A stretch of 64,000 nucleotides of DNA, from assembly GCF_000585335.1 (NCBI RefSeq), contig NZ_KK073872.1, forward strand, positions 3,339,283 to 3,403,282, in the 5' to 3' direction. Below the pieces are notes generated by a model. The model was given only the letters and a program-made list of their open reading frames with translations. It had not been told where the DNA came from and searched no databases. The translations under genes and the position numbers were made by a program. This stretch comes from Cloacibacillus evryensis DSM 19522 (GTDB lineage: Bacteria > Synergistota > Synergistia > Synergistales > Synergistaceae). The stretch's first letter is position 1. Every line of letters begins with the position of its first letter. Below, piece by piece: positions 1 to 64,000 of the stretch.

Positions 1-1653
1 TCAAAGGAGGAATGGCTTCGCCTATTGGAAGACAAGACGGTCTTCACGCCGGACGCCTTTGCCGTCATGAAGCGCATGAAAGATATGGGCGGAATGGCGA
101 CCTGTACGGAACTGAGCAAAAAGTATGGAAGAAAGACCAATTTTTACAATAGTATCTCCGCTAGCCTCGCTAAGCGGGTGGCGAAGGCTACAAATTGTCC
201 CGTGCTGGAAAGAGACAACTGGGGGTCCAAATGGTGGCCGATTCTTTTCGTCGGGCAGTATGCAAAGAAAGAAACCGACGGAAGCTATATATGGAAGCTT
301 CGCCGCGAGCTGTCTGAAGCGCTGGACCTTGTCGACCTGAGCGATATCCCCCTTTTTGCCGCTGACGAACGAACCTTAAAACATCAATATTGGTGGCTCA
401 CCGCCAACCCCCGGATTTGGAGCTTTAGCCAGATCCGTGTCGGTGAGGAACAGAGCTACACGATACGTAATGAAAACGGCAACAAACGGAGGATCTTCCA
501 AAATTTCCTCGACGCGAGAGCCGGGGATATCGTCATCGGTTATGAATCCACTCCTGTAAAGCAGATAACGGCCCTTTGTAAAATTTCAAGAGAGAGCGAC
601 GGTCAGACCATCCTTCTTGAAAAGACGGAGAGCCTGATTTCTCCTGTGGATTACTCTGCGCTGAAAAACATCGAAGAATTACAGGAATCGGAGTACTTTG
701 TCAATCCGCAGGGAAGCCTGTTCAAGCTTACGGAGCGGGAATATAACATCATAATGGACGAGGTCAGAGACGCGAATCCGCTGGCCGGAGACGAAGAGCC
801 TCCCGTATATGGCAAAGATGATTTCATTGACGAGGTATATATGGACGAAGCCCAATACGACTCTTTGGTCATGTTGCTGAAACGAAAAAAGAACATTATT
901 TTGCAGGGACCTCCGGGGGTGGGCAAGACCTTTGCCGCAAAGCGCCTCGCCTATTCGATTCTGGGGAAAAAAGATGATCGGAAGGTTGAATTTATACAGT
1001 TCCACCAGAATTATTCGTATGAAGATTTCATGATGGGGTACAAGCCGCAGGGCGAGAACTTTGAGCTTAAGTACGGCGTATTCTATAAATTCTGCCAGCG
1101 AGCCGAAAATAACCCCGACGATAAATTCTTCTTTATTATCGACGAAATCAACAGAGGCAACATGAGCAAAATTTTCGGGGAGCTCCTGATGCTCATAGAA
1201 GACGGATACAGGGGGAAAAAGATAATCCTGGCGTACAGCGGCATGCCGTTCGCCGTGCCGGAGAATTTATATATTATCGGGATGATGAATACGGCTGACA
1301 GAAGCCTTGCGCTGATCGATTATGCCCTGCGCCGCCGGTTTAGCTTTTTTGCCTTTTCTCCCGCGTTCGAGAGCGAAGGATTCAAAAAATATCAAAAAAG
1401 ACTCGGCAGCGATGTTTTTGATGAATTGATAGGAAAGATAAAAAAATTAAATAAAGCGATTACGGAAGATCCCGTTCTTGGGGAGGGTTTTCAGATCGGC
1501 CACAGCTATTTCTGTGAGCTGTCTTGTCCCGAAGAGAGAATCGCCGAAATAATAGAATATGATATCTTGCCGACCATATCGGAATACTGGTTCGATGATA
1601 TAGAGAAAATCGAAAATTGGAGAAAAGAATTGCACGGTATTCTTGATGGTTGA
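1..1653 (+). CDS. mcrB: McrB-like restriction GTPase with EVE domain, 5' partial
   Basis: The reading frame is open from base 1, so the N terminus lies outside the window; the in-frame TTG at 25 is not needed as a start. Numbering from base 1, an EVE (PUA/YTH-like) domain opening with YWWL spans about residues 130-250; such domains read modified bases. A McrB-type AAA+ motor follows: Walker A GPPGVGKT at 303-310, Walker B ending in DE at 381-382, and the McrB signature MMNTADRS around 429-436 followed by LRRRFSF. McrB proteins use GTP to translocate on modified DNA and drive the McrC nuclease. The downstream mcrC overlaps its stop, so the two are translationally coupled. The family call is firm; that the EVE domain sets modified-base specificity is inference. 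Confidence 0.9.
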   Translation, partial: SKEEWLRLLEDKTVFTPDAFAVMKRMKDMGGMATCTELSKKYGRKTNFYNSISASLAKRVAKATNCPVLERDNWGSKWWPILFVGQYAKKETDGSYIWKLRRELSEALDLVDLSDIPLFAADERTLKHQYWWLTANPRIWSFSQIRVGEEQSYTIRNENGNKRRIFQNFLDARAGDIVIGYESTPVKQITALCKISRESDGQTILLEKTESLISPVDYSALKNIEELQESEYFVNPQGSLFKLTEREYNIIMDEVRDANPLAGDEEPPVYGKDDFIDEVYMDEAQYDSLVMLLKRKKNIILQGPPGVGKTFAAKRLAYSILGKKDDRKVEFIQFHQNYSYEDFMMGYKPQGENFELKYGVFYKFCQRAENNPDDKFFFIIDEINRGNMSKIFGELLMLIEDGYRGKKIILAYSGMPFAVPENLYIIGMMNTADRSLALIDYALRRRFSFFAFSPAFESEGFKKYQKRLGSDVFDELIGKIKKLNKAITEDPVLGEGFQIGHSYFCELSCPEERIAEIIEYDILPTISEYWFDDIEKIENWRKELHGILDG

Positions 1654-2695
1654 TAACAAGGGAATAATTATCAGGAATATATACTATATGCTTGCCTATG
1701 CATATAAGAACCTGCGGCAGAGAAACTATACTGATATTGCCGCCGAGGGCTTTGAGAACATACAAGACCTGTTCGCCGCGATCCTTGCCGAGGGGATATC
1801 ATCCCAATTGAAATGCGGCCTCACCTTAGACTATGTCAAGTATACGGAAGAGCTCACGGCGCTGCGGGGAAAGCTGGATGTCGTCGGAAGCTGCCGTCTC
1901 AAAAAGAGGCGGGCGGGCAAGTTGTTATGCGAGTATGACGAGCTTTCAGAGAATAATCTTATGAATCAGATACTCAAGACAACGGGATCTCTCCTTATGC
2001 GGTCAAAAGAGGTGACATTGAAAAATAGGGCTGCTTTGAAAAGGGTGATGCAGCCCTTTTCCGATATTGATATGTTGAAAATAGCTGAAATTCAATGGGA
2101 AAGGCTGCGTTACCATAGAAACAATCAAACTTACCGTATGCTGATGAATATGTGCCATTTGTTGTTGAACAACCTGCTCATGTCTGACGACAAGGGCGAG
2201 ATACGGTTTGCGGAATTTATTGACACACAGGCGATGCCGCGTTTGTACGAAAAGTTTATCATGGAATACTACAAAAGACATTTTCCCGAACTTCACGCGC
2301 ATGCGTCGCAGATATCATGGAATACGGATGACGGATACATTGATTTTTTACCAACGATGCAGACGGACGTTTCTCTCTATTACGGCGGTAAATGTCTGAT
2401 CATCGACGCAAAATATTATGGGAACACTATGCAGCAGGCGAGAGGTTTTGACGCCAGGACCCACCATTCCAACAATCTTTACCAAATCTTCTCCTATGTG
2501 AAAAATAAAGATATATCACATAATGGCAGCGTCATGGGCATGATCTTATATGCAAAAGTCGATAAAGAAACGGTCCAGAGGCATGAGTACAATATAGATG
2601 GGAACAGGATAATGATTCGTACTCTGGATTTATCCGGCGAGTTTTTTGCGATTCAGCGTCAATTGAATGAGATAGCAGCTTTGCTTAAGCCGTAG
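1646..2695 (+). CDS. mcrC: McrC-like restriction endonuclease subunit
   Basis: 349-residue McrC-type protein. The C-terminal PD-(D/E)XK nuclease core is visible as TDVSLYY (D241) and IIDAKYY (D254-A-K256), which supplies the metal ligands and catalytic lysine. The N-terminal part matches the McrC domain that plugs into the McrB ring. The ATG at 1646 lies inside the mcrB stop region; a TTG at 1643 in the same frame is an alternative. The overlap of a few bases implies coupling to mcrB, and together they form a type IV modification-dependent restriction system. No frameshift or lost catalytic residue is seen. Confidence 0.88.
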   Translation: MVDNKGIIIRNIYYMLAYAYKNLRQRNYTDIAAEGFENIQDLFAAILAEGISSQLKCGLTLDYVKYTEELTALRGKLDVVGSCRLKKRRAGKLLCEYDELSENNLMNQILKTTGSLLMRSKEVTLKNRAALKRVMQPFSDIDMLKIAEIQWERLRYHRNNQTYRMLMNMCHLLLNNLLMSDDKGEIRFAEFIDTQAMPRLYEKFIMEYYKRHFPELHAHASQISWNTDDGYIDFLPTMQTDVSLYYGGKCLIIDAKYYGNTMQQARGFDARTHHSNNLYQIFSYVKNKDISHNGSVMGMILYAKVDKETVQRHEYNIDGNRIMIRTLDLSGEFFAIQRQLNEIAALLKP

Positions 2696-2838
2696 TTCTT
2701 CACAAAAATATTTTATATGCACCGAAAAAAGCCTTGAAATGTGATATATTCATCCATGTGCCGCTTTCTTTGGCAGCGGGCGGTTTGAATCATATGGATG
2801 CGGCGTGCGGCGGCCTCGTCTTGGAGGTAATTAATTTT

Positions 2839-3747
2839 ATGACTTTAAACAACTATTGGCGCGGGGCCGGGCTGGCGCTCTTTGCGGCGGCCTGCTGGGG
2901 GCTTATCAGCCCGATCGCGAAGGTGCTGTCGGCGGCGGGGATGGACCTGATGTCCGTAATGGTCTTCCGTTCGCTCTTCACGATGACCTCCGTGGGCGTC
3001 GGACTTCTTGTGATGGGAAAGTTCGACGTCTTCCGCGTCGACCGCGAAACGCTGCGTTTCTACCTTATCTCCGGCATTCTCTCCGTCGCCTTTTCCGGCG
3101 GCGGTTTTCTCACGTCGCTCGAATACCTCACCGTCGCCGAGGCTCTTGTCATACACTATACCTTCCCGCTCGCGGCGATCATCGGCTCGCTCTTCATCAC
3201 ACGCGAGAGGCCGACCCTTCTGCAGACGGCCGCGGGGCTTCTGATCGTCGCTGGCGTCTATATCGGCATGGGCGGAAGCGTCGAGGCGATGAAGACGATC
3301 TCGCTGCCGGGCCTTCTCTGGGGCCTGCTCGCCGTATTCGGCATGGCGGGACAGGCGCTCGCCGCGCGCCGCTTCTCGCTCTCACATAAGATGAACGAAT
3401 TCGGCCTGCTGTTCTATTCAAACGTGTTCGGGGTCGTGCTGCTGTTTCTCTTTAAAACCTTTTACTACGGCTGGGACGACCTCTGCTGTCTCACCGTGCC
3501 GCTGTTCTCGATCATGACCCTGCAGGCTATAACCGGCAGCCTGCTTGCCTACGGATCGTTCTTTGCGGCGCTGAAATATATCCCCGCGGCGGTGGCGAGC
3601 CTGCTCTGTACGCTCGAAATAGTCGTCGCCGTCGGCTTGACGGCGCTATTCGTCGATCAGATCCCTTCGGCCCACGAAATCGCCGGCTGCCTGCTGATAC
3701 TGGTCGCGATAGTCTGCACCTCGATGCCGCCGCGGAAACGGAGTTAA
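2839..3747 (+). CDS. EamA/DMT family transporter
   Basis: 302-residue inner-membrane protein with about ten hydrophobic segments and two EamA-type halves (for example the helix with ACWGLISPIAK near the N terminus and the repeat at GMAGQALAARRFS). The family exports or imports metabolites and amino acids; the substrate cannot be read from sequence. I place the start at the ATG at 2839, which gives a standard DMT N terminus (MTLNNYWRG) and has a GGAGG-type ribosome site at 2823-2827; the frame is open further upstream, but that extension is not typical of the family. It is a single gene with no obvious partner. Confidence 0.85.
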   Translation: MTLNNYWRGAGLALFAAACWGLISPIAKVLSAAGMDLMSVMVFRSLFTMTSVGVGLLVMGKFDVFRVDRETLRFYLISGILSVAFSGGGFLTSLEYLTVAEALVIHYTFPLAAIIGSLFITRERPTLLQTAAGLLIVAGVYIGMGGSVEAMKTISLPGLLWGLLAVFGMAGQALAARRFSLSHKMNEFGLLFYSNVFGVVLLFLFKTFYYGWDDLCCLTVPLFSIMTLQAITGSLLAYGSFFAALKYIPAAVASLLCTLEIVVAVGLTALFVDQIPSAHEIAGCLLILVAIVCTSMPPRKRS

Positions 3748-3857
3748 TGTGCATTGTGATATTGATGGCTGCCATTTGCATTGCACTTGAGATCTATGCG
3801 ATCGCGCAGAAGCAAGCGAAGCCGAATAGGATGAATGAGATGTATAAAAATACATAA
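3747..3857 (+). CDS. possible 36-residue membrane microprotein
   Basis: A short frame whose ATG overlaps the stop of the EamA transporter by one base (TAATG), which would allow translational re-initiation. It encodes one hydrophobic stretch (MCIVILMAAICIALEIYAI) and a basic tail. Nothing beyond the overlap and the hydrophobicity supports it, and no ribosome site of its own is evident. It may be chance. Confidence 0.25.
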   Translation: MCIVILMAAICIALEIYAIAQKQAKPNRMNEMYKNT

Positions 3858-3974
3858 TTATCAGAGGTGGCTCCGACATAGGCAAAATAAAATCCTATCC
3901 ATAATAGAACAAAAGATATTTTCAAAAAGTTTTTTCTAGTTATTTTCATTAGCTATTACCTCCATTTTCTGGTG

Positions 3975-5525
3975 TCATGCAAGAAACCATACAATTAGTC
4001 CGACGAAAATAAGATTTAACATGCAATACCTGATGGTTTTTGATAGAATTAGACTTTCTTTACCAGTCATACCTACATTAGCGGCTCCCATCATAATTGT
4101 AGATGGAGCCATCGCTACTCCAAGCGAACCGCCTACTGATTGGGCTGCAGCCATTAAAACAGCGTTCTTTCCAAGTAATATCGCTGTTTCATACTGAAGC
4201 GCTCCGAACATGATGTTTGAGTTGGTATTACTTCCCGTAATGAATGTGCCTAAATTACCGATAAAAGGTGATGCCAATGGATAATAGTTTCCAAATGCAG
4301 AGGCCACACCTTTAGCAATTAAATTAGTCATACCAGAGTCACTCATTACTAACGCCATCATCACCATTGTTGAAATACCAACACTTGTGGGGATACATTT
4401 TTGTGTTGTCTTAATGATTGCATATTTGAAAAGTTCATGAGGATTCATAGACGTTACATAACGTGAATATACAAAGTACCCTAGAAATGCGGATAAAAAT
4501 AGGATTGGTGCAGGATGCGAGAAAAATTTTATCTTGGAGTATCCTATCGTGCCTTCTACAATATAACCAAGTGCGGTCTGTGTTTGAGGATAGTCTAACC
4601 CCCAATAATAACCTGATAGACATGTTTTTACGACAGGGATTTGTGTGACGACGGACATAAAAATTAAAGCAAGATATGGTGCTGATGCTATATAAAAAGA
4701 CATATTTCCTTGAAAAAAACCTTTTGGTTGTATTTCTTTTTTAGTTTTTCTGTGTAAATATGCCCATATAGCAATTATTGCACACCCTCCAGCGGCAGCC
4801 ATTAAAGACGCTAATTGTGGGGTCCCGATGAAGTTCATTAACCAAAGTAAGAGAGACATTGTTGTGGCCGCGCTGACAATTGGCAAAATGCTTTTCTTTA
4901 ACCCTTTTTTACCCTCGTATATGTGGGCAACCTCAAGCCCTGTAGCTAGAATCGGAATAGCAAACGATAACGCCATACAAGGGCCAATAATCTCGCCTGG
5001 TATTTTGGTGACTAGCTGTATCGAATTATAAGAGGAGCCCATTGATCCAAAAGAGATCGCCCAAGAATGGCCGATTAGGCAAGTTGCGACGGCAGTAAGC
5101 GGCTCAAACCCTATCGCCACCATGATCGGAGCGACTATAGCGACCGGGACTCCAAAACCGGCAAGTCCTTGCAGCAACGAGGTGAAACACCATGCTAATA
5201 ATAGACATTGGATTAATCTGTCATTTGAAATATTGCGGATGGTTTGGCCGATGACATTTATTGCCCCGGCCTTATCTGCAATATTAAATAAAAAAATTGC
5301 ACCCCAAATTATAAGCAAGACATATAATGATAAGCTCAACCCTTTGCAGTTTGCAAAAGCAACAAGTCGAACATCAGCACCGAAAAAACAGTAGGCAGTA
5401 ATAACCGCGATAAGAAGGGCTATTGAGCCAACACGTGAAGTTTTCCATTTGAGCAAAAGGATTCCAACTAATAAAACTACCACAGGTGATATTGCTAATA
5501 TCCAGTTTTCAATGCTTAATGGCAT
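3975..5525 (-). CDS. L-lactate permease family (LctP) transporter
   Basis: 516-residue polytopic membrane protein of the LctP family, with the characteristic glycine-rich stretches LQGLAGFGVPVAIVAPI and FIGNLGTFITGSNTNSN. These carriers move lactate, glycolate or related 2-hydroxy acids with protons. It is the last gene of the minus-strand cluster with an amidohydrolase and a TRAP-TAXI system, but a hairpin with a T-rich tail separates it from the permease gene, so it may also be transcribed separately. Substrate assignment rests on family only. Confidence 0.85.
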   Translation of the reverse strand: MPLSIENWILAISPVVVLLVGILLLKWKTSRVGSIALLIAVITAYCFFGADVRLVAFANCKGLSLSLYVLLIIWGAIFLFNIADKAGAINVIGQTIRNISNDRLIQCLLLAWCFTSLLQGLAGFGVPVAIVAPIMVAIGFEPLTAVATCLIGHSWAISFGSMGSSYNSIQLVTKIPGEIIGPCMALSFAIPILATGLEVAHIYEGKKGLKKSILPIVSAATTMSLLLWLMNFIGTPQLASLMAAAGGCAIIAIWAYLHRKTKKEIQPKGFFQGNMSFYIASAPYLALIFMSVVTQIPVVKTCLSGYYWGLDYPQTQTALGYIVEGTIGYSKIKFFSHPAPILFLSAFLGYFVYSRYVTSMNPHELFKYAIIKTTQKCIPTSVGISTMVMMALVMSDSGMTNLIAKGVASAFGNYYPLASPFIGNLGTFITGSNTNSNIMFGALQYETAILLGKNAVLMAAAQSVGGSLGVAMAPSTIMMGAANVGMTGKESLILSKTIRYCMLNLIFVGLIVWFLA

Positions 5526-5617
5526 ATATATTCATATCCTTTTTGTTGTTTTTGGGTGATATTAAAGGTAAATAAATATGATAACTAAATAGATTTTAGG
5601 ATTTGAAAAATTAAAAA

Positions 5618-5692
5618 GCTCTCGTGCCATAGGCTCCAAAATGCTACAGCTCATATTTTTGTTATAATTCAGAATTTCTTTGGCACGAGAGC
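5618..5692 (-). terminator. long-loop hairpin between TRAP permease and lctP-like gene
   Basis: Perfect 12-bp arms GCTCTCGTGCCA (5618-5629) and TGGCACGAGAGC (5681-5692) with a 51-base loop. On the minus strand the hairpin is followed by a T-rich run (complement of the A-rich 5603-5617), as expected for termination after the TRAP permease gene. The loop is unusually long for an intrinsic terminator. Confidence 0.5.
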
Positions 5693-5702
5693 GTAATTGC
5701 AA

Positions 5703-7559
5703 CTATGCTTTTACTATTTTTCCTCTGTAGCGTCTCGCTCTGAGAATGATGATGGCTAAAATACCTATAGTGCCTATAATGTCAGTATAAGTTTCCGGTA
5801 CTATCAGCAGCATGGCACATATACAACATAACATCCTTTCGGCTATAGATAAGTTCCCCTTGTAATACCCAGTAACAACCATGCCCACTCCAACAATTCC
5901 AAGTAGTGTTGTTGAAAATGTTTGTATGATATTTCCATAATCCCCTATACCTAAAAGACCGGGGTTGTATACAAAAACGAATGGAATTAAGAAAAGAGTA
6001 AGAGCGAGGCGCATACCCTCAAGGCCTGTTTCCCATAGTCCTGTTTTGCATATACCGGCAGCGGTGTAGGAGGCAATAGCGACCGGCGGCGTAATGAGCG
6101 ATATTATAGCAAAATAAAACATGAACATATGTCCAACTAATGGCTGTATATTTAGATTCTCCAAAGCTGGCCCCAACAGAATGGCGCTCATAATATATGC
6201 GGCGGTCGTTGGCATCCCCATACCCATTATTATTATCATCAACATTGCCAGCAGGAGGGCGAAGATAAGGCTTCCTGCGGATGCGGCGGCAATCAATGCA
6301 CTGAACCTCAAACCCAATCCGGTGTAAACAATGACGCCGATCACTATTCCAGCAAGAGCACAGGGAAGCGCTAATCCTACGCAAGATGTGGTCGCTTCAA
6401 CACCCATATCTATTATTTGCTTTATACTTAATCGGCTTTCTTTTCTGATTTGGCACAGAATGATTATTAATAGTGTAGATGCCAATGCTGCAAACATCAA
6501 AGATTTTCCGCTTGCTATGAAATATATCACTGAGAAAATTGGCAAAACCAAATAACAATATTTCTTTATCGATGCAACTAATTCAGCTTTATCGACATGA
6601 GGGTTTTTTATATTATGTTTGTCCGCTTCTAAATGAACGATCCACAAAAGTGAGATCACGTAAAGCAACGCTGGAAGAGACGCGCATTTTGCAATAGTGA
6701 GGTACGGTGTACCAATCATATCCGCCATCACGAAAGCGGTAGCTCCCATTACGGGAGGAATTAAAAGCCCACCTGTTCCACCAACTGCAAACAAAGCTGC
6801 GCTGAATTTAGGGGAGAACTTTGCTTCATTCATCATTGGAAGCATCAATGCGCCTACGGTTGCTGTATTACCCGGGCCGCTTCCGCTGATCATTCCGAAA
6901 AGCCCTGCGGAAATAACGGTTGCCTTTCCAGCTCCGCCCAACGAATTTCTGGTGAGGTATTTTGCACATGAGGCGAATAATGTTCCTGCAGGGGTTGCCG
7001 CGAGGAAGCCGCCAAAAATCATGAAGTAATAGACAGTGCTGACCGTTGTTGCTATGGGACTTGAAAAAATACCACCTGTTGTAAGAAATTGAACTTCAGT
7101 AAATACGTGAAGATCTATACCTGAATGAGTGAAAATGCTTGGGAGGTTAGCACCGAAAAAACCGTATACTAAAAATATTAGGCATACTACATTCATTGAC
7201 CACCCAAGATATCTACGTCCCGTCTCGAAAATTAGGATTACATATAGGATGCATAGCGCAATGTCTAGTGAAAAAATTTCGTCCACATACGGAATCCTTG
7301 AACTTAGCCTAGTCGTGTTTAATGCTATGTAAAGTAATACTCCGATAGAAATAAAATAACCTGATGTATCGATTATAATGTTTATATACCTATTGGATGT
7401 TCCTGAAAAAGGTTTTGCAAGAAATGCGATTGCAAGGGAACATGATAACAGAATGGCCCTCATAAGCATTGCGTCCACTGGTTGGAATGCGCAATATAAC
7501 TGTGCAGTAAGCCAAAATAACCCGGTGGCATATATCAAGTTTTTTCTAGTAAATGCCAT
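5703..7559 (-). CDS. TRAP transporter fused permease (4TM/12TM, TAXI type)
   Basis: 618-residue fusion of the small (DctQ-like) and large (DctM-like) TRAP permease subunits, with many transmembrane helices and typical motifs such as SGSGPGNTATVGALMLPMM, GGLLIPPVMGATAFVMA and MGMGMPTTAAYIM. It forms the membrane part of a sodium-coupled tripartite transporter with the adjacent TAXI binding protein. The ATG at 7559 is chosen because the AAGGAGAGG site lies about 10 bases upstream of it; a TTG nine bases earlier is too close to that site. The substrate is unknown, probably an organic acid or amino-acid derivative given the neighbouring amidohydrolase. Confidence 0.9.
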   Translation of the reverse strand: MAFTRKNLIYATGLFWLTAQLYCAFQPVDAMLMRAILLSCSLAIAFLAKPFSGTSNRYINIIIDTSGYFISIGVLLYIALNTTRLSSRIPYVDEIFSLDIALCILYVILIFETGRRYLGWSMNVVCLIFLVYGFFGANLPSIFTHSGIDLHVFTEVQFLTTGGIFSSPIATTVSTVYYFMIFGGFLAATPAGTLFASCAKYLTRNSLGGAGKATVISAGLFGMISGSGPGNTATVGALMLPMMNEAKFSPKFSAALFAVGGTGGLLIPPVMGATAFVMADMIGTPYLTIAKCASLPALLYVISLLWIVHLEADKHNIKNPHVDKAELVASIKKYCYLVLPIFSVIYFIASGKSLMFAALASTLLIIILCQIRKESRLSIKQIIDMGVEATTSCVGLALPCALAGIVIGVIVYTGLGLRFSALIAAASAGSLIFALLLAMLMIIIMGMGMPTTAAYIMSAILLGPALENLNIQPLVGHMFMFYFAIISLITPPVAIASYTAAGICKTGLWETGLEGMRLALTLFLIPFVFVYNPGLLGIGDYGNIIQTFSTTLLGIVGVGMVVTGYYKGNLSIAERMLCCICAMLLIVPETYTDIIGTIGILAIIILRARRYRGKIVKA

Positions 7560-7622
7560 GATGCCCAAACCTCTCCTTTTTTAATTTAAAAAGTTAATAT
7601 ATCTTTTGATATGGAAAATAAA

Positions 7623-7662
7623 AAGGGATGTTATTTACGCTGAGCCATTTATAACATCCCTT
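7623..7662 (-). terminator. attenuator-like hairpin between binding protein and permease
   Basis: Perfect 12-bp inverted repeat AAGGGATGTTAT (7623-7634) and ATAACATCCCTT (7651-7662), followed on the minus strand by a T-rich run. It lies between the TAXI binding-protein gene and the permease gene. A partial terminator here would give more binding protein than permease, as is common for transport operons. Confidence 0.65.
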
Positions 7663-7682
7663 AAAGACAATATTTTTATTCT

Positions 7683-8678
7683 TTATTTAATCTGACTTAT
7701 TTCCTTGAAATACATTACTGCTCCTGGATGAAGAGGAACACCGCCTAGAAATTCGGGAGATGCGGCTTTTTTGAGATCAAAATCATTAAATGATTTGTGA
7801 CCTTTTGTCAGATCCTCTTTGTGTTCCATAATCGATTTTGTGATCTTATAAGCAGTCTCGTCATCCATACTGGAATGTACGATGAGCATAGTCGAAGCCA
7901 TGACGGAAGGGATAGCTTGATCTTGATTTTTGAATACACCTGCTGGAAGTTTATCCGGGACTAGTCCATACTTTGTCTCCATAAGCTTCTGCTGTTCTGG
8001 GACTAATCCAAGGAATTTCATTTTCCCGGTCAATGCGATTTCGGAAACTACGGGATGACCTTTATTAACGAACAGAACAAAAGCATCGCAACGCCCATCC
8101 TTAAAAGCGTTTATGATATTTTCTGTATCCGTGAATTCAACAGAACCGCCCCATTTCTTTATATCATCATAACCAACTTCACCGCATTCTAGCAAACGCG
8201 ATGTTAGCAATTCTGCACCAGAGCCCTTTGCCTGGGTATATAGACGAATTTTAGCGTTGGCTTTTAGCAATTCTTCCCATGTTTTATACGGAAGATCTCC
8301 TCTTACCATAACTCCCGCGTAATATCTGTCCATATTACCCAAAAGACATCTTATATTTTTGCTTTTTTGAAACCCTGAAATCCCTCTCATGGCTGCTGCA
8401 CAGTCAACATTCAATGGCAACGCTAATTCCATCTTTTCATTTTTTTCTATAAGTTTGACATTTCCTACAGACCCCGCAAGCGGTACCGCTTCTGCCACAA
8501 TACCCCCAGTATATTTTGTCACGATATCTGCAGCAGTCGCTCCCTGTACGTAATTAGAGGTACCAAGTCTATTAGAACCCACTCTAATGCGTTTTTCGGC
8601 AAAAGCTTGACTGCTAATTGTAATAAGAGCAAAGGTTAACATTGTTATGATACTAATAAGCTTACTCCATTTTTTCAT
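7683..8678 (-). CDS. TAXI family TRAP transporter solute-binding protein
   Basis: 331 residues with an N-terminal signal peptide (basic MKKWSK, hydrophobic core, cleavage near SSQAFA-EKR). The mature part opens with RIRVGSNRLGTSNYVQGATAADIV, the usual TAXI opening. It would capture the solute outside the membrane and deliver it to the fused permease encoded next. A good GGAGG site lies 8 bases before the ATG. It is co-directional with the upstream amidohydrolase and separated from the permease by an attenuator-like hairpin. Confidence 0.9.
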   Translation of the reverse strand: MKKWSKLISIITMLTFALITISSQAFAEKRIRVGSNRLGTSNYVQGATAADIVTKYTGGIVAEAVPLAGSVGNVKLIEKNEKMELALPLNVDCAAAMRGISGFQKSKNIRCLLGNMDRYYAGVMVRGDLPYKTWEELLKANAKIRLYTQAKGSGAELLTSRLLECGEVGYDDIKKWGGSVEFTDTENIINAFKDGRCDAFVLFVNKGHPVVSEIALTGKMKFLGLVPEQQKLMETKYGLVPDKLPAGVFKNQDQAIPSVMASTMLIVHSSMDDETAYKITKSIMEHKEDLTKGHKSFNDFDLKKAASPEFLGGVPLHPGAVMYFKEISQIK

Positions 8679-8730
8679 TTATATGCCCTCCTCGGTCCAA
8701 TATAAGAATGTAATATTTATTCTGGATATA

Positions 8731-9951
8731 CTAAAGACTTTTTTTAAAAAATTCTCCGTTCTTCATGATAACGTGTATTTTGTCCCTATTTTGAATTATT
8801 TGGGGGTCTTTTAGCGGATCGCCTTCAACCAATAAGAGGTCTGCCAATTTCCCTTCTTCAAGCGTGCCGATTTTGTCTTGTTTTTTTAGTAGTTCGGCAT
8901 TTCTTTTAGTCATTGCCAACAATGCGTTCATTGACCCCATAACCTTCGCTTTTAACTCGAGTTCTGTTCCTTTAAATGGCTGGCAATCTCCGACAAGGTC
9001 AGACCCGGATGCTATTTTAAGACCTGCTTTGTACGCAATATCCAACGCTTCAAATGCATGATCTGCTACGTATTTCATTTTACGCATAAAATAATCTGGG
9101 AATCCCATAGAGTCCCCCTTTCTGCTCATTATGTAATATGTCGATATAGTCGGCACAAGCCAGCACTCTTTGCTTTTTATCAGGGCGGCTGTCTTTGCGT
9201 CCAGGAAATTACCATGCTCTATACTGTATACTCCAGCATTGGCACATAGAGTCATACTTCTATTTGAGTAGCAATGTCCAATGGTGTCCTTGCCGGCTGC
9301 ATCTGCTTCCTCGACTGCGGCTTTTATTTCTTCAATAGAAAACTGAGAAGATTCCGGTTCATCTGATTCGCTTGAACACCCGCCCCCTGTCATCAATTTA
9401 ATGTGGTCTGCTCCTCGCCGAAGTTGTTCTCTTGCCATTTTTCTCACTTGATCAACGCCGTCGCACACAACTCCTTCCAGTGGATCCTCAATGGGTTCTC
9501 TTATTTCGACAGAGAGTCGATGGTCGGAGTGTCCGCCAGTCATTGTAAGAATATGGTTGCATACAGTCATTCTTGGTCCTATGGTAATGCCACAGTTTAT
9601 TGCTTCTCGAAATCCTGCGTCTACGCCCCCACAGTCTCTTACAGTTGTAAATCCTTGGAATAAGGTATCTTCTAAAATTTTGAAAGCCTTCATATACCTC
9701 ATTCCAATGAAATAGCGCCGCGATTTTTCCACAGAGTTATTTTGATAACTTGATGCATGTATATGTGCATCAATCAATCCAGGCATCAATGTCATGCCCT
9801 TACAATCCACTTTTTCTGTTACATGAATATTAGGTGGAGTCTGTGAAAAACCAATCTCTTTAATACAGCCGCTATCAACTAATAGCCATGCTGGATACTG
9901 TGGCTCTCGTCCTGTACAATCCAATAACGTCGCATTATAGAACAGTGTCAC
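8731..9951 (-). CDS. metal-dependent amidohydrolase (imidazolonepropionase/prolidase-like)
   Basis: 406-residue TIM-barrel amidohydrolase. The metal-binding HxH lies in PGLIDAHIH (H63, H65); further ligand candidates are the lysine in HIKLMTGGG, the histidines in TIGHCYS and SIEHGNF, and the aspartate in ASGSDLVGD. This set matches the imidazolonepropionase/Xaa-Pro dipeptidase-type branch. GTG start with AGGAGG about 7 bases upstream. There is no signal peptide, so it is cytoplasmic. It leads the operon with the TAXI-TRAP system, suggesting it hydrolyses the imported compound. It is paralogous to the enzyme at 34278-35507, with HxH at the same residue numbers. Confidence 0.85.
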   Translation of the reverse strand: MTLFYNATLLDCTGREPQYPAWLLVDSGCIKEIGFSQTPPNIHVTEKVDCKGMTLMPGLIDAHIHASSYQNNSVEKSRRYFIGMRYMKAFKILEDTLFQGFTTVRDCGGVDAGFREAINCGITIGPRMTVCNHILTMTGGHSDHRLSVEIREPIEDPLEGVVCDGVDQVRKMAREQLRRGADHIKLMTGGGCSSESDEPESSQFSIEEIKAAVEEADAAGKDTIGHCYSNRSMTLCANAGVYSIEHGNFLDAKTAALIKSKECWLVPTISTYYIMSRKGDSMGFPDYFMRKMKYVADHAFEALDIAYKAGLKIASGSDLVGDCQPFKGTELELKAKVMGSMNALLAMTKRNAELLKKQDKIGTLEEGKLADLLLVEGDPLKDPQIIQNRDKIHVIMKNGEFFKKSL

Positions 9952-10027
9952 TATATCGCCTCCTAAAATGTCAAAAAACTATGATGCAATAAATAATTTA
10001 AGTTCAGTGAAAAGATTATATAGAATT

Positions 10028-10042
10028 GACATATCATATGTC
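10028..10042. promoter_or_regulatory. 15-bp palindromic operator, LysR-type
   Basis: GACATATCATATGTC is a perfect palindrome around one central base. It lies in the divergent region between the amidohydrolase operon and the LysR gene, 57 bp before the regulator start. Position and dyad symmetry fit a LysR-type recognition site controlling both directions. Confidence 0.6.
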
Positions 10043-10098
10043 TAAGACTAATATATTTATAATTAATATAGGCGCAAAGTTATAAATCGGAGGAATAG

Positions 10099-11037
10099 AT
10101 GATGAGTCTCAGAGAACAGGAATACATGACGACGGTGGAAAAATGCGGTAGTATTTCGAAAGCTGCAGATTTACTCCATATCTCTCAACCTTCCCTTAGT
10201 CAATATATTCAAAAAATTGAAAGAAGGACAGGTTATCAAATTTTCGACAGAAGTAATAAGATTCTTTCTCTGACGGTTGCTGGTGTGGAGTATATGAATA
10301 CATGTCATGAAATATTGCGATTGAGTAAAGAACTTATAAAAAAAATTGACGATATTTCTGAAATAAAGAGGGGGCGCATAGTAATAGGAGTAACATCTCA
10401 TCGTAGCCCTTATTTGTTGCCAGAAATACTTTTCAATTTTCAAAGGAAGTATCCTGGTGTCAATTTAGACATCATAGAAAAATTATCTACAGATGAATTA
10501 GAGGATATAACTCTGCGCGGGGAAGTTGATCTTTTTTTTACGACCACCCCGTTAAAAAATAAAGGTTTTTCAATAGAACATTTATCGGATGATATCCTAT
10601 CCTTAGTAATTCCGCCTGATAGTTACATTTCAGGAAACATGCAAAAAATGACGTTTGATGAGATTGGCGATTTTATTTGTTGTTCTTTATGTAACATGAA
10701 GTTTGTTTTATCGCCGCAAACCATGAAATTAGGCAGGTTAATACATAAATTATTTGAAAGGATAAACTTTGAGCCGCAGGTTTTTTTTGAAACATATAAC
10801 ATGGATACTGGAATTGCAATGGCAAGCAAGGGATTGTGTGCCTCTTTCACTTTTTCAACGTTAAAACCGCAAAAGGACTATGGAGAGGTTCCTCTTTATA
10901 TACCAATCATGGATAAAGATTTTACTGTATCTCTTGTAATAGCCTTTCCTCGACAACGCTATTTGAGTAGGGCGGCGTCTGCGTTTATTCAGATGAGCAG
11001 GGAGATACTGGGGCAGCGTAACCTATTAAATTGTTAG
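10099..11037 (+). CDS. LysR family transcriptional regulator
   Basis: 312 residues. The N-terminal winged helix-turn-helix is clear (ITKAADLLHIS-like: GSISKAADLLHISQPSLSQ, residues about 13-31), followed by the usual linker and a periplasmic-binding-protein-like effector domain. GGAGG sits just before the double ATG. It is divergent from the amidohydrolase/TAXI-TRAP/LctP cluster, with a perfect palindrome between them, so it probably activates that cluster in response to its substrate (inference). The gene is AT-rich, like the neighbouring cluster. Confidence 0.9.
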   Translation: MMSLREQEYMTTVEKCGSISKAADLLHISQPSLSQYIQKIERRTGYQIFDRSNKILSLTVAGVEYMNTCHEILRLSKELIKKIDDISEIKRGRIVIGVTSHRSPYLLPEILFNFQRKYPGVNLDIIEKLSTDELEDITLRGEVDLFFTTTPLKNKGFSIEHLSDDILSLVIPPDSYISGNMQKMTFDEIGDFICCSLCNMKFVLSPQTMKLGRLIHKLFERINFEPQVFFETYNMDTGIAMASKGLCASFTFSTLKPQKDYGEVPLYIPIMDKDFTVSLVIAFPRQRYLSRAASAFIQMSREILGQRNLLNC

Positions 11038-11271
11038 ATATAACATCGTGCTTCACCTAATCGTTGCTAAAAAGGCCACTCGGTTAGGTGCCCTAAAATT
11101 CCGCAGGATCCACCAAATAGATATTGCCGCCTATCTCCTAACACGGCGAAATTTTTCCGTGAAACGGAAAGATAAACTAAATTTCTGACATAATTTGGTA
11201 TCTTACTGAAAAAATATTTGAATTTTGGCAAACAGAAAGCTATGCATAGCCAGGTTAAATCCACAGCTAAC
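11038..11271. other. gene-free stretch before the IS5-like element
   Basis: No credible gene. It holds two weak hairpins: CACCTAA/TTAGGTG arms spanning 11052-11087, which may lie in the 3' end of the LysR transcript, and TTTCCGT-GAA-ACGGAAA at 11154-11170. Neither has a convincing T run. Confidence 0.4.
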
Positions 11272-12167
11272 TAGTCTCCGCTGAAAAACTCAAAGAATCC
11301 AGTAATAGCCTGCATAAATCTTTAAATTTGAAGTAAAATATACGTAGAAAATATACAGTTATCAGGAGAAAACTACGATAATGAAGCCAAAGACCACAGA
11401 AGAACCTCAGGATAGATTATTTCAAGACAGGCTCGAAAACATGATCAATATGGACCATGAACTCGTAAAACTGGGCGATAAAATAAACTGGAAGACCTTC
11501 GAGAGTACATTAGGCGAGGTCTACATTGCGAACAAAGGTCGCCCCGGGCTTCCGACAAGGCTTATGGTCGGCCTTCACTATCTCAAAGGTCTTCGCGATC
11601 TTTCAGACGAAGCGACAGTTATGGAATTCCTAGAAAATCCATATTGGCAGTATTTTTGATGAACATACTAAGTTCGATTACGGAAATCAAAGATTTCCTA
11701 TCTCACTTATGCGGAATGGAATACTTTATGACAGAGCTGCCGCTGGACTCCAGCTCAATGACGCGATGGCGCAAGAGGACCGGTCCCAAAGGTTTTGAAA
11801 CGATGCTCAAAGAAAGCCTTGAGACGGCGATGCGCATGTGAAATGCCTTAAACCGAAAGACCTTGGCTGTGTCATCGTCGACACGACGGTACAGGAAAAC
11901 GGCATAACATTTCCTACGGACCCCAAGCTCTACGCCAAGGGCATAGAATTATTGGTACGCGAGGCGAAACGAGCTGGAATGAAACTCAAACGGACCTACG
12001 CCAGGACGGTGCCTGCCCTTCAGCGCGCGAGCTGCAGGAATTTCCTGAAAGGCCGGATCGGAGATGAAATCAACGCTCTGATGGCAAGCTTTGCCCATAA
12101 CCGGAAAAAGACCCTGAACCGCCTCAGGATTTTTGTTCAAATTTATCTAAAGGCAGAAAACCCGGCG
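11272..12167 (+). mobile_element. IS5-family element, copy 1, internally deleted and right-truncated
   Basis: Shares its left end (TAGTCTCCGCTGAAAAAC) and transposase sequence with the copy at 30696-31878 in the same orientation. Relative to that copy it lacks roughly 220 bp in the middle (junction near 12031, after GCGCGCGAGCT) and loses similarity after about 12167, so the right terminal repeat is gone. It cannot move by itself. With copy 2 it brackets the BREX island. Confidence 0.75.
11381..12167 (+). pseudogene. IS5-family transposase remnant, copy 1
   Basis: Transposase in pieces. The first frame (11381-11659) carries the IS5 N-terminal motif KGRPGLPTRLMVGLHYLK and ends at YWQYF. A second frame continues as CGMEYFMTELPLDSSSMTRWRKR after 53 extra bases (11658-11710). 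A third starts with the GTG at 11838 (KPKDLGCVIVDTTVQE, containing the first catalytic aspartate region). A fourth join at about 12031 skips the catalytic middle and reads NFLKGRIGDEINALMASFAHN. The first two frame changes are both -1 and are shared with copy 2. Function is lost. Confidence 0.8.
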
Positions 12168-12232
12168 TATACACATTTTGTAACATCACAGGAAATGAGA
12201 AAAATATATAAACTTACAAAAACAGAATAGAC

Positions 12233-12285
12233 AGTGGTGTAGGTGGCAGTACGGGTAGGGGTAGGTAGTGTAGGTGTAGGGGGTA
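12233..12285. repeat. G/T-rich degenerate simple repeat
   Basis: A stretch of repeated GTAGG/GTGTAGG units lies between the truncated IS5-like copy and the IS256 remnant. It probably marks the junction of two mobile elements. No gene or terminal repeat could be assigned. Confidence 0.4.
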
Positions 12286-12286
12286 C

Positions 12287-13414
12287 TCAAGTCGGGGATG
12301 CGGACATTTTTCCGGACCGATTTATGCTGCATAACAATGCTTCCGATTTAATAAAATTTGTGATTTCGGGGTGTTTCAGTATGAAATACCCCAACGCTTT
12401 ACCACAATCTTTGATGGGGACGGTCCACTTCTTAGATGCCTCGAGTATACCCAATGTAATTATCTTGAGGGCCGACTCGTCGCTGGGGAAGATACGCCGA
12501 TTGCGTGTCAGCTTACGAAGCGACATGTTGAGCGACTCTATCGTATTGGTCGTATAGATGATGTTCCGTATTTCGGCAGGGTAACTGAATATTGTGTTAA
12601 GATTTCCCCATTTACTCTCCCATTGCCTTGGTATCAGCGGATATACGGAGCCCCACTTCTCTTTAAAGCACTGAAGCGCATCAAGGCCAGCTGCTTCTGT
12701 CGGGGCGTTGTAGATGCTCTTCAGGTCATGCGATACAGTCAGAAGGCGGTCCCTTCGTTTTCCGTTATCCAGGCGCCGAGCAGTTCTTTACGGCTTTCGC
12801 TGTTGAGCCCGAGCGCGATCTGCACTGCTTTGTTGATGACTTTGCGGTCGCTGTGTATCTTTACCACCACAGCGTCAAGCCAGACTATGGGGTACATTGG
12901 GTCCAGCATCCTGTTTTGCCACTGCCGGGCGTCGTCCTCCATTGCTCCGGCAATTTCGGCCACAAGCGTCGCTGAGACGTCTACGCTGTAGAGCTCTTTG
13001 ATCGTCGAGGATGTCGCGTGTGGTCATGCCTTTAGCGTAAAGGGCCATTACCGCCTTATCCAGAGGCCCGATTCGATGCTGCCGCTTGGGGACGATTTGA
13101 GGTTGGAATGTGCTTTTGCGATCGCGAGGGGTCTCTATCTTTATTTCTCCGAAGTCTCCCTTCACTGTTTTGCACCCTTTGCCGTTGCGGGAATTCCCTG
13201 ATTCTCGGCCGCTTTCCGGGTTGTATTCATCGTCAAGATGGTAGTCCATCTCGGCGTCCATTATCCGTTCGATTGCGCGTTTGGTAAGCTGTTTTAGGAT
13301 CCCATCTTCTCCAAGCAGGTCGCTCGGTTCCTTGTAATCTTTCAGCAGCTCGTCGATAAGTGCATCGCTTATCTTGTTCGGCTGTTCCTCTGTGTTTACT
13401 TTGCTCGTTTTCAT
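12287..13414 (-). pseudogene. IS256-family transposase, full length with two frameshifts
   Basis: Read on the minus strand, the N-terminal part (MKTSKVNTEEQPNKISDAL through GMTTRDI) is typical of IS256/MutA transposases. A single-base frame change near 12970 switches to STIKELYSVDVSATLVAEI, the stretch through VWLDAVVVKIHSD follows, and a second change near 12738 switches to TVSHDLKSIYNAPTEAAGLD and then NTIESLNMSLRKLTRNRRI to the end. Apart from these two shifts the length (about 375 codons) is nearly that of the family, so inactivation is recent. Terminal inverted repeats were not identified with confidence. Confidence 0.82.
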
Positions 13415-13625
13415 ATCTGTGCAAGGTCTCCTATCTTCTGGTAATTTGTTGTCCAGCGTATTGTCATTTTGCGTTGGCCCTTAACGGAGGCCTTACACAG
13501 ATTATCTCACAGAAGAAATTGGTTGGTATATCTTTCTATGAATCAGCGTTTCCCTAGAGGTATGAGGCTATACCTCGCTTTGCCGTACTGCGTTAATGAA
13601 ATGCCGATCGCGCTCTTTCTGCGTG

Positions 13626-13631
13626 TATAAT
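13626..13631 (+). promoter_or_regulatory. -10 element upstream of brxA
   Basis: A perfect TATAAT lies 45 bases before the brxA start. No good -35 is visible at the right spacing, so strength is uncertain. It lies outside the IS256 remnant and is the best candidate start point for the BREX transcript. Confidence 0.45.
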
Positions 13632-13676
13632 AGACATTATGTGGAATAATATCTTATCGTGGACAGGGGCGGAGTT

Positions 13677-14279
13677 ATGCGGGAAGAAACTTACAGCGCC
13701 GGGATGGTCTCTAAACCTTTCTGGTATCTAGAATTCAATACGGCGGCGCAGCTTGCGGCCGAAGGCTGCGGCTGGGATGAGATAAAACGGCGTGCGCTCT
13801 GCGAGAACCTTTTCGGCGCGGCGAAACTCTATCGCGCCAAAGAAATTTTTAACGCCGTCAGCCGCCGCGTTCAAACGCTGGACGGCGTGCTGCTTGCGCT
13901 CTTCTGCGAATCTGGGCTGCCTGTTAAAAAGACCTTAGCGCTCTGCGCCGTCATGCGGACGGACCGGCTCTTCTTTGAATTTGTAAACGAGGTCTATCGC
14001 GGCAAGCTCGAACTCGGCGAAGCTAAACTGCGCGACGTCTACATCAACGCATTCTTTACACAAAAGGCGGAGCAGGGCGAGCCTGTTGCATCATGGACCG
14101 ACTATACTTTAAAGAAACTTGCTAACAGCTATAAAAATGTTCTCTTAGAGGCGGGCGCGCTGCGGCGCGGCAGCGACGGATATATACTGACTCCGCCGGT
14201 CCTTGCCGAACCGGCGCGGGCTCTGTTCCGGCAGCACGGCATGGGGCCTTGCGTCGCGGCACTTACGGGGGCGAAGTAA
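13677..14279 (+). CDS. brxA: BREX protein BrxA (DUF1819)
   Basis: 200-residue protein recognisable as BrxA: the N-terminal YSAGMVSKPFWYLEFNTAAQL and the central FFEFVNEVYRGKLELGEAKLRD are typical. BrxA is a small DNA-binding helical protein of type 1 BREX, required for phage defence in some systems. I use the ATG at 13677 because a purine-rich AGGGGCGGAG precedes it; a GTG at 13659 has no ribosome site. It is the first gene of the BREX operon, and brxB starts on the base after its stop. Confidence 0.88.
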   Translation: MREETYSAGMVSKPFWYLEFNTAAQLAAEGCGWDEIKRRALCENLFGAAKLYRAKEIFNAVSRRVQTLDGVLLALFCESGLPVKKTLALCAVMRTDRLFFEFVNEVYRGKLELGEAKLRDVYINAFFTQKAEQGEPVASWTDYTLKKLANSYKNVLLEAGALRRGSDGYILTPPVLAEPARALFRQHGMGPCVAALTGAK

Positions 14280-14864
14280 ATGTCCAATACAGAACAGCGG
14301 CTTGACAGGCTCGAACAGGAGATAGCCAGCCCGCGCTTTCTTGAAAACAAAGGGCTGGGCAACGAGGTCCGCTATTACGTCTTTGACTACCCAGCGGCAG
14401 ACGAGCTGGCCGTGCGCGCCCGCACCGCCGCCATACTGAAGAAGAACGCCGGCGGCGGCGCACCGTTTCGGATAGCCGCATTCGACTTATATGACCTGAT
14501 TATGGACCTTCTTAACGAAAAAGGTCTGCTTGAAAAATGCTTTGAGATGGAGAAAACCAAGGGGCTGCCCTTTGTCGGCCATGCGATAGGCAGCGCGCTG
14601 CGCTTCTCGGGCGACAACAGCCCGGTCATACGGCGCATTCAGGAAAATACTCCGGACGGCGCGGTCGTCTTCCTCTCCGGCGTTGGAAAATGCTATCCTA
14701 TCCTACGCTCGCACAAGATACTCAACGACCTTCATCAGGTGATGAACAAAGCGCCGGTCGTGCTCTTTTACCCGGGGCGATACGACGGGCAGGAGCTCGT
14801 CCTCTTTTCTGAGGCCGCAGCGAAGGACGACAACTATTACAGAGCTTTTAAGATCGTAGATTAA
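14280..14864 (+). CDS. brxB: BREX protein BrxB (DUF1788)
   Basis: 194 residues with the DUF1788 pattern: N-terminal RLDRLEQEIASPRFLENKGLGNEVRYYVFDY and C-terminal FLSGVGKCYPILRSHKILNDLHQVM followed by PVVLFYPGRYDGQELVLF. BrxB is an essential core component of type 1 BREX of unknown biochemical role. It begins directly after the brxA stop codon, and brxC follows after 30 bases, so the three are cotranscribed. Confidence 0.9.
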   Translation: MSNTEQRLDRLEQEIASPRFLENKGLGNEVRYYVFDYPAADELAVRARTAAILKKNAGGGAPFRIAAFDLYDLIMDLLNEKGLLEKCFEMEKTKGLPFVGHAIGSALRFSGDNSPVIRRIQENTPDGAVVFLSGVGKCYPILRSHKILNDLHQVMNKAPVVLFYPGRYDGQELVLFSEAAAKDDNYYRAFKIVD

Positions 14865-14894
14865 ACGACAGAATAAAATCGGGAGGGACCGCGC

Positions 14895-17800
14895 ATGCTG
14901 CTTAAAGATATGTTCGCAAAGCCGATAGACAGAGATATCCAAGGCGTCATTACGATTGGGCGTGAGGCCGATTCGAATGTCCGGCAGGAACTAGAGGAAT
15001 ATGTCGTGACGCGCGAGATGCAGAAACATTTCGCAGCTTTTTTCAGCAGTTATAAAAAGAGCCTGAACGAGAAGACTGACAGGACCGGCGTCTGGATATC
15101 GGGCTTCTTCGGAAGCGGTAAATCTCATTTTCTGAAAATGATCTCGTATATACTTGATAACAAAACAGCCGACGACAAGCGCGCGCTGGATTACTTCATC
15201 GACGGCAGTAAAATTGAAGACCCCATGGTGTTGGCCGACATGAAGCTCGCGGCCTCCGTCCCAAACGACGTTATCCTGTTCAATATAGACTCGAAGAGTG
15301 ACGGCGGCTCCTCCGGTTCCAAAGATAAAATAACGGCGGTCTTCCTGCGCGTCTTCAACGAAAAACTTGGCTTCTGCCCTACCAACTCCATAGTCGCGCA
15401 GCTTGAGCGCGAGCTGACGGACAAAGGGCTTTACGGCGGATTCAAAGCCGCTTTTGCGCAGGCGAACGGCGCCGAGTGGCTGGAAGTGAGGGACGCCTTC
15501 TCTTTTTACCACGACGATATCGTCTCCGCGCTTGCCTCCATAGGCTTCATGACAGAAGAGGCCGCGCGTGCGTTTTGCGCCGGCGCAGATAACGACAGCG
15601 TGCCCGCCTCCGAGGATCTTGCCAGGCTCATCCAGAAATATCTCGATAAACAGGAACCAAACCGGCATATCGTCTTCCTCGCTGATGAAGTGGGCCAGTA
15701 CATAGGTTCGGACGCGAAGCTTATGCTGAACCTGCAGACCCTCCAGGAAGACCTCGCTAAATACTGCGGCGGCCGCGCCTGGATAGTCGTAACCAGCCAG
15801 GAGGCGATAGACTCCATCGTACGGATCACAGGAGACGACTTCTCTAAGATACAGGGCCGCTTCGCCACACGCCTCTCGCTCTCATCCGCCAACGTTGACG
15901 AAGTGATACGCAGAAGGCTGCTTGTAAAAAACGCCCCCGCTGCGGAAACGCTCTCCGCGCTCTACGACGGCCGCGCAACTGTGATAAAGAACCTCATAAC
16001 CTTTCGCGGAGAGGTTGAGCGCAAACTCTATGCTGGGCGCGGGGATTTCGCGGCGGTCTATCCTTTCGTTCCCTATCAGTTCGACCTGCTCGTCGACGTG
16101 CTGAAATCCATCCGCACGGAGGGCGCGGCGGGCCGTCATCTTGCAACCGGAGAGCGCTCCATGCTGGGGCTCTTCCAGGAATCGGCCGTACGCCTCAAAG
16201 AATGTACGGAAGGCGCGCTGGTCCCGTTCGATATGTTCTACGACGCGCTGGAACGTTTTCTTGACCATGGTATCCGCGTCGTCATAGCGCGCGCGTATGA
16301 TAGCGGCATCGTCAATCCGCGCGGCGAAAAGGACTGCTTTGAAGTAAAAGTCCTCAAAACGCTCTTCATGGTGAAATACGTTCCCGGGTTTGTCGCCAAT
16401 GTGGAAAACATAACCAGCCTTATGGTGACGAATATCGACGAAGATGGCCTCGCGCTGCGCGAAAGGGTACAGGCGGCGCTCGACCTGCTTTGCGGACAGA
16501 TGTTTGTCCACAGGGCCGCCGACAGGTACATCTTCCGGACGGACGAAGAACAGGAAGTCGACCGCGAGATAGACGGACAGGACGTGCAGATCGCGGAAGT
16601 CACCGCCGTCATATCGTCCCTCATTTTTGAAGATATCTATCAGGACCGCAAATATAAGCTGCCGCGCCTCAATAACCGTTATGCCTTTGGATTCAACCAG
16701 TTCGTCGACGAACGGCCGCATCGCGCCGCGCAGAACAACGACATCGGCCTGCGCGTGCTGACGCCGGATTGGAGCGGCAGCCGCGATCCCGGCGTCCTCG
16801 CCCTGCGCTCCATGAAAGAGGTCATAGTGCTGCTGCCTGACGACGCCGCCTTCGCAAATGAGATACAGAAGGCGCTGAAGATCGAAAAATATCTGCGCCT
16901 CAATGTACATTCAAAGGCGCTCGTCAACTATGACAATATCAGCCGTGAAAAATCCGCCGAAATGCAGGACTGCAGGGCAAGCGCTGCGGCCTATCTGAAA
17001 CAGGTGCTCTCAGATTCCGCCGTATTCGTCAACGGCAGCGAGCTGAAGCTTGGCGAGAGCGACCCCGTAAGAAAGATGAACGCGGCGATGGAGCGCCTTG
17101 TGGAGACGATGTACAGCAAGCTGGGCTACATAGACGCGCCTAAGGGCGAGGCCGACATCATCGCAATGCTGCGCGCAGAAGACAAACAGACCTCTGTGCT
17201 CGGTGAAGGCGAAACGTCGAACCACCTGGCGCTGGCCGATCTGCTGGACTTCATAGAAAACGAGACCATCAGCCATAGGCGCACATCGCTGAAAACAGCA
17301 GCGGACCGCTTTATGAAGCCGCCGTACGGATTCGTGCCGGACGACGCCGCGTGGCTTGCGGCGAAGCTATTCAAAGACGGCGCCATATCGCTCTATATAA
17401 ACGGCGCGCAGATCACGGCGGGCAGCAAAACGCCGCAGGAGCTGGCCGCCATGCTGACAAAATCGGCCTTCGCTGAAAAGCTGCTGATGGAAAAACGCGA
17501 AAAAGCAAGCGACAAACAACTGCGGGCAATCAAAGAGGTAATGAAGGAGCTCTTCAGCGTCACGGAACTGCCGCAGTCCGAAGACAGGCTGCTCGCAGAT
17601 TTCCGCACGCAGGCCGATAGGCTGCGGCTCAGCGAGATCGCGGAATTTCTGAAAGACACGCGCAGAGACGCCGGTCTTCCGGGCAGGGAAATACTTGAAG
17701 CCGGCGAAAAGCTGCTTATAGACCTCCGCCGCGTCACAAGCACCTCGCAGCTCTTTGCGCTGATAGAGAAAGAAAAAGACGCGCTGCTGGAATTTGCCGA

Positions 17801-18545
17801 AGACTACGAACCGATAAAGAATTTCTACAGCGGCGCGCAAAAAGATATATTCCTGCGCGCAATGCGTATATCCAGGCTTTGCGCTGATGCCGGCACCTTC
17901 GCGTCGCAGGAGCCTGAACTAAAAGCCGCCGCGTCGCAGATAAACGACATAATATCAAGGAACGCGCCGTACGGAGAAGTTTACAAACTGAGCGAACTGA
18001 TAGAGCGCTGCAGAAAGTCTTACGGAAAAATGCTAGAAGAGATGCGCGCCCCGATACTCAGCGAGCTTGCCCAGTCGCAGGAAAACACGCGGCGCGCGCT
18101 CGCGGCTGGAGGTCCGTACAGCGAAGGCCTGCGCAGCGCCTTCGAAGGCAGCTACAACATGCTGAAAAAGAAGATATCCGAATGTGCCGGCATACCGCTG
18201 CTGCTGACGCACCGCGCAGAAATAATGAACGTTGAACGGGAGCTTGCACGGCGCATAAAGATGGAATCCGACAACAACGCCGAAAAGCTCAAAGCGATCG
18301 GCGCAAAGCCGACGGCGCCGCAGCACACCGACAACGCGCCGGAGCCGCCTGATGAAAACACGCCGTCCCGCACCGCATCCCCTAAACAGGTGAGCCTAAA
18401 ATGGGCCCAGCTCGGCCTTGGCAGCACATGGCGCATAAACAGCGCGGCGGATGTGGAAAACCGCGTCGCGGCGCTGCGCGAAAAGCTCATGAAAGAGCTC
18501 GAACAGGAAGGCTGCGCGGAAATAACCGTCAGCTTCGAGGACTAG
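14895..18545 (+). CDS. brxC: BREX P-loop ATPase BrxC
   Basis: 1216-residue ATPase. Walker A GFFGSGKS lies at residues 70-77 and Walker B FLADE ends at D264-E265. The length and the opening MLLKDMFAKPIDRDIQGVI fit BrxC/PglY of BREX. A coiled, charged C-terminal half ends in a Pro/Ala-rich linker and a short conserved tail (SLKWAQLGLGSTWRIN). BrxC is a core defence component thought to power the complex with BrxB and PglX. GGGAGGG lies 7 bases before the ATG. It is intact and GC-rich throughout, and pglX follows after 6 bases. Confidence 0.93.
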   Translation: MLLKDMFAKPIDRDIQGVITIGREADSNVRQELEEYVVTREMQKHFAAFFSSYKKSLNEKTDRTGVWISGFFGSGKSHFLKMISYILDNKTADDKRALDYFIDGSKIEDPMVLADMKLAASVPNDVILFNIDSKSDGGSSGSKDKITAVFLRVFNEKLGFCPTNSIVAQLERELTDKGLYGGFKAAFAQANGAEWLEVRDAFSFYHDDIVSALASIGFMTEEAARAFCAGADNDSVPASEDLARLIQKYLDKQEPNRHIVFLADEVGQYIGSDAKLMLNLQTLQEDLAKYCGGRAWIVVTSQEAIDSIVRITGDDFSKIQGRFATRLSLSSANVDEVIRRRLLVKNAPAAETLSALYDGRATVIKNLITFRGEVERKLYAGRGDFAAVYPFVPYQFDLLVDVLKSIRTEGAAGRHLATGERSMLGLFQESAVRLKECTEGALVPFDMFYDALERFLDHGIRVVIARAYDSGIVNPRGEKDCFEVKVLKTLFMVKYVPGFVANVENITSLMVTNIDEDGLALRERVQAALDLLCGQMFVHRAADRYIFRTDEEQEVDREIDGQDVQIAEVTAVISSLIFEDIYQDRKYKLPRLNNRYAFGFNQFVDERPHRAAQNNDIGLRVLTPDWSGSRDPGVLALRSMKEVIVLLPDDAAFANEIQKALKIEKYLRLNVHSKALVNYDNISREKSAEMQDCRASAAAYLKQVLSDSAVFVNGSELKLGESDPVRKMNAAMERLVETMYSKLGYIDAPKGEADIIAMLRAEDKQTSVLGEGETSNHLALADLLDFIENETISHRRTSLKTAADRFMKPPYGFVPDDAAWLAAKLFKDGAISLYINGAQITAGSKTPQELAAMLTKSAFAEKLLMEKREKASDKQLRAIKEVMKELFSVTELPQSEDRLLADFRTQADRLRLSEIAEFLKDTRRDAGLPGREILEAGEKLLIDLRRVTSTSQLFALIEKEKDALLEFAEDYEPIKNFYSGAQKDIFLRAMRISRLCADAGTFASQEPELKAAASQINDIISRNAPYGEVYKLSELIERCRKSYGKMLEEMRAPILSELAQSQENTRRALAAGGPYSEGLRSAFEGSYNMLKKKISECAGIPLLLTHRAEIMNVERELARRIKMESDNNAEKLKAIGAKPTAPQHTDNAPEPPDENTPSRTASPKQVSLKWAQLGLGSTWRINSAADVENRVAALREKLMKELEQEGCAEITVSFED

Positions 18546-18551
18546 CCTACA

Positions 18552-21500
18552 ATGGACAAGAACGCGATAAAAAAATTCGCCGTAAAAGCGCGCGTGCGCT
18601 CGATAGAAGACGCCAGATACAGGGCCCGGCTCTGCGGAATCACGGAAAACGGCATAGCGCCCGCCGCCCCCGGCTCCACAAAAGACGCGCTCTTCATCGA
18701 CATAGGCGCGGCGGAGCCCGTGATGCTGACGGGCCGCGAAGCCGCCATGCGCGCCGCGCTCGCAGATAAAATAAGCGAACGCGCCAAAGGCGGAACATAC
18801 GCGGAAGCCTACAAAGCAGTAATGGAAGAGGCCGCCTACACCTGGTTCAACCGCCTCATAGCAGTGCGCTTCATGGAGGTCAACGACTATCTGCCCTCCG
18901 GCGTGCGCGTGCTGTCGTCGGAAGACCGCGCAAAGGCCGAACCGGACCTGGTAACGCGCCCCTTCGACTCGGACCTGGAATTCACAGAGGCCGAACGGCA
19001 GACGGTGCAGAAGCTGAAATTCGGCGAAACACGCCAGCTCGACGAGCTCTTCCGGATGCTCTTCATAAAGCAGTGCAACAAGCTCAACGAAATACTCCCA
19101 GGCCTCTTTGAAAAGACCGACGACTGGACGGAACTGCTACTCAACATTTCATACAGCGATCCCGAAGGCCTCGTGCGCAGCCTGACGTCGGAGATATCCG
19201 AAGACGACTTCAACGTCGAAAAAGAGGGCCAGGTCGAAATAATCGGCTGGCTGTATCAGTTCTACAACACCGAGCCGAAGGACGAAGCCTTCGCGCTGCT
19301 CAAAAAGAACGTGAAGGTGACGAAAGAACGCATCCCCGCCGTAACGCAGCTCTTCACGCCGGACTGGATAGTGCGCTACATGGTGGAAAACAGCGCCGGC
19401 CGGATTTGGACGGAACACCTGCGCGCTGTGGGCCAAGCCGCCGACGACGCGCAGACGGTGGCCGGGTTCGGATGGAAATACTATCTGCCAGAAGCTCCGC
19501 AGGAGCCCGAGGTCGAAAAAGAGCTTACCGCGATGCGCGAACAGCGCCGCGACCTGCACCCGGAAGAGATAAAAATAATCGATCCCTGTATGGGCAGCGG
19601 TCATATTTTAGTCTATGCCTTCGAACTTCTGATGCAGATCTACCAGTCCTGCGGCTACGCGCCGAAAGACGCGGCAGTCTCTATAATAAAAAATAATCTC
19701 TACGGCCTGGACATTGACGACCGCGCCTATCAGCTCGCCTACTTCGCCGTGATGATGAAGGCGAGGCAGTATGACAGGTTCCTCTTCCGACACAGGCCGA
19801 GGACGAACCTCTGGTCGATACAGGAGAGCAATTTCATAACCGAAGAGCTGATCAAATACGCGGCGCACGGCGATGAAAAGCTGGAAGACGCGATAAGGAG
19901 CATAAAAGCAGACCTCAGCGACGCGAAGGAATACGGTAGCATCTTGGACGTGAAGCCTGTGGATTTCGGTGCGCTGATAAAAAGCATAGAAGAGACAAGC
20001 GAAGCCGAAAAAATCGGCATCGGTTTAGGAACGGACGCGCTGGAAGAATTGTTGCCGCTTGTGAAGCAGGCAAAGGTAATGGCGCAGAAATACGACGCAG
20101 TAATAACAAATCCGCCGTATATGGGCAGCAGCAACATGGACGCTGCGCTGTCGGAGTATGTTAAGAAGAATTACCCGGACACAAAGTCTGACATGAGCAC
20201 AGTATTCATGGAAAAGTGCCTGCGGTTCTGCTCTAAAGACGGATTTATTGCTATGCTAAACATTCCTGTATGGATGTTTTTATCAAGTTATGAAAAGCTG
20301 CGGAAGAGCCTGATTGAAAAAGACTTGTTCATAAACATGCTTCATTTAGGACGCGGCGTATTTGGGTCTGATTTCGGGACTACTTCATTTGTTATTGAAA
20401 ATACAAGCGTACAGAAATATATAGGAAATTATAAGCGCCTTTTCCCAAGGCAAGGTGCTGTAGATACTATTGAGCAGAAAGAAATGTGGTTTCTTGATGG
20501 ATTTGGGAATTACATCGCGGATCAGGGTGATTTTACAGGAATCCCAGGAGCCCCTGTAGCATACTGGGTGAGTAGTAAACTATTATCTATAATTAGAGAG
20601 AATCGGAACTTAGACTCTTACGCATCTCCACGACAAGGTTTAATAACAGGCGATAATAATAGATTCTTGCGACTATGGTTTGAAGTAAGTGCCATTAAAA
20701 CTGGTTTTTATAGTAATAAAAATTATAAATGGATGCCTATTAATAAAGGTGGCGAGTTTAGACGGTGGTACGGAAATCAGGAGCATGTTATAAACTGGGA
20801 AAATGAGGGAGCGGAAATATTAAATTACAAGGATGAATACGGAAAACTTCGTTCTCGTCCGCAAAATTTGTCTTACAATTTTCAAGAGAGCCTCAGTTGG
20901 TCTTTAGTAACAAGTGGTGGCTTTTCTGTGAGATACTACCCCAATAGCTTTATGTTTAATGTTGCTGGAATTGCTTGTTTTCCACAGAAATTTCTTCTAT
21001 ATATTCTCGGTTTATTGAATACAAAAATTACATCTTGTATTACTCAAATACTTAATCCCACCATTAATATGAATGCAGGGGATGTAGCAAAGGTGCCAGT
21101 TGTTATTTCATGTCCTCATGAATTAATTATTTGCAAATATGTCAGTGAAGCTATCGACATCTCCAAATCCGACTGGGACTCCTTTGAAACCTCCTGGGAC
21201 TTCCAAACGCACCCGTTCCTCGCGTTCAAGACCGACGGTTTCGCCGAACACGCCTTCGACGCGTGGCAGACTCACGCCGCGGAACAGTTCGCACAGCTAA
21301 AGGCGAACGAAGAAGAGCTGAACCGCATCTTCATCGACATATACGGCCTTCAGGACGAACTTTCACCGGAAGAAGAGGATAAGGATGTCACCGTACGCCG
21401 CGCCGACCTCGCGCGCGACGTGCGCAGCTTCGTCTCCTACGGTGTTGGCTGTATCCTCGGGCGGTACTCGCTCGCCACGCCGGGCCTTGCCTACGCTGGC

Positions 21501-22148
21501 GGAGCTTGGAACGCATCAAAATACTCCACGTTCATGCCGGACGCCGACAACTGCGTCCCCATAACGGACGAAGAATATTTCAGCGACGACATCGTGACGC
21601 GCTTCGCGGCTTTCGTCAGCGCCGCCTTCGGCGCGGAAACGCTGGAAGCAAACCTGGACTTCATCGCGCGCGCCCTGGGCTCTAAAGGCGCAACGCCGCG
21701 CGCCGCGCTGCGGAATTATTTCCTGAACGACTTCTTTAAAGACCACTGCAAAATTTATCAGAAGCGCCCGATCTACTGGCTCTTCGACAGCGGCAAAGAA
21801 AACAGCTTCAAGGCGCTCTTCTACCTGCACCGCTATAACGCGGACACGGTCGGCAACATGCGCGTTGAGTACCTGCACCCGCTGCAGGAAAAGTACGAGC
21901 GCCGCCTAGAAATGGAAAAACAGGCCGCTGAAAAGTCCCCCAGCGCGCGCGACAAAGCCATTGCAAAAGCCGCCGCGGAAAAACTGACGCGCCAGATAAA
22001 AGAGATAAAAGCCTACGACCAGAAAATATCCCACCTGGCCGCAGCCCGCATCTCCCTCGACCTCGACGACGGAGTAAAAGCCAACTACGAAAAACTCCAA
22101 ACCGCCAAAGACGCCCAAAACCTCGAGATCTTAGCTAAAATAAAGTAG
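18552..22148 (+). CDS. pglX: BREX adenine-specific DNA methyltransferase PglX
   Basis: 1198-residue N6-adenine methyltransferase. SAM-binding motif I is DPCMGSGH (D344-H351); catalytic motif IV is NPPY (N520-Y523). PglX methylates one strand of a non-palindromic site to mark host DNA and, with the other BREX proteins, lets phage DNA be blocked. The sequence from about 20250 to 21165 (residues about 566-871), where the target-recognition domain is expected, is markedly AT-rich and uses different codons from the GC-rich DNA on both sides, a sign of recombination of the specificity module. The frame is intact. The C-terminal coiled region ends the gene 24 bases before the next. Confidence 0.93.
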   Translation: MDKNAIKKFAVKARVRSIEDARYRARLCGITENGIAPAAPGSTKDALFIDIGAAEPVMLTGREAAMRAALADKISERAKGGTYAEAYKAVMEEAAYTWFNRLIAVRFMEVNDYLPSGVRVLSSEDRAKAEPDLVTRPFDSDLEFTEAERQTVQKLKFGETRQLDELFRMLFIKQCNKLNEILPGLFEKTDDWTELLLNISYSDPEGLVRSLTSEISEDDFNVEKEGQVEIIGWLYQFYNTEPKDEAFALLKKNVKVTKERIPAVTQLFTPDWIVRYMVENSAGRIWTEHLRAVGQAADDAQTVAGFGWKYYLPEAPQEPEVEKELTAMREQRRDLHPEEIKIIDPCMGSGHILVYAFELLMQIYQSCGYAPKDAAVSIIKNNLYGLDIDDRAYQLAYFAVMMKARQYDRFLFRHRPRTNLWSIQESNFITEELIKYAAHGDEKLEDAIRSIKADLSDAKEYGSILDVKPVDFGALIKSIEETSEAEKIGIGLGTDALEELLPLVKQAKVMAQKYDAVITNPPYMGSSNMDAALSEYVKKNYPDTKSDMSTVFMEKCLRFCSKDGFIAMLNIPVWMFLSSYEKLRKSLIEKDLFINMLHLGRGVFGSDFGTTSFVIENTSVQKYIGNYKRLFPRQGAVDTIEQKEMWFLDGFGNYIADQGDFTGIPGAPVAYWVSSKLLSIIRENRNLDSYASPRQGLITGDNNRFLRLWFEVSAIKTGFYSNKNYKWMPINKGGEFRRWYGNQEHVINWENEGAEILNYKDEYGKLRSRPQNLSYNFQESLSWSLVTSGGFSVRYYPNSFMFNVAGIACFPQKFLLYILGLLNTKITSCITQILNPTINMNAGDVAKVPVVISCPHELIICKYVSEAIDISKSDWDSFETSWDFQTHPFLAFKTDGFAEHAFDAWQTHAAEQFAQLKANEEELNRIFIDIYGLQDELSPEEEDKDVTVRRADLARDVRSFVSYGVGCILGRYSLATPGLAYAGGAWNASKYSTFMPDADNCVPITDEEYFSDDIVTRFAAFVSAAFGAETLEANLDFIARALGSKGATPRAALRNYFLNDFFKDHCKIYQKRPIYWLFDSGKENSFKALFYLHRYNADTVGNMRVEYLHPLQEKYERRLEMEKQAAEKSPSARDKAIAKAAAEKLTRQIKEIKAYDQKISHLAAARISLDLDDGVKANYEKLQTAKDAQNLEILAKIK

Positions 22149-22172
22149 AAATAATAAAAATAGGAGAACATA

Positions 22173-24392
22173 ATGATAAAGTCTATTACATTAAGAAATA
22201 TAGCTACATACGATGGCAATGGTATTCTTATCAAAGACTGTAAGCCTATTAATATAATCTATGGTGACAATGGGACAGGAAAAACTACTATCAGCAATTA
22301 TTTAAAAGACATGAGTAATGTATGTTATAAAGATTGCAATGTGAAATTTGAGGAGTCAGAATTACCAGAAATATTAGTCTATAATAAAAAATTTAAAGAA
22401 GAAAATTTTGGTAATGATGAAGTTCCAGGAATATTTACTCTTGGAAAATCTTCTAAAGAACAACAAAACAAGATAAATGAAAAAAAAGGCCTACTTCAAA
22501 AAGATATAGGACAGTTAGATTTTGTGCATGATTCAATAGATAGATTAACAAAAGAAATGACTAATGATACCACCGATTTCATTGAAGTTGTCTGGGGACA
22601 ACTTTATAAGAAATATGAAGGACCTTTTGCTATGGCATTTAAAGGTTACAGGGATAGTAAGCAAAAGTTTTTTGATAAAGCAATGCAAGAATATCAAGCA
22701 TTAAATGAAAATAGTAATACGTATGAGGAATTAAAAGATAAAGCTGATATCCTATTTAATAAAGAGTCTACAGTTTTAAATAATATAACAAACATTGATG
22801 AAAGCAGCATAAAAAGACTTATTGATGTTGAATTCAACGAAATATGGGGAAAGAATATAATAGGAAAGCAAGATATAAAAATCGCTTCTCTAATCAATTA
22901 CTTACAGAACAATGACTGGGTTCGTCAAGGACAAAATTATATAAGAGAAAATGACGTTTGCCCATTTTGTCAGCAACATACAATTACATCGGAATTCAAA
23001 AATGAATTACAGGAATATTTCAGCGGCGAATTCGAAAGAGATATAAATTTAATAAAAGATCTAATACAAAACTATGAAATTTGTTCAGCTCGGATTATAA
23101 AGCAGATAGGTGAGTTAGCTGACAAATACGAAATTAAAGTTAATAAGAATGTAAATATACCCCATTTAATAGAGGTGCAAAAATCTTTATGCGAGCAGAT
23201 TAAGCATAATCTAGAATATTTTAAGAATAAATTAAAAGAACCTAGCCGAATTATTAGTATTTCCTCTACTGAGGAATCTATAAAAAAAATAGCAGATATA
23301 ATAAAAAATGCTAATAGGTTTATTGATGATAATAACGCATTAGTTCTAAATCAGAAAGAAGAAATTTGCAATCTTACTAGCCTGATATGGAGTTTTATAT
23401 TAAGTGAAAACAAAGATATATTTGAAGGCTATTGTAAAAAAAATGCCGGGCAGAATAATGGTATGAAAAATTTAAAAGAAAGAGTTGGGCAGATTAATCA
23501 AGATATTGCCTCATTAAAAATGGAGTTAGAAACATTAACCAAAGGGATTGTGAGTATTGAGCCTTCAATTAATGAAATGAATAATATCTTAAAATGCTCC
23601 GGCTTTTCTGGTTTTAAAATTACCAAAACAGAAAAAACGAATTTTTATCAAATTCAAAGAGACGATGGGACGTTGGTAAAAGACACGCTCAGTGAAGGAG
23701 AAATAACTTTTATAACGTTCATTTACTTCTTTCAGCTTATAAAAGGTAATTTTGATACTAATAATATTGGAAATAATCGTATTGTAATAATTGATGATCC
23801 CATCTCAAGCCTAGATACACACATACTATTTATAATTTCCAGTCTAATAAAGGCTATAATTACAGATATAAAGACTGGGGTAACAAATGTCAAACAACTA
23901 TTTGTACTAACGCATAATTTATATTTTCATCAAGAGTTATCTTTTATAAACAGCAGAGAAAGTGAGAATGGAAAAACTTTTTTCTGGATACTAAGAAAAA
24001 TGGACCGAAAGACAACTATTGATCATTATGAACAGCATAATCCGATACGATCTTCTTATACCCTCTTGTGGGATGAAATAAAAAATTATGATAGTTTGAC
24101 CAATATCTCATTACAAAATAATATGCGTAGGATTCTAGAATATTATTTTACCATTTTAGGTGGATATAAATATGAAAATATTATAGAACGACTAGAGACA
24201 ATACAAGAAAAAGAAATTTGCCATTCATTATTTTCCTGGATCAATAGCGGATCTCATGGAATAACTGATGATCTTTATTCTCCGCCGAGCAATGAAAATA
24301 ACGAATTATATTTTAATATTTTTAAAAAGATTTTTGCCTTTGCGAACCAGATTAGCCATTTTAATATGATGTTGGGTTTAAAAGATGAATAA
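22173..24392 (+). CDS. RloC/PrrC-like AAA ATPase, possible anticodon nuclease
   Basis: 739-residue ABC-type ATPase of the AAA_13 kind. Walker A GDNGTGKT is at 31-38, signature LSEGE at 506-510, Walker B IIDD ending at D541-D542, and a switch histidine in LTHNLYFHQE. Between them is a long coiled-coil region with CPFC (C263, C266), resembling the zinc hook of RloC. The C terminus has R652-x3-E656 and H695 (GSH), a layout like the Arg-Glu-His triad of PrrC/RloC anticodon nucleases; spacing is not identical, so nuclease activity is inference. The gene is strongly AT-rich, unlike its BREX neighbours, and has a good AGGAGA site. It ends overlapping the next gene by 8 bases. It could act as an abortive back-up when BREX is inhibited. 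Confidence 0.75.
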   Translation: MIKSITLRNIATYDGNGILIKDCKPINIIYGDNGTGKTTISNYLKDMSNVCYKDCNVKFEESELPEILVYNKKFKEENFGNDEVPGIFTLGKSSKEQQNKINEKKGLLQKDIGQLDFVHDSIDRLTKEMTNDTTDFIEVVWGQLYKKYEGPFAMAFKGYRDSKQKFFDKAMQEYQALNENSNTYEELKDKADILFNKESTVLNNITNIDESSIKRLIDVEFNEIWGKNIIGKQDIKIASLINYLQNNDWVRQGQNYIRENDVCPFCQQHTITSEFKNELQEYFSGEFERDINLIKDLIQNYEICSARIIKQIGELADKYEIKVNKNVNIPHLIEVQKSLCEQIKHNLEYFKNKLKEPSRIISISSTEESIKKIADIIKNANRFIDDNNALVLNQKEEICNLTSLIWSFILSENKDIFEGYCKKNAGQNNGMKNLKERVGQINQDIASLKMELETLTKGIVSIEPSINEMNNILKCSGFSGFKITKTEKTNFYQIQRDDGTLVKDTLSEGEITFITFIYFFQLIKGNFDTNNIGNNRIVIIDDPISSLDTHILFIISSLIKAIITDIKTGVTNVKQLFVLTHNLYFHQELSFINSRESENGKTFFWILRKMDRKTTIDHYEQHNPIRSSYTLLWDEIKNYDSLTNISLQNNMRRILEYYFTILGGYKYENIIERLETIQEKEICHSLFSWINSGSHGITDDLYSPPSNENNELYFNIFKKIFAFANQISHFNMMLGLKDE

Positions 24393-25938
24393 CAGAATTC
24401 AAGATATTTTATCTGATTTAAGTAAATTCAAATACGAGAATGAGTGCTTAGAAGCCAAAAGCGCAGCACACGGCCTTCCGCAGAGTGTTTGGGCTACTTA
24501 TTCCGCGTTTGCCAACACGCTGGGCGGGGTTATATTGTTGGGCGTTGCGGAAAACGAGGATAAATCGCTGCGTGTTGTGGGGCTCGACGATCCTCAGAAG
24601 ATCATCCGAGATTTCTGGAGCGCTGTCAATGACAGGGCAAAAGTCAGCGTCAATATCCTCCATGACAGGCACGTCCGTGTCGAAGAGGCTGATGGGAATA
24701 ACATCGTCGTTATAGAGATTCCCGCCGCAGATAGGCATTACCGCCCCGTCTTCACTGGCGGAGACCTGCTGAACGGGACGTTCCGCCGCAACAGTGAGGG
24801 CGATTACCACTGTTCACGCGAAGAGATAAATGCGATGGTGCGTGACCAGACGGATATGCCGCTGGATACGGCGACCGTGCCGGAAATGACGCCGGCTGTT
24901 TTCAATGCGGATACGCTGAAAAGCTACAGAAACCGATTCAGGGTCTTTAAGCCTGACCATATCTGGAACAGCCTTGAAGACGTCGAATTCCTTGAAAAGA
25001 TAGGCGCTGTCAGGATAGGCGAAGACGACAGGCTGCACCCTACAAAGGCCGGCCTTCTGATGTTCGCCAATGAATATGACATCGTTAAGGAGTTCCCGAA
25101 TTATTTCCTCGATTTCCGTGAGACGGAGCCCGGGGCCGAGCGCTGGTCCGACCGCGTCGTCTCTTCTTCCGGAGACTGGAGTGGCAATCTTTTTGACTTT
25201 TATTTCAAGATAATAGCGCGCATGACTGCGGGGCTTAAAGTCCCGTTTGCTCTGAAAGACGGGCTGGACCGCGTAGACGATACAGAGGCTCATAAGGCGA
25301 TGAGGGAAGCGCTCGCAAACGCGCTCATTCATTCCGACTACTGCGGCAGGCGCGGCATTGTCGTAGAAAAATCGCCTGGGCGCGTTGCTATAGGCAATCC
25401 CGGCTCTATGCGCATAAGCATTGAGGAGGCTATGAGCGGCGGCGTCTCGGACCCGCGCAACGCGGTTATTTTTAAGGTTTTTTCTTTCCTTGCAATAGGC
25501 GAACGGGCCGGAAGCGGCCTCTATAATATTCGGACTGTATGGCAAAAGAACGGATGGAAACAGCCGGAGCTTACGCAAAAGCTATCGCCCGACCGCGTGA
25601 CACTGATACTGGAATATGAGACTGTTGAGCCTAATCAATCTCATAATGAGACTAATGGTGAGACTATTGAGCCTGTAAATGAGACTAATAAGGATGTGAA
25701 TGATACTGTAAAGCCCTTAGATGGGCAGTTAGACAAGACTAATGACACTAAGGATGCAAGGCTTATAAAGGTTATTTTAGAAAACCCGCATGCGAGTTAT
25801 TCTGAGATTGCCAATAAATTGGGAGTGTCGCGGGCAAGTGTTGCCAGGAGGCTAGCAACTCTTCGTTCAAAAAATATCATTAAGCGAAAAGGGACTAAAC
25901 GTTCCGGAGTTTGGATACTAATAGAAAATGCTAAATGA
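24385..25938 (+). CDS. AlbA_2/Schlafen-type ATP-binding transcriptional regulator
   Basis: 517 residues. An AlbA_2 DNA-binding domain occupies about 10-150 (ECLEAKSAAHGLPQSVWATY, then SAFANTLGGVILLGVAE). A GHKL-like ATPase C-terminal module follows (ALANALIHSDYCGRRG, then GRVAIGNPG and IGERAGSGLYNI). After an Asn/Thr-rich linker with repeated NETN-type units comes a winged helix (YSEIANKLGVSRASVARRLATLRSKNIIKR). Such proteins commonly sit in BREX loci as regulators. Its start overlaps the ATPase gene, implying coupling. The linker and wHTH segment (from about 25620) are more AT-rich than the body, so the C terminus may have been swapped. Confidence 0.8.
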   Translation: MNNRIQDILSDLSKFKYENECLEAKSAAHGLPQSVWATYSAFANTLGGVILLGVAENEDKSLRVVGLDDPQKIIRDFWSAVNDRAKVSVNILHDRHVRVEEADGNNIVVIEIPAADRHYRPVFTGGDLLNGTFRRNSEGDYHCSREEINAMVRDQTDMPLDTATVPEMTPAVFNADTLKSYRNRFRVFKPDHIWNSLEDVEFLEKIGAVRIGEDDRLHPTKAGLLMFANEYDIVKEFPNYFLDFRETEPGAERWSDRVVSSSGDWSGNLFDFYFKIIARMTAGLKVPFALKDGLDRVDDTEAHKAMREALANALIHSDYCGRRGIVVEKSPGRVAIGNPGSMRISIEEAMSGGVSDPRNAVIFKVFSFLAIGERAGSGLYNIRTVWQKNGWKQPELTQKLSPDRVTLILEYETVEPNQSHNETNGETIEPVNETNKDVNDTVKPLDGQLDKTNDTKDARLIKVILENPHASYSEIANKLGVSRASVARRLATLRSKNIIKRKGTKRSGVWILIENAK

Positions 25939-25962
25939 GACTATTTACTGGAGCTGGCGTCA

Positions 25963-28476
25963 ATGGACCTCAAAACGATAACCGATAAACTTAACGAAAT
26001 ATTCCGCTCCGGCGAGCGGCTCGTCTTCTGGTATGACGCTGCCGGAGACTTTGCCGAGGATATAAACGGCCTGTCGCTTGACGGCGCGAAGGTGCTACGG
26101 TTCGAGCCCGGCGCGCAGCTCCGGATGAAATATCTGCTTGAACGCCAAGACACGGAGTCCAAGTATCTCATTTATGCGCCGTATGCAAGGCCTGATATCC
26201 GCGGCGACCATCTTGCGGATACGCTGCGGTACTCGCGCGAGTTTTTTGCGGACCTTCCGTCTCTGATATGCGCAGACCTGGGGATACCGTCAGAGCTGAA
26301 GCCCGTCGTAGTGCGCCATATAAAATTTTTCACCGCGAAGGAACGCGCCGCGCGCTTCTATGAACTGAAGGCCGAAGTATGGACGGAAGACGCCGTCGTC
26401 ATCGCGATGCTTTCTGCGCTGTGCCGTGCCAAGTCGGCTTCATTTGAAGAGACGCTGCGTGAGACGCTGTGCGCCGGTACCGACGCGGATAATAAATACT
26501 TTGCGGAGTTCGCGAAGTTCGGTCTTGCGGAGCCGTTCTGGCGTTTATGCCGCGAGCGTTACGGTTTTGCAGACGCGGAGCCTACTCTCAGGCGGCTCAT
26601 GCTCGCCTTTTTTATTACCTTCGCGGGCCATTTTATAACTGCCGAGCTTCCTGCGAACCTGGCCGCACACAGATGTAGAAAGGCCGGCTCGGTCGTCGCC
26701 TTTATGGATAATATGATGAACAACGTAAAGTGCGGCGGAACGTTCGACGTACTCTCGGCGTCCGCGGTGTCGGAGCTGGATGCCGCAGGCTGGCTTTCAA
26801 AGATGCAGCCGGAGGAGCTTCTTGAATGCGAGGCGTTCGCGGAGATCAACGATATAATAATAAAGTGGATCGTCGGATGCCTTATGGCGGAAAATACCGG
26901 CGCTAAGCTCTTGAGCCTGGGCATACCGGAGATTTGCCGCCTGCGCGCTGCGAAGCACTTCGGCGAAGCGTACAAAGAACGTTATGCTATGCTTGAAAAA
27001 GCATTCGCAGTCGTCGGCGCGGCGGCTTTCGTCTGCCCTGAAAAGGCCGCGGATATAGCGAAATTCTACACGTCTGCCGGATGGCGCAACGACGCCGCCT
27101 ACCGGGTTTTTTATCTCCATTATGACAGACTTGCTGACAGGACGCAGTTCGAACCGCTTCGCGAACGTGTCGAAGCCATTTATACCAACGTTTATCTGGA
27201 CAAACTCTGCGGCGCATGGAGCGGCGCGATAGCCGCGTCCTGCGCAGAGACGGCACTGCCTCCGCAGCAGCGCTTCTGGAACAGGTTTGTGGACCTATCT
27301 AAAGGGCGCGTCATAGTTATCATATCCGACGCGCTGCGTTATGAAGCTGCGGCTGAGCTTGCGGAGCTGCTGGCGCGTGACGAAAAATGCTCGGCGCAGA
27401 TAGAGGCTATGGCGGGCGTATTGCCTTCTGTCACGAAGTTCGGTATGGCGGCGCTTTTGCCGCACCAGGCGCTTTCCGTCACGAAAGATTTCAAGGCGCT
27501 TATTGACGGGCGCCCGTGCGAGTCTACCGAACAGCGCGAGGCGATACTCCAGGCGGCCGCGCCGAAGAGCAGATGCTTGCTGTTCGACGACGTCATGAAT
27601 GCAAAACGGGAGGAACTGCGCCCGATATTTGCAGATAAAGACGTTATTTATATCTACCATAACCAGATAGACGCGCGCGGCGACAAGGCAAATACTGAAA
27701 ACGAGGTATTCGCCGCCTGCGAAGAGGCCATTTCGGAGATTTACGGACTTATCAGAAGCCTTACCGAGACTGTCTCCGCGCGGCATTTTATTGTCACTGC
27801 GGATCACGGATTCATATATAAACGCGACAAAGTGCAGGAATATGACAAGCTCGAAGGGCTTGCGAAGGGCGCCGGCGCGGGCAAGCGTTACGTCATTACG
27901 GGCGAACGGCCTGACGCAGATGGGATATGCAGCTTTCCGCTGTCTGCTTGGGCTTCTGCGGATGATAAGCGCACAGTCAGTGTTCCATGCGGTGTAAGCA
28001 TATTCAAGACACAGGGCGGCGGGCTGAATTACGTGCACGGCGGCGCGTCGCCGCAGGAAATGATAGTTCCAATAATAGATGTGAAGACGCTGCGCGGACG
28101 CCAGGAGACGAAGCCGGCGCAGATAACGGTGTTGATGTCCGCCGGAACAAAGATAACGAGCCTGATGCAGAGTTTCGAATTCTTCCAGACGGAACCGGTG
28201 ACTGACGTAGTGAAGGAAGCAGTTTACCGTATATATTTCACCAATGAAAGCGGCGGGAAGATCTCAAACGAAAACGTCTTCAACGCGGATATCCGCGAGG
28301 CTGACAGCGCAAAGCGCATAGTCAGGTTCAGATTCACCTTCAAGAACCGCAGGTACGGCACTGGCGAGAAGTTTTACCTGGTAGTCATGCCGGAGGGCGG
28401 GGACGGGTACCGCGAACCGCTTATAAGGCAGCAGGTCATTATGGACGTCGCTTTTGCCGACGATTTCGGATTTTAA
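25963..28476 (+). CDS. pglZ: BREX alkaline-phosphatase-like protein PglZ (type A)
   Basis: 837 residues. The N-terminal region reads LNEIFRSGERLVFWYDAAGDF, the usual BREX-1 PglZ opening. The alkaline-phosphatase-type metal core shows VIISDALRYE (D456) and ITADHGF (D614, H615). PglZ is required for BREX methylation and defence and is thought to act as a metal-dependent phosphodiesterase or scaffold with PglX. A GGAG site lies 9 bases before the ATG. GC-rich codon use resumes here after the AT-rich insert. brxL follows after 15 bases. Confidence 0.9.
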   Translation: MDLKTITDKLNEIFRSGERLVFWYDAAGDFAEDINGLSLDGAKVLRFEPGAQLRMKYLLERQDTESKYLIYAPYARPDIRGDHLADTLRYSREFFADLPSLICADLGIPSELKPVVVRHIKFFTAKERAARFYELKAEVWTEDAVVIAMLSALCRAKSASFEETLRETLCAGTDADNKYFAEFAKFGLAEPFWRLCRERYGFADAEPTLRRLMLAFFITFAGHFITAELPANLAAHRCRKAGSVVAFMDNMMNNVKCGGTFDVLSASAVSELDAAGWLSKMQPEELLECEAFAEINDIIIKWIVGCLMAENTGAKLLSLGIPEICRLRAAKHFGEAYKERYAMLEKAFAVVGAAAFVCPEKAADIAKFYTSAGWRNDAAYRVFYLHYDRLADRTQFEPLRERVEAIYTNVYLDKLCGAWSGAIAASCAETALPPQQRFWNRFVDLSKGRVIVIISDALRYEAAAELAELLARDEKCSAQIEAMAGVLPSVTKFGMAALLPHQALSVTKDFKALIDGRPCESTEQREAILQAAAPKSRCLLFDDVMNAKREELRPIFADKDVIYIYHNQIDARGDKANTENEVFAACEEAISEIYGLIRSLTETVSARHFIVTADHGFIYKRDKVQEYDKLEGLAKGAGAGKRYVITGERPDADGICSFPLSAWASADDKRTVSVPCGVSIFKTQGGGLNYVHGGASPQEMIVPIIDVKTLRGRQETKPAQITVLMSAGTKITSLMQSFEFFQTEPVTDVVKEAVYRIYFTNESGGKISNENVFNADIREADSAKRIVRFRFTFKNRRYGTGEKFYLVVMPEGGDGYREPLIRQQVIMDVAFADDFGF

Positions 28477-28491
28477 CGAGGAGGCCCCGGG

Positions 28492-30546
28492 ATGGCTGAC
28501 GAAGTTCAGGTCATAGATACCGCGCTTGAAGACAAGCTGAAGCAATACTTTGCCGGAAAGATCGTCCGCAAGGACCTTACGAAACGCATAAAAGAGGGCG
28601 CGAACGTCCCAGTCTATGTGCTGGAGTACCTGCTGGGCATGTACTGCTCGTCGGGCGACGAAAAGGACATTGAAGCGGGAGTCAACAGCGTGCGCAGTAT
28701 CCTCGCGGAGAATTATGTGCGTCCCGACGAAGCGCAGAAGATACTCTCTAAGCTGCGCGAGGCCGGCAGCTATACTGTGATAGACAAAGTCTCCGTACGG
28801 CTTAATTTCAAAGAAGATATTTATACGGCGGAGTTCTCGAACCTGGGCATAAAGAACGTGCCGATATCCGACGATTACCCGAAACAGTTTGAACGTCTGC
28901 TCTGCGGCGGGATCTGGTGCATCGTGCGCCTTGAATATTTCTTCGATGAGAACGATAAATCACGCTGTCCGTTTATCATAGCCAAGCTCACCCCCGTTCA
29001 GATGCCGGGCCTGGATATTGCCCAGTATACCGAGGCTCGCAAAAATTTCACGAAGGACGAATGGATAGACGTCATTCTCCGCAGCGTGGGCATGGAGCCG
29101 TCGCATTTCGACGACCGCGTCAAATGGCTGCATCTGGCGCGCCTGGTCCCGCTTGTCGAGAATAACGTAAACCTGTGCGAGCTGGGGCCGCGCAGTACGG
29201 GCAAGTCGCATATATATAAAGAGATATCTCCGAACAGCATCCTCATATCCGGCGGGCAGACGACGGTCGCGAACCTCTTTTATAACATGGCTACCAAATC
29301 CGTCGGCCTTGTAGGGCTGTGGGACTGCGTGGCGTTCGATGAAGTCGCAGGCATAAATTTTAAGGATAAAGACGGCGTGCAGATCATGAAAGACTATATG
29401 GCCTCCGGCTCGTTCGCTCGCGGCAAAGAGGAGAAGAACGCGTATGCCTCGATGGTTTTTGTCGGCAATATAAACCAGAGCGTCGACGTTGTGCTGAAGA
29501 CGTCGCATCTCTTTTCGCCGTTCCCGGAAGCAATGGCCAACGACACTGCGTTCCTCGACCGCCTCCACTGTTATGTGCCGGGCTGGGAGATACCGAAATA
29601 CCGGCCTGAGTTTTTTACGAACCAGACGGGCTTTATAACGGACTATTTTGCGGAGGTCATGCGCGAGCTGCGCAAGCTTTCATGGGCCGACGCATATACG
29701 CGCTGGTTCAGGCTGGGCAAAGACCTCAACCAGCGCGACGTAATCGCGGTGAAGAAGATGGTGTCTGGACTTGTGAAGCTTCTTTACCCGGACGGCGCGT
29801 TCTCAAAAGAAGAGGGCGAAGAGGTGCTGCGCTTCGCGCTCGAAAGCCGCAGGCGCGTAAAGGAACAGCTGAAGAAAATTGGCGGCATGGAGTTCTACGA
29901 CGTCAATTTTTCCTATATGGATAATGATAGCTTCGAAGAAAAGTACGTGCCCGTGCCGGAGCAGGGCGGCGGCAAGCTCATCTCTGACGGTCTGCTCAAC
30001 CCCGGGAGCGTTTATACAGTGTCGCGCGGCTCGTCCGGCATGTTCGGCGTTTTCAGGCTTGAAACGCAGGTAACACAGGGCGGAGGAAAGTTCGAGCGGA
30101 CGGGCCTCGGCTCTGACCGAGAAGCTAAAGAGGCGGCGAATACCGCCTTCGCGTATCTCAAAGCTAACGGCGGCTCGATAAGCCGCTCGATCAGCATGCA
30201 GCACAAGGATTACATGATAGATTACCGTGATATGAACGGCGTAGGCATGACAAGCAGCCTGACGCTGCCCACGGTAATAGCGATAGCCTCCGGCGCGCTG
30301 TCAAAGCCTGCGCTTGCGGGGCTCGCCGTGCTTGGTGACGTGAGTATCGGCGGTTCGATCATAAAAGTAGGCGAGCTGGCCAACGCCCTTCAGATCTGCC
30401 TTGATAGCGGAGCTAAAAAAGTGTTGCTGCCCATTACCTCCGCCCCCGATATAGCCGCCGTTCCGTCAGACCTAATAGGGGCCTTCAGTCTGATATTCTA
30501 CACCACCCCGCAGGAAGCGGTATTCAAAGCGCTCGGCGCGGAATAG
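28492..30546 (+). CDS. brxL: BREX Lon-like protein BrxL
   Basis: 684-residue AAA+ protein with a C-terminal Lon-like domain. Walker A GPRSTGKS is at 232-239 and Walker B ends at D283-E284 (CVAFDEVAG). The C-terminal part (VGMTSSLTLPTVIAIASGAL through GAKKVLLPITSAPD) matches the Lon proteolytic fold; whether the Ser/Lys dyad works is not clear from sequence. BrxL proteins assemble into DNA-binding rings and complete the type 1 BREX set. A strong GAGGAGG lies 7 bases upstream. It is the last gene of the operon, and a perfect hairpin follows. Confidence 0.92.
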   Translation: MADEVQVIDTALEDKLKQYFAGKIVRKDLTKRIKEGANVPVYVLEYLLGMYCSSGDEKDIEAGVNSVRSILAENYVRPDEAQKILSKLREAGSYTVIDKVSVRLNFKEDIYTAEFSNLGIKNVPISDDYPKQFERLLCGGIWCIVRLEYFFDENDKSRCPFIIAKLTPVQMPGLDIAQYTEARKNFTKDEWIDVILRSVGMEPSHFDDRVKWLHLARLVPLVENNVNLCELGPRSTGKSHIYKEISPNSILISGGQTTVANLFYNMATKSVGLVGLWDCVAFDEVAGINFKDKDGVQIMKDYMASGSFARGKEEKNAYASMVFVGNINQSVDVVLKTSHLFSPFPEAMANDTAFLDRLHCYVPGWEIPKYRPEFFTNQTGFITDYFAEVMRELRKLSWADAYTRWFRLGKDLNQRDVIAVKKMVSGLVKLLYPDGAFSKEEGEEVLRFALESRRRVKEQLKKIGGMEFYDVNFSYMDNDSFEEKYVPVPEQGGGKLISDGLLNPGSVYTVSRGSSGMFGVFRLETQVTQGGGKFERTGLGSDREAKEAANTAFAYLKANGGSISRSISMQHKDYMIDYRDMNGVGMTSSLTLPTVIAIASGALSKPALAGLAVLGDVSIGGSIIKVGELANALQICLDSGAKKVLLPITSAPDIAAVPSDLIGAFSLIFYTTPQEAVFKALGAE

Positions 30547-30581
30547 AAGTTTTCCCTGATTTTTGTACTTTCTCTCCGCAC

Positions 30582-30624
30582 AAAGATCGCTGAGTCGTTG
30601 GTCTCTCAAGGTTCAGCGATCTTT
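30582..30624 (+). terminator. hairpin after brxL
   Basis: Perfect 12-bp arms AAAGATCGCTGA (30582-30593) and TCAGCGATCTTT (30613-30624) with a 19-base loop, followed by a short T-rich stretch. It lies 36 bases after the brxL stop and before the second IS5-like copy, so it probably ends the BREX transcript. Confidence 0.65.
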
Positions 30625-30695
30625 ATCTTTTGCAAAATTTGTAGATCAAGGCTCTCTAAAGGCACGGTATTTTTGCCAATATAGACCTATATATG

Positions 30696-31878
30696 TAGTC
30701 TCCGCTGAAAAACTCAAAGAATCCAGTAAGAGCCTGCATAAATCTTTAAATTTGAGGTAAAATATACGTAGAAAATATGTAGTTATTAGGAGAAAACTAC
30801 GATAATGAAGCCAAAGACCACAGAAGAACCTCAGGATAGATTATTTCAAGACAGGCTCGAAAACATGATCAATATGGACCATGAACTCGTAAAACTGGGC
30901 GATAAAATAAACCGGAAGACCTTCGAGAGTACACTAGGCGAGGTCTACATTGCAAACAAAGGCCGCCCCGGACTTCCGACAAGACTTATGATCGGCCTTC
31001 ACTATCTTAAAGGCCTTCGCGATCTTTCAGACGAAGCGACAGTTATGGAATTCCTAGAAAACCCATACTGGCAGTATTTTTGATGAACATACTAAGTTCG
31101 ATTACGGAAATCAAAGATTTCCTATCTCACTTATGCGGAATGGAATACTTCATGACAGAGCTGCCGCTGGACTCCAGCTCAATGACGCGATGGCGCAAGA
31201 GGACCGGTCCCAAAGGTTTTGAAACGATGCTCAAAGAAAGCCTTGAGACGGCGATGCGCATGTGAAATGCCTTAAACCGAAAGACCTTGGCTGTGTCATC
31301 GTAGACACGACGGTACAGGAAAACGACATAACATTTCCTACAGACCTCAAACTCTACGCCAAGGGCATAGAATTATTGGTACGCGAGGCGAAACGGGCTG
31401 GAGTCAAACTCAAACGGACCTACGCCAGGACGGTGCCGGTCCTTCGGCGCGCGAGCTGGCAGTTTTCAAGGAGGCGCAAATACAGGAAGGCCGCCGCCTA
31501 CTGCGATAAAGGCTACAGAGGCAAAGCAAAGCACAAAGAGATACCCTGCGTGCGCCATCCATATTCCGGGCATGAAAGGCGCAATGACGGTATCGCTCAA
31601 GAAAAAACTGAAGCGAAGAAACGCCATCGAGCCGATAATAGGACATTTGAAGCGAGATTACGGGATGGACAGGAATTTCCTGAAAGGCCGGATCGGAGAT
31701 GAAATCAACGCTCTGATGGCAAGCTTTGCCCATAACCTGAAAAAGACCCTGAACCGCCTCAGGATTTTTGTTCAAATTTATCTAAAGGCAGAAAACCCGA
31801 CGTTTTGGGGGTTCAACGCCGGGTTTTTGAGTTGGTGCTTGAAATTTTAGGAAAAACTGCGTTTTTCAGCGGCGGCTA
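30696..31878 (+). mobile_element. IS5-family element, copy 2, both ends present
   Basis: Terminal inverted repeats are visible: left TAGTCTCCGCTGAAAAAC (30696-30713) and right, on the complementary strand, TAGCCGCCGCTGAAAAAC (31861-31878), 16 of 18 matching. The 1183-bp unit is a shortened derivative because the transposase lacks its centre. Same orientation as copy 1. A target-site duplication could not be defined with certainty. The element may still be movable in trans. Confidence 0.78.
30805..31850 (+). pseudogene. IS5-family transposase remnant, copy 2
   Basis: Same broken architecture as copy 1: frame 1 ends at YWQYF (30805-31083), the identical 53-base insertion follows, the second frame runs to LETAMRM, and a third from the GTG at 31262. 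It keeps more of the middle (RRKYRKAAAYCDKGYRGK) but still lacks a large part of the catalytic core, and shifts frame again before KRRNAIEPIIGHLKRDYGMDRNFLKGRIGDEINAL (31572-31850). Between about 11491 and 11645 of copy 1, the two copies differ at 11 positions, of which 9 are synonymous, while the following 200 bases are nearly identical. Confidence 0.8.
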
Positions 31879-31974
31879 AGTATAGCCAATTTTGCACCCT
31901 GTTTTTATATATTTTACTATAGGCACTTATAGTGTTGCGTATCTTCGTTCTATACTATCACTGGTTTCATTGGC

Positions 31975-32649
31975 CTACTTATCCTCAAGACAGGCTTCCA
32001 TGTAGCCCAGGCCGCAGCGCAGATGCTTTTCCACGGCATCTCTCAGCGCGGCGCCGTTCCGGTCTTTGATGGCGGCGATTATTTCATTGTGCTCCTCGTA
32101 GAAGTTGTTGAGGAACTCTTCGGACGAGATCCAGATCAGCCTCGCGTACCGGAGGTTGTTCCATGTCTGCTGCAATATTTCGATCATAATGTCATTGTCG
32201 TAAAACTTAAAGATGTACATATGAAAGCGGTCGTTTGCCTCAAGGAGCCTCTCAAGGTCAGGTTTCCCGCCGGCACAGGGCTTGAACAGCTCCCTCATTT
32301 CATTGTTCAGCAGGATCATCTGGGGAATGTCGTTGGGCTTTATAAAGGGCAGCGCCCGTTCCGCAAGCGTGATTTCGAGCAGGGATTTTACCTCCTGCAG
32401 TTTGCGGAACTCCTGCTTGGATATCCTAGATATTTTCCAGCCGGTCCGCGGTATGTACTGTACCAGCCCCTCCTGCTGAAGCTTTGAGAGCGCTTCGCGG
32501 ACGGGGGTGGTGCTGACCCCCAGATTCTCCGAGTATTGGTCGATGTTTATCCGTTCACCCGGGCGTATTTTGCACGATAGGATCTGTGCCTTTATGCTTT
32601 CATAAGCCAACTCGCTCAACGTAGGTACTTTGACTATGGGCTGCATCAT
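31975..32649 (-). CDS. GntR family regulator (FadR/FCD type)
   Basis: 224 residues. The N-terminal winged helix reads LAYESIKAQILSCKIRPGERINIDQYSENLGVSTTPVREALSKL-like segments (about 10-65), followed by an all-helical FCD effector domain with likely metal-binding acidic/histidine residues. GGAGG lies 5 bases before the first ATG. It is the last gene of the minus-strand set amidohydrolase-YfcC permease-GntR and probably represses that set; a strong inverted repeat upstream of the amidohydrolase (35552-35583) is a candidate operator. Confidence 0.88.
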   Translation of the reverse strand: MMQPIVKVPTLSELAYESIKAQILSCKIRPGERINIDQYSENLGVSTTPVREALSKLQQEGLVQYIPRTGWKISRISKQEFRKLQEVKSLLEITLAERALPFIKPNDIPQMILLNNEMRELFKPCAGGKPDLERLLEANDRFHMYIFKFYDNDIMIEILQQTWNNLRYARLIWISSEEFLNNFYEEHNEIIAAIKDRNGAALRDAVEKHLRCGLGYMEACLEDK

Positions 32650-32810
32650 AAATCCTCCAGACAGAATAATGGCTTGTTCGCGTCGTTTGTCCCATTATAG
32701 AATAATTCCGGAAATAAATACAATACGGCGGACCGCGCGAAAACCCTTAAAATAGGGAAGCCGCGCGGCCTGCCGCAGCCGTAGGTATATATCCTGTTGG
32801 GAACAGGTCT

Positions 32811-34226
32811 TTAGAAGGGCCCGAGCTTGGTGAATGTCGCGATGAGCAGTCCGACCGCGCCGATTCCCATCAGCATCGCGTAGAGCGGCAGCACCCACTT
32901 GAAGTAGGTCGAAAATGGCACTTTCGCGACGCCGATGTAGACCACGAGCGCGCCCATCGTCGGGATGACCATGTTTGTAAGCCCGTCTCCAAGCTGGAAA
33001 GCCATGACCGCGGTCTGGCGCGTGAGTCCGACTACGTCCGCAAGCGGGGCCATGATCGGCATCGTTACCGCCGCCTGACCGGAGCCGGATGGGATGAAGA
33101 AGTTGATGATCGACTGTATTACCAGCATTCCGAGTGCCGAGAGGGAAGAGGGTATCTGTTTGAGGGGGATGGAGAGGCCGTAAATGACGCTGTCAAGGAT
33201 ATTCCCCTTTGTCAGTACGACGGATACCGCGCGCGCGAAGCCGATGCAGATAACCCCGACAAATACGCCGGCGCAGGCCTTCCCCATTATTTCGCAGATC
33301 CGTTCGTTATTGAATCCCGCGACTATCCCCGCGATGATGCCGGAGATGAGCCAGAGCGCTCCGATCTCGGCGAAGCTCCACTTCCAGAGCATCGGCCCGA
33401 CCATCTGCAAACCGATGGTCGCGAGCAGCATTATCATCAGGAGCTTCTGGCGTCCGGTCATTTTTTCCTTCTGCAGTGCGGCGATATCGATATCCGCCGC
33501 CGAAGGGTTGGTAAAGCCGGTGACGCTGGCGGAAGGATCTGCCTTTACCTTCGCGGCGTACCGCAGGACGAACCAAAAGGTGACGACCATCATCACAAGC
33601 CACACCGCGACGCGGAAAGTCATCGCAGAATAGACCGGCAGTCCGGCTATGCCCTGCGCCACGGCGACGGTGTAAACGTTTATCGGCCCGTACGCGAACG
33701 CCGCGAAGGTCGGGATCATCGCGATCGCGAGCCCGGTCATGACGTCGCAGCCGCAGGCTAGGGCGAGGGCGATCGTCATCGGGACGAACGGGATATGGAG
33801 CTCGAAGGCTCCCATCGCGCCGCGGACGGCGAAAAATGCCATCAGCGCGCCCATCACTAGAAGGTAATTGCCGCGGCAGACCTTGATGATCCAGCCGACC
33901 ATCTTATGAAGAGTCCCGCTTTCCGTATAAACGTCCGTCGCCGCGATGGTGAACCATATCATCGACATAATGGCCATCGAGGCGGTGAGCCCGTCGATGA
34001 TGCAGACGAACCAGTTGAAAGGTGTGACCGGCGAGGGTTCGACGAAGTGGAATGTCGCCGGATCGATGACCTGGCGCCCTGCCACCTCCACCCTGTCATA
34101 CACGCCCGCCGGTACGATGTACGTCATGATTCCGGCCATTATGAGACAGAGGAGGATGATCGCCCACACATGGGGAACGCGGAAACCTTTCGTCTCGATC
34201 TCTGGTGATTGTGCTTTATTGCTCAT
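32811..34226 (-). CDS. YfcC family permease
   Basis: 471-residue polytopic membrane protein of the YfcC/DcuC-like family, with about 11-12 helices and the conserved hairpin motif FFIPSGSGQAAVTMPIMAP plus LGDGLTNMVIPTMG. Family members move basic amino acids, dipeptides or dicarboxylates. GGAGGG lies 9 bases upstream of the ATG. It lies between the amidohydrolase and the GntR gene and presumably imports the substrate, or exports the product, of that enzyme. Confidence 0.85.
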   Translation of the reverse strand: MSNKAQSPEIETKGFRVPHVWAIILLCLIMAGIMTYIVPAGVYDRVEVAGRQVIDPATFHFVEPSPVTPFNWFVCIIDGLTASMAIMSMIWFTIAATDVYTESGTLHKMVGWIIKVCRGNYLLVMGALMAFFAVRGAMGAFELHIPFVPMTIALALACGCDVMTGLAIAMIPTFAAFAYGPINVYTVAVAQGIAGLPVYSAMTFRVAVWLVMMVVTFWFVLRYAAKVKADPSASVTGFTNPSAADIDIAALQKEKMTGRQKLLMIMLLATIGLQMVGPMLWKWSFAEIGALWLISGIIAGIVAGFNNERICEIMGKACAGVFVGVICIGFARAVSVVLTKGNILDSVIYGLSIPLKQIPSSLSALGMLVIQSIINFFIPSGSGQAAVTMPIMAPLADVVGLTRQTAVMAFQLGDGLTNMVIPTMGALVVYIGVAKVPFSTYFKWVLPLYAMLMGIGAVGLLIATFTKLGPF

Positions 34227-34277
34227 TTTTTGTTATCCCTCCATACGAAAAAATATAAGAATCAGCGCCGCCCTGTT

Positions 34278-35507
34278 TTAAACGAGGATGTTCTTGTGGA
34301 CGCCGCCGCCCTGCATGATCAGCAGCAGGTTTTTCCTGTGGTCCTTAAAAAGGTCGATATTATCAAGCGGGCTGCCGTTGACCACGAGGATGTCCGCGAG
34401 TTTGCCCACCTCAAGGGTCCCCGTTTCTTCTTCCACCTTCAGGACCTTCGCGTTGGTCTTTGTGAAAGCGACGATCGCCCCCATCGGGCCCATCGCCTTG
34501 GCCTGGTACGCGATGGCTCCCGAAGCGTACTTTGTGTTTTCGCCGGTAAGATCTGTTCCACCTCCTATTGGTATCCCGGCCTCCATGGCGTTCCGTATCG
34601 CCTCATATCCGCGTTCGCAGACGGAGACAAACTTGTCGTATATAAACTTTGAGATGATATCGCGGCTTTTTTCGATAACGATCTCATAGGTTATCTGCGT
34701 CGGTATGATGAAAGCTCCCCTTTGCGCGACGACGGCGGCCGTCTCCCGGGTCATCAGGTTCGCGTGCTCGATCGTGCGGATTCCCGCGTCCGCGCTGAGC
34801 AGGATGCTCCTGTTTGAATAGCTGTGGGAGGCGACGTAGCTTCCCACCGACTCGGCCACGTCCACGGCGGCCTTCAGCTCTTCAAGGGTGTATTGCGAAG
34901 TTTCCGGCCCCTGCGTGGGGCTTGCGCAGCCGCCGCCGCACATCACTTTGATGAAATCGGCGCCGCGCCTGATATTCTCGCGGGCCGTCCGCAGCATCTC
35001 CGGCACGCCGTCGGCAAGAACGGAGCGGAATCCCATATAGGGCTCCGAATAGGGACGGGTCTCCGAAGCGACGCGGTCATCGCCGTGGCCTCCGGTCTGG
35101 GCGATCGCCGCGCCGCATACCTTCAGCCGCGGCCCGGCGGCGTATCCGCGTTCCACCGCTTCTCTGAAACCGGCGTCGGCGCCTCCCGTGTCGCGCGCGT
35201 ACGTATAACCCTGATCAAGCGCCTCGCGGAGATTCTTGAACATTCTTGCCGCCATCAGGCCGGGTGCGTTTCTGCGGGAGAGGTTGATCACCTCTATCTC
35301 GACGAGGCCGAGATGCATATGCGCGTCGATCAGGCCGGGCATGACGGTATTGCCCTTGCAGTCGAAGACTTCGTCCGCGTAAGGCGCGTTGATGCTCCCG
35401 CCTATCTCTTTGATACGGTCGTCTTCCACGAGGAGCGAAACGTTTTCCTTCACTTCGCCGCCGTTCCCGTCAATAAGATTTGCGTTTTTGAAAAGCTTGT
35501 ATGTCAT
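34278..35507 (-). CDS. metal-dependent amidohydrolase (imidazolonepropionase/prolidase-like)
   Basis: 409 residues. HxH in PGLIDAHMH (H63, H65), lysine in DFIKVMCGGG, histidines in VASHSYSNR and TIEHANL, and an aspartate in GGGTDLTGE reproduce the metal site of the imidazolonepropionase-like branch. It is paralogous to the enzyme at 8731-9951: the two share the GGGC-x(6)-E-x-SQ-pattern and SYSNRS/CYSNRS blocks. It leads a three-gene set with a YfcC permease and a GntR regulator, so it likely hydrolyses a cyclic amide or small peptide taken up by that permease. Exact substrate unknown. Confidence 0.85.
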   Translation of the reverse strand: MTYKLFKNANLIDGNGGEVKENVSLLVEDDRIKEIGGSINAPYADEVFDCKGNTVMPGLIDAHMHLGLVEIEVINLSRRNAPGLMAARMFKNLREALDQGYTYARDTGGADAGFREAVERGYAAGPRLKVCGAAIAQTGGHGDDRVASETRPYSEPYMGFRSVLADGVPEMLRTARENIRRGADFIKVMCGGGCASPTQGPETSQYTLEELKAAVDVAESVGSYVASHSYSNRSILLSADAGIRTIEHANLMTRETAAVVAQRGAFIIPTQITYEIVIEKSRDIISKFIYDKFVSVCERGYEAIRNAMEAGIPIGGGTDLTGENTKYASGAIAYQAKAMGPMGAIVAFTKTNAKVLKVEEETGTLEVGKLADILVVNGSPLDNIDLFKDHRKNLLLIMQGGGVHKNILV

Positions 35508-35551
35508 AAGATTCCCTCTTTAAGCAGGCGCGATGTTGTTTTTTTGAATTG

Positions 35552-35583
35552 TACAACATGCACGATATATGGTACATGTTGTA
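35552..35583. promoter_or_regulatory. inverted-repeat operator upstream of amidohydrolase-yfcC-gntR
   Basis: Perfect 9-bp arms TACAACATG (35552-35560) and CATGTTGTA (35575-35583) separated by 14 bp, with an additional TTGTACAA dyad overlapping the left arm. It lies 45-75 bp before the amidohydrolase start. Candidate binding site for the GntR regulator encoded at the end of the same cluster. Confidence 0.6.
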
Positions 35584-35801
35584 TTATATATTTACCCCGG
35601 CAAATATGCAATAGGTTTGTTGAAAAGTATAAAATTACTGAAAATTAATTAAAAATATGAAAATTTGCCGGCGGGGCGATCCGGCTGCGGGTGAAAGTCG
35701 ACTTGATTATCTGGGATAAAAGCTATTTCACATAAAATCGTTTGTATGCGCCGAGATAAAATATATACTTTTACGGACTCGCTGCCGGCGGCGGCGCGTC
35801 G

Positions 35802-36599
35802 TTAAAAAAATACCGCCGCCCTGATCCCCCACCGCCCGCATCGTTCTTTTATCTCCCCGCGCAGCCTGTGCCAGTAATCCTTTCGCCCCCGGCGGTAGAT
35901 CTCGTCGTAGAGTCCCGCCAGCTCCGGACGCAGCGCGGCGGTCATGGCGAGGAGGCGTTCCCTGTTCTGGCTGCGGAAGTTCAGCGAGTCGAAATTCATC
36001 TCCGACACGTAGGGGGCTGCCGCCTCTATTATCGCGGCGCAGTCGGTGATCGCGGGAAATATCGGCGCCGCCATCACCGCTGTGTCGACGCCGGCCTCGC
36101 GCAGTTCGCGCAGCGCCGCGAGCTTTTTCAGCGGGGCGGCGGCGTGAGGCTCCATTTTTCGGCGAAAGCCGTCGTCCAGCGAGCTGAAGGAGAAGATCAC
36201 CTTCACGCGGGGAAACTCTTTGAAGAGGTCGATGTCGCGCGTTACAAGCGCCGACTTTGTGAGGATCGTGATCCCGGGCTGTGCCGGCAGCAGCGAACGG
36301 AGGATGTCGCGCGTCGCTTGCGAGCGTTCCTCATAGGGGTTGTAGGCGTCGGTCATCGAGCTTAGAAGTATCTCTTTGTGGAATATCCTGGCGGGATCGA
36401 CCGGAGCCGTCGGGTGTTTCACGTCAAGAAAGGTCCCCCACGGTTCGGTACGGCCGCTCCTCGCCCGCGTGATGCAGGCGGCATAACAGTAAACGCAGCC
36501 GTGCGGACAGCCGACGTAGGGATTTATCACAAAATCCGCGCCAAGTTTTGTCGGCGAGAGGAGACTTCTTACCTTTACATGCCTTACGACGACATTCAT
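35802..36599 (-). CDS. SPL-family radical SAM protein
   Basis: 265 residues. The radical-SAM iron-sulfur motif is C31-x3-C35-x2-C38 (GCPHGCVYCYAAC), followed by a conserved kinase-like order of motifs for the spore-photoproduct-lyase-related/Rv2578c family (ILLSSMTDAYNPYEE and ITILTKSALVTRDIDL). The reaction is unknown; relatives repair or modify nucleic acid or are uncharacterised. The ATG at 36599 overlaps the LysR stop as ATGA and has GGAG upstream, so the gene is coupled to that regulator. An ATG 18 bases earlier is possible but lies further inside the upstream gene. Confidence 0.82.
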   Translation of the reverse strand: MNVVVRHVKVRSLLSPTKLGADFVINPYVGCPHGCVYCYAACITRARSGRTEPWGTFLDVKHPTAPVDPARIFHKEILLSSMTDAYNPYEERSQATRDILRSLLPAQPGITILTKSALVTRDIDLFKEFPRVKVIFSFSSLDDGFRRKMEPHAAAPLKKLAALRELREAGVDTAVMAAPIFPAITDCAAIIEAAAPYVSEMNFDSLNFRSQNRERLLAMTAALRPELAGLYDEIYRRGRKDYWHRLRGEIKERCGRWGIRAAVFF

Positions 36600-37483
36600 C
36601 TTTCTCCGCGCGGCCATTCTCCGGCGTTATGTTTATAGAGCAGAAAATCTATAAAGGAGTCAAGGAGCGCGCCCTCTCCGCCGGCGTCGCTTTTTATCAG
36701 CCAGGTGTTCCTCTCCGCCGGTTTCCCGCTTTTATCGTACATGGGGATGTGATAAAACTCTCCCGCGGGGTCGAGGTCTTCCACCATCGATATCCCGTAT
36801 CCCAGGCCGCGCATCACCATCTCGCGGCAGATGGACAGGCTTCCGACCCGGTAGCTTTCGTTGGGGGCGACGCTGAAATGTTCGTTCCACCATCTGTTTA
36901 CGATGGAACTGCTGGGGGCGCTCATCGGGTGCGAGATCATCGGCAGCAGCGGCAGGTCCATAAGATCGATCGGGCTTTTGGAAAAGATATAGCACTGATC
37001 TTTTTTCAGGAGTTTTTTGGATCCGTGAAAGCTGAAATCGCCTCTTATGATTCCCGCCTCCGCCTCGTTCGATCTTACGAGTTTCAGGACGTTGCCGCTC
37101 AGCGTCGTGATAACGTCGAAGGCCACGTTCGCGTGAAGCGCCTTGAACTGCTGCAGCAGGGCCGGCAGCGTGTATTCGCCGTATGAATTCGCGACGGCGA
37201 TCTTTATGCGCCCGGAGCTTCCTCGCTCTATCGCGCCGGCCTTTTCCCTCATCTCGCCCATAAAATTGAGCAGCTTCTCCCCCTGCGCCGCAAGGTATTC
37301 GCCCTGCGGGGTGAATACTACGCCCTTGTTGCTGCGCAGGAGTATCGTCGTCCGGAACTCTTTCTCGATCTGCTGGATGCGCCGGGTCAGCGTCGGCTGG
37401 GTAATAAAGAGCCTTTCCGCGGCTTTCGTCATGTTTGGCGTACGATACAGCTCCGTCAAAAGTCTGAAGTCTTCTTCTCTCAA
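36596..37483 (-). CDS. LysR family transcriptional regulator
   Basis: About 295 residues with an N-terminal helix-turn-helix (MTKAAERLFITQPTLTRRIQQIE) and a LysR substrate-binding domain. I prefer the TTG at 37483: GGAGAGAG stands just before it, and a TATAAT on the minus strand (37512-37517) would overlap the earlier ATG at 37513. It is divergent from the aconitase-lactonase-RraA operon, so it is the probable regulator of that operon, and its stop overlaps the radical SAM gene. Confidence 0.85.
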   Translation of the reverse strand: MREEDFRLLTELYRTPNMTKAAERLFITQPTLTRRIQQIEKEFRTTILLRSNKGVVFTPQGEYLAAQGEKLLNFMGEMREKAGAIERGSSGRIKIAVANSYGEYTLPALLQQFKALHANVAFDVITTLSGNVLKLVRSNEAEAGIIRGDFSFHGSKKLLKKDQCYIFSKSPIDLMDLPLLPMISHPMSAPSSSIVNRWWNEHFSVAPNESYRVGSLSICREMVMRGLGYGISMVEDLDPAGEFYHIPMYDKSGKPAERNTWLIKSDAGGEGALLDSFIDFLLYKHNAGEWPRGER

Positions 37484-37511
37484 CCTTCTCTCTCCTTTCC
37501 CGGCCATTTCC

Positions 37512-37517
37512 ATTATA
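37512..37517 (-). promoter_or_regulatory. -10 element for the LysR gene
   Basis: TATAAT on the minus strand, 29 bases before the proposed TTG start. No clear -35. It helps decide the regulator start. Confidence 0.4.
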
Positions 37518-37580
37518 CAGCTTTCGTATGGAGGACGATGAAATACGGTAATTTTACAGCCGGATGTTCCTCATTTAAAG

Positions 37581-37605
37581 TTATGTGCATCAAGAAATCG
37601 CATAA
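37581..37605. promoter_or_regulatory. LysR-type dyad upstream of the aconitase operon
   Basis: TTATGTG (37581-37587) and CGCATAA (37599-37605) form an inverted repeat with 6 of 7 positions matching across 11 bases, the spacing typical of LysR sites. It lies 25-49 bp before the aconitase start, between the divergent genes. Confidence 0.45.
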
Positions 37606-37629
37606 GAACATATATAGGGGGCATAAGGC

Positions 37630-39579
37630 ATGGGCGAGAATATTACCCGGAAAATAATCGGAAGCCATCTGCTGGGCGGAGTTATGAGGGCGGGGGAGGA
37701 GATAGCGATCAGGATCGACCAGACGCTGACGCACGACGTCACGGGGACGCAGGCCTATCTTGCCTTCGAGACCCTCGGGATAGAGAGGGTGAGGACGGAG
37801 AAATCCGTCAGCTACATAGACCACAATCTGCTCTACGCCGACAATAAAAATCCCGACGATCACCTCTATTTACAGACGATCGCCAAGAAATACGGCATTT
37901 TTCTCTCAAAGGCGGGAAACGGCATCTGCCACACCGTCCACTTTGAGAGGTTCGGCGTTCCGGGAAAGACACTGCTGGGTTCGGACAGCCACACGCCGAC
38001 CGGCGGCGCGATAGGGATGCTCGCGATCGGCGCGGGCGGCCTCGACGTCGCCATGGCGATGGCCGGCGAGCCGATATATATAAAGATGCCCGCCGTCGTC
38101 CGCGTCGAGCTCAAGGGGAAGCTGCGCCCCGGCGTCTCCGCGAAGGACGTGATCCTTGAGATGCTGCGCCGGTACACCGTAAAGGGCGGCCTCGGCAGGG
38201 TCTTTGAGTATGGCGGCGAGGGGCTTTCGTGCCTCAATATAAGAGACCGCTCGACGATCGCGAACATGGGCGCCGAGATGGGGGCGACTACCTCGGTATT
38301 TCCCGGCGACGAAGCCGTGCGCGAATTTTTCGCGGCGCAGGGGAGGGCGGATCAATGGAAGGAGCTGCTTCCCGACCCGGACGCCGGATACGACGAAAGA
38401 GCGGAGATAGACCTCTCGGAGCTGGAGCCGCTCGTCGCGATGCCCGACATGCCCGACAAGGTGGCGAAGGTCTCGGAGCTTGGCCGCGTGAAGGTCGGAC
38501 AGGTCTTTATCGGCAGTTGTACGAACGCATCTTATACCGACTTTGTCAAAGCGGCGAGGATACTTGACGGGAGGATCGCCCACGAGGACGTCAGCTTCGT
38601 CGTCGCGCCTGGAAGCCGGCAGATATTCTGCGAGCTGCTGCGCGACGGCGTCATCGGCAGGCTGGTGGAGAGCGGCGCGCGCGTGCTTGAATGCGGCTGC
38701 GGCCCATGCGTCGGCATCGGGCAGGCCCCCGCGACGCACGGAGTCTCGCTGCGCACCTCGAACCGCAACTTCAGGGGGCGCGGCGGCACGCTCGACGCCT
38801 CGTTGTATCTGGCGAGCCCGGAGGTCGCTGCGGCCACGGCCCTCACCGGATATATCACCGCGCCCTCCGAGGTGTGCGACTGCTCCGTGCTGGAAAGCAT
38901 AAGGGAACCGGAGACGTTCGCCGTCGACGACCGCCTCATCCTGACGCCGCCCGCGGAGGGCGGCGCGGTCGAGATAATACGCGGTCCCAACATCAAACCG
39001 ATGCCGGTAAATACCCCGATGCCGGAGGAATATTCGCTTAGGGTCTCCGCCGTGCGGGGGGACAACGTCACCACGGACGACATAATACCGGCCAACGCCC
39101 AATTCTCTGCGCTGCGCTCGAACATTCCCGCGATCAGCGAAATAACCTTCGGGCGTGTCGACCCCGGTTTCGCCGCCCGCTGCCGCGAATATGGCCCGAG
39201 CATCATCGTCGGCGGAGAGAACTACGGGCAGGGCTCGAGCCGCGAGCACGCGGCGATCGCGCCGATGTACCTGGGCGTCAAGATCGTACTCGCCAAGAGC
39301 ATGGCGCGGATACATAAAAACAACCTCATAAATCACGGCGTGCTACCGCTCGTTTTTAAAGACCCGCGCGACCTTTCCAAATTCTCCGAGGGGGACGAGA
39401 TCACAGTCGCCGCCCCCGCGGAGCAGCTTCGGCGGCGCAGCGTCACGCTGCTTAACAAAACGACGGGGGAGAAGGCCGAGGCGCGCGCCGAGCTTACCGA
39501 CCGCGAGGCGGAGATCCTCATCGCCGGCGGGCAGCTGCGCATGGCCCGGAGCCGCCGCCTGGCCGGACCGGAAAAATGA
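37630..39579 (+). CDS. aconitase-family hydratase
   Basis: 649-residue single-chain aconitase/homoaconitase-type enzyme. The [4Fe-4S] ligands are visible: C297 in GSCTNASY and C357-x2-C360 in CGCGPCVG. The substrate loop GSDSHTPTGGAIGMLAIGAGG and the swivelling C-terminal domain with GENYGQGSSREHA and IHKNNLINHGVLPL are intact. The family interconverts citrate and isocitrate, or hydrates similar tri- and dicarboxylates. It may be the housekeeping aconitase, but it is coupled to a lactonase (ATGA overlap) and an RraA-type aldolase, which is not usual for a TCA-cycle enzyme, so a special hydratase role is possible. Confidence 0.88.
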   Translation: MGENITRKIIGSHLLGGVMRAGEEIAIRIDQTLTHDVTGTQAYLAFETLGIERVRTEKSVSYIDHNLLYADNKNPDDHLYLQTIAKKYGIFLSKAGNGICHTVHFERFGVPGKTLLGSDSHTPTGGAIGMLAIGAGGLDVAMAMAGEPIYIKMPAVVRVELKGKLRPGVSAKDVILEMLRRYTVKGGLGRVFEYGGEGLSCLNIRDRSTIANMGAEMGATTSVFPGDEAVREFFAAQGRADQWKELLPDPDAGYDERAEIDLSELEPLVAMPDMPDKVAKVSELGRVKVGQVFIGSCTNASYTDFVKAARILDGRIAHEDVSFVVAPGSRQIFCELLRDGVIGRLVESGARVLECGCGPCVGIGQAPATHGVSLRTSNRNFRGRGGTLDASLYLASPEVAAATALTGYITAPSEVCDCSVLESIREPETFAVDDRLILTPPAEGGAVEIIRGPNIKPMPVNTPMPEEYSLRVSAVRGDNVTTDDIIPANAQFSALRSNIPAISEITFGRVDPGFAARCREYGPSIIVGGENYGQGSSREHAAIAPMYLGVKIVLAKSMARIHKNNLINHGVLPLVFKDPRDLSKFSEGDEITVAAPAEQLRRRSVTLLNKTTGEKAEARAELTDREAEILIAGGQLRMARSRRLAGPEK

Positions 39580-40634
39580 CGATGAAATTTGCCTATGTGG
39601 GATGCAGGACGACGAAGGAGAGGAACGCGCGCGGCAGAGGGCTCAAGGTCTACCGCGTAGACGGTCTTGGGCGCTGGGAGGAGACGCAGCTCGTCAAAGG
39701 GCTGGAAAACCCCTCATACCTGGCTTTTGACCGGGAGGAAAAATTCCTCTACTGCGTACACGGCGACAAAGACTATGTGAGCTCATTCAAAATAGACGAA
39801 GAGAGCGGAGGGCTCACGCAGATCGGGCGCGCGGCGGCGGGAGGGAAAAATCCCGTCTTCATCTCCGTCGACAAGGGCAACAGGCGGTGCTTCGTCGCCA
39901 CGCTGCAGGGCGGTAAGGTATCCACGCTGGAACGCCTGCCGGACGGGAGTCTTTCGGAGCCGGTACATGAGGCGGCGATCCCGGGCATCGAAGCCGGTTC
40001 CGTATCTTACCCGCACCAGTGTCTCCAGGATGTCGAGGGAAACTTTCTCATCGTGCCGATTCAGGGCAGAAAGACCGGCACGGGCGCGCTCAACCTTTAC
40101 CGTATCGAAAAAGACGGCTCCCTCTCGCTCAGCGACCGCCGGGAGGCGCGTCAGCACGACGAACCGCGCCATTTCGCGTTTCACCCGAGCAACCGCTGCG
40201 GCTGTCTCATCAACGAAAAGGGGAACTGCGTCACCTGCTTTGACTTCGACGCCGCCGCCGGTAAGATCACGCCGAAGCAGATACTGAGTTCGCTGCCCGA
40301 ATACTACACCGGCGAGGGACAGGCGAGCGCGATGCTGATCCACCCGGGAGGCCGCTTCGCTTACGCCTCTAACCGGATTCATGACAGCATAGCCTCGTAC
40401 TCTATCGACCCTCATACCGGATACCTGCGGCTGCTGGGCTTTACCGACGCGCTCGGAAAAACGCCGCGCTTCATGACATTCGACGAAAAGGGCGAAAAAC
40501 TTTACGTTGCGAACGAAGACAGCGACACTATCGTTGAATTCGCGATCGAGGCCGACAGCGGCCGGCCGGTCTTTACGGGCCGTACCGTCGCCGCGGAAAG
40601 CCCCGTCTGCGTTATCTTTACAAAAGAGAGGTAA
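39576..40634 (+). CDS. beta-propeller lactonase family protein
   Basis: 352 residues with repeated seven-bladed propeller motifs (SYLAFDREEKFLYCVHGD, FISVDKGNRRCFVATLQGGKV, HFAFHPSNRCGCLINE, AMLIHPGGRFAYASNR, FMTFDEKGEKLYVANED). The family includes 6-phosphogluconolactonase of the Pgl/YbhE type and muconate-cycloisomerase-like lactonases. There is no signal peptide, so it is cytoplasmic. Its ATG overlaps the aconitase stop (ATGA) and the RraA-like gene starts four bases after its stop, so the three act together. No pentose-phosphate gene is nearby, favouring a lactone other than 6-phosphogluconolactone. Confidence 0.8.
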   Translation: MTMKFAYVGCRTTKERNARGRGLKVYRVDGLGRWEETQLVKGLENPSYLAFDREEKFLYCVHGDKDYVSSFKIDEESGGLTQIGRAAAGGKNPVFISVDKGNRRCFVATLQGGKVSTLERLPDGSLSEPVHEAAIPGIEAGSVSYPHQCLQDVEGNFLIVPIQGRKTGTGALNLYRIEKDGSLSLSDRREARQHDEPRHFAFHPSNRCGCLINEKGNCVTCFDFDAAAGKITPKQILSSLPEYYTGEGQASAMLIHPGGRFAYASNRIHDSIASYSIDPHTGYLRLLGFTDALGKTPRFMTFDEKGEKLYVANEDSDTIVEFAIEADSGRPVFTGRTVAAESPVCVIFTKER

Positions 40635-40638
40635 TTTC

Positions 40639-41241
40639 ATGACGCATCCCAAAATATCCCCGGAACTGATCGCGCGCGCCGCCGCCCTCTCCACCCCGGA
40701 ACTCTGCGACGGCATGGAGCCATTCCGCGCCATGCATTACGAGATAAAGCCGCTTGTGGGAGATCGTGTCGTCGGGCAGGCCTTTACCGCCGACCTGCCG
40801 ATGGGCTCCTCGGAGCTGGCAGCCCGCATGATAGACGAGGCCGGGGCGGGCGACATCCTTGTCCTCGCGGGGCGCGGGGACTGCCGCGGCTCGCTGTGGG
40901 GAGACTACAAGAGCCTCTGCGCCTCGCTGAAAAAGATCGGCGGCGTCGTGATAGACGGCGCGCTGCGCGACATCGCAGGCTGCCGCGAAATCGGGCTGCC
41001 GGTATTTGCCCGGGCAGTCGTCTGCGGCGCGGTGAAGAAGAGCGATTACGGCGCGCTGGGCGTGACGGTCTCCTGCGGCGGCGTCTCCGTGCGCCCCGGC
41101 GACCTGATCGCGGGCGACGCTAACGGCGTCGTCGTGCTGCCCTATGAGGAAGAAGAACTGGCGAAGATACTCGACCGCGCGGAAAAGAAAAAAGCGGCGC
41201 AGGAAGAAAAAGAGCGGAAACTGCTGTCCGCGGAAATATAG
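40639..41241 (+). CDS. RraA-like aldolase/oxaloacetate decarboxylase family protein
   Basis: 200 residues with the RraA/HMG-aldolase fold: N-terminal LSTPELCDGM, the G-x-x-R-D motif in VIDGALRDIAGC (substrate arginine and metal-binding aspartate), and VRPGDLIAGDANGVVVLP. Members cleave 4-hydroxy-4-methyl-2-oxoglutarate or 4-carboxy-4-hydroxy-2-oxoadipate, or decarboxylate oxaloacetate. The ATG at 40639 has an AGAGAGGT site 6 bases upstream and follows the lactonase stop closely. The metal-coordinating and substrate residues favour an enzyme rather than the RNase E inhibitor RraA. Confidence 0.82.
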   Translation: MTHPKISPELIARAAALSTPELCDGMEPFRAMHYEIKPLVGDRVVGQAFTADLPMGSSELAARMIDEAGAGDILVLAGRGDCRGSLWGDYKSLCASLKKIGGVVIDGALRDIAGCREIGLPVFARAVVCGAVKKSDYGALGVTVSCGGVSVRPGDLIAGDANGVVVLPYEEEELAKILDRAEKKKAAQEEKERKLLSAEI

Positions 41242-41312
41242 CGCGAACGCGGCAGGTAACGGGTAATTTTAAAAGGGCGCGCGGCGCGGCGTGACCGTTT
41301 GCCTGCCGCAAG

Positions 41313-42088
<776 letters not shown>

Positions 42089-42092
<4 letters not shown>

Positions 42093-43117
42093 CCGCGCCA
42101 CCCCGCGCGCCGCCGCATGAGCAGCATCGCGAAAAATGGCGCGCCGATGAGCGAGGTGAGTATCCCCAGCGGTATCTCGTTCATCGTGAGGGCGCGCGCC
42201 GCGTTGTCTATCAGGATAAGATAGATGCCGCCGAGCGATATGCAGGCCGGCAGCAGGCGGCGGTAGTCGGAGCCGACGAGCAGCCGTCCCACGTGCGGGA
42301 TCACCAGGCCGACCCAGCTTATCGTGCCGGCGAGGCAGACCGCGAGGCAGGAGAGCAGCGTGCAGACGAAGATCACCGCGCCCCGTTCAAGAGTGGTGTT
42401 CACGCCGAGCGCGCGCGCCTCCTCATCCCCCAGCGCGAGAAGATTGATGCGCCAGCGGCAGAGATAAAGCGCGCCCATGCCCGCGGCGAAAGCCGGCAGC
42501 GTCCACGAGAGGTCGCCGGCGCTGACGCGCGAGAGCGAACCCATGAGCCAGAAGATGATCGAGGGCAGTTTGTCGTAGGGATCGGCGATGTATTTGAGCG
42601 AAGAGAGCAGCGCCTGAAAGAAGGCCCCCACGATGATGCCCGAAAGGACGAGGACCAGAACGGGAGCGCCCTTAAAGAACCGCGCCATCGTATAGGCGGC
42701 GAAGACCGCGAGCATCCCGAAGCATATCGCCGAAGCCTGTAAATAGACGCCGCCGTTCGTCAGCAATATCGCGAGCGCCGCGCCGAAGCCCGCGCCGTAA
42801 GAGACGCCCAGGATGTCAGGCGAGACGAGCGGGTTCTTGAAAATACCCTGGAAGATCGCCCCCGAGACCGCGAGAGAGGCGCCGACGAAGAAGGCCGCGG
42901 TGATGCGAGGCAGCCGTATCTGGAAAAAGACCGTCTCCATCGTCTGCGGCCACGTCTTTTCCAGCGGGAAAACGGCGGAGAGCAGCATCTTGCAGAGCGT
43001 CTCCACCGGTATGCCGTAGCGCCCGATGAGCAGCGAAAGGACGAAAGAGGCGGGAACGGCCAGCGCCAGCCCCGTCTCTATCATAAACTCGTTTTTGCCG
43101 TCTCCGGGCTTCAGCAT
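42089..43117 (-). CDS. FecCD family ABC transporter permease
   Basis: 342 residues, about ten transmembrane helices, with BtuC/FecD hallmarks: SGAIFQGIFKNPLVSPDILGVSYGAGFGAALAI near the middle and GLVIPHVGRLLVGSDYRRLLP before the C terminus. It pairs with the binding protein and ATPase on either side. The ATG at 43117 overlaps the binding-protein stop by one base (TGATG). Substrate likely a chelated metal or corrinoid. Confidence 0.92.
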
Positions 43118-44190
43118 CAATGCTTTCCCTTATACGGCACGCCGTAGAAGGTCGTGTAGAACTCCTGCACGGCTTTATTCATATCGATATCCTTGAAACG
43201 TTCGGGATAGAGCTTCTTCGCCATCCAGAGCTCGCCGAGCGCCATCGACTCGGGGCAGGGATGTCCCCACGGCTTCACATACTCCGGCGTTTCGTAGACA
43301 CGGCGGTCTTTGACGGCCTTGATCGGGGCCCAGGCCGCGCCCTTCGTGATCTCGGGGAGGACCTTCGCCGCGTAGCGGTCCTGCACGAAGATCACCTGCG
43401 GGTCCCACTTCAGTATCTGCTCCATATTGACGGCCTTGTAGCCGGAGATGTCGCGCGCGACGTTGATGCCGCCGGCGCGGTCCATGATCACGCCCACATA
43501 CTTGCCGCTGCCATAGGTGTGGAGGTCCGGGTTCGCCATATAGCAGGTTATCTTTTTATTGTCGGGGATCGCCGAGAGTTTGTCTCCGACGATCGCGCGC
43601 TTCTCGGCGACGAAATCGTTGAGCTTCCTGGCCTCTTTCTCTTTGCCGTAGATCTCGCCGAGCAGATTGACGCCCATCCTCATGCCGATCGTGTAGGCCT
43701 TGTCGGGATTTTTCAGCTTCGGGTTCAGCTTAGAGGCCTCTTCAAAATCGGCCTGATAAAGCGAGACCGCGACCACGGGAATGCCCGCCGCCTCTATCTT
43801 CTTCAGCGTATCCTGGGGGAAATAATGCGTGACGATGACGAGGTCGGGATTCGTCTTCAGCAGCTCCTCCATATTGACCTCGGTCAGAGTGCCGACCTGC
43901 GGCAGCTTTTTGATCGGCGGATAGATATCCGCGATGCCGGGGAAGAGCAGCCCCTCCCAGCCCTTCATCACGCCTGCGAGGCGGTTCCCCGCCTGCAGCT
44001 CGAGCGTGATGTCGAGCGCGTGGTGCATGAGGCAGACGACGCGTTCCACCTTCTGCGGGATCACGACGCTGCGGCCGAGCTGATCGACGACGACGCGTTT
44101 CCCGGCGGGAACGTCGGCGGCAAGAGCCGAGGCGGCGACGAGAAGCGTAAGAGCGATTGTGAAAAACAGACGAACGATTTTGTGTTTCAT
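43117..44190 (-). CDS. iron/cobalamin-type ABC transporter binding protein
   Basis: 357 residues from the ATG at 44190, which has GGAGG 8 bases upstream; longer in-frame starts lack a site. A signal peptide precedes ALA-ADVPAG. The mature part begins RVVVDQLGRSVVIPQKVERVVCL, the usual start of FecB/BtuF-like binding proteins, and contains NPDLVIVTHYF and QVIFVQDRY. It is exported and hands a chelated metal or corrinoid to the FecCD permease. No cobalamin riboswitch was recognised upstream. Confidence 0.9.
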   Translation of the reverse strand: MKHKIVRLFFTIALTLLVAASALAADVPAGKRVVVDQLGRSVVIPQKVERVVCLMHHALDITLELQAGNRLAGVMKGWEGLLFPGIADIYPPIKKLPQVGTLTEVNMEELLKTNPDLVIVTHYFPQDTLKKIEAAGIPVVAVSLYQADFEEASKLNPKLKNPDKAYTIGMRMGVNLLGEIYGKEKEARKLNDFVAEKRAIVGDKLSAIPDNKKITCYMANPDLHTYGSGKYVGVIMDRAGGINVARDISGYKAVNMEQILKWDPQVIFVQDRYAAKVLPEITKGAAWAPIKAVKDRRVYETPEYVKPWGHPCPESMALGELWMAKKLYPERFKDIDMNKAVQEFYTTFYGVPYKGKH

Positions 44191-44382
44191 GCAAATACCT
44201 CCAATATATGATATCAAGTTGCAATTATAGCACCGGCGGCGGGATTTATATACGGCCGACTGAAACTTCGCACGCCAATAAAGCGGCTCGCACCCTGAAA
44301 AATCAATATCCGGCCACTATAAAGGAGACCTTTTTTATACGAGGCTTTAAAGGCGTAGCTGGCGGTTACGCCGGATGGCGCG

Positions 44383-44388
44383 TATAAT
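44383..44388 (+). promoter_or_regulatory. -10 element before the homoserine dehydrogenase-like gene
   Basis: TATAAT 92 bases before the start codon, in the divergent region with the ABC binding-protein gene. The -35 is not clear. The same region has a minus-strand TATAAT at 44224-44229 that suits the ABC operon. Confidence 0.4.
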
Positions 44389-44479
44389 CGAACGGTTCTC
44401 TAAGAATTAAAAACGCATCGCGGGATAATAGATGTACAATATAACCGCCGTCTTAACAATCTGATGGAGGGGAGATTCC

Positions 44480-45523
44480 ATGACGAAAAAGACGATAAAA
44501 GTTTGTATGGCCGGATTTGGCAACGTTGGAGTACGATTCACGCGGCTGCTGCTGGAAAAGGAACGCGAGCTGCGCGAGGATTACGGCTGCGGGATATTGG
44601 TCACCGGCGTCTGTACGCGCAGCAAGGGTACGATGATGAACCCGCGCGGCCTTGACCTCGGCGCGCTTCTGATAATGAACGAAGAGCTGGGGCGCTTCGA
44701 CTCGGAACATCCTGATTTTGTCTCCGGGTGCGACACTCACGGGATGATCGCCGCCGCCGGGGCGGACCTTTTCATAGAACTCAGCACCCTGTCGATCGGA
44801 GACGGAGAGCCCGCCGCGAGCTACATCAGAGAGGCTTTCGCGAACGGCATGGACGTCATCACCGCGAACAAGGGGCCGGAAGCCTGGTGCTTCGACGAAC
44901 TGAAAACGCTCGCCGAAGCCGCGGGGAAAAAATTTCTCTACGAGACCATCGTGATGGACGGCGCGCCCGTCTTCAACATGGCGCGCGCGGGGCTGCGCGG
45001 AAACAGGATCCTCGCGCTGCGCGGCATCCTCAACTCCACCACGAACTTCATCCTCGGCGAACTTGAAAAGGGCGGCAACCTGGCTGACGCCGTCGCCGAG
45101 GCGCAGCGGCTGCAGTTCGCCGAGGCGGACCCCTCGATGGATATCGACGGCTGGGACGGGGCGGCGAAGATATGCGCGCTTGCCAACATCCTCATGGACG
45201 CCCGCCTGACGCCGAAGGACGTGAAGGTCAAAAGCCTCGCGGGAACGTCGGCCGCCGATGTGAAGGCCGCCGGAACCGAAGGATGCCGCATCAAATATAT
45301 CTGCGGCGCGCGGCGCGCCGACGACGGGAGCGTGGAGCTCTCCGTGGAGCCGCGGCGGCTGCCCTTTGACGACCCGCTCTGCTCCGTGGGGGGACGCTCC
45401 TCGGCCCTCATCTTTTACACCGATCTCGCGGGAGAGATAATGCTCATCGAGCGCGACCCGGATATACTGCAGACCGCCTACGGCGTCTACAGCGACCTGA
45501 TGACGCTGATAGAGGATAAATAG
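44480..45523 (+). CDS. homoserine dehydrogenase-like oxidoreductase
   Basis: 347 residues. An N-terminal Rossmann fold opens with VCMAGFGNVGVRFTRLL and the catalytic domain shows LSTLSIGDGEP, DVITANKGPEA, GILNSTTNFILGEL and ADPSMDIDGWDGAAKICALAN, as in homoserine dehydrogenases. There is no C-terminal ACT domain, and the protein is short compared with the biosynthetic enzyme (about 430 residues). It would reduce aspartate semialdehyde to homoserine or act on a related 2-amino or 2-hydroxy acid. GGAGG precedes the ATG. It is monocistronic and followed by a good terminator. Confidence 0.82.
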   Translation: MTKKTIKVCMAGFGNVGVRFTRLLLEKERELREDYGCGILVTGVCTRSKGTMMNPRGLDLGALLIMNEELGRFDSEHPDFVSGCDTHGMIAAAGADLFIELSTLSIGDGEPAASYIREAFANGMDVITANKGPEAWCFDELKTLAEAAGKKFLYETIVMDGAPVFNMARAGLRGNRILALRGILNSTTNFILGELEKGGNLADAVAEAQRLQFAEADPSMDIDGWDGAAKICALANILMDARLTPKDVKVKSLAGTSAADVKAAGTEGCRIKYICGARRADDGSVELSVEPRRLPFDDPLCSVGGRSSALIFYTDLAGEIMLIERDPDILQTAYGVYSDLMTLIEDK

Positions 45524-45545
45524 AGCCGCGCAGGCTATAAAAAAA

Positions 45546-45582
45546 GAGGGGCGGTCCCGCGAAAGGCCCGCCCCCTTTTTTT
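45546..45582 (+). terminator. intrinsic terminator after the homoserine dehydrogenase-like gene
   Basis: GGGGCGG (45548-45554) pairs with CCGCCCC (45568-45574) and is followed by seven Ts. It is A-rich before and T-rich after, so it can work in both directions. Confidence 0.75.
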
Positions 45583-45598
45583 GCCGTCGGGATTACCC

Positions 45599-45627
45599 TT
45601 GTGTAGCTGGCGGCGTGATGGTAGAAT
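45599..45627 (+). promoter_or_regulatory. promoter for the 71-residue membrane protein
   Basis: TTGTGT at 45599-45604, a 17-base spacer and TAGAAT at 45622-45627. The next gene starts at 45751, leaving a leader of about 115 bases. Confidence 0.5.
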
Positions 45628-45750
45628 TACATACACGATATTCGCCGGTCAGTCAAGGGTTGTCTCCCTTAAATATAAAAAACTGACGCGGCGGGCCCGT
45701 GTTCTTAAATATGCCGTTTAGACTGACGACAGAAGGAGTTTTTATCTATT

Positions 45751-45966
45751 ATGTCAAGCGAAGACAGGATACGTTTTTCTTTTTTACTTATTATCACGAT
45801 AATCGTCTTTACCATGAATGTGCGGCTGATGACGCCGGCCGACCGCCGGGGCCTCGGCGAGCTGGACGCCATTTTCGACGGCTACCTGACGTCGACGGCG
45901 CGCCAGTGGGCGGAGGCCTCTCCCCCGGATATGGGAGAGGCGCGGATCGCGGAGTCGGACCGCTAA
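45751..45966 (+). CDS. small membrane protein, function unknown
   Basis: 71 residues, not recognised. Residues about 8-24 are strongly hydrophobic (SFLLIITIIVFTMNV), predicting one membrane helix, with a polar acidic tail (DRRGLGELDAIFDGYL, ending AESDR). GAAGGAG lies about 12 bases upstream. It has its own promoter-like sequence and a perfect terminator, so it is probably a genuine single-gene unit. Confidence 0.55.
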   Translation: MSSEDRIRFSFLLIITIIVFTMNVRLMTPADRRGLGELDAIFDGYLTSTARQWAEASPPDMGEARIAESDR

Positions 45967-45970
45967 GGAT

Positions 45971-46002
45971 GCGGAGGGAGGCGCGCCTCCCTCCGCTTTT
46001 TT
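45971..46002 (+). terminator. intrinsic terminator after the small membrane protein
   Basis: Perfect 13-bp inverted repeat with arms GCGGAGGGAGGCG and CGCCTCCCTCCGC and no unpaired bases between, followed by six Ts. Confidence 0.85.
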
Positions 46003-46140
46003 GATCCCTTTTTCCGCGGCGGAGGCGGCAAACTTTTGACCGAAACATCTGGCAGCCCGCGCTGCCGGGCGGGGCGGCGCCGCGGAAGACTATTTTTCGT
46101 CAGGCGGCCGCCTTTCCGGCGGTCGTTTGCTTCGGCGTGA

Positions 46141-47022
46141 TTATCTTTTCTTCCGGCTTTTCGTCCTGCCGCTCTTTTGAGGGGCGGGCAGCGGCCTCTG
46201 TTCGGAAAACCACTGCGCGAGTCCGCTGGCGCTCATCGCGGCGTCTTTTTTAAGGATTATCGAGGGATGTTTTTTTATCATCTTTTTAGCCATGCCAAGG
46301 TCTTTTAGCTTGGGGCAGTCCGCTAGCTGCACCGTTTTTTTGTTTTTTAGCCTGTGAAGGTAGTTTTCCAGCACTCCCAGGTCGGTATAGGTGAGTTCGT
46401 CAGGCAGTTCCGGTTCATGAAAATCGGGAGTTTGGGATAGGTCCGCCAGCGAGCGGAATGAATCTATAGATAGCTCCTCCGCGATTTTCAGCGCCAGCAT
46501 CGCGCAGCCTTCGGCGTCAGAGCCCGCGTGATGCGGGCGCAGCGTGATGCCGTAGCGCCCGCACAGCGCCTCGAGGTTGTATTTGTTGTTTTCTCCGTGG
46601 ATATCCGCCCTCTGGGCCAGGTCGAGGGTGCAGAGGTGTCCGTATTTTTGATACCTGTATTTTATCCGGTAGCTGCAAAGTATCGCGTCCAGAGTCAGCG
46701 CGTCGTCGCGGAAGCTGTGCGCGGCGAGAGGACGCCCCTCGATGTCGGGGAATATCTTTTCCCAGACCTTGTCGAAGGTGGGCGCGCCCTCCACGTCGAG
46801 GGATGTGATGCCGTGTATCTCCATCGCCTTTTTCTGAAAGTAGAACACGCGCTGCGGCGGCCTGACGAAAAACTCGCGGGATCGTACGATCCTGCCCCGT
46901 TCTACCGTGCATATCCCCACTTGGCAGACGGAGTTCTGGCTGTTGTTGGCCCGCTCGAAATCGATCGCCGTGAAGGTGAATTCGTCGCTTTGCGGCAGGT
47001 TTTTCTGGACGTTGATTATCAT
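46141..47022 (-). CDS. DEDD-type 3'-5' exonuclease domain protein
   Basis: 293 residues. The exonuclease fold resembles the epsilon subunit of DNA polymerase III: Exo I FTAIDFERA (D-x-E), Exo II in the region PLAAHSFRDDALTLD, and Exo III HHAGSDAEGCAM (H and D). A basic C-terminal tail (GRTKSRKKR) follows a segment with YTDLGVLENYLHRLKNKKTVQL. It probably trims or proofreads nucleic acid in the cytoplasm. AGGAAG lies 6 bases before the ATG. The start of the upstream UvrA-like gene product is separate; both run on the minus strand. Confidence 0.85.
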   Translation of the reverse strand: MIINVQKNLPQSDEFTFTAIDFERANNSQNSVCQVGICTVERGRIVRSREFFVRPPQRVFYFQKKAMEIHGITSLDVEGAPTFDKVWEKIFPDIEGRPLAAHSFRDDALTLDAILCSYRIKYRYQKYGHLCTLDLAQRADIHGENNKYNLEALCGRYGITLRPHHAGSDAEGCAMLALKIAEELSIDSFRSLADLSQTPDFHEPELPDELTYTDLGVLENYLHRLKNKKTVQLADCPKLKDLGMAKKMIKKHPSIILKKDAAMSASGLAQWFSEQRPLPAPQKSGRTKSRKKR

Positions 47023-47085
47023 TTGCGGCTTCCTTTATATCTCATAAATTTTACGCGAAGCGGCCTCGCCGGACGCCGGCGCGGA

Positions 47086-49344
47086 TCAATCCGCCGGCAG
47101 GCTGTCCTTTAAATAAGGCCTCGTCACGGAGCTTGCGCAGGCGAGCATTTCCCGCGGCTCTCCGTGGAAGATCACTTTGCCGCCGGAGCCGCCGCCGCCT
47201 GGCCCCATCTCTATTATATAGTCAGCCTCTTTCATGACGTCGACGCTGTGCTCGACGAGAAACAGAGTGTTGCCGGCGTCGGTCATCTCGTCCCAGAGCT
47301 TCATCAGCGTCTTTATGTCGTCAAGGTGCAGTCCGTCGGTGGGCTCGTCGAGGATGAAGATGGAGCCCCGCAGCGCGAGATGCGAGGCGAGCTTGACCCG
47401 CTGCAGTTCGCCGCCGGAAAGGGTCGTCATCGACTGGTTGAGGTGGAGGTAGCCGAGGCCGACGCGCCGGAGCGAAAGGAGTTTTTCACAGAGCGGTTTG
47501 CCGGCGAAGAATTCCGCCGCTTCGTCCACGGTCATGTCCATCACTTCGGCGATGTTCTTCCCGTTATAAGTGTAGGCGAGCGCCTCTTTGGAGTAGCGCT
47601 TCCCGCGGCATAGGTCGCAGACCGTTTCGATGGAGTCCATAAAGGCCATGCCGGATACGATCGTGCCGGAGCCGCCGCAGGCGGGGCAGCCGCCCTTGGA
47701 GTTGAAGCTGAACCAAGCGGCGGCCACCTTATTTTCTTTCGCGAAGAGCGCGCGTATCTCGTCGGAGATGTCGAGGTATGTCGCGGGCGTGGAGCGGAGG
47801 TTGATGCCGATGTTTTTCTGCCCGATGAAGATAGTATCCTCGGGACAATCCCTCTGGAATGATTCCATCAGCGAGCTCTTGCCGGAGCCGGCGACGCCGG
47901 CGATCACCGTCATCACGCCGAGCGGCAGTTTGACGGTGACGTTTTTCAGGTTATGCAGCGAGGTCGGCCCCAGCGTGAACCAGCCGGTCGGCCGCCGCAG
48001 ATTCTCTTTGAGCGGGCTTTTCTTTTTCAGCAGGCGTCCGGTAAGGGTATCGGAGGCGAGAAGCTCTTCGTAGCCGCCCTCGAAAATGATGCGGCCGCCC
48101 GCGCTCCCGGCACCCGGCCCCATGTCGACGATATGGTCGGCGAGCTTGATGACTTCGCGGTGGTGCTCGACGATGAGCACGGTGTTGCCGTGATCCCGCA
48201 GCGCGCAGAGGGAATCTTTGAGAAGGCTGATGTCTTTGGGATGAAGGCCGACGCTCGGCTCGTCGAGGACGTAGGCCATGTCCGTCAGCGCCGAGTTGAT
48301 GTATTTGGCGATCTTGATCCGCTGTGCCTCGCCGCCGGAAAGGGTGCCGGTGCCGCGCGAGAGCGAAAGATAGCCGAGGCCGATCTGAACGAGCGCGCCG
48401 AGGCGGCGTCCGAGCTCGCGCTTGATGTCCGCCGCCATCGGGTCGCTTATCGAGGCGACGAACTCCATCGCCTCCGGTATGGCCATCGCCGTGACGTCGG
48501 CGATGTTTTTGCCGTTGATAAGGCAGCTGCGTACCTTTTCGTTGACGCGCGAGCCGCGGCAGTCGGGACATTCGTAGCTGCTGACCATCTTGTCGAGGAT
48601 GTGGCGGAAGCGTTTGCCCTCTTTTGTCGTGATGATGCTGCGGTACATGCGCGGGTATATCCCCTCGAACTTTGCGGACTTCGGCCAGTTGGCCGGCGGG
48701 TTTTTCAGCCTTATCTGCGGCGAATGGAGGAAGAGCTCCAGCTCCTCGGGGCTATAGTCCCTGATCTTCTTGTCGAGGTCGAAGAGGCCGCTGTAGGCGT
48801 AGCGCTTCCAGCGCCAGAGGCCGAGGCCGAAGGTGGGAAAGTGGATCGTGTCCTCGTCGTTGAGGCTTTTGTTGAAATCCACGAGCTTGTGGATGTCGAG
48901 ATCGTTGACGATGCCGAGGCCGTCGCAGCGCGGGCACTTTCCGGCCGGATGGTTGAACGAAAAGACATCGGAGTAGCCGATAAAGGGCCGGCCGACGCGT
49001 GAAAAGAGCAGGCGCAGGATCGAATAGATATCGGTGTAGGTGCCGACCGTCGAGCGTGTGTTGGCCGCCGGCTTTTTCTGGTCGATGACGATCGTCACCG
49101 GCAGGTTGGCGATGCGCTCCACCTCGGGGCGTCCGTATTTTGGCAGATACTGCTGCACGAAGCTTGGGAAGGTCTCGTTCAGCTCGCGCCGCGATTCCGC
49201 GGCGATGGTGTCAAGGCAGAGCGACGATTTCCCCGAGCCCGAGACGCCGGTGAACACGGTCACGACCTTTTTGGGGATCTTGACGGAGATGTTTTTGAGG
49301 TTGTTTTCAAAGGCGTTTGTTATTTCGATAAATTCATGAGCCAT
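47086..49344 (-). CDS. UvrA-like ABC excinuclease paralogue (short form)
   Basis: 752 residues against about 940 for canonical UvrA. Two ABC ATPase modules are present: the first Walker A is GVSGSGKS (33-40) and the second GVAGSGKSS in the middle, with signatures [13 protein letters not shown] and [13 protein letters not shown]. Zinc-finger CxxC pairs (CPRC, CPDC, CPAC, CDLC) remain. The shortening is in the region that binds UvrB in the full enzyme, so this is the UvrA2/drug-resistance type rather than the repair enzyme. The ATG at 49344 is preferred over the GTG 12 bases earlier, which overlaps the GGAG site. Confidence 0.85.
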
Positions 49345-49538
49345 TCTATTTTCCACTCCATTTGCTGCCGAAAGATTGCGGCTCCCTGCGCCGCCGCGGA
49401 TCGCCGCGTTTGTCCGATAATCGGAGGCGAACTCTTGACATAGCTCGCATTAAATGTTCCAATATTCACTAAGGCGGATGACGCCTCCTTAATATAAAAC
49501 AGAAGAATAACATAACTCCTAAGGGGGAAAAAGACAAT

Positions 49539-50111
49539 ATGAAAATATTAGCGTTACAGGGCAGTCCTCGTCTGCGCGGAAACACGGCGATCCTGCTATC
49601 CCAGTTTGTAAACGGTGCCCGTGCCGCCGGCAGCGACGTTGAGGTGATAAACCTGCAGGAGCAGAGTATCCATCCCTGCGACGCGTGCGACATGTGCGAG
49701 TGCGGCGAGCGAGATTTTTGCGTATATAACGACTCGATGCGCGAGGTGATGAAAAAGATCAAAGAGGCCGACGCCCTGGTCTTCGCGACGCCGGTATGGT
49801 GGACGGGCGCCTCTACGCTCACCAAAATATTCCTTGACCGCCTTTACGGTTATAAGACGCGTAAATACTTTGAGGGCAAGGGCGTATTCCTCATCACGAC
49901 ATATTTTGACAACCACGCCCATGAACAGCCGCTTCCGGGCGCGGATATCGTCGGCTATGTGTTCCAGTCCGTGTCGGATTTCACCGGCATGGAATTTCTG
50001 GGCCATCTGCGCTCCGCGGTAACGGGGACCGTTTTGGAGAATACGTCGATACTCGATAAGGCGTTTACAGAGGGAAAGAAATTCGCGAAGGTGATAACTG
50101 CGGCGAAATAA
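49539..50111 (+). CDS. NAD(P)H-dependent FMN reductase/flavodoxin-like oxidoreductase
   Basis: 190 residues with the flavodoxin-like opening ILALQGSPRLRGNTAILLSQF (phosphate-binding loop for FMN) and ALVFATPVWWTGASTLTKIFLDRL. A cysteine cluster CDACDMCECGERDFC is typical of the iron-sulfur flavoprotein/NADPH-FMN-reductase branch in anaerobes. It is a single-gene unit, followed by a strong terminator. The physiological electron acceptor is unknown. Confidence 0.85.
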   Translation: MKILALQGSPRLRGNTAILLSQFVNGARAAGSDVEVINLQEQSIHPCDACDMCECGERDFCVYNDSMREVMKKIKEADALVFATPVWWTGASTLTKIFLDRLYGYKTRKYFEGKGVFLITTYFDNHAHEQPLPGADIVGYVFQSVSDFTGMEFLGHLRSAVTGTVLENTSILDKAFTEGKKFAKVITAAK

Positions 50112-50145
50112 AAATTTAATCTGAATTTAGAATGATTTAAAGTTC

Positions 50146-50186
50146 GTCCCCTTCGATTTTCTTAAAGATCGAAGGGGACTTTATTT
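50146..50186 (+). terminator. intrinsic terminator after the FMN reductase gene
   Basis: Perfect 12-bp arms GTCCCCTTCGAT (50146-50157) and ATCGAAGGGGAC (50168-50179) with a 10-base loop and a T-rich tail. Confidence 0.88.
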
Positions 50187-50491
50187 ATGAGATATTATTG
50201 TAAGGGTTTTATGCGGCCTAAACAAAAAATATCTTGCATAAAAAATAAATATAGGCTGTTTAGTGAGTTATTGAATAAAATTAAGCAGATTTTTGGGCGG
50301 TTATGATTGCATACATCTGGGCGTTTGGGTTATGATTCCTGATAAAACAACCGTCAATCAGAGGATTTATGCATATATCTGTAAGTGCAATTTGTGATTG
50401 CCTTAAAATATTAAGTAAAAACTAATAAAGTCGTTTTTTAAAATATTTTATTCAATAGATTGCGGCTATTATTTAGGTTTTTAGAATATTG

Positions 50492-50500
50492 TGATATAAT
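50492..50500 (+). promoter_or_regulatory. extended -10 promoter of the TAXI-TRAP operon
   Basis: TGATATAAT carries the TG dinucleotide of an extended -10 and a perfect TATAAT (50495-50500), 70 bases before the TAXI start. The -35 is weak, as is usual for this class. Confidence 0.6.
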
Positions 50501-50528
50501 CCCTTTGGAGCAAGGTGTTATATTTTAA

Positions 50529-50544
50529 TTGACCTTTTGGTCAA
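50529..50544. promoter_or_regulatory. palindrome upstream of TAXI binding protein
   Basis: TTGACCTTTTGGTCAA has 6-bp arms around TTTT. It lies between the -10 element and the ribosome site, so it is a candidate operator or 5' RNA hairpin. Confidence 0.45.
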
Positions 50545-50569
50545 AATATAAGAAAGTATGGTGATCTAC

Positions 50570-51577
50570 ATGAAGAAATTGGCGGTATTTTTACTTTTTG
50601 TTTCTCTGTTGGCCGTAACCTCGGCGCCCGCGGCGGCGGCTCCCACGCCGAAAGCGGGATGGCCCGCGCAGCTTAAGTTTATGGCCGGACCTCCCGGCGG
50701 CAACTGGTTCGCGCTTGGCAGCTCCCTGGCCGATATGTGGTCGAAAAACACGATATCAGTAACCAGCAGCACCGGCGGCGGCGTCTCGAATATCATCAAC
50801 GCCAACGGACATAAGGGCGATTTCGGCTTCTCCGTCACCTCGCTCCTCGGCGCGGCCATCAAGGGAGAACAGGACTTCATGGGCCGCCCCGCGAAAAACG
50901 CGGCGATCCTCGCGAACCTTTACACCCAGTACACCTACTTTATTATGCGTAAGGATTTTGCCGCAAAGAACAAGATAACGAAGCTCGGCGATATCTTTGA
51001 TAAAAAGATCCCCGTCAAGATGGCAACTCTGAAGCCGGGCACCTCTTCGGAATTCGTCGTGAAGTCGCTCTTCATGAAGGGCTATGGCGTGACCTATAAA
51101 GACATCAAGAAGATGGGCGGCTCGATGGAATTTGCCTCATACGAGGGCGGAGCCGACCTCATCGCCGACGGACATATCGACCTCTTTATCTTTTCTGTGG
51201 GCAAGATCGCTTCGATCGTCATGAACATTGAAAGCAAGGCCGACATCGTCTGCCTCCCCGTTGACGACAGCGCGCTCAAGGCGCTTGCCGACGCCTACGG
51301 CACGGTCACCTTCACGATCGAGCCCGGCACCTATAAGAGCGTTAAGAAGCCCGTCAAGACCGTCGGCGACTATACCTGCATCGTCGTCCGCAATGACATT
51401 CCCGATTCGCTCGCCTACGACCTCTGCAAGTCCCTCTGGGAAAACAAGGCGAACCTCGCGAAGGCTGTGAAGGACATCGACGAACTGACGCCGCAGATCG
51501 CGGTGCCGAATGGCGTCCCGACACAGGCCGGCGCGCTGAAGTTCTGGAAAGAACAGCAGGCCAAGACGAAAAAGTAA
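50570..51577 (+). CDS. TAXI family TRAP transporter solute-binding protein
   Basis: 335 residues. Signal peptide with cleavage near APAAAA-PTPKAG, then LKFMAGPPGGNWFALGSSLADMW and STGGGVSNIINANGHKGDFGFS, typical of TAXI proteins. The ATG at 50570 is used because GGTGA lies 6 bases upstream and it begins the signal peptide; an ATG at 50558 would add four residues. It pairs with the fused permease that follows after 147 bases. Confidence 0.9.
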   Translation: MKKLAVFLLFVSLLAVTSAPAAAAPTPKAGWPAQLKFMAGPPGGNWFALGSSLADMWSKNTISVTSSTGGGVSNIINANGHKGDFGFSVTSLLGAAIKGEQDFMGRPAKNAAILANLYTQYTYFIMRKDFAAKNKITKLGDIFDKKIPVKMATLKPGTSSEFVVKSLFMKGYGVTYKDIKKMGGSMEFASYEGGADLIADGHIDLFIFSVGKIASIVMNIESKADIVCLPVDDSALKALADAYGTVTFTIEPGTYKSVKKPVKTVGDYTCIVVRNDIPDSLAYDLCKSLWENKANLAKAVKDIDELTPQIAVPNGVPTQAGALKFWKEQQAKTKK

Positions 51578-51724
51578 CGCCCCGGCGCGAACCTTTCTCT
51601 GAAGCGGAGGGGGCATCCCCTCTGCTTCTCTTCCCTCATTTTTATGAACCATAGACGGCGTTTCCCGCCGTTATTCGATCTGATGCCGGACAGCCCATCA
51701 TGTTTAGGCCAGGAGTGTGTATAA

Positions 51725-53602
51725 ATGCGAAAATTAAGCGGATCAAGTCAGAAATTTATGTACGTCTATTTTGTGGTTATAGGCCTCTTTCATCTCTATA
51801 CCTCCGTTTTTGGAGCCTATGAATCCTACCTCCAGAAAAATATCCACCTCGGGCTCGTCCTCCCGACGGCCTTTTTCCTCTTCCCGATGTTCAAGAAGGC
51901 CCCGATGGACCGGGTCCCCCTCTATGACTGGGCGCTGGGGGCCATCTCCGCGATCCCCTCTATCTATGTCATCCTCAACTATGATGAAATCGTCATGCGT
52001 ATCCAGCAGGTCGACCCGCTGACGGCGGCCCAGTTCTGGTGCGGTATACTTCTTTTCGTGCTGCTTCTCGAGGGCACGCGCCGCGTGGTCGGGCTTCCCC
52101 TTACGATCATCGCCTTCCTTTTCGCGGCATACATGTATTTCGGACAGTCTCTGCCCGGCATCATGAAGGGGCTTTCATTCTCCATGTCCGAAGTGGTCGA
52201 ACAGGTCTATCTCACCGATGAGGGAATATTCTCCATGCCTCTCGGCGTCTCCGCGACTCTGGTCGCCGCCTTCCTCATCTTTGGCGGCTTTCTTGAAAAA
52301 TGCGGCACCGGCCCCTATTTTATGGAGGTGGCGCAGGCCTTTACCGGCACGGCTCCCGGCGGCCCGGCCAACATCGCCGTCATGAGCTCCTGCCTCTTTG
52401 GCTCGATCTCCGGCTCCGCGGTCGCAAATGTCTACGGCACCGGCACCTTCACCATACCGCTTATGAAAAAGATCGGCTATCCCGCGCACTTTGCGGGGGC
52501 GGTCGAGGCGGTCGCGAGCTCCGGCGGCCAGATAATGCCGCCGGTCATGGGCGCGGGGGCCTTCCTTATGGCCTCCTTCCTCGGCGTTCCCTTCGTCGAC
52601 ATCATCATCGCGGCGATCACTCCGGCGATCATCTACTACGCGGCGGTCTTCCTCATGATCCGCCTCGAGGCGATGAAGCGCGGGCTCAGGGGGCTCTCTC
52701 CCGAGGAGCTGCCGGATAAGAGACAGGTGCTGAAAAAGGCCTACCTTTTCCTGCCGATCATCGGCCTTGTCTACTTCCTCTTCGTCGGGATGACGCCGAT
52801 GCGCGCCGCGGCGATCGGAGTCGTCATCTCCTGGCTCGTTTCACTGCCGCAGCCCGATAAGCGCATGGGGCCGAAGGCGGTGATCGACGCCATTTACGGC
52901 GGCGTCAAGAATATCACCCTCGTCTGTGTCGCCTGCGCGACGGCGGGGATAGTCCTTGCCTCCGTATCCCTGACCGGCGTCGGCGTCAAGCTTGTCGGCC
53001 TTGTGCTGGCCTTTACGAGCGGCATTCCTCTTCTCGCGCTCTTCCTCGTCATGATAGTATCGCTCATCCTCGGCATGGGGCTTCCGACGACGGGCGCCTA
53101 CATCCTCGCCTCGGCGCTCGGCGTTCCTATCCTCACAAAACTTGGCTTCCCGGCGATCTCGGCGCACATGTTTGTCTTCTACTACGCGATAATCTCGAAC
53201 ATCACGCCGCCTGTCGCCCTCGCGGCGTACGCGGCGGCTTCGATCGCGGGTTCCGAGCCTAACAAGACGGGCTTCACCGCATGCAAGCTCGGCTTCCTCG
53301 CCTTCGTGACCCCGTTTGCCTTCTGTTACGATCCGGGGATACTTTTGCAGGGCTCGATGGCGACGAACCTTTACGGCATCCTCGCCTGCGTCGTCGCCTG
53401 CTTCGGCTTTGGCTTCGCGATGATGGGATACCTGAACAGGAACCTCGTCCTCTGGGAGAGGCTGGTATTTGTCGTCTTCGCCGTCATGGGGCTCTCCCCG
53501 AGCCGCCTGATCACCACGGTCGGCGCCGTCGGCGTGATCGTGACCTGGATAATTTTATTGAAGATGGGAAAGAAAGAGGGCCAGACTCCGGCGGCGGCAT
53601 AG
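51725..53602 (+). CDS. TRAP transporter fused permease (4TM/12TM, TAXI type)
   Basis: 625-residue fused DctQM permease with many helices and motifs GSISGSAVANVYGTGTFTIPLMKK, SGGQIMPPVMGAGAFLMASF and LGMGLPTTGAYILASAL. It forms a sodium-driven importer with the TAXI protein. AGGAG stands 10 bases before the ATG. It is paralogous to the permease at 5703-7559 but much more GC-rich, so the two systems have different histories or substrates. Confidence 0.92.
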   Translation: MRKLSGSSQKFMYVYFVVIGLFHLYTSVFGAYESYLQKNIHLGLVLPTAFFLFPMFKKAPMDRVPLYDWALGAISAIPSIYVILNYDEIVMRIQQVDPLTAAQFWCGILLFVLLLEGTRRVVGLPLTIIAFLFAAYMYFGQSLPGIMKGLSFSMSEVVEQVYLTDEGIFSMPLGVSATLVAAFLIFGGFLEKCGTGPYFMEVAQAFTGTAPGGPANIAVMSSCLFGSISGSAVANVYGTGTFTIPLMKKIGYPAHFAGAVEAVASSGGQIMPPVMGAGAFLMASFLGVPFVDIIIAAITPAIIYYAAVFLMIRLEAMKRGLRGLSPEELPDKRQVLKKAYLFLPIIGLVYFLFVGMTPMRAAAIGVVISWLVSLPQPDKRMGPKAVIDAIYGGVKNITLVCVACATAGIVLASVSLTGVGVKLVGLVLAFTSGIPLLALFLVMIVSLILGMGLPTTGAYILASALGVPILTKLGFPAISAHMFVFYYAIISNITPPVALAAYAAASIAGSEPNKTGFTACKLGFLAFVTPFAFCYDPGILLQGSMATNLYGILACVVACFGFGFAMMGYLNRNLVLWERLVFVVFAVMGLSPSRLITTVGAVGVIVTWIILLKMGKKEGQTPAAA

Positions 53603-53655
53603 ACCCTTTCTCCTTTGAAAAGACAACGATAAAGACGGCGGGCCCGTGCGGCCCG

Positions 53656-54255
53656 CTATCTTCTTAGGAAAAACCAATAATCGCCGCTAAGTTCCTTTAT
53701 TTCAAAGGGGCCGTGCCTTGAACAGAGGGAGAGCAGAGCGCGGTTTGAAAAATCGGCCGCGATCACGTCCTCGCTCCGCAGCAGCCCCTTATTGAAATGT
53801 GCCATCGCCGCCAGCACGGAGGCGCAGCGCCTCGCCCACGGCGCCACGCCGCAGCCGAGAACGTAGGTTATCCGCCGCCCCTCGTCAAGGAGGCCCGAGA
53901 GCGTGTGCTTGATCTCACGCAGAGGGGGCGTTTCGCCGGCGGCCTCCCCGTAGCTGAAAATCGCGCGGAAGAGCGCGCCGTTCTCGTCGCGCAGCCTGCG
54001 GTAATCGACCATGTACTCATAAGCGGCAAGCCTGCCGCCGGCGGTCGCCCCAAAAAGCCCCTTCTGCGCCGCGCAGTATGCGAGAGTCCTTTCAATACGG
54101 ACGCGCATCAGCGATATCATCTCCGCGCGTGAATAACCTTGATATAGAAGGGCGTAATAAGAGTTGTCGGCCATACAGAGGGCCGCCAACGCCGCCGCTT
54201 CCGCCGCCTTCTCCGGCGCGAGCGCCTCCACGCCGGTCCTTTTTGCATCTTTCAT
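53656..54255 (-). CDS. uncharacterised protein, possibly GNAT-like
   Basis: 199 residues, not recognised with confidence. It is alpha/beta with segments such as GLFGATAGGRLAAYEYMVDYRRLRDEN and AAMAHFNKGLLRSEDVIAADFSNRALLSL, loosely recalling an acetyltransferase fold, but no acetyl-CoA loop is certain. I use the ATG at 54255; the frame is open 30 bases further. It is convergent with the TRAP permease and has no operon partner. Confidence 0.5.
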   Translation of the reverse strand: MKDAKRTGVEALAPEKAAEAAALAALCMADNSYYALLYQGYSRAEMISLMRVRIERTLAYCAAQKGLFGATAGGRLAAYEYMVDYRRLRDENGALFRAIFSYGEAAGETPPLREIKHTLSGLLDEGRRITYVLGCGVAPWARRCASVLAAMAHFNKGLLRSEDVIAADFSNRALLSLCSRHGPFEIKELSGDYWFFLRR

Positions 54256-54407
54256 CCTCGCCGGGCTCCTCTCTGTTGTTTTCAAAAATATTTTAAGTTA
54301 TTGGACTATAAAAAGCGAGGCTTGCCAATTATCCGTAAAGCCTATAAAATGTCAGCTATGAAGAAGATGATCGTTCCGACTTCCGCCAATAAATCATGTT
54401 GTTGCTG

Positions 54408-54432
54408 TACGGTTTTTCATCCAAAAACCGTA
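54408..54432 (+). promoter_or_regulatory. hairpin in the cysE leader region
   Basis: Perfect 10-bp arms TACGGTTTTT and AAAAACCGTA with a 5-base loop. It stands 75 bases upstream of the second hairpin of the cysE leader. Confidence 0.4.
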
Positions 54433-54506
54433 TGGCCGGCGCGGCTGTACGCATAGAGCCGCGGGCGAGTATCTTTCTACCTTATATAAATTATAGATAT
54501 ACCAAA

Positions 54507-54537
54507 GGGCCTGTCGCGAGACAGGCCCTTTTTTATC
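54507..54537 (+). terminator. terminator-like hairpin in the cysE leader
   Basis: AGGGCCTGTC and GACAGGCCCT form a perfect 10-bp stem around a GCGA loop, followed by six Ts, only 19 bases before the cysE start codon. It is a textbook intrinsic terminator placed in the leader, so it could be an attenuator. It could instead end a short upstream transcript. Confidence 0.6.
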
Positions 54538-54555
54538 ATCCGGGAGGGAATTTGA

Positions 54556-55272
54556 ATGGGGATATGGAGAAACATACAAAGTGACTATACGGCTGCGAGG
54601 CGGAATGATCCGGCGATTCCCGCGGGATTCCGCGGTTTTCTTGAGGTGGTATTCTGTACGCCTGGTTTTCTCGCGATAACCGCGCACCGCGGCATCCACT
54701 ACCTTCACACGCGCTGGCGCGTCCCCGTGCTGCCGCGCTTTATCTCGCTGATCGTGCGCTGGTGGACGGGGATAGAGATCCATCCCGCGGCACAGATAGG
54801 CGAAGGGTTTTTTATCGACCACGGCGCCGGCGTCGTTATCGGCGAGACGACGATCGTCGGCAAAAACGTCACCCTTTACCAGGGAGTCACCCTCGGCGGC
54901 ACCGGCAACGAAAAGAGCCATAAACGCCATCCGACCCTCGGCGACAACGTCTTTGTCGGCAGCGGGGCAAAAATACTCGGGCCGATCGTCGTCGGCTCAA
55001 ACTCACGCATCGGCGCCAACAGCGTCGTGCTGAAAAACGTCCCGGAGAACGCCACCGTCACCGGTATGCGGGCGCGTATCGTCAAGGTCGGCGGCAGGCC
55101 GGTCAGCAGCGCGGGGGCGGCGCTTTCGCCCGAAGAGCTGCTGGCGCGCATCATTCGCCTGGAAGAGGAGCTGTACTACCTCCAGCGTGAATTTAAACAG
55201 TGCCGCGGGGATGAGGTCGAAGAAGAGACGGAAATTTCGGATGAGCTGGAGATTGAGGTGTCCCACAAGTAA
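54556..55272 (+). CDS. cysE: serine O-acetyltransferase
   Basis: 238 residues. A short N-terminal helical domain precedes the left-handed beta helix of hexapeptide repeats. Catalytic and substrate motifs are visible: DHGAGVVIGET, VTLYQGVTLGGTGNE and KRHPTLGDNVFVGSGAKILGPI. It acetylates serine to O-acetylserine for cysteine synthesis. It is the short EpsC-like form with an acidic tail after the repeat domain, possibly for cysteine synthase binding. GGGAGGG precedes the ATG. A terminator-like hairpin in its leader suggests attenuation control. Confidence 0.93.
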   Translation: MGIWRNIQSDYTAARRNDPAIPAGFRGFLEVVFCTPGFLAITAHRGIHYLHTRWRVPVLPRFISLIVRWWTGIEIHPAAQIGEGFFIDHGAGVVIGETTIVGKNVTLYQGVTLGGTGNEKSHKRHPTLGDNVFVGSGAKILGPIVVGSNSRIGANSVVLKNVPENATVTGMRARIVKVGGRPVSSAGAALSPEELLARIIRLEEELYYLQREFKQCRGDEVEEETEISDELEIEVSHK

Positions 55273-55386
55273 GGAGCGGTACTCCCGAAAAAACTGATAA
55301 TCATCTCTGATATATCAAAATAAGTGCTCATTTTATGATAGTGTGATATTTCTGAAAGAGATATAGCGTGTTGTTAACGTTAAAAT

Positions 55387-55435
55387 GATCCTCCCGCATG
55401 ATAAGGCCTTCTTTATTGCGGCGAGGATCTTTTTC
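55387..55435 (+). terminator. terminator downstream of cysE
   Basis: GATCCTC-CCGC (55387-55397) pairs with GCGG-C-GAGGATC (55418-55429), with one unpaired C, and is followed by five Ts. The rest of 55436-55730 shows no gene. Confidence 0.6.
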
Positions 55436-55734
55436 TTGCCGCGGGATTGTTTTTTGTAAGCAACGACCCATTGTTTAATCGGTGGTCGTTTCTGTGATCA
55501 AGATTTTAATAAATATAAAGGCAAGGGGGTTGTTCCAAAGTACACAGAACAAAACATAATTATTTTAGATTCAATAAAACTATAGAAATATCTGGTTGAT
55601 GCAACATTGTTGATTTTTTGAGAAAAATATTCTAACGTTGACACAATTGCTCTTCTGATATATCTTGTATTCAATAAAACCGCCACATAATTTTACATAA
55701 ATGTATATAGGTATAAGCACCGTATAGGCTTTTT

Positions 55735-55750
55735 CGGCCAAATTTGGCCG
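55735..55750. promoter_or_regulatory. 16-bp perfect palindrome upstream of dctP-like gene
   Basis: CGGCCAAATTTGGCCG is a perfect palindrome 42 bp before the start codon of the TRAP binding protein. It is likely an operator for a dimeric regulator encoded elsewhere. Confidence 0.6.
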
Positions 55751-55791
55751 TATTTAATAAAAAGCAGAATTTGAAGGGAGAGGTACCAGTA

Positions 55792-56793
55792 ATGAAGAAG
55801 TTTGCAATACTCATGACAGCAGTCATCGTATCCGCCATGATGGCGACGGCGGCAATGGCGGCGGAACAGATCACATTACGTTTTGCCGGTCAGCAGCCCA
55901 CAGAGCATCTTTGCACAAAGATGATGCGCGATTTCGCGAAAGAGATCGAGCAGAAGACGAAGGGCCGCGTCAAAATCACAGTATTCCCCGCAAACCAGCT
56001 CGGCAGCTATGAGCTCGTCATGGAAGAGCTTATCCGCGGCACGGTAGACATGTCTGTGACATCGTTCGCCAGCGGCTTTGACCCCCGTTTCGACGTTATC
56101 TACACGAACGGCATCGTCAGCAGCTATGCCGAAGCCAAGAAAGTCTTCACTCCCGGCGCCTGGCTCCCCAACAAACTCGTCGAACTCGGCAAACCCCTCG
56201 GCGTCAACGTCCTCGGCTCCTATGTCGAAGGCATGATCGGCATCGCCTCCACGAAGCCGCTTAAAGAACCCCTCAACCCGAAGGTCGACAAGGGCGTCCT
56301 CGTCCGCGTCGCCAACATGGACGTTTACAACCTCGGCGCGAAGGCTATGGGCTTCCGCACGATCACCATTCCCTGGGCCGACATCTATCAGTCGCTCCAG
56401 ACCGGCGTCTGCGACGCGGTCGACGGCATGTCCACAGCCGCCGCTTACACGACGCTGGGCGACGTTATGAAGTACTGGTACGCCACAAACTACTCTTTCG
56501 AGTACCTCCCGCTGATGGTCAGCGAAAAGGCGTGGAAGAAGCTCTCCCCCGAAGATCAGAAGATTTTCAGGGAAGCCGCGAAAAACTTCACCCTCAAATC
56601 GATCAGCACCGCCGAGTCTGAAGATACGAAATACATGAAGCTGATGGAGAAGAAGGGCATCAAGGTCCACAAGTATTCGGCGAAGGAACTCAAGCCCATC
56701 AAAGACGCCTGCGTCGGTATCTGGGACGAGCTCGGCAAGAGGGGACTTACTCCCGAACTCATGAAGGGACTCAGAGAGAACCTCGGCAAATAA
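55792..56793 (+). CDS. DctP-type TRAP solute-binding protein, orphan
   Basis: 333 residues from the ATG at 55792 (GAAGGGAGAGG about 8 bases upstream); an upstream in-frame ATG-like start is not needed. Signal peptide ends near MAAE. The mature protein has the DctP pattern: LRFAGQQPTEHLCTKMMRDFAKEIEQKTKGRVKITVFPANQLG, and the arginine in VRVANMDVY that binds carboxylates. No DctQ or DctM gene is adjacent, and a terminator follows directly, so it must use a permease encoded elsewhere or serve as a sensor. Confidence 0.9.
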   Translation: MKKFAILMTAVIVSAMMATAAMAAEQITLRFAGQQPTEHLCTKMMRDFAKEIEQKTKGRVKITVFPANQLGSYELVMEELIRGTVDMSVTSFASGFDPRFDVIYTNGIVSSYAEAKKVFTPGAWLPNKLVELGKPLGVNVLGSYVEGMIGIASTKPLKEPLNPKVDKGVLVRVANMDVYNLGAKAMGFRTITIPWADIYQSLQTGVCDAVDGMSTAAAYTTLGDVMKYWYATNYSFEYLPLMVSEKAWKKLSPEDQKIFREAAKNFTLKSISTAESEDTKYMKLMEKKGIKVHKYSAKELKPIKDACVGIWDELGKRGLTPELMKGLRENLGK

Positions 56794-56827
56794 AATTTCC
56801 GCGGCGCTTTTAATTTAAAAAGACGAT

Positions 56828-56868
56828 AAAGGCCGGATAAGGGGCGTTTTGCCCTTTATCCGGCCTTT
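56828..56868 (+). terminator. intrinsic terminator after the orphan dctP-like gene
   Basis: AAGGCCGGATAAGGGGC and GCCCTTTATCCGGCCTT pair around GTTTT with almost no mismatch. It is followed by TTCA rather than a long T run, but symmetry and position fit a terminator. Confidence 0.75.
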
Positions 56869-57060
56869 CATCATCGGAGATGAATAAACGAAGATAGGAT
56901 TTTCGCCGCGGCGCCGCCCTGTCATTAGACAGGCAAACGCGTCAAGAAAGGTCAGGTAAATGGTAAACTGGGATTTACTCGGTTGCAGGAGAAAAGGTAA
57001 ATTGCGGTTTAGCGGGCACTCGCAAAAAACAATTTATCGATATTCAGCGATTGCGGTTTA

Positions 57061-57413
57061 CGCTTTTAAAGGCCCCCTCGCCGAGGGGGCCAGGGAGCCA
57101 AATCAGTGTTTTTCTGATTTGTGCGAATCGGCTGGTAGTTACACCAGGGCTGGCTCGGCGGTGTTTTTCCGCCGAGACTGGAGGAGGCTTGACCTTGGGT
57201 TTTGTTTTGATTTTAGCCTTACCATCTTCCGCATCTTCCGCGGCTGTCGCCGCGGGCTCCGTTCGGCGCGAAAACCGCGCGCCAAACGGAGCAACACTCC
57301 TTCCGTCATGACGCGGAAAAACACCGCGTCATGCCACCTCCCTCGGCGAGGGAGGCTTTAAAGGCATAAATCGCTGTTTATCTTTTCCCTACAATCGCGT
57401 AAATCGGCGTTTA
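57061..57413 (+). repeat. structured dispersed noncoding repeat, copy 1
   Basis: A gene-free unit made of consecutive hairpins. They are 57071-57091 (GGCCCCCTCG arms), 57099-57121 and 57154-57176 (both with loop TGTTTTT), 57238-57255 (CCGCGGC/GCCGCGG), 57256-57292 (GCTCCGTT/AACGGAGC outer stem with GGCGCG/CGCGCC inner stem), 57307-57333 (CATGACGCGG/CCGCGTCATG) and 57337-57355 (CCTCCCTCG/CGAGGGAGG). The unit ends in TAAATCGGCGTTTA. The segment from GACCTTGGGTTTTG (57191) to the end is shared, in inverse orientation, with 62366-62580. Function unknown. Confidence 0.75.
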
Positions 57414-57430
57414 GACGTGCCGGATGCTAA

Positions 57431-57581
57431 ATAACTTACCCTCTGAGTACCGGAGCCGTATTGGTCATACGGCGATTGCAAGGCAAAGTTTCCCGTCATT
57501 AGCGGGGAACTCTTTTCAAATTATCCACATTGCCGCGGCATGCGGGTGCGTTTGCCGCAGGACACTCAGAGGGCAAGTTAT
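57431..57581. repeat. inverted-repeat-bounded noncoding element
   Basis: Eighteen-base arms, ATAACTTACCCTCTGAGT (57431-57448) and ACTCAGAGGGCAAGTTAT (57564-57581), are complementary with one mismatch. Inside is a hairpin GCCGTAT-TGGTC-ATACGGC (57455-57473). The unit is followed by TAAACGCCGATTTA, the inverse of the motif that ends the preceding repeat. It may be a small non-autonomous element or part of the same repeat array. No open frame of note. Confidence 0.55.
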
Positions 57582-57662
57582 GACGCAGACGGCGCGTATA
57601 AACGCCGATTTACCCTCTGTTGACCTGTTGATGCGTCTGTCGAGGCTGTAAAGTTATTTTAC

Positions 57663-57691
57663 TTGACACCAGTCGCTTCTTTTGTTATTAT
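57663..57691 (+). promoter_or_regulatory. promoter of the ylxM-ffh-rpsP operon
   Basis: Consensus -35 TTGACA (57663-57668), exactly 17 bases, and -10 TATTAT (57686-57691). Transcription would start near 57698, about 20 bases before ylxM, so the repeats upstream are outside the transcript. Confidence 0.85.
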
Positions 57692-57720
57692 GCTCGGGTT
57701 GACTGGGGAGCGTGATTGTT

Positions 57721-58056
57721 GTGGCGGAAAAGGATTCTTTGGACCAGCGTATCAGGGACGGGCTTCTGCTCGACAATTACGGCGCGCTGCTCACCGGGAA
57801 GCAGCGGATGGCCTGCGCAATGATACTCCTGCAGGATCTCTCGCTCTCGGAGGCGGCGGAGACGCTCGGCGTTTCGCGGCAGGGCGTGCACGACCTCATC
57901 ACGCGCGCGCGCGAACATATGGAGGGCTATGAAAGTTCTTTCGGCCTGATCGCGCGCCGTCAGCAGACGGACAAAATGGAGCAGATGCTTGAAGAGAACA
58001 GGGAGCGTCTGCCGGAAGATTTTTATACGACATTCAAAAAAATCCTTGAGGCGTAG
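57721..58056 (+). CDS. ylxM: SRP-associated DNA-binding protein YlxM
   Basis: 111 residues of the UPF0122/YlxM family. The helix-turn-helix LSLSEAAETLGVSRQGVHDLITRARE is sigma-70 region 4-like. YlxM proteins are encoded with ffh and are thought to assist the signal recognition particle. The GTG at 57721 is chosen: GGGGAG stands 10 bases upstream, whereas the GTG at 57712 has it only one base away. ffh follows after 8 bases. Confidence 0.88.
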   Translation: MAEKDSLDQRIRDGLLLDNYGALLTGKQRMACAMILLQDLSLSEAAETLGVSRQGVHDLITRAREHMEGYESSFGLIARRQQTDKMEQMLEENRERLPEDFYTTFKKILEA

Positions 58057-58064
58057 GTGACGGC

Positions 58065-59435
58065 ATGTTTGACTCATTGAAGGAACGTTTTGAAAATATA
58101 TTTTCCAGCCTCCGCGGCAAGGGAAAACTTTCGGAAGAGGATATAAATCTCGCTCTGCGCGAAGTGCGCCGTGCCCTGCTTGAGGCCGACGTCAACTATA
58201 AGGTCGTAAAGGACGTCGTCGAGGCGATCCGGGCGCGCGCCACGGGACAGCAGGTCCTCGAGTCGATAACCCCGTCGCAGCTTATTTTCACGATAGTCTA
58301 TGAAGAACTGATAAAGATAATGGGAGAGGCCCCCGCGCCGCTCGTCATCTCGCCGAAGCCGCCGACGGTATACATGATGGTCGGCCTTCAGGGTTCCGGT
58401 AAGACCACCACCACGGTAAAGATCGCGCGCCGGATGTCGAAGGGGCACAAGCCCCTCGTCGTCGCCTGCGACCTGCGCCGGCCGGCGGCCGTAGAGCAGC
58501 TGCGCGTGCTCGCGGAGAAGGCGAACATCCCCTTCTTCGGTCCCGAAGCCGGCGAGACCGACCCGGTGGCGGTCGCGCGCAAGTCGCGCGCATACGCGGA
58601 GTCGCGCCTCTGCGACATGATACTGCTGGACACCGCGGGACGGCTGCAGATGGACGACGAGCTCATGCACGAGCTCGAAGCCATGAAGGCGGCGACCGCT
58701 CCGACGGAAATACTGCTTGTAGTCGATTCGATGACCGGGCAGGAGGCTGTCAACGTCGCGGGAACCTTCCACGAGCGCCTCGGCCTCACCGGCGTCGTGC
58801 TGACGAAGCTCGACGGCGACGCGCGCGGCGGCCCCTCGCTTGCGGTGCGCGCCAGCACGGGCGTGCCGATAAAGCTTGCCGGCTGCGGTGAAAAGACGGA
58901 AGACCTTGAAGTATTTGACGCGCGCCGCATGGCGCAGCGCATCATCGGCATGGGGGATATGGAAGGGCTGCTGGAAAAGGTGCAGTCCGCCACCTCGGAG
59001 TCCGATATAGAGCGGATGACCGAGAGCCTCAAGAAGAACCGCTTCACACTTGAGGACATGCTGATGCAGCTGCAGCAGATAAAGAAGCTCGGCCCCCTGG
59101 AAAAGGTGCTTGAGATGCTCCCGATACCAGGCGCGAGCAAGGCGCTGAAAAACGCCGATCTGGACCCGAAACGCATGAAACAGACCGAGGCCGTCATCCT
59201 CTCGATGACGACAAAGGAACGCCGCAATCCCGAGATAATCAAGGGCAGCCGCCGTAAGCGGATAGCCCAGGGCTCGGGCACATCGGTGCAGATGGTGAAC
59301 CAGGTGCTCGCGCAGTATGAACAGATGAAGGGCATGATGAAGACCTTCGGCAAGATGTCGGGGGGTAAGGGCGGATTCAAGATGCCTCCGGGAATGGGCG
59401 GCATGATGAAGGGCAAAAGAGGTTTTTTCCGCTGA
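58065..59435 (+). CDS. ffh: signal recognition particle GTPase Ffh
   Basis: 456 residues. N-domain helices come first, then the G domain with GLQGSGKT (107-114), the DTAGRLQMDDELM box, and TKLDGDARGG, and finally the methionine-rich M domain that binds signal peptides and SRP RNA. It targets nascent membrane proteins to FtsY at the membrane. It is complete and of normal length, ending in a Gly/Met-rich basic tail. Second gene of the operon. Confidence 0.97.
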   Translation: MFDSLKERFENIFSSLRGKGKLSEEDINLALREVRRALLEADVNYKVVKDVVEAIRARATGQQVLESITPSQLIFTIVYEELIKIMGEAPAPLVISPKPPTVYMMVGLQGSGKTTTTVKIARRMSKGHKPLVVACDLRRPAAVEQLRVLAEKANIPFFGPEAGETDPVAVARKSRAYAESRLCDMILLDTAGRLQMDDELMHELEAMKAATAPTEILLVVDSMTGQEAVNVAGTFHERLGLTGVVLTKLDGDARGGPSLAVRASTGVPIKLAGCGEKTEDLEVFDARRMAQRIIGMGDMEGLLEKVQSATSESDIERMTESLKKNRFTLEDMLMQLQQIKKLGPLEKVLEMLPIPGASKALKNADLDPKRMKQTEAVILSMTTKERRNPEIIKGSRRKRIAQGSGTSVQMVNQVLAQYEQMKGMMKTFGKMSGGKGGFKMPPGMGGMMKGKRGFFR

Positions 59436-59516
59436 ACAAGGATTGACTCGGAGAATAAAATCCCCGTTTTCAATATAAAGCTTTAAGAGAAAATAACACA
59501 GGAGGTGTTAGCGCAA

Positions 59517-59777
59517 ATGTCAGTTCGTATTCGTCTTTCCCGTCACGGGAAAAAGAAGGCTCCCTTCTATCGTCTGGTAGTGGCCGACTCTCATTCACCG
59601 AGAGACGGACGCTTCATCGAGATACTGGGCACATACAACCCGCTCATGGAGCCCGCGGAGATCAAAATAGACGCGGAACGTGCGGCCCACTGGCTGGCCA
59701 ACGGAGCTTCTCCGTCGGACACAGCGAAGGTGCTGCTTAAAAAAGCGGGAATCATCGACGCTCCCGCAGCGGAATAG
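59517..59777 (+). CDS. rpsP: 30S ribosomal protein S16
   Basis: 86 residues beginning [42 protein letters not shown]-like S16 sequence. The ATG at 59517 has GGAGGTG 8 bases upstream. It joins the 30S body early in assembly. Operon member between ffh and khpA. Confidence 0.96.
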
Positions 59778-59790
59778 GTGGACGCAGGAT

Positions 59791-60036
59791 ATGGCAGACT
59801 ATGTCGACCTCGTTGACCTGATAGTACGCCGGCTCGTCACCAAGCCAGAGGAGGTCTCCGTCGCGGAGGAACGCTCCGAGGCCGGCGCCATCCTTATCAC
59901 GATAAGGGTGGCATCTGACGACATCGGCCGCGTAATCGGCAAGAAAGGTTCCACGATCAACGCCATCCGCCACGTAGCGAAGGCAGCTTCGATAAAGTCC
60001 GGCGAAAAGGTGGATGTTGATGTCAAAGAAGACTGA
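59791..60036 (+). CDS. khpA: KH-domain RNA-binding protein KhpA
   Basis: 81 residues. The single KH domain shows GRVIGKKGSTINAIR (GxxG loop). KhpA, usually with KhpB, binds RNA and affects cell division and ribosome function. It starts 14 bases after rpsP and its end overlaps rimM. Confidence 0.92.
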   Translation: MADYVDLVDLIVRRLVTKPEEVSVAEERSEAGAILITIRVASDDIGRVIGKKGSTINAIRHVAKAASIKSGEKVDVDVKED

Positions 60037-60565
60037 GGGGACCCCGGAGGATAGATGCGAAATCGGTAAGATCGTGGGAGTCCACGGCGTGCGCGGCGAT
60101 ATGCTGCTGCTGCCGCAGACGGACTTCCCCGAGCGGTTTCTGGGCATGAAAAAACTCGACGTGACAGTCGCGGGAAAGCCCATGCGCACCTTCAAGGTGA
60201 GCAGGATCGAGCCATACGAGGGAAAAAACACCTTCTTTCTTCGCCTTCAGGGCGTAGAGAGCCGCGACGCGGCGGAAGCCATGAAGGGAGCCGTCATCAC
60301 GATCGCCAAGGACGAACGGGTGGATCTTGAAGAGGATGAATACTGGCTGGACGACATCATCGGCCTTGCGGTATTCGACCACGCCACGGGGGAGAGGCTC
60401 GGAGAAATAACGGAAGTTATGTACACGGGCAGCAACGACGTTTACGTCGTCAAGACCTCCGGGGGGACCTCGAAAGCGATACCGGCAGTCGCCGACGTGA
60501 TAAAAAACGTTGATCCGGCAAACGGCACCATGACAGTAAATATTCCGGAGGGTCTGTGGGACTGA
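60020..60565 (+). CDS. rimM: 16S rRNA processing protein RimM
   Basis: 181 residues. The N-terminal RimM domain opens CEIGKIVGVHGVRGDMLLLP and the C-terminal PRC-barrel has DDIIGLAVFDHATGERLGEITEVM. It assists late 30S maturation near the S13/S19 head. The ATG at 60020 (an ATG at 60014 is also in frame) overlaps khpA by 17 bases, a sign of coupling. Confidence 0.93.
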   Translation: MSKKTEGTPEDRCEIGKIVGVHGVRGDMLLLPQTDFPERFLGMKKLDVTVAGKPMRTFKVSRIEPYEGKNTFFLRLQGVESRDAAEAMKGAVITIAKDERVDLEEDEYWLDDIIGLAVFDHATGERLGEITEVMYTGSNDVYVVKTSGGTSKAIPAVADVIKNVDPANGTMTVNIPEGLWD

Positions 60566-60566
60566 T

Positions 60567-61820
60567 ATGAAAATATCGATAGTCACCGCCTTTCCAGAGC
60601 TCATGCGCAGCTACCTTGCCGCCAGCGTCTTAGGACGGGCAGTCGCGGCGGGAAAGCTGGATGCCGGCGTTATCGACATCAGAGACTTTGCGGAGGGCGA
60701 CTACCGGCAGATAGACGACTACTGTTACGGCAGCGGCGGCATGATGCTGATGGCGGAACCGCTTGCGAAGGCTCTGGCCTCCGTTTCGGAGGGCGGGAAG
60801 CCGTACGTCGTCTACCCGAGCCCGCAGGGGACGCACCTTTATCAGGAGCTTGTGGAAGACCTCTCGCGCAAAGAGCATCTGGTGATAATCTGCGGACATT
60901 ACGAGGGCGTGGACGAACGTTTCACGCAGAAATACGTGGACATGGAGATATCGCTCGGCGACTTTGTGCTTACCGGAGGCGAAATGCCCGCGATGGCGAT
61001 AGTCGACGCGGTCTCCCGCCTCATACCGGGAGTGGTCGGCAATAACTCCTCGGTCACCGAGGACTCCTTCTACAGCGGCATGCTCGACACACCGCATTAC
61101 ACGCGCCCGGCCGAATGGCGGGGAGAGCGTGTGCCGGAGGTGCTGACCAACGGCGACGCGAAGGCGATCGACCGGTGGCGCCGCCGCCGTTCCGTGGAGC
61201 GGACGCTTGACCGGCGGCCCGATATCGCGGCGAGGGCGGGGATAATTCCCTGGCTTTCCGGGGGAGCCTACGTGATGGAGGTGCACTATCCGGTGCTCGA
61301 TAAACGCGGAGAAAAATCATCCACCGCGATAACGGGGATGGATCTGCACGATATCGCGCGCGCCTGCCGCACCTACGGAATAAAAAAATACCTGCTGGTG
61401 ACGCCGCTCGCCCAGCAGCGTGAGATGGCAAAGCGGATCGCCGGACACTGGACGTCCGGCTGGGGATCGGAATACAATCCCGACCGCAAGGAGGCCTTCT
61501 CAACGCTGAAAATATTCGCCTCCGTCCAGAAGGCGCTGGCGTGGGTGCTCGAGAAGGAAAAGAGAGAGCCCTTCAAGATAGCCACCACGGCGAAACGTCA
61601 CGCGGGAGCCCGGCACTGGCTCTCCCTTAAGAGGGAGATCCTTAAAAAGGACCACAGCCCGGTCTTCATGTTCGGGACCGGCTGGGGGCTTCACGACGAG
61701 GTAATGGATATCTCCGACGCGGTGATGACGCCGATAACGGGCGGCTGCGACGGCTGGAACCATTTATCCGTGAGAAGCGCCGTCGGCATAACGCTTGACA
61801 GGTTCTTCGGCTGGCGATAG
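60567..61820 (+). CDS. trmD: TrmD tRNA m1G37 methyltransferase fused to a second SPOUT domain
   Basis: 417 residues against about 245 for usual TrmD. Residues 1 to about 230 are TrmD: SYCYGSGGMMLM-type region, GHYEGVDERF and GDFVLTGGEMPAMAIVD of the trefoil knot, then the linker and C-terminal helices. From about 236 a second domain starts at VMEVHYPVLDKRGEKSSTAITGMDLHDIARACRTYGIKKYLLVTP and ends FMFGTGWGLHDEVMDISDAVMTPITGG, resembling the SAM-dependent RNA methyltransferase family PF09936 (TM1570-like). TrmD makes m1G37 in tRNA; the second activity is unknown. No stop or shift separates the two. Confidence 0.9.
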   Translation: MKISIVTAFPELMRSYLAASVLGRAVAAGKLDAGVIDIRDFAEGDYRQIDDYCYGSGGMMLMAEPLAKALASVSEGGKPYVVYPSPQGTHLYQELVEDLSRKEHLVIICGHYEGVDERFTQKYVDMEISLGDFVLTGGEMPAMAIVDAVSRLIPGVVGNNSSVTEDSFYSGMLDTPHYTRPAEWRGERVPEVLTNGDAKAIDRWRRRRSVERTLDRRPDIAARAGIIPWLSGGAYVMEVHYPVLDKRGEKSSTAITGMDLHDIARACRTYGIKKYLLVTPLAQQREMAKRIAGHWTSGWGSEYNPDRKEAFSTLKIFASVQKALAWVLEKEKREPFKIATTAKRHAGARHWLSLKREILKKDHSPVFMFGTGWGLHDEVMDISDAVMTPITGGCDGWNHLSVRSAVGITLDRFFGWR

Positions 61821-61926
61821 GAGCCTTTGGCTCAAAAAGTAAAAAGAGAGGCGCGCGGGAGACCGCCCGTCCTTTCAAAAGATAAAAATCATCAAAAAAG
61901 ATAATTAAAGAAGGAGGGAAAACCTT

Positions 61927-62289
61927 ATGCAGGATCCCAGAATAGCTCTGGTTGAGAAGAAATTCCATAAAGACGCAGATTCGATTCCTGAATTTCGTTC
62001 AGGGGATACGGTCAAGGTCCACGTCAAAGTAAAAGAGGGAAACCGCGAGCGTATCCAGGTATTTGAGGGCGTAGTGATCGGCCGCCAGCACGGCGGTCTT
62101 CGCGAGAACTTCATCGTCCGCAAGATGTCGAACGGCGTCGGCGTGGAAAGAATCTTCCCCGTCCACTGCCCGTCGATCGACAAGATCGAAGTGACGCGCA
62201 AGGGCAAAGTCCGCCGCGCGAAGCTCTACTATCTCCGTAAACTCAGCGGAAAAGCCGCGAGAATCAAAGAGCGCAGAGACTTCAACTAA
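61927..62289 (+). CDS. rplS: 50S ribosomal protein L19
   Basis: 120 residues with [56 protein letters not shown]-like L19 features. A GGAGGG-type site precedes the ATG. It completes the SRP/ribosome-maturation operon and is followed by a 27-bp perfect hairpin. Confidence 0.96.
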
Positions 62290-62310
62290 GTTTAAACGCA
62301 GCGCCAATAC

Positions 62311-62367
62311 TAAGCGACTCACACAAAACGCGGAGGCTTTGCCTCCGCGTTTTGTGTGAGTCGCTTA
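62311..62367. repeat. 27-bp perfect hairpin after rplS
   Basis: Arms of 27 bp, beginning TAAGCGACTCACACAAAACG and ending in its complement, surround a three-base TTT loop. There is no T run on the coding side, so it is not a classic terminator although it may stop or stabilise the transcript. Its 3' arm merges with the TAAACGCCGATTTA motif of the second structured repeat. Confidence 0.8.
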
Positions 62368-62640
62368 TAAACGCCGATTTACGCGATTGCGGGGAAAGAT
62401 AAACTGGGGTTTATATTTTTAAGCCTCCCTCGCCGAGGGAGGTGGGCCGGCGCGCGATTTTGCGCCGGGTCGGAAGGAGTGTTGCACTGCGCGGCGCATG
62501 TTTTCCGCGCCACACAGTGCCCGCGGCGCAAGCCGCGGGAGAAGATAAGGCCAGAACAAAAACAAAACCCAAGGTCAACTCTCCCTCACCCCGCTTCGCG
62601 GGGAGCTCCCTCGGCTGAACAGAGTCCCGCAAACCGGACA
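62366..62640 (-). repeat. structured dispersed noncoding repeat, copy 2
   Basis: Inverse copy of the repeat at 57191-57413. Read on the minus strand it has GACCTTGGGTTTTG, then hairpins at 62521-62538 (CCGCGGC/GCCGCGG), 62484-62520, 62448-62468 (CCGGCGC/GCGCCGG) and 62425-62443 (CCTCCCTCG/CGAGGGAGG), ending in AAATCGGCGTTTA. The linker GCAACACTCCTTCCG is identical in both copies, whereas stem sequences of the two middle hairpins differ but still pair. The start of the unit (62580-62640) has its own CCCCGC/GCGGGG hairpin. Confidence 0.75.
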
Positions 62641-62675
62641 ACGCTATAAAAGCTCCCAAGGGTATCAAAAATTTA

Positions 62676-63980
62676 TTCAATAAAGAGACTTCGATATTGC
62701 ATCGGAGCCTTTTTCAATTTTATCTGTATCCTGTCGTTATTATAATACCTTATATATTTGTCTATAGCATCTTTGGCCTCCTCGTAGTTCTCCCATTTTT
62801 ACTCGGTTGACGAGTTCTGATTTAATGTGACTAAAGAAGTTTTCTGCACAGGCATTATCCAAACAATTTCCTTTCCTTGACATCGAGACCTTGAGTCCGT
62901 ATCTTTGTGTCAGGTTGAAATATGCATGGCTTGTATATTGAAACCCCTGGTCGCTGTGGAGGATTGGTCCATCAGCGACCACCTTATTATTATTTTCAAA
63001 TGCTTTCTTCAATGTATCGGTTACTAACTTAATATTATTATTACGACTGATTTGATATCCCTGTATGGAATTATCAAAGAGATCTTTTATCATGGAGAGG
63101 AATATATTACCCTTTTTGTTCGTATATATGTAATATCAGTAACCAGTTTCTGGTTTGGTCTGTCGGAACGAAATTCTCTGTTCAGGATATTCTCATAGCT
63201 GTGGATATTTCCTGACATCACTTTAAACTTTTTCTTTTTTCTTATTTCCGCTTGAAGTCCCGCTTTTTTCATAACACGCCTTACCCTCTTATTGTTTACA
63301 TGAATGCCAATGAAGTTGTTGAGCCACAGAGTCATTCGCCTGTACCCATAAGTGTTTTTGTTGATATTCTGTCACGTTCTTATTGCTTCTATGAGAGGAA
63401 CGTCTTTATCTTCCATTCCACGCCGCCTTTAGCCAACTGTAGTATGTCGAACGAGATACGGACAAAAATCTACACATTACACAGACAGAATGTTTTGTTG
63501 AAAATTCAAAAATGATTCTGTATTTAATATTTCTTTCTATCACCACCTTTGCAGCTCTAAGGCTTTTTTAATACATCGACCTGCATTTCCAGCTCTTTAA
63601 TCTTTTCTATGCTATTTGTAACTTCCAATTTCTTATCTGGACAGTCTTGTTTTGAACTAGAAATATCCCCTTGTTCGATAAATTCCTTACACCATCGTCT
63701 TAAAAGAGAGGGACTTGAAATGTTAAAAGATGAGGTAACATCTACCATAGTACGTCCCTCTTCTAAATGAGCCGAAACAGCTTCAAGTTTTACAGCCTTG
63801 CTGTAGGTTCTTTTTCCTTGTATCATCCAGTAAGTCCTTCTGTCCGCTCTTATATAAAGATATCCATGTTTTAACAGAATCATGACTAACACCAAGTTCT
63901 TCAGCAATCCGCCTTCGTGGAATTCCCTGTTTGTGCATCTCAATTGCTTTTATTCTTTCTTCTGTTTTACGTTTACGCAT
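62676..63980 (-). pseudogene. IS3-family (IS150-like) transposase genes, decayed
   Basis: Minus-strand remnants of orfA and orfB. orfA begins MRKRKTEERIKAIEMHKQGIPRRRIAEEL at 63980 and changes frame near 63840 to SKAVKLEAVSAHLEEG and SLLRRWCKEFIEQGD. orfB pieces include MTLWLNNFIGIHVNNKRVRRVM (63335-63090) with the DDE-type TDITYI, and HSDQGFQYTSHAYFNLTQRYGLKVSMSRKGNCLDNACAENFFSHIKSEL (63093-62740), which keeps the catalytic D and E. The C terminus (YYNNDRIQ-KLKKAPMQYR) is in another frame at 62676-62740. Several frameshifts make it inactive. The element may extend past the window end. Confidence 0.8.
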
Positions 63981-64000
63981 AGAAGAGCCCCCTTTATATG

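Follow-up and report, generated by a model that had tools for sequence, protein, structure and literature searches.

A conserved operon with an altered-site aconitase in Cloacibacillus evryensis: a possible new catabolic route for a citrate-related plant acid

The window analyzed here is a stretch of 64,000 nucleotides from Cloacibacillus evryensis DSM 19522, in which an aconitase-family hydratase is encoded together with a lactonase and an RraA-type protein. As a textbook enzyme, aconitase has an annotation that is seldom questioned, and the locus raises the question of which substrate this set of enzymes would serve. Its features, in window positions, are as follows.

36596–37513, − strand: divergent LysR-type regulator (ORF list and NCBIfam profile scores)
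37514–37629, no strand: intergenic stretch separating the LysR gene from ACN (sigma-70-like matches, all weak; dyad arms of at most 6 nt)
37630–39579, + strand: ACN, a 649-residue aconitase-family hydratase (NF005558/TIGR01342 scores and active-site alignment)
39576–40634, + strand: LAC, a seven-bladed β-propeller lactonase, PF10282 (Pfam score and structure model)
40639–41241, + strand: RraA-type class II aldolase/decarboxylase, 200 residues, with a D-x20-R-D motif (Pfam score and alignment)

The stop codon of ACN and the ATG of LAC share 4 nt as ATGA (39576–39579; an alternative LAC ATG lies at 39582), and 4 nt separate the LAC stop (40632–40634) from the ATG of RraA at 40639. This ATG is a likelier start than the TTG at 40507 of the automatic ORF list, and for this reason RraA is described as a protein of 200 residues. 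Coordinates and junctions agree with the preliminary description of this DNA, which had three co-directional genes, overlapping or nearly touching, divergent from a LysR gene; the dyad that it placed between LysR and ACN was not recovered, the region 37480–37660 holding palindromes of 6 nt only. The top NCBIfam model for the LysR protein is CcpC, which in Bacillus is citrate-responsive, at 176.4 bits against a cut-off of 400 that is not reached. No carrier gene adjoins the operon in the window.

Loci elsewhere were chosen through LAC with an alignment as the query (a single-sequence LAC query gave nothing), 8 loci duplicating earlier records were dropped, and the 83 LAC loci were searched in six frames for protein families within 7 kb of LAC. 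ACN, LAC, and RraA occur together within this distance in nine of the 83 (the window, L055, L072, L080, L085, L091, L108, L110, and L117), from Synergistota, Bacillota and, in one case, Pseudomonadota, which rules out a trio unique to the C. evryensis genome. This was the genome-neighborhood check that had been proposed, and the trio is conserved in three phyla. That ACN-LAC-RraA is one coupled operon, conserved elsewhere, is supported. The RraA proteins of other LAC loci are 30–40% identical to that of the window, and several of the organisms are presumably anaerobes, judged by their names. In a plasmid search, the best 20 of 26 records contain no match covering 80% of the query; the matches listed are mostly aconitase pieces at 60–90% identity, with one short match at the LAC start in Rhizobium NXC24. 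The C. evryensis genome has a second aconitase, of the YbhJ class, beside a canonical IDH and CitDEF. The preliminary description had set against its own reading the case of an ACN with normal citrate activity as the sole aconitase of the genome, in a trio that is not conserved; neither half holds because a second aconitase exists and the trio is conserved.

ACN passes the cut-offs of both aconitate hydratase models, scoring 897.7 bits with NF005558 (cut-off 612) and 823.9 bits with TIGR01342 (cut-off 719.15). The active-site list and the pig numbering used for comparison are those that we take to apply to mitochondrial aconitase. In the alignment to that enzyme, ACN retains the Fe-S cysteines (297, 357, and 360), all of the carboxylate-binding arginines (Arg379, Arg384, Arg496, and Arg538), and the equivalents of Ser642, Ser643, Arg644, Arg447, Arg452, and Arg580, and it has the Fe-S cysteine and catalytic Ser/Arg/His/Asp set of the mitochondrial enzyme. 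His35, however, lies at the position of pig Gln72, presumably a substrate contact, where typical aconitases have Gln. Cys358, Cys421, Cys424, His147, Asp165, His167, and Ser642 are named for aconitase in an excerpt of PMC8184944, and no title among the literature matches listed ties Gln72 to the enzyme. Gln at this site is typical of the NF005558/TIGR01342 model, not demanded by it. What is new here, as judged from the alignment, is His at the Gln72 site in an ACN that otherwise keeps its Fe-S and carboxylate-binding residues.

The ACN650 set comprises 106 distinct sequences of 146, the window included, after identical cores were dropped; 69 have Gln at this site, 33 have His, 2 have Pro, and 2 have Ser. 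Of the 33 His forms, 18 have LAC within 1.6 kb, whereas none of the 69 Gln forms does; for RraA within the same distance the counts are 6 and 0, respectively. Every LAC-linked ACN650 in which the site is covered has His (20/20), and among 86 loci sampled through ACN, LAC stands beside 10 of 17 His forms and 0 of 66 Gln forms. It is absent within 1.6 kb from 15 of the 33 His forms, which means that none is close by, the flanks in the ACN searches being about 1.5 kb. Residues at the remaining 19 sites (catalytic, Fe-S, and substrate) agree in 99 of the 106. LAC-linked enzymes of the AcnA class have His at the Gln72 site too. In the ACN650 tree, LAC-linked His forms fall into two distinct groups, and the AcnA-class tree likewise has two, one of them sister to the Gln paralogue of the same genome. 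With the filter used, only three columns are convergent in the AcnA class, the Gln72 site among them. An independent-pairs test found three pairs, too few for power, of which one changed in the same way and two did not differ. Because the outer families carry His and the trees are midpoint-rooted, the ACN650 class could have changed in either direction; as read from the trees, the Bacilli AcnA pair alone clearly shows Gln replaced by His. His is no proof of a new substrate. It is compatible with citrate use because the YbhJ-class aconitase of the window genome has it, as do 21 of the 25 LeuC-type large subunits that align there and two ACN650 singletons (L178 and L271) that adjoin IDH, not LAC.

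LAC, with 352 residues, scores 239.9 bits with PF10282 Lactonase (gathering cut-off 21.7), and its structure model (pLDDT 95.9) is a seven-bladed propeller that matches PpgL (6igb, Z 47.0), YbhE/Pgl (1ri6, Z 45.5), and Neurospora CMLE (1jof, Z 40.3). A plain 6-phosphogluconolactonase is ruled out by the score with NF008258, 105.4 bits against a cut-off of 370. We infer, with confidence that is about evenly balanced, that the three genes and their regulator make up a peripheral cassette for the catabolism of some hydroxy-tricarboxylic acid existing as a γ-lactone. LAC would open the lactone, the His-variant aconitase would dehydrate (or isomerize) the opened acid, RraA would decarboxylate or cleave the resulting keto acid, and LysR would regulate the cassette.

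The neighbors of LAC bear on this proposal. An aconitase lies within 7 kb in 49 of the 83 LAC loci: 36 have His, 10 do not, and in 3 the pieces do not span the Gln72 site (L057, L087, and L076, a 269-residue YbhJ-class piece). RraA is present in only 9 of the 36 His loci. The classified neighbors include citrate lyase, IDH-type enzymes, PrpD, IlvD, and DUF1537, and many loci have a MatC_N/CitMHS-type carrier. Some LAC genes accompany CitDEF, DUF1537, and IlvD modules, for which a hydroxy-tricarboxylate need not be the substrate. The CitE of LAC clusters (328 bits) was considered unusual, an idea dropped because a similar score (323 bits) is reached by the CitE encoded in the aconitase-IDH cluster of the C. 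evryensis genome. The IDH-type and CitEF partners, among them those of a LAC-CitEF locus with RraA that lacks an aconitase (L116), could be read as isocitrate-lactone or citrate/isocitrate scavenging, in which isocitric lactone is the substrate of LAC, ACN works as a normal aconitase, and RraA decarboxylates oxaloacetate after citrate lyase. The carrier, the intact carboxylate-binding arginines of ACN, the CcpC-like regulator, and the His of the YbhJ-class aconitase, which itself adjoins canonical IDH and CitDEF genes, are all consistent with it. We nevertheless consider it unlikely: it accounts neither for the pairing of LAC with His forms and not Gln forms nor for the PrpF found with LAC-linked non-His forms, the genome already owns an aconitase-IDH-citrate lyase cluster, and the IDH-type partners that were scored (L075 and L206) reach none of the IDH cut-offs listed.

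PrpF lies within 7 kb of LAC in all 10 loci that have only a non-His aconitase, which in these sister clusters is AcnD-like or YbhJ-like (the AcnD-like enzyme of L133 scores 1235 bits, below the AcnD cut-off of 1420). By comparison, it is present in 2 of the 36 His loci, both of which also hold a second, non-His aconitase, and the 7 kb around the window LAC contain none. Aconitate isomerases of the PrpF family act in trans-aconitate use, for which Cloacibacillus porcorum is a predicted case (excerpt of PMC11495376); LAC clusters also occur in Acidaminococcus, a genus that ferments trans-aconitate (excerpt of PMC3035267), and the LAC fold matches the tricarboxylate lactonising enzyme 1jof. The cassette might accordingly feed trans-aconitate into the citrate pathway, with ACN as the hydratase and LAC in the role of an isomerase or a lactonising enzyme. 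Such a role is distinctly improbable. The window trio is without PrpF, RraA is left unexplained, and LAC is not a simple stand-in for the isomerase because the two co-occur in sister clusters.

RraA scores 123.4 bits with PF03737, and its closest solved relative is the CHA aldolase 3noj, in alignment with which it keeps D-x20-R-D, presumably a form of the aldolase metal-site motif. The preliminary description saw in the trio the logic of lower meta-cleavage: LAC would open 2-pyrone-4,6-dicarboxylate or CHA lactone, ACN would hydrate 4-oxalomesaconate, and RraA would cleave CHA to pyruvate and oxaloacetate. The general part of this stands, namely a lactonase, a hydratase, and an RraA-type aldolase/decarboxylase acting on a tricarboxylate-like substrate. 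The kept motif, the relation to 3noj, and the presence in sister clusters of PrpF, a relative of oxalomesaconate tautomerase, speak for the specific pyrone-dicarboxylate, oxalomesaconate, and CHA route, but it is not supported overall, and we hold it to be very unlikely. RraA is below both CHA aldolase cut-offs (94.1 bits against 179 for NF006731 and 89 against 304.5 for TIGR02798), the classified partners are mostly citrate-type enzymes, and no ring-cleavage gene was recognised among the classified LAC neighbors, a minority of all neighbors. A PF02900 (LigB family) search of the genome found one ORF (481 residues from its ATG, beside a radical SAM gene), which by eye looks like an AMMECR1/MEMO-type protein, not a dioxygenase. 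The gallate-type route fits less well than a hydroxy-tricarboxylate lactone.

Homocitrate also forms a γ-lactone, and if LAC opened it the His-aconitase could be a homoaconitase acting with homoisocitrate-type dehydrogenases. LeuC-type relatives have His at the Gln72 site, and one of the two IDH-type proteins of a Hungatella array has homoisocitrate dehydrogenase as its top model (271 of 540 bits). RraA, PrpF, PrpD, and CitDEF would, however, have no evident role, and a homocitrate-type acid is the least probable of the substrates considered.

Within the hydroxy-tricarboxylate lactone reading, the leading candidate substrate is 2-hydroxycitrate, as garcinia or hibiscus lactone. ACN would then take the C3 hydroxyl and a proton of the hydroxyl-bearing arm to give the enol of oxalosuccinate, which would be decarboxylated to 2-oxoglutarate by RraA or, where RraA is absent, by an IDH-type enzyme. 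In the sister clusters, the non-His AcnD-like or YbhJ-like aconitase would act on the other arm and PrpF would shift the double bond, a step modeled on the proposed action of AcnD and PrpF with 2-methylcitrate. We tentatively suggest, aware that the whole is doubtful, that these clusters hold the genes lacking so far for the degradation of hydroxycitrate and its lactones in bacteria, two aconitase classes having been re-specialised by the same change into hydroxycitrate dehydratases and lineages without the change arriving at the same product with the AcnD-like/YbhJ-like aconitase and PrpF. Both an interconversion of hydroxycitrate and 2-oxoglutarate in Micrococcus and the formation of 4-hydroxy-2-oxoglutarate from Garcinia hydroxycitrate by IDH have been reported; for the Micrococcus enzyme, the excerpt of this review (PMC4945632) gives no more than its size, Km, and pH optimum. 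If hydroxycitrate is the substrate, the operon would give genes to that activity. Among the literature matches listed, which cover open-licence papers and make absence weak evidence, no paper treats the ACN-LAC-RraA gene set. Because one recurring residue in two aconitase classes marks a LAC-associated sub-group, some "aconitate hydratases" may be misnamed. The mechanism can be tested directly, given the complementary distribution of His-aconitase and PrpF.

In comparison with known systems, ACN resembles the NF005558/TIGR01342 family in its score above cut-off and its Fe-S, Ser, and Arg sites but differs in having His for Gln72 and in adjoining LAC and RraA, whereas 56 of the 69 Gln forms of the ACN650 class lie no more than 1.6 kb from an IDH-type gene. 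RraA shares its fold family and D-x20-R-D with the HMG/CHA aldolase (3NOJ) but scores below both family cut-offs; most homologues carry one of two motifs, and the HMG/CHA aldolase also decarboxylates oxaloacetate (excerpt of PMC5065237). The tar operon (TarA/TarB/TarR; excerpt of PMC11495376) is likewise a small operon with a regulator, a carrier, and a tricarboxylate-converting enzyme, a PrpF-family isomerase of the kind found in sister LAC clusters as well; the window has no isomerase, having a lactonase, an aconitase, and RraA. AcnD and PrpF act on 2-methylcitrate (excerpt of PMC5690661), a substituted citrate as proposed for the LAC clusters, and the sister clusters pair an AcnD-like aconitase with PrpF; the window type differs in having a His-aconitase and no PrpF, and L133 in its score below the AcnD cut-off. 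LAC has the seven-bladed fold of the PF10282 lactonases PpgL, YbhE/Pgl, and Neurospora CMLE but forms its own subfamily, with the conserved N terminus GCRTT-x2-R-N-A-R-G.

The preliminary description placed three coupled genes beside a divergent LysR gene, and this arrangement is borne out in the genome, a single contig of 3,488,464 bases.

37630-41241, the trio operon, all genes co-directional
ACN, 649-residue aconitase-family hydratase (NF005558, 897.7 bits; cut-off 612)
LAC, seven-bladed lactonase (PF10282)
RraA-like protein (PF03737), best start ATG 40639

The last 4 nt of ACN (ATGA, 39576-39579) are shared with the start of LAC, and the RraA ATG lies 4 nt past the LAC stop with AGAGAGG just 5' of it. 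The closest model to the divergent LysR protein is CcpC, with a score below the CcpC cut-off; the dyad claimed between LysR and ACN was not supported by a search of the region between the two genes. Also in the window, on the minus strand, are a DcuC/YfcC-family carrier beside an amidohydrolase resembling Xaa-Pro dipeptidase (32811-35507), possibly for peptide or amino-acid use, and a radical SAM protein resembling 'mobile pair protein B' (35802-36617; 208.8 bits, cut-off 410).

ACN residues were mapped onto pig mitochondrial aconitase with a list of the active-site residues of the latter. Part of this list is named in PMC8184944. Because the Fe-S cluster ligands and Arg447, Arg452, Arg580 and Arg644 (pig numbering) are retained, ACN should bind a tricarboxylate. 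Pig Gln72 is replaced by His35. Among 106 distinct proteins of the ACN class (ACN650, single chains of about 650 residues), 69 have Gln at this position, 33 have His, 2 have Pro and 2 have Ser, and the remaining 19 sites are identical in 99 of the 106. Of the 33 His forms, 18 have LAC within 1.6 kb, as against none of the 69 Gln forms; the corresponding counts are 6 and 0 for RraA and 10 and 56 for an IDH-type gene. Because part of this set was chosen through LAC, a separate count was made from an ACN-first sample of 86 loci, in which LAC adjoins 10 of 17 His forms and 0 of 66 Gln forms. In three genomes (G186, G190 and G193), a His form linked to LAC coexists with a Gln form, and in Veillonella (locus L214) the Gln form adjoins PrpF and the His form adjoins LAC, a carrier and RraA. 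No description of the altered site and its link to LAC was found among the papers listed by the literature searches.

In a quick ACN650 tree (Gln72 column removed, SH-aLRT support only, midpoint root), the His forms comprise (i) a clade of 28 (support 98) that includes the window protein and both LAC-linked and unlinked members, (ii) a second clade of 3 (100; L072, L085 and L151), all LAC-linked, with LAC further along in L151, and (iii) two singletons without a LAC link. LeuC-type and YbhJ-class relatives also carry His and, with this and the midpoint root, either state may be the older one in ACN650. In the AcnA-type class, 17 LAC-locus proteins (12 plus five more) have HDTT, as compared with QDFT in E. 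coli AcnA. The tree of this class (35 proteins; 15 of 16 selected genomes searched) has His in a proteobacterial group of nine, which joins L108 through long branches, and in a Bacilli pair whose sister is the genome's own Gln paralogue (G201; support 100); the branching makes a change from Gln to His likely in this pair. By the filters used, the Gln72 column is one of five common to both ACN650 His groups relative to the Gln forms and one of three convergent columns in the AcnA class; an independent-pairs count had only three pairs and no significance.

Of the 185 genomes of the phylum, 12 have a LAC relative, and MAGs whose records are titled Synergistaceae or Synergistales are among the holders in the same order. 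From a scan with one genome per species, the best 80 of 102 relatives were kept; removal of 8 repeats and addition of ten phylum loci and the window gave 83 loci, read in six frames. An aconitase lies within 7 kb of LAC in 49 of these, and further neighbors include MatC_N/CitMHS carriers, PrpF, IDH-type dehydrogenases, CitE/CitF, PrpD and DUF1537 kinases. The trio, for which a check on conservation had been proposed, is conserved: ACN and RraA are both within 7 kb of LAC in nine of the 83 loci, namely the window, L055 (Synergistota), L072 (Faecalispora), L080 (Clostridium transplantifaecale), L085 (Anaerosphaera), L091 (Veillonella ratti), L108 (a Pseudogulbenkiania MAG), L110 (Ammoniphilus) and L117 (Bacillus FJAT-29790). 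RraA is near LAC in 9 of the 36 loci that have a His-aconitase, in none of the 10 whose aconitases are all of other kinds, and in one of the 34 that lack an aconitase (L116, which has CitE/CitF). CitE, CitF and MatC accompany LAC, with no aconitase within 7 kb, in L059, L060, L062, L063, L086, L092, L104, L116 and L122, where we read the LAC subfamily as also serving a citrate-lyase-type module. In Hungatella (G204:C49), L076 and L206 form one long array of LAC, MatC, PrpF, LysR, IDH-type, class II aldolase and DUF1537 kinase genes, followed by nitroreductase-like, racemase-like, His-aconitase, RraA, IDH-type, YbhJ-class aconitase and LysR genes.

The non-His aconitases of LAC loci are AcnD-like (QDLL, 7 loci) or YbhJ-like (YDNT, 4 loci including L077). 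PrpF is within 7 kb of LAC in all 10 loci with only a non-His aconitase and in 2 of 36 His-form loci, both with a second, non-His aconitase (an extra YDNT form in L077 and an extra Gln form, beside PrpF, in L091). In the methylcitrate proposal, as given in PMC5690661, AcnD yields 4-methyl-cis-aconitate, which PrpF converts to 2-methyl-cis-aconitate. If the analogy holds, PrpF would be required for a substituted citrate when the enzyme is AcnD-like, and would be dispensable with an aconitase that abstracts its proton from the arm bearing the substituent.

The AlphaFold model of LAC (mean pLDDT 95.9) has as its best solved relatives PpgL (6igb, Z 47.0) and 6-phosphogluconolactonases; the Neurospora 3-carboxymuconate lactonising enzyme (1jof, Z 40.3) is more distant. 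Arg11, Arg16, His62, Asp64, His147, Arg198, His199, Glu214, Arg267 and Arg298 are conserved at 99-100% in 72 aligned LACs; the positive charge of this set would be well matched to a poly-acid. A gamma-lactone of hydroxycitrate exists, and oxalosuccinate is decarboxylated by IDH. A putative route has hydroxycitrate as the leading candidate substrate: (i) LAC would convert the lactone to hydroxycitrate; (ii) the His-aconitase would remove the C3 hydroxyl and the proton at the hydroxyl-bearing carbon, yielding enol-oxalosuccinate; and (iii) decarboxylation of oxalosuccinate to 2-oxoglutarate would fall to RraA or, in other clusters, to an IDH-type enzyme. In a variant, hydroxyisocitrate would pass through an IDH-type step to 4-hydroxy-2-oxoglutarate, which RraA would cleave by aldol cleavage to pyruvate and glyoxylate. 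L206 and L207 have the set needed by the variant (ACN, IDH and RraA) as adjacent genes. None of the scored IDH-type partners (that of L075 and the two of L206) reaches any of the IDH cut-offs shown, unlike the canonical IDH of the genome, which exceeds its own. The tricarboxylate route of the preliminary description stands in outline, but its specific pathway through pyrone dicarboxylate, oxalomesaconate and 4-carboxy-4-hydroxy-2-oxoadipate (CHA) is unsupported. The window RraA aligns with the CHA aldolase 3noj, and all ten RraA proteins of the initial set, of which L091 supplied two, have [DE]-x20-R-D; the L108 protein has only 162 residues. According to PMC5065237, HMG/CHA aldolase is also an oxaloacetate decarboxylase. 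Elsewhere in the genome, C1:2617738-2618502 (L153) has a LigB-family (PF02900) match; on visual inspection, this ORF and the radical SAM gene after it resemble an AMMECR1/MEMO/radical SAM set.

The preliminary description gave, as part of its refuting condition, that ACN be the only aconitase of the genome with normal citrate activity. ACN is not alone: a family search found, besides it, two LeuC-length ORFs at 2.98 Mb and a second aconitase at 726 kb, of 781 residues and YbhJ class (NF008503, 1209.9 bits; cut-off 641). In this locus (L070, C1:719000-734000, 6877-13335), the aconitase, a canonical NADP-dependent IDH 3' of it (668.8 bits; cut-off 335) and CitDEF form one run, with CitD and CitF above their cut-offs and CitE at 322.9 against 443.4; judging by these neighbors, the YbhJ class may be able to function as an aconitase. 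In G013, a genome of the same genus, neither LAC nor an ACN of this class is seen (best match for ACN, 3.2e-69). Gene transfer of ACN is suggested because its nearest relatives among the genomes searched are in Veillonella (69% identity) and Sedimentibacter (68%), whereas identity to those in the six others of its own family is 51-53%. A second LAC of the genome (46% identical; L061, C1:1306500-1321500) has as neighbors a MatC carrier, an IlvD-type dehydratase, a reductase, an IolO-like epimerase, an LDH2-type dehydrogenase and LysR, and is perhaps part of a polyhydroxy-acid route.

In E. coli K-12 (L152, 795000-808000; 3587-10765), pgl is followed by ybhD (LysR), ybhH (PrpF-like), ybhI (a putative tricarboxylate carrier) and ybhJ (aconitase-like), and the families of this run match those of the LAC/PrpF/carrier/aconitase clusters.
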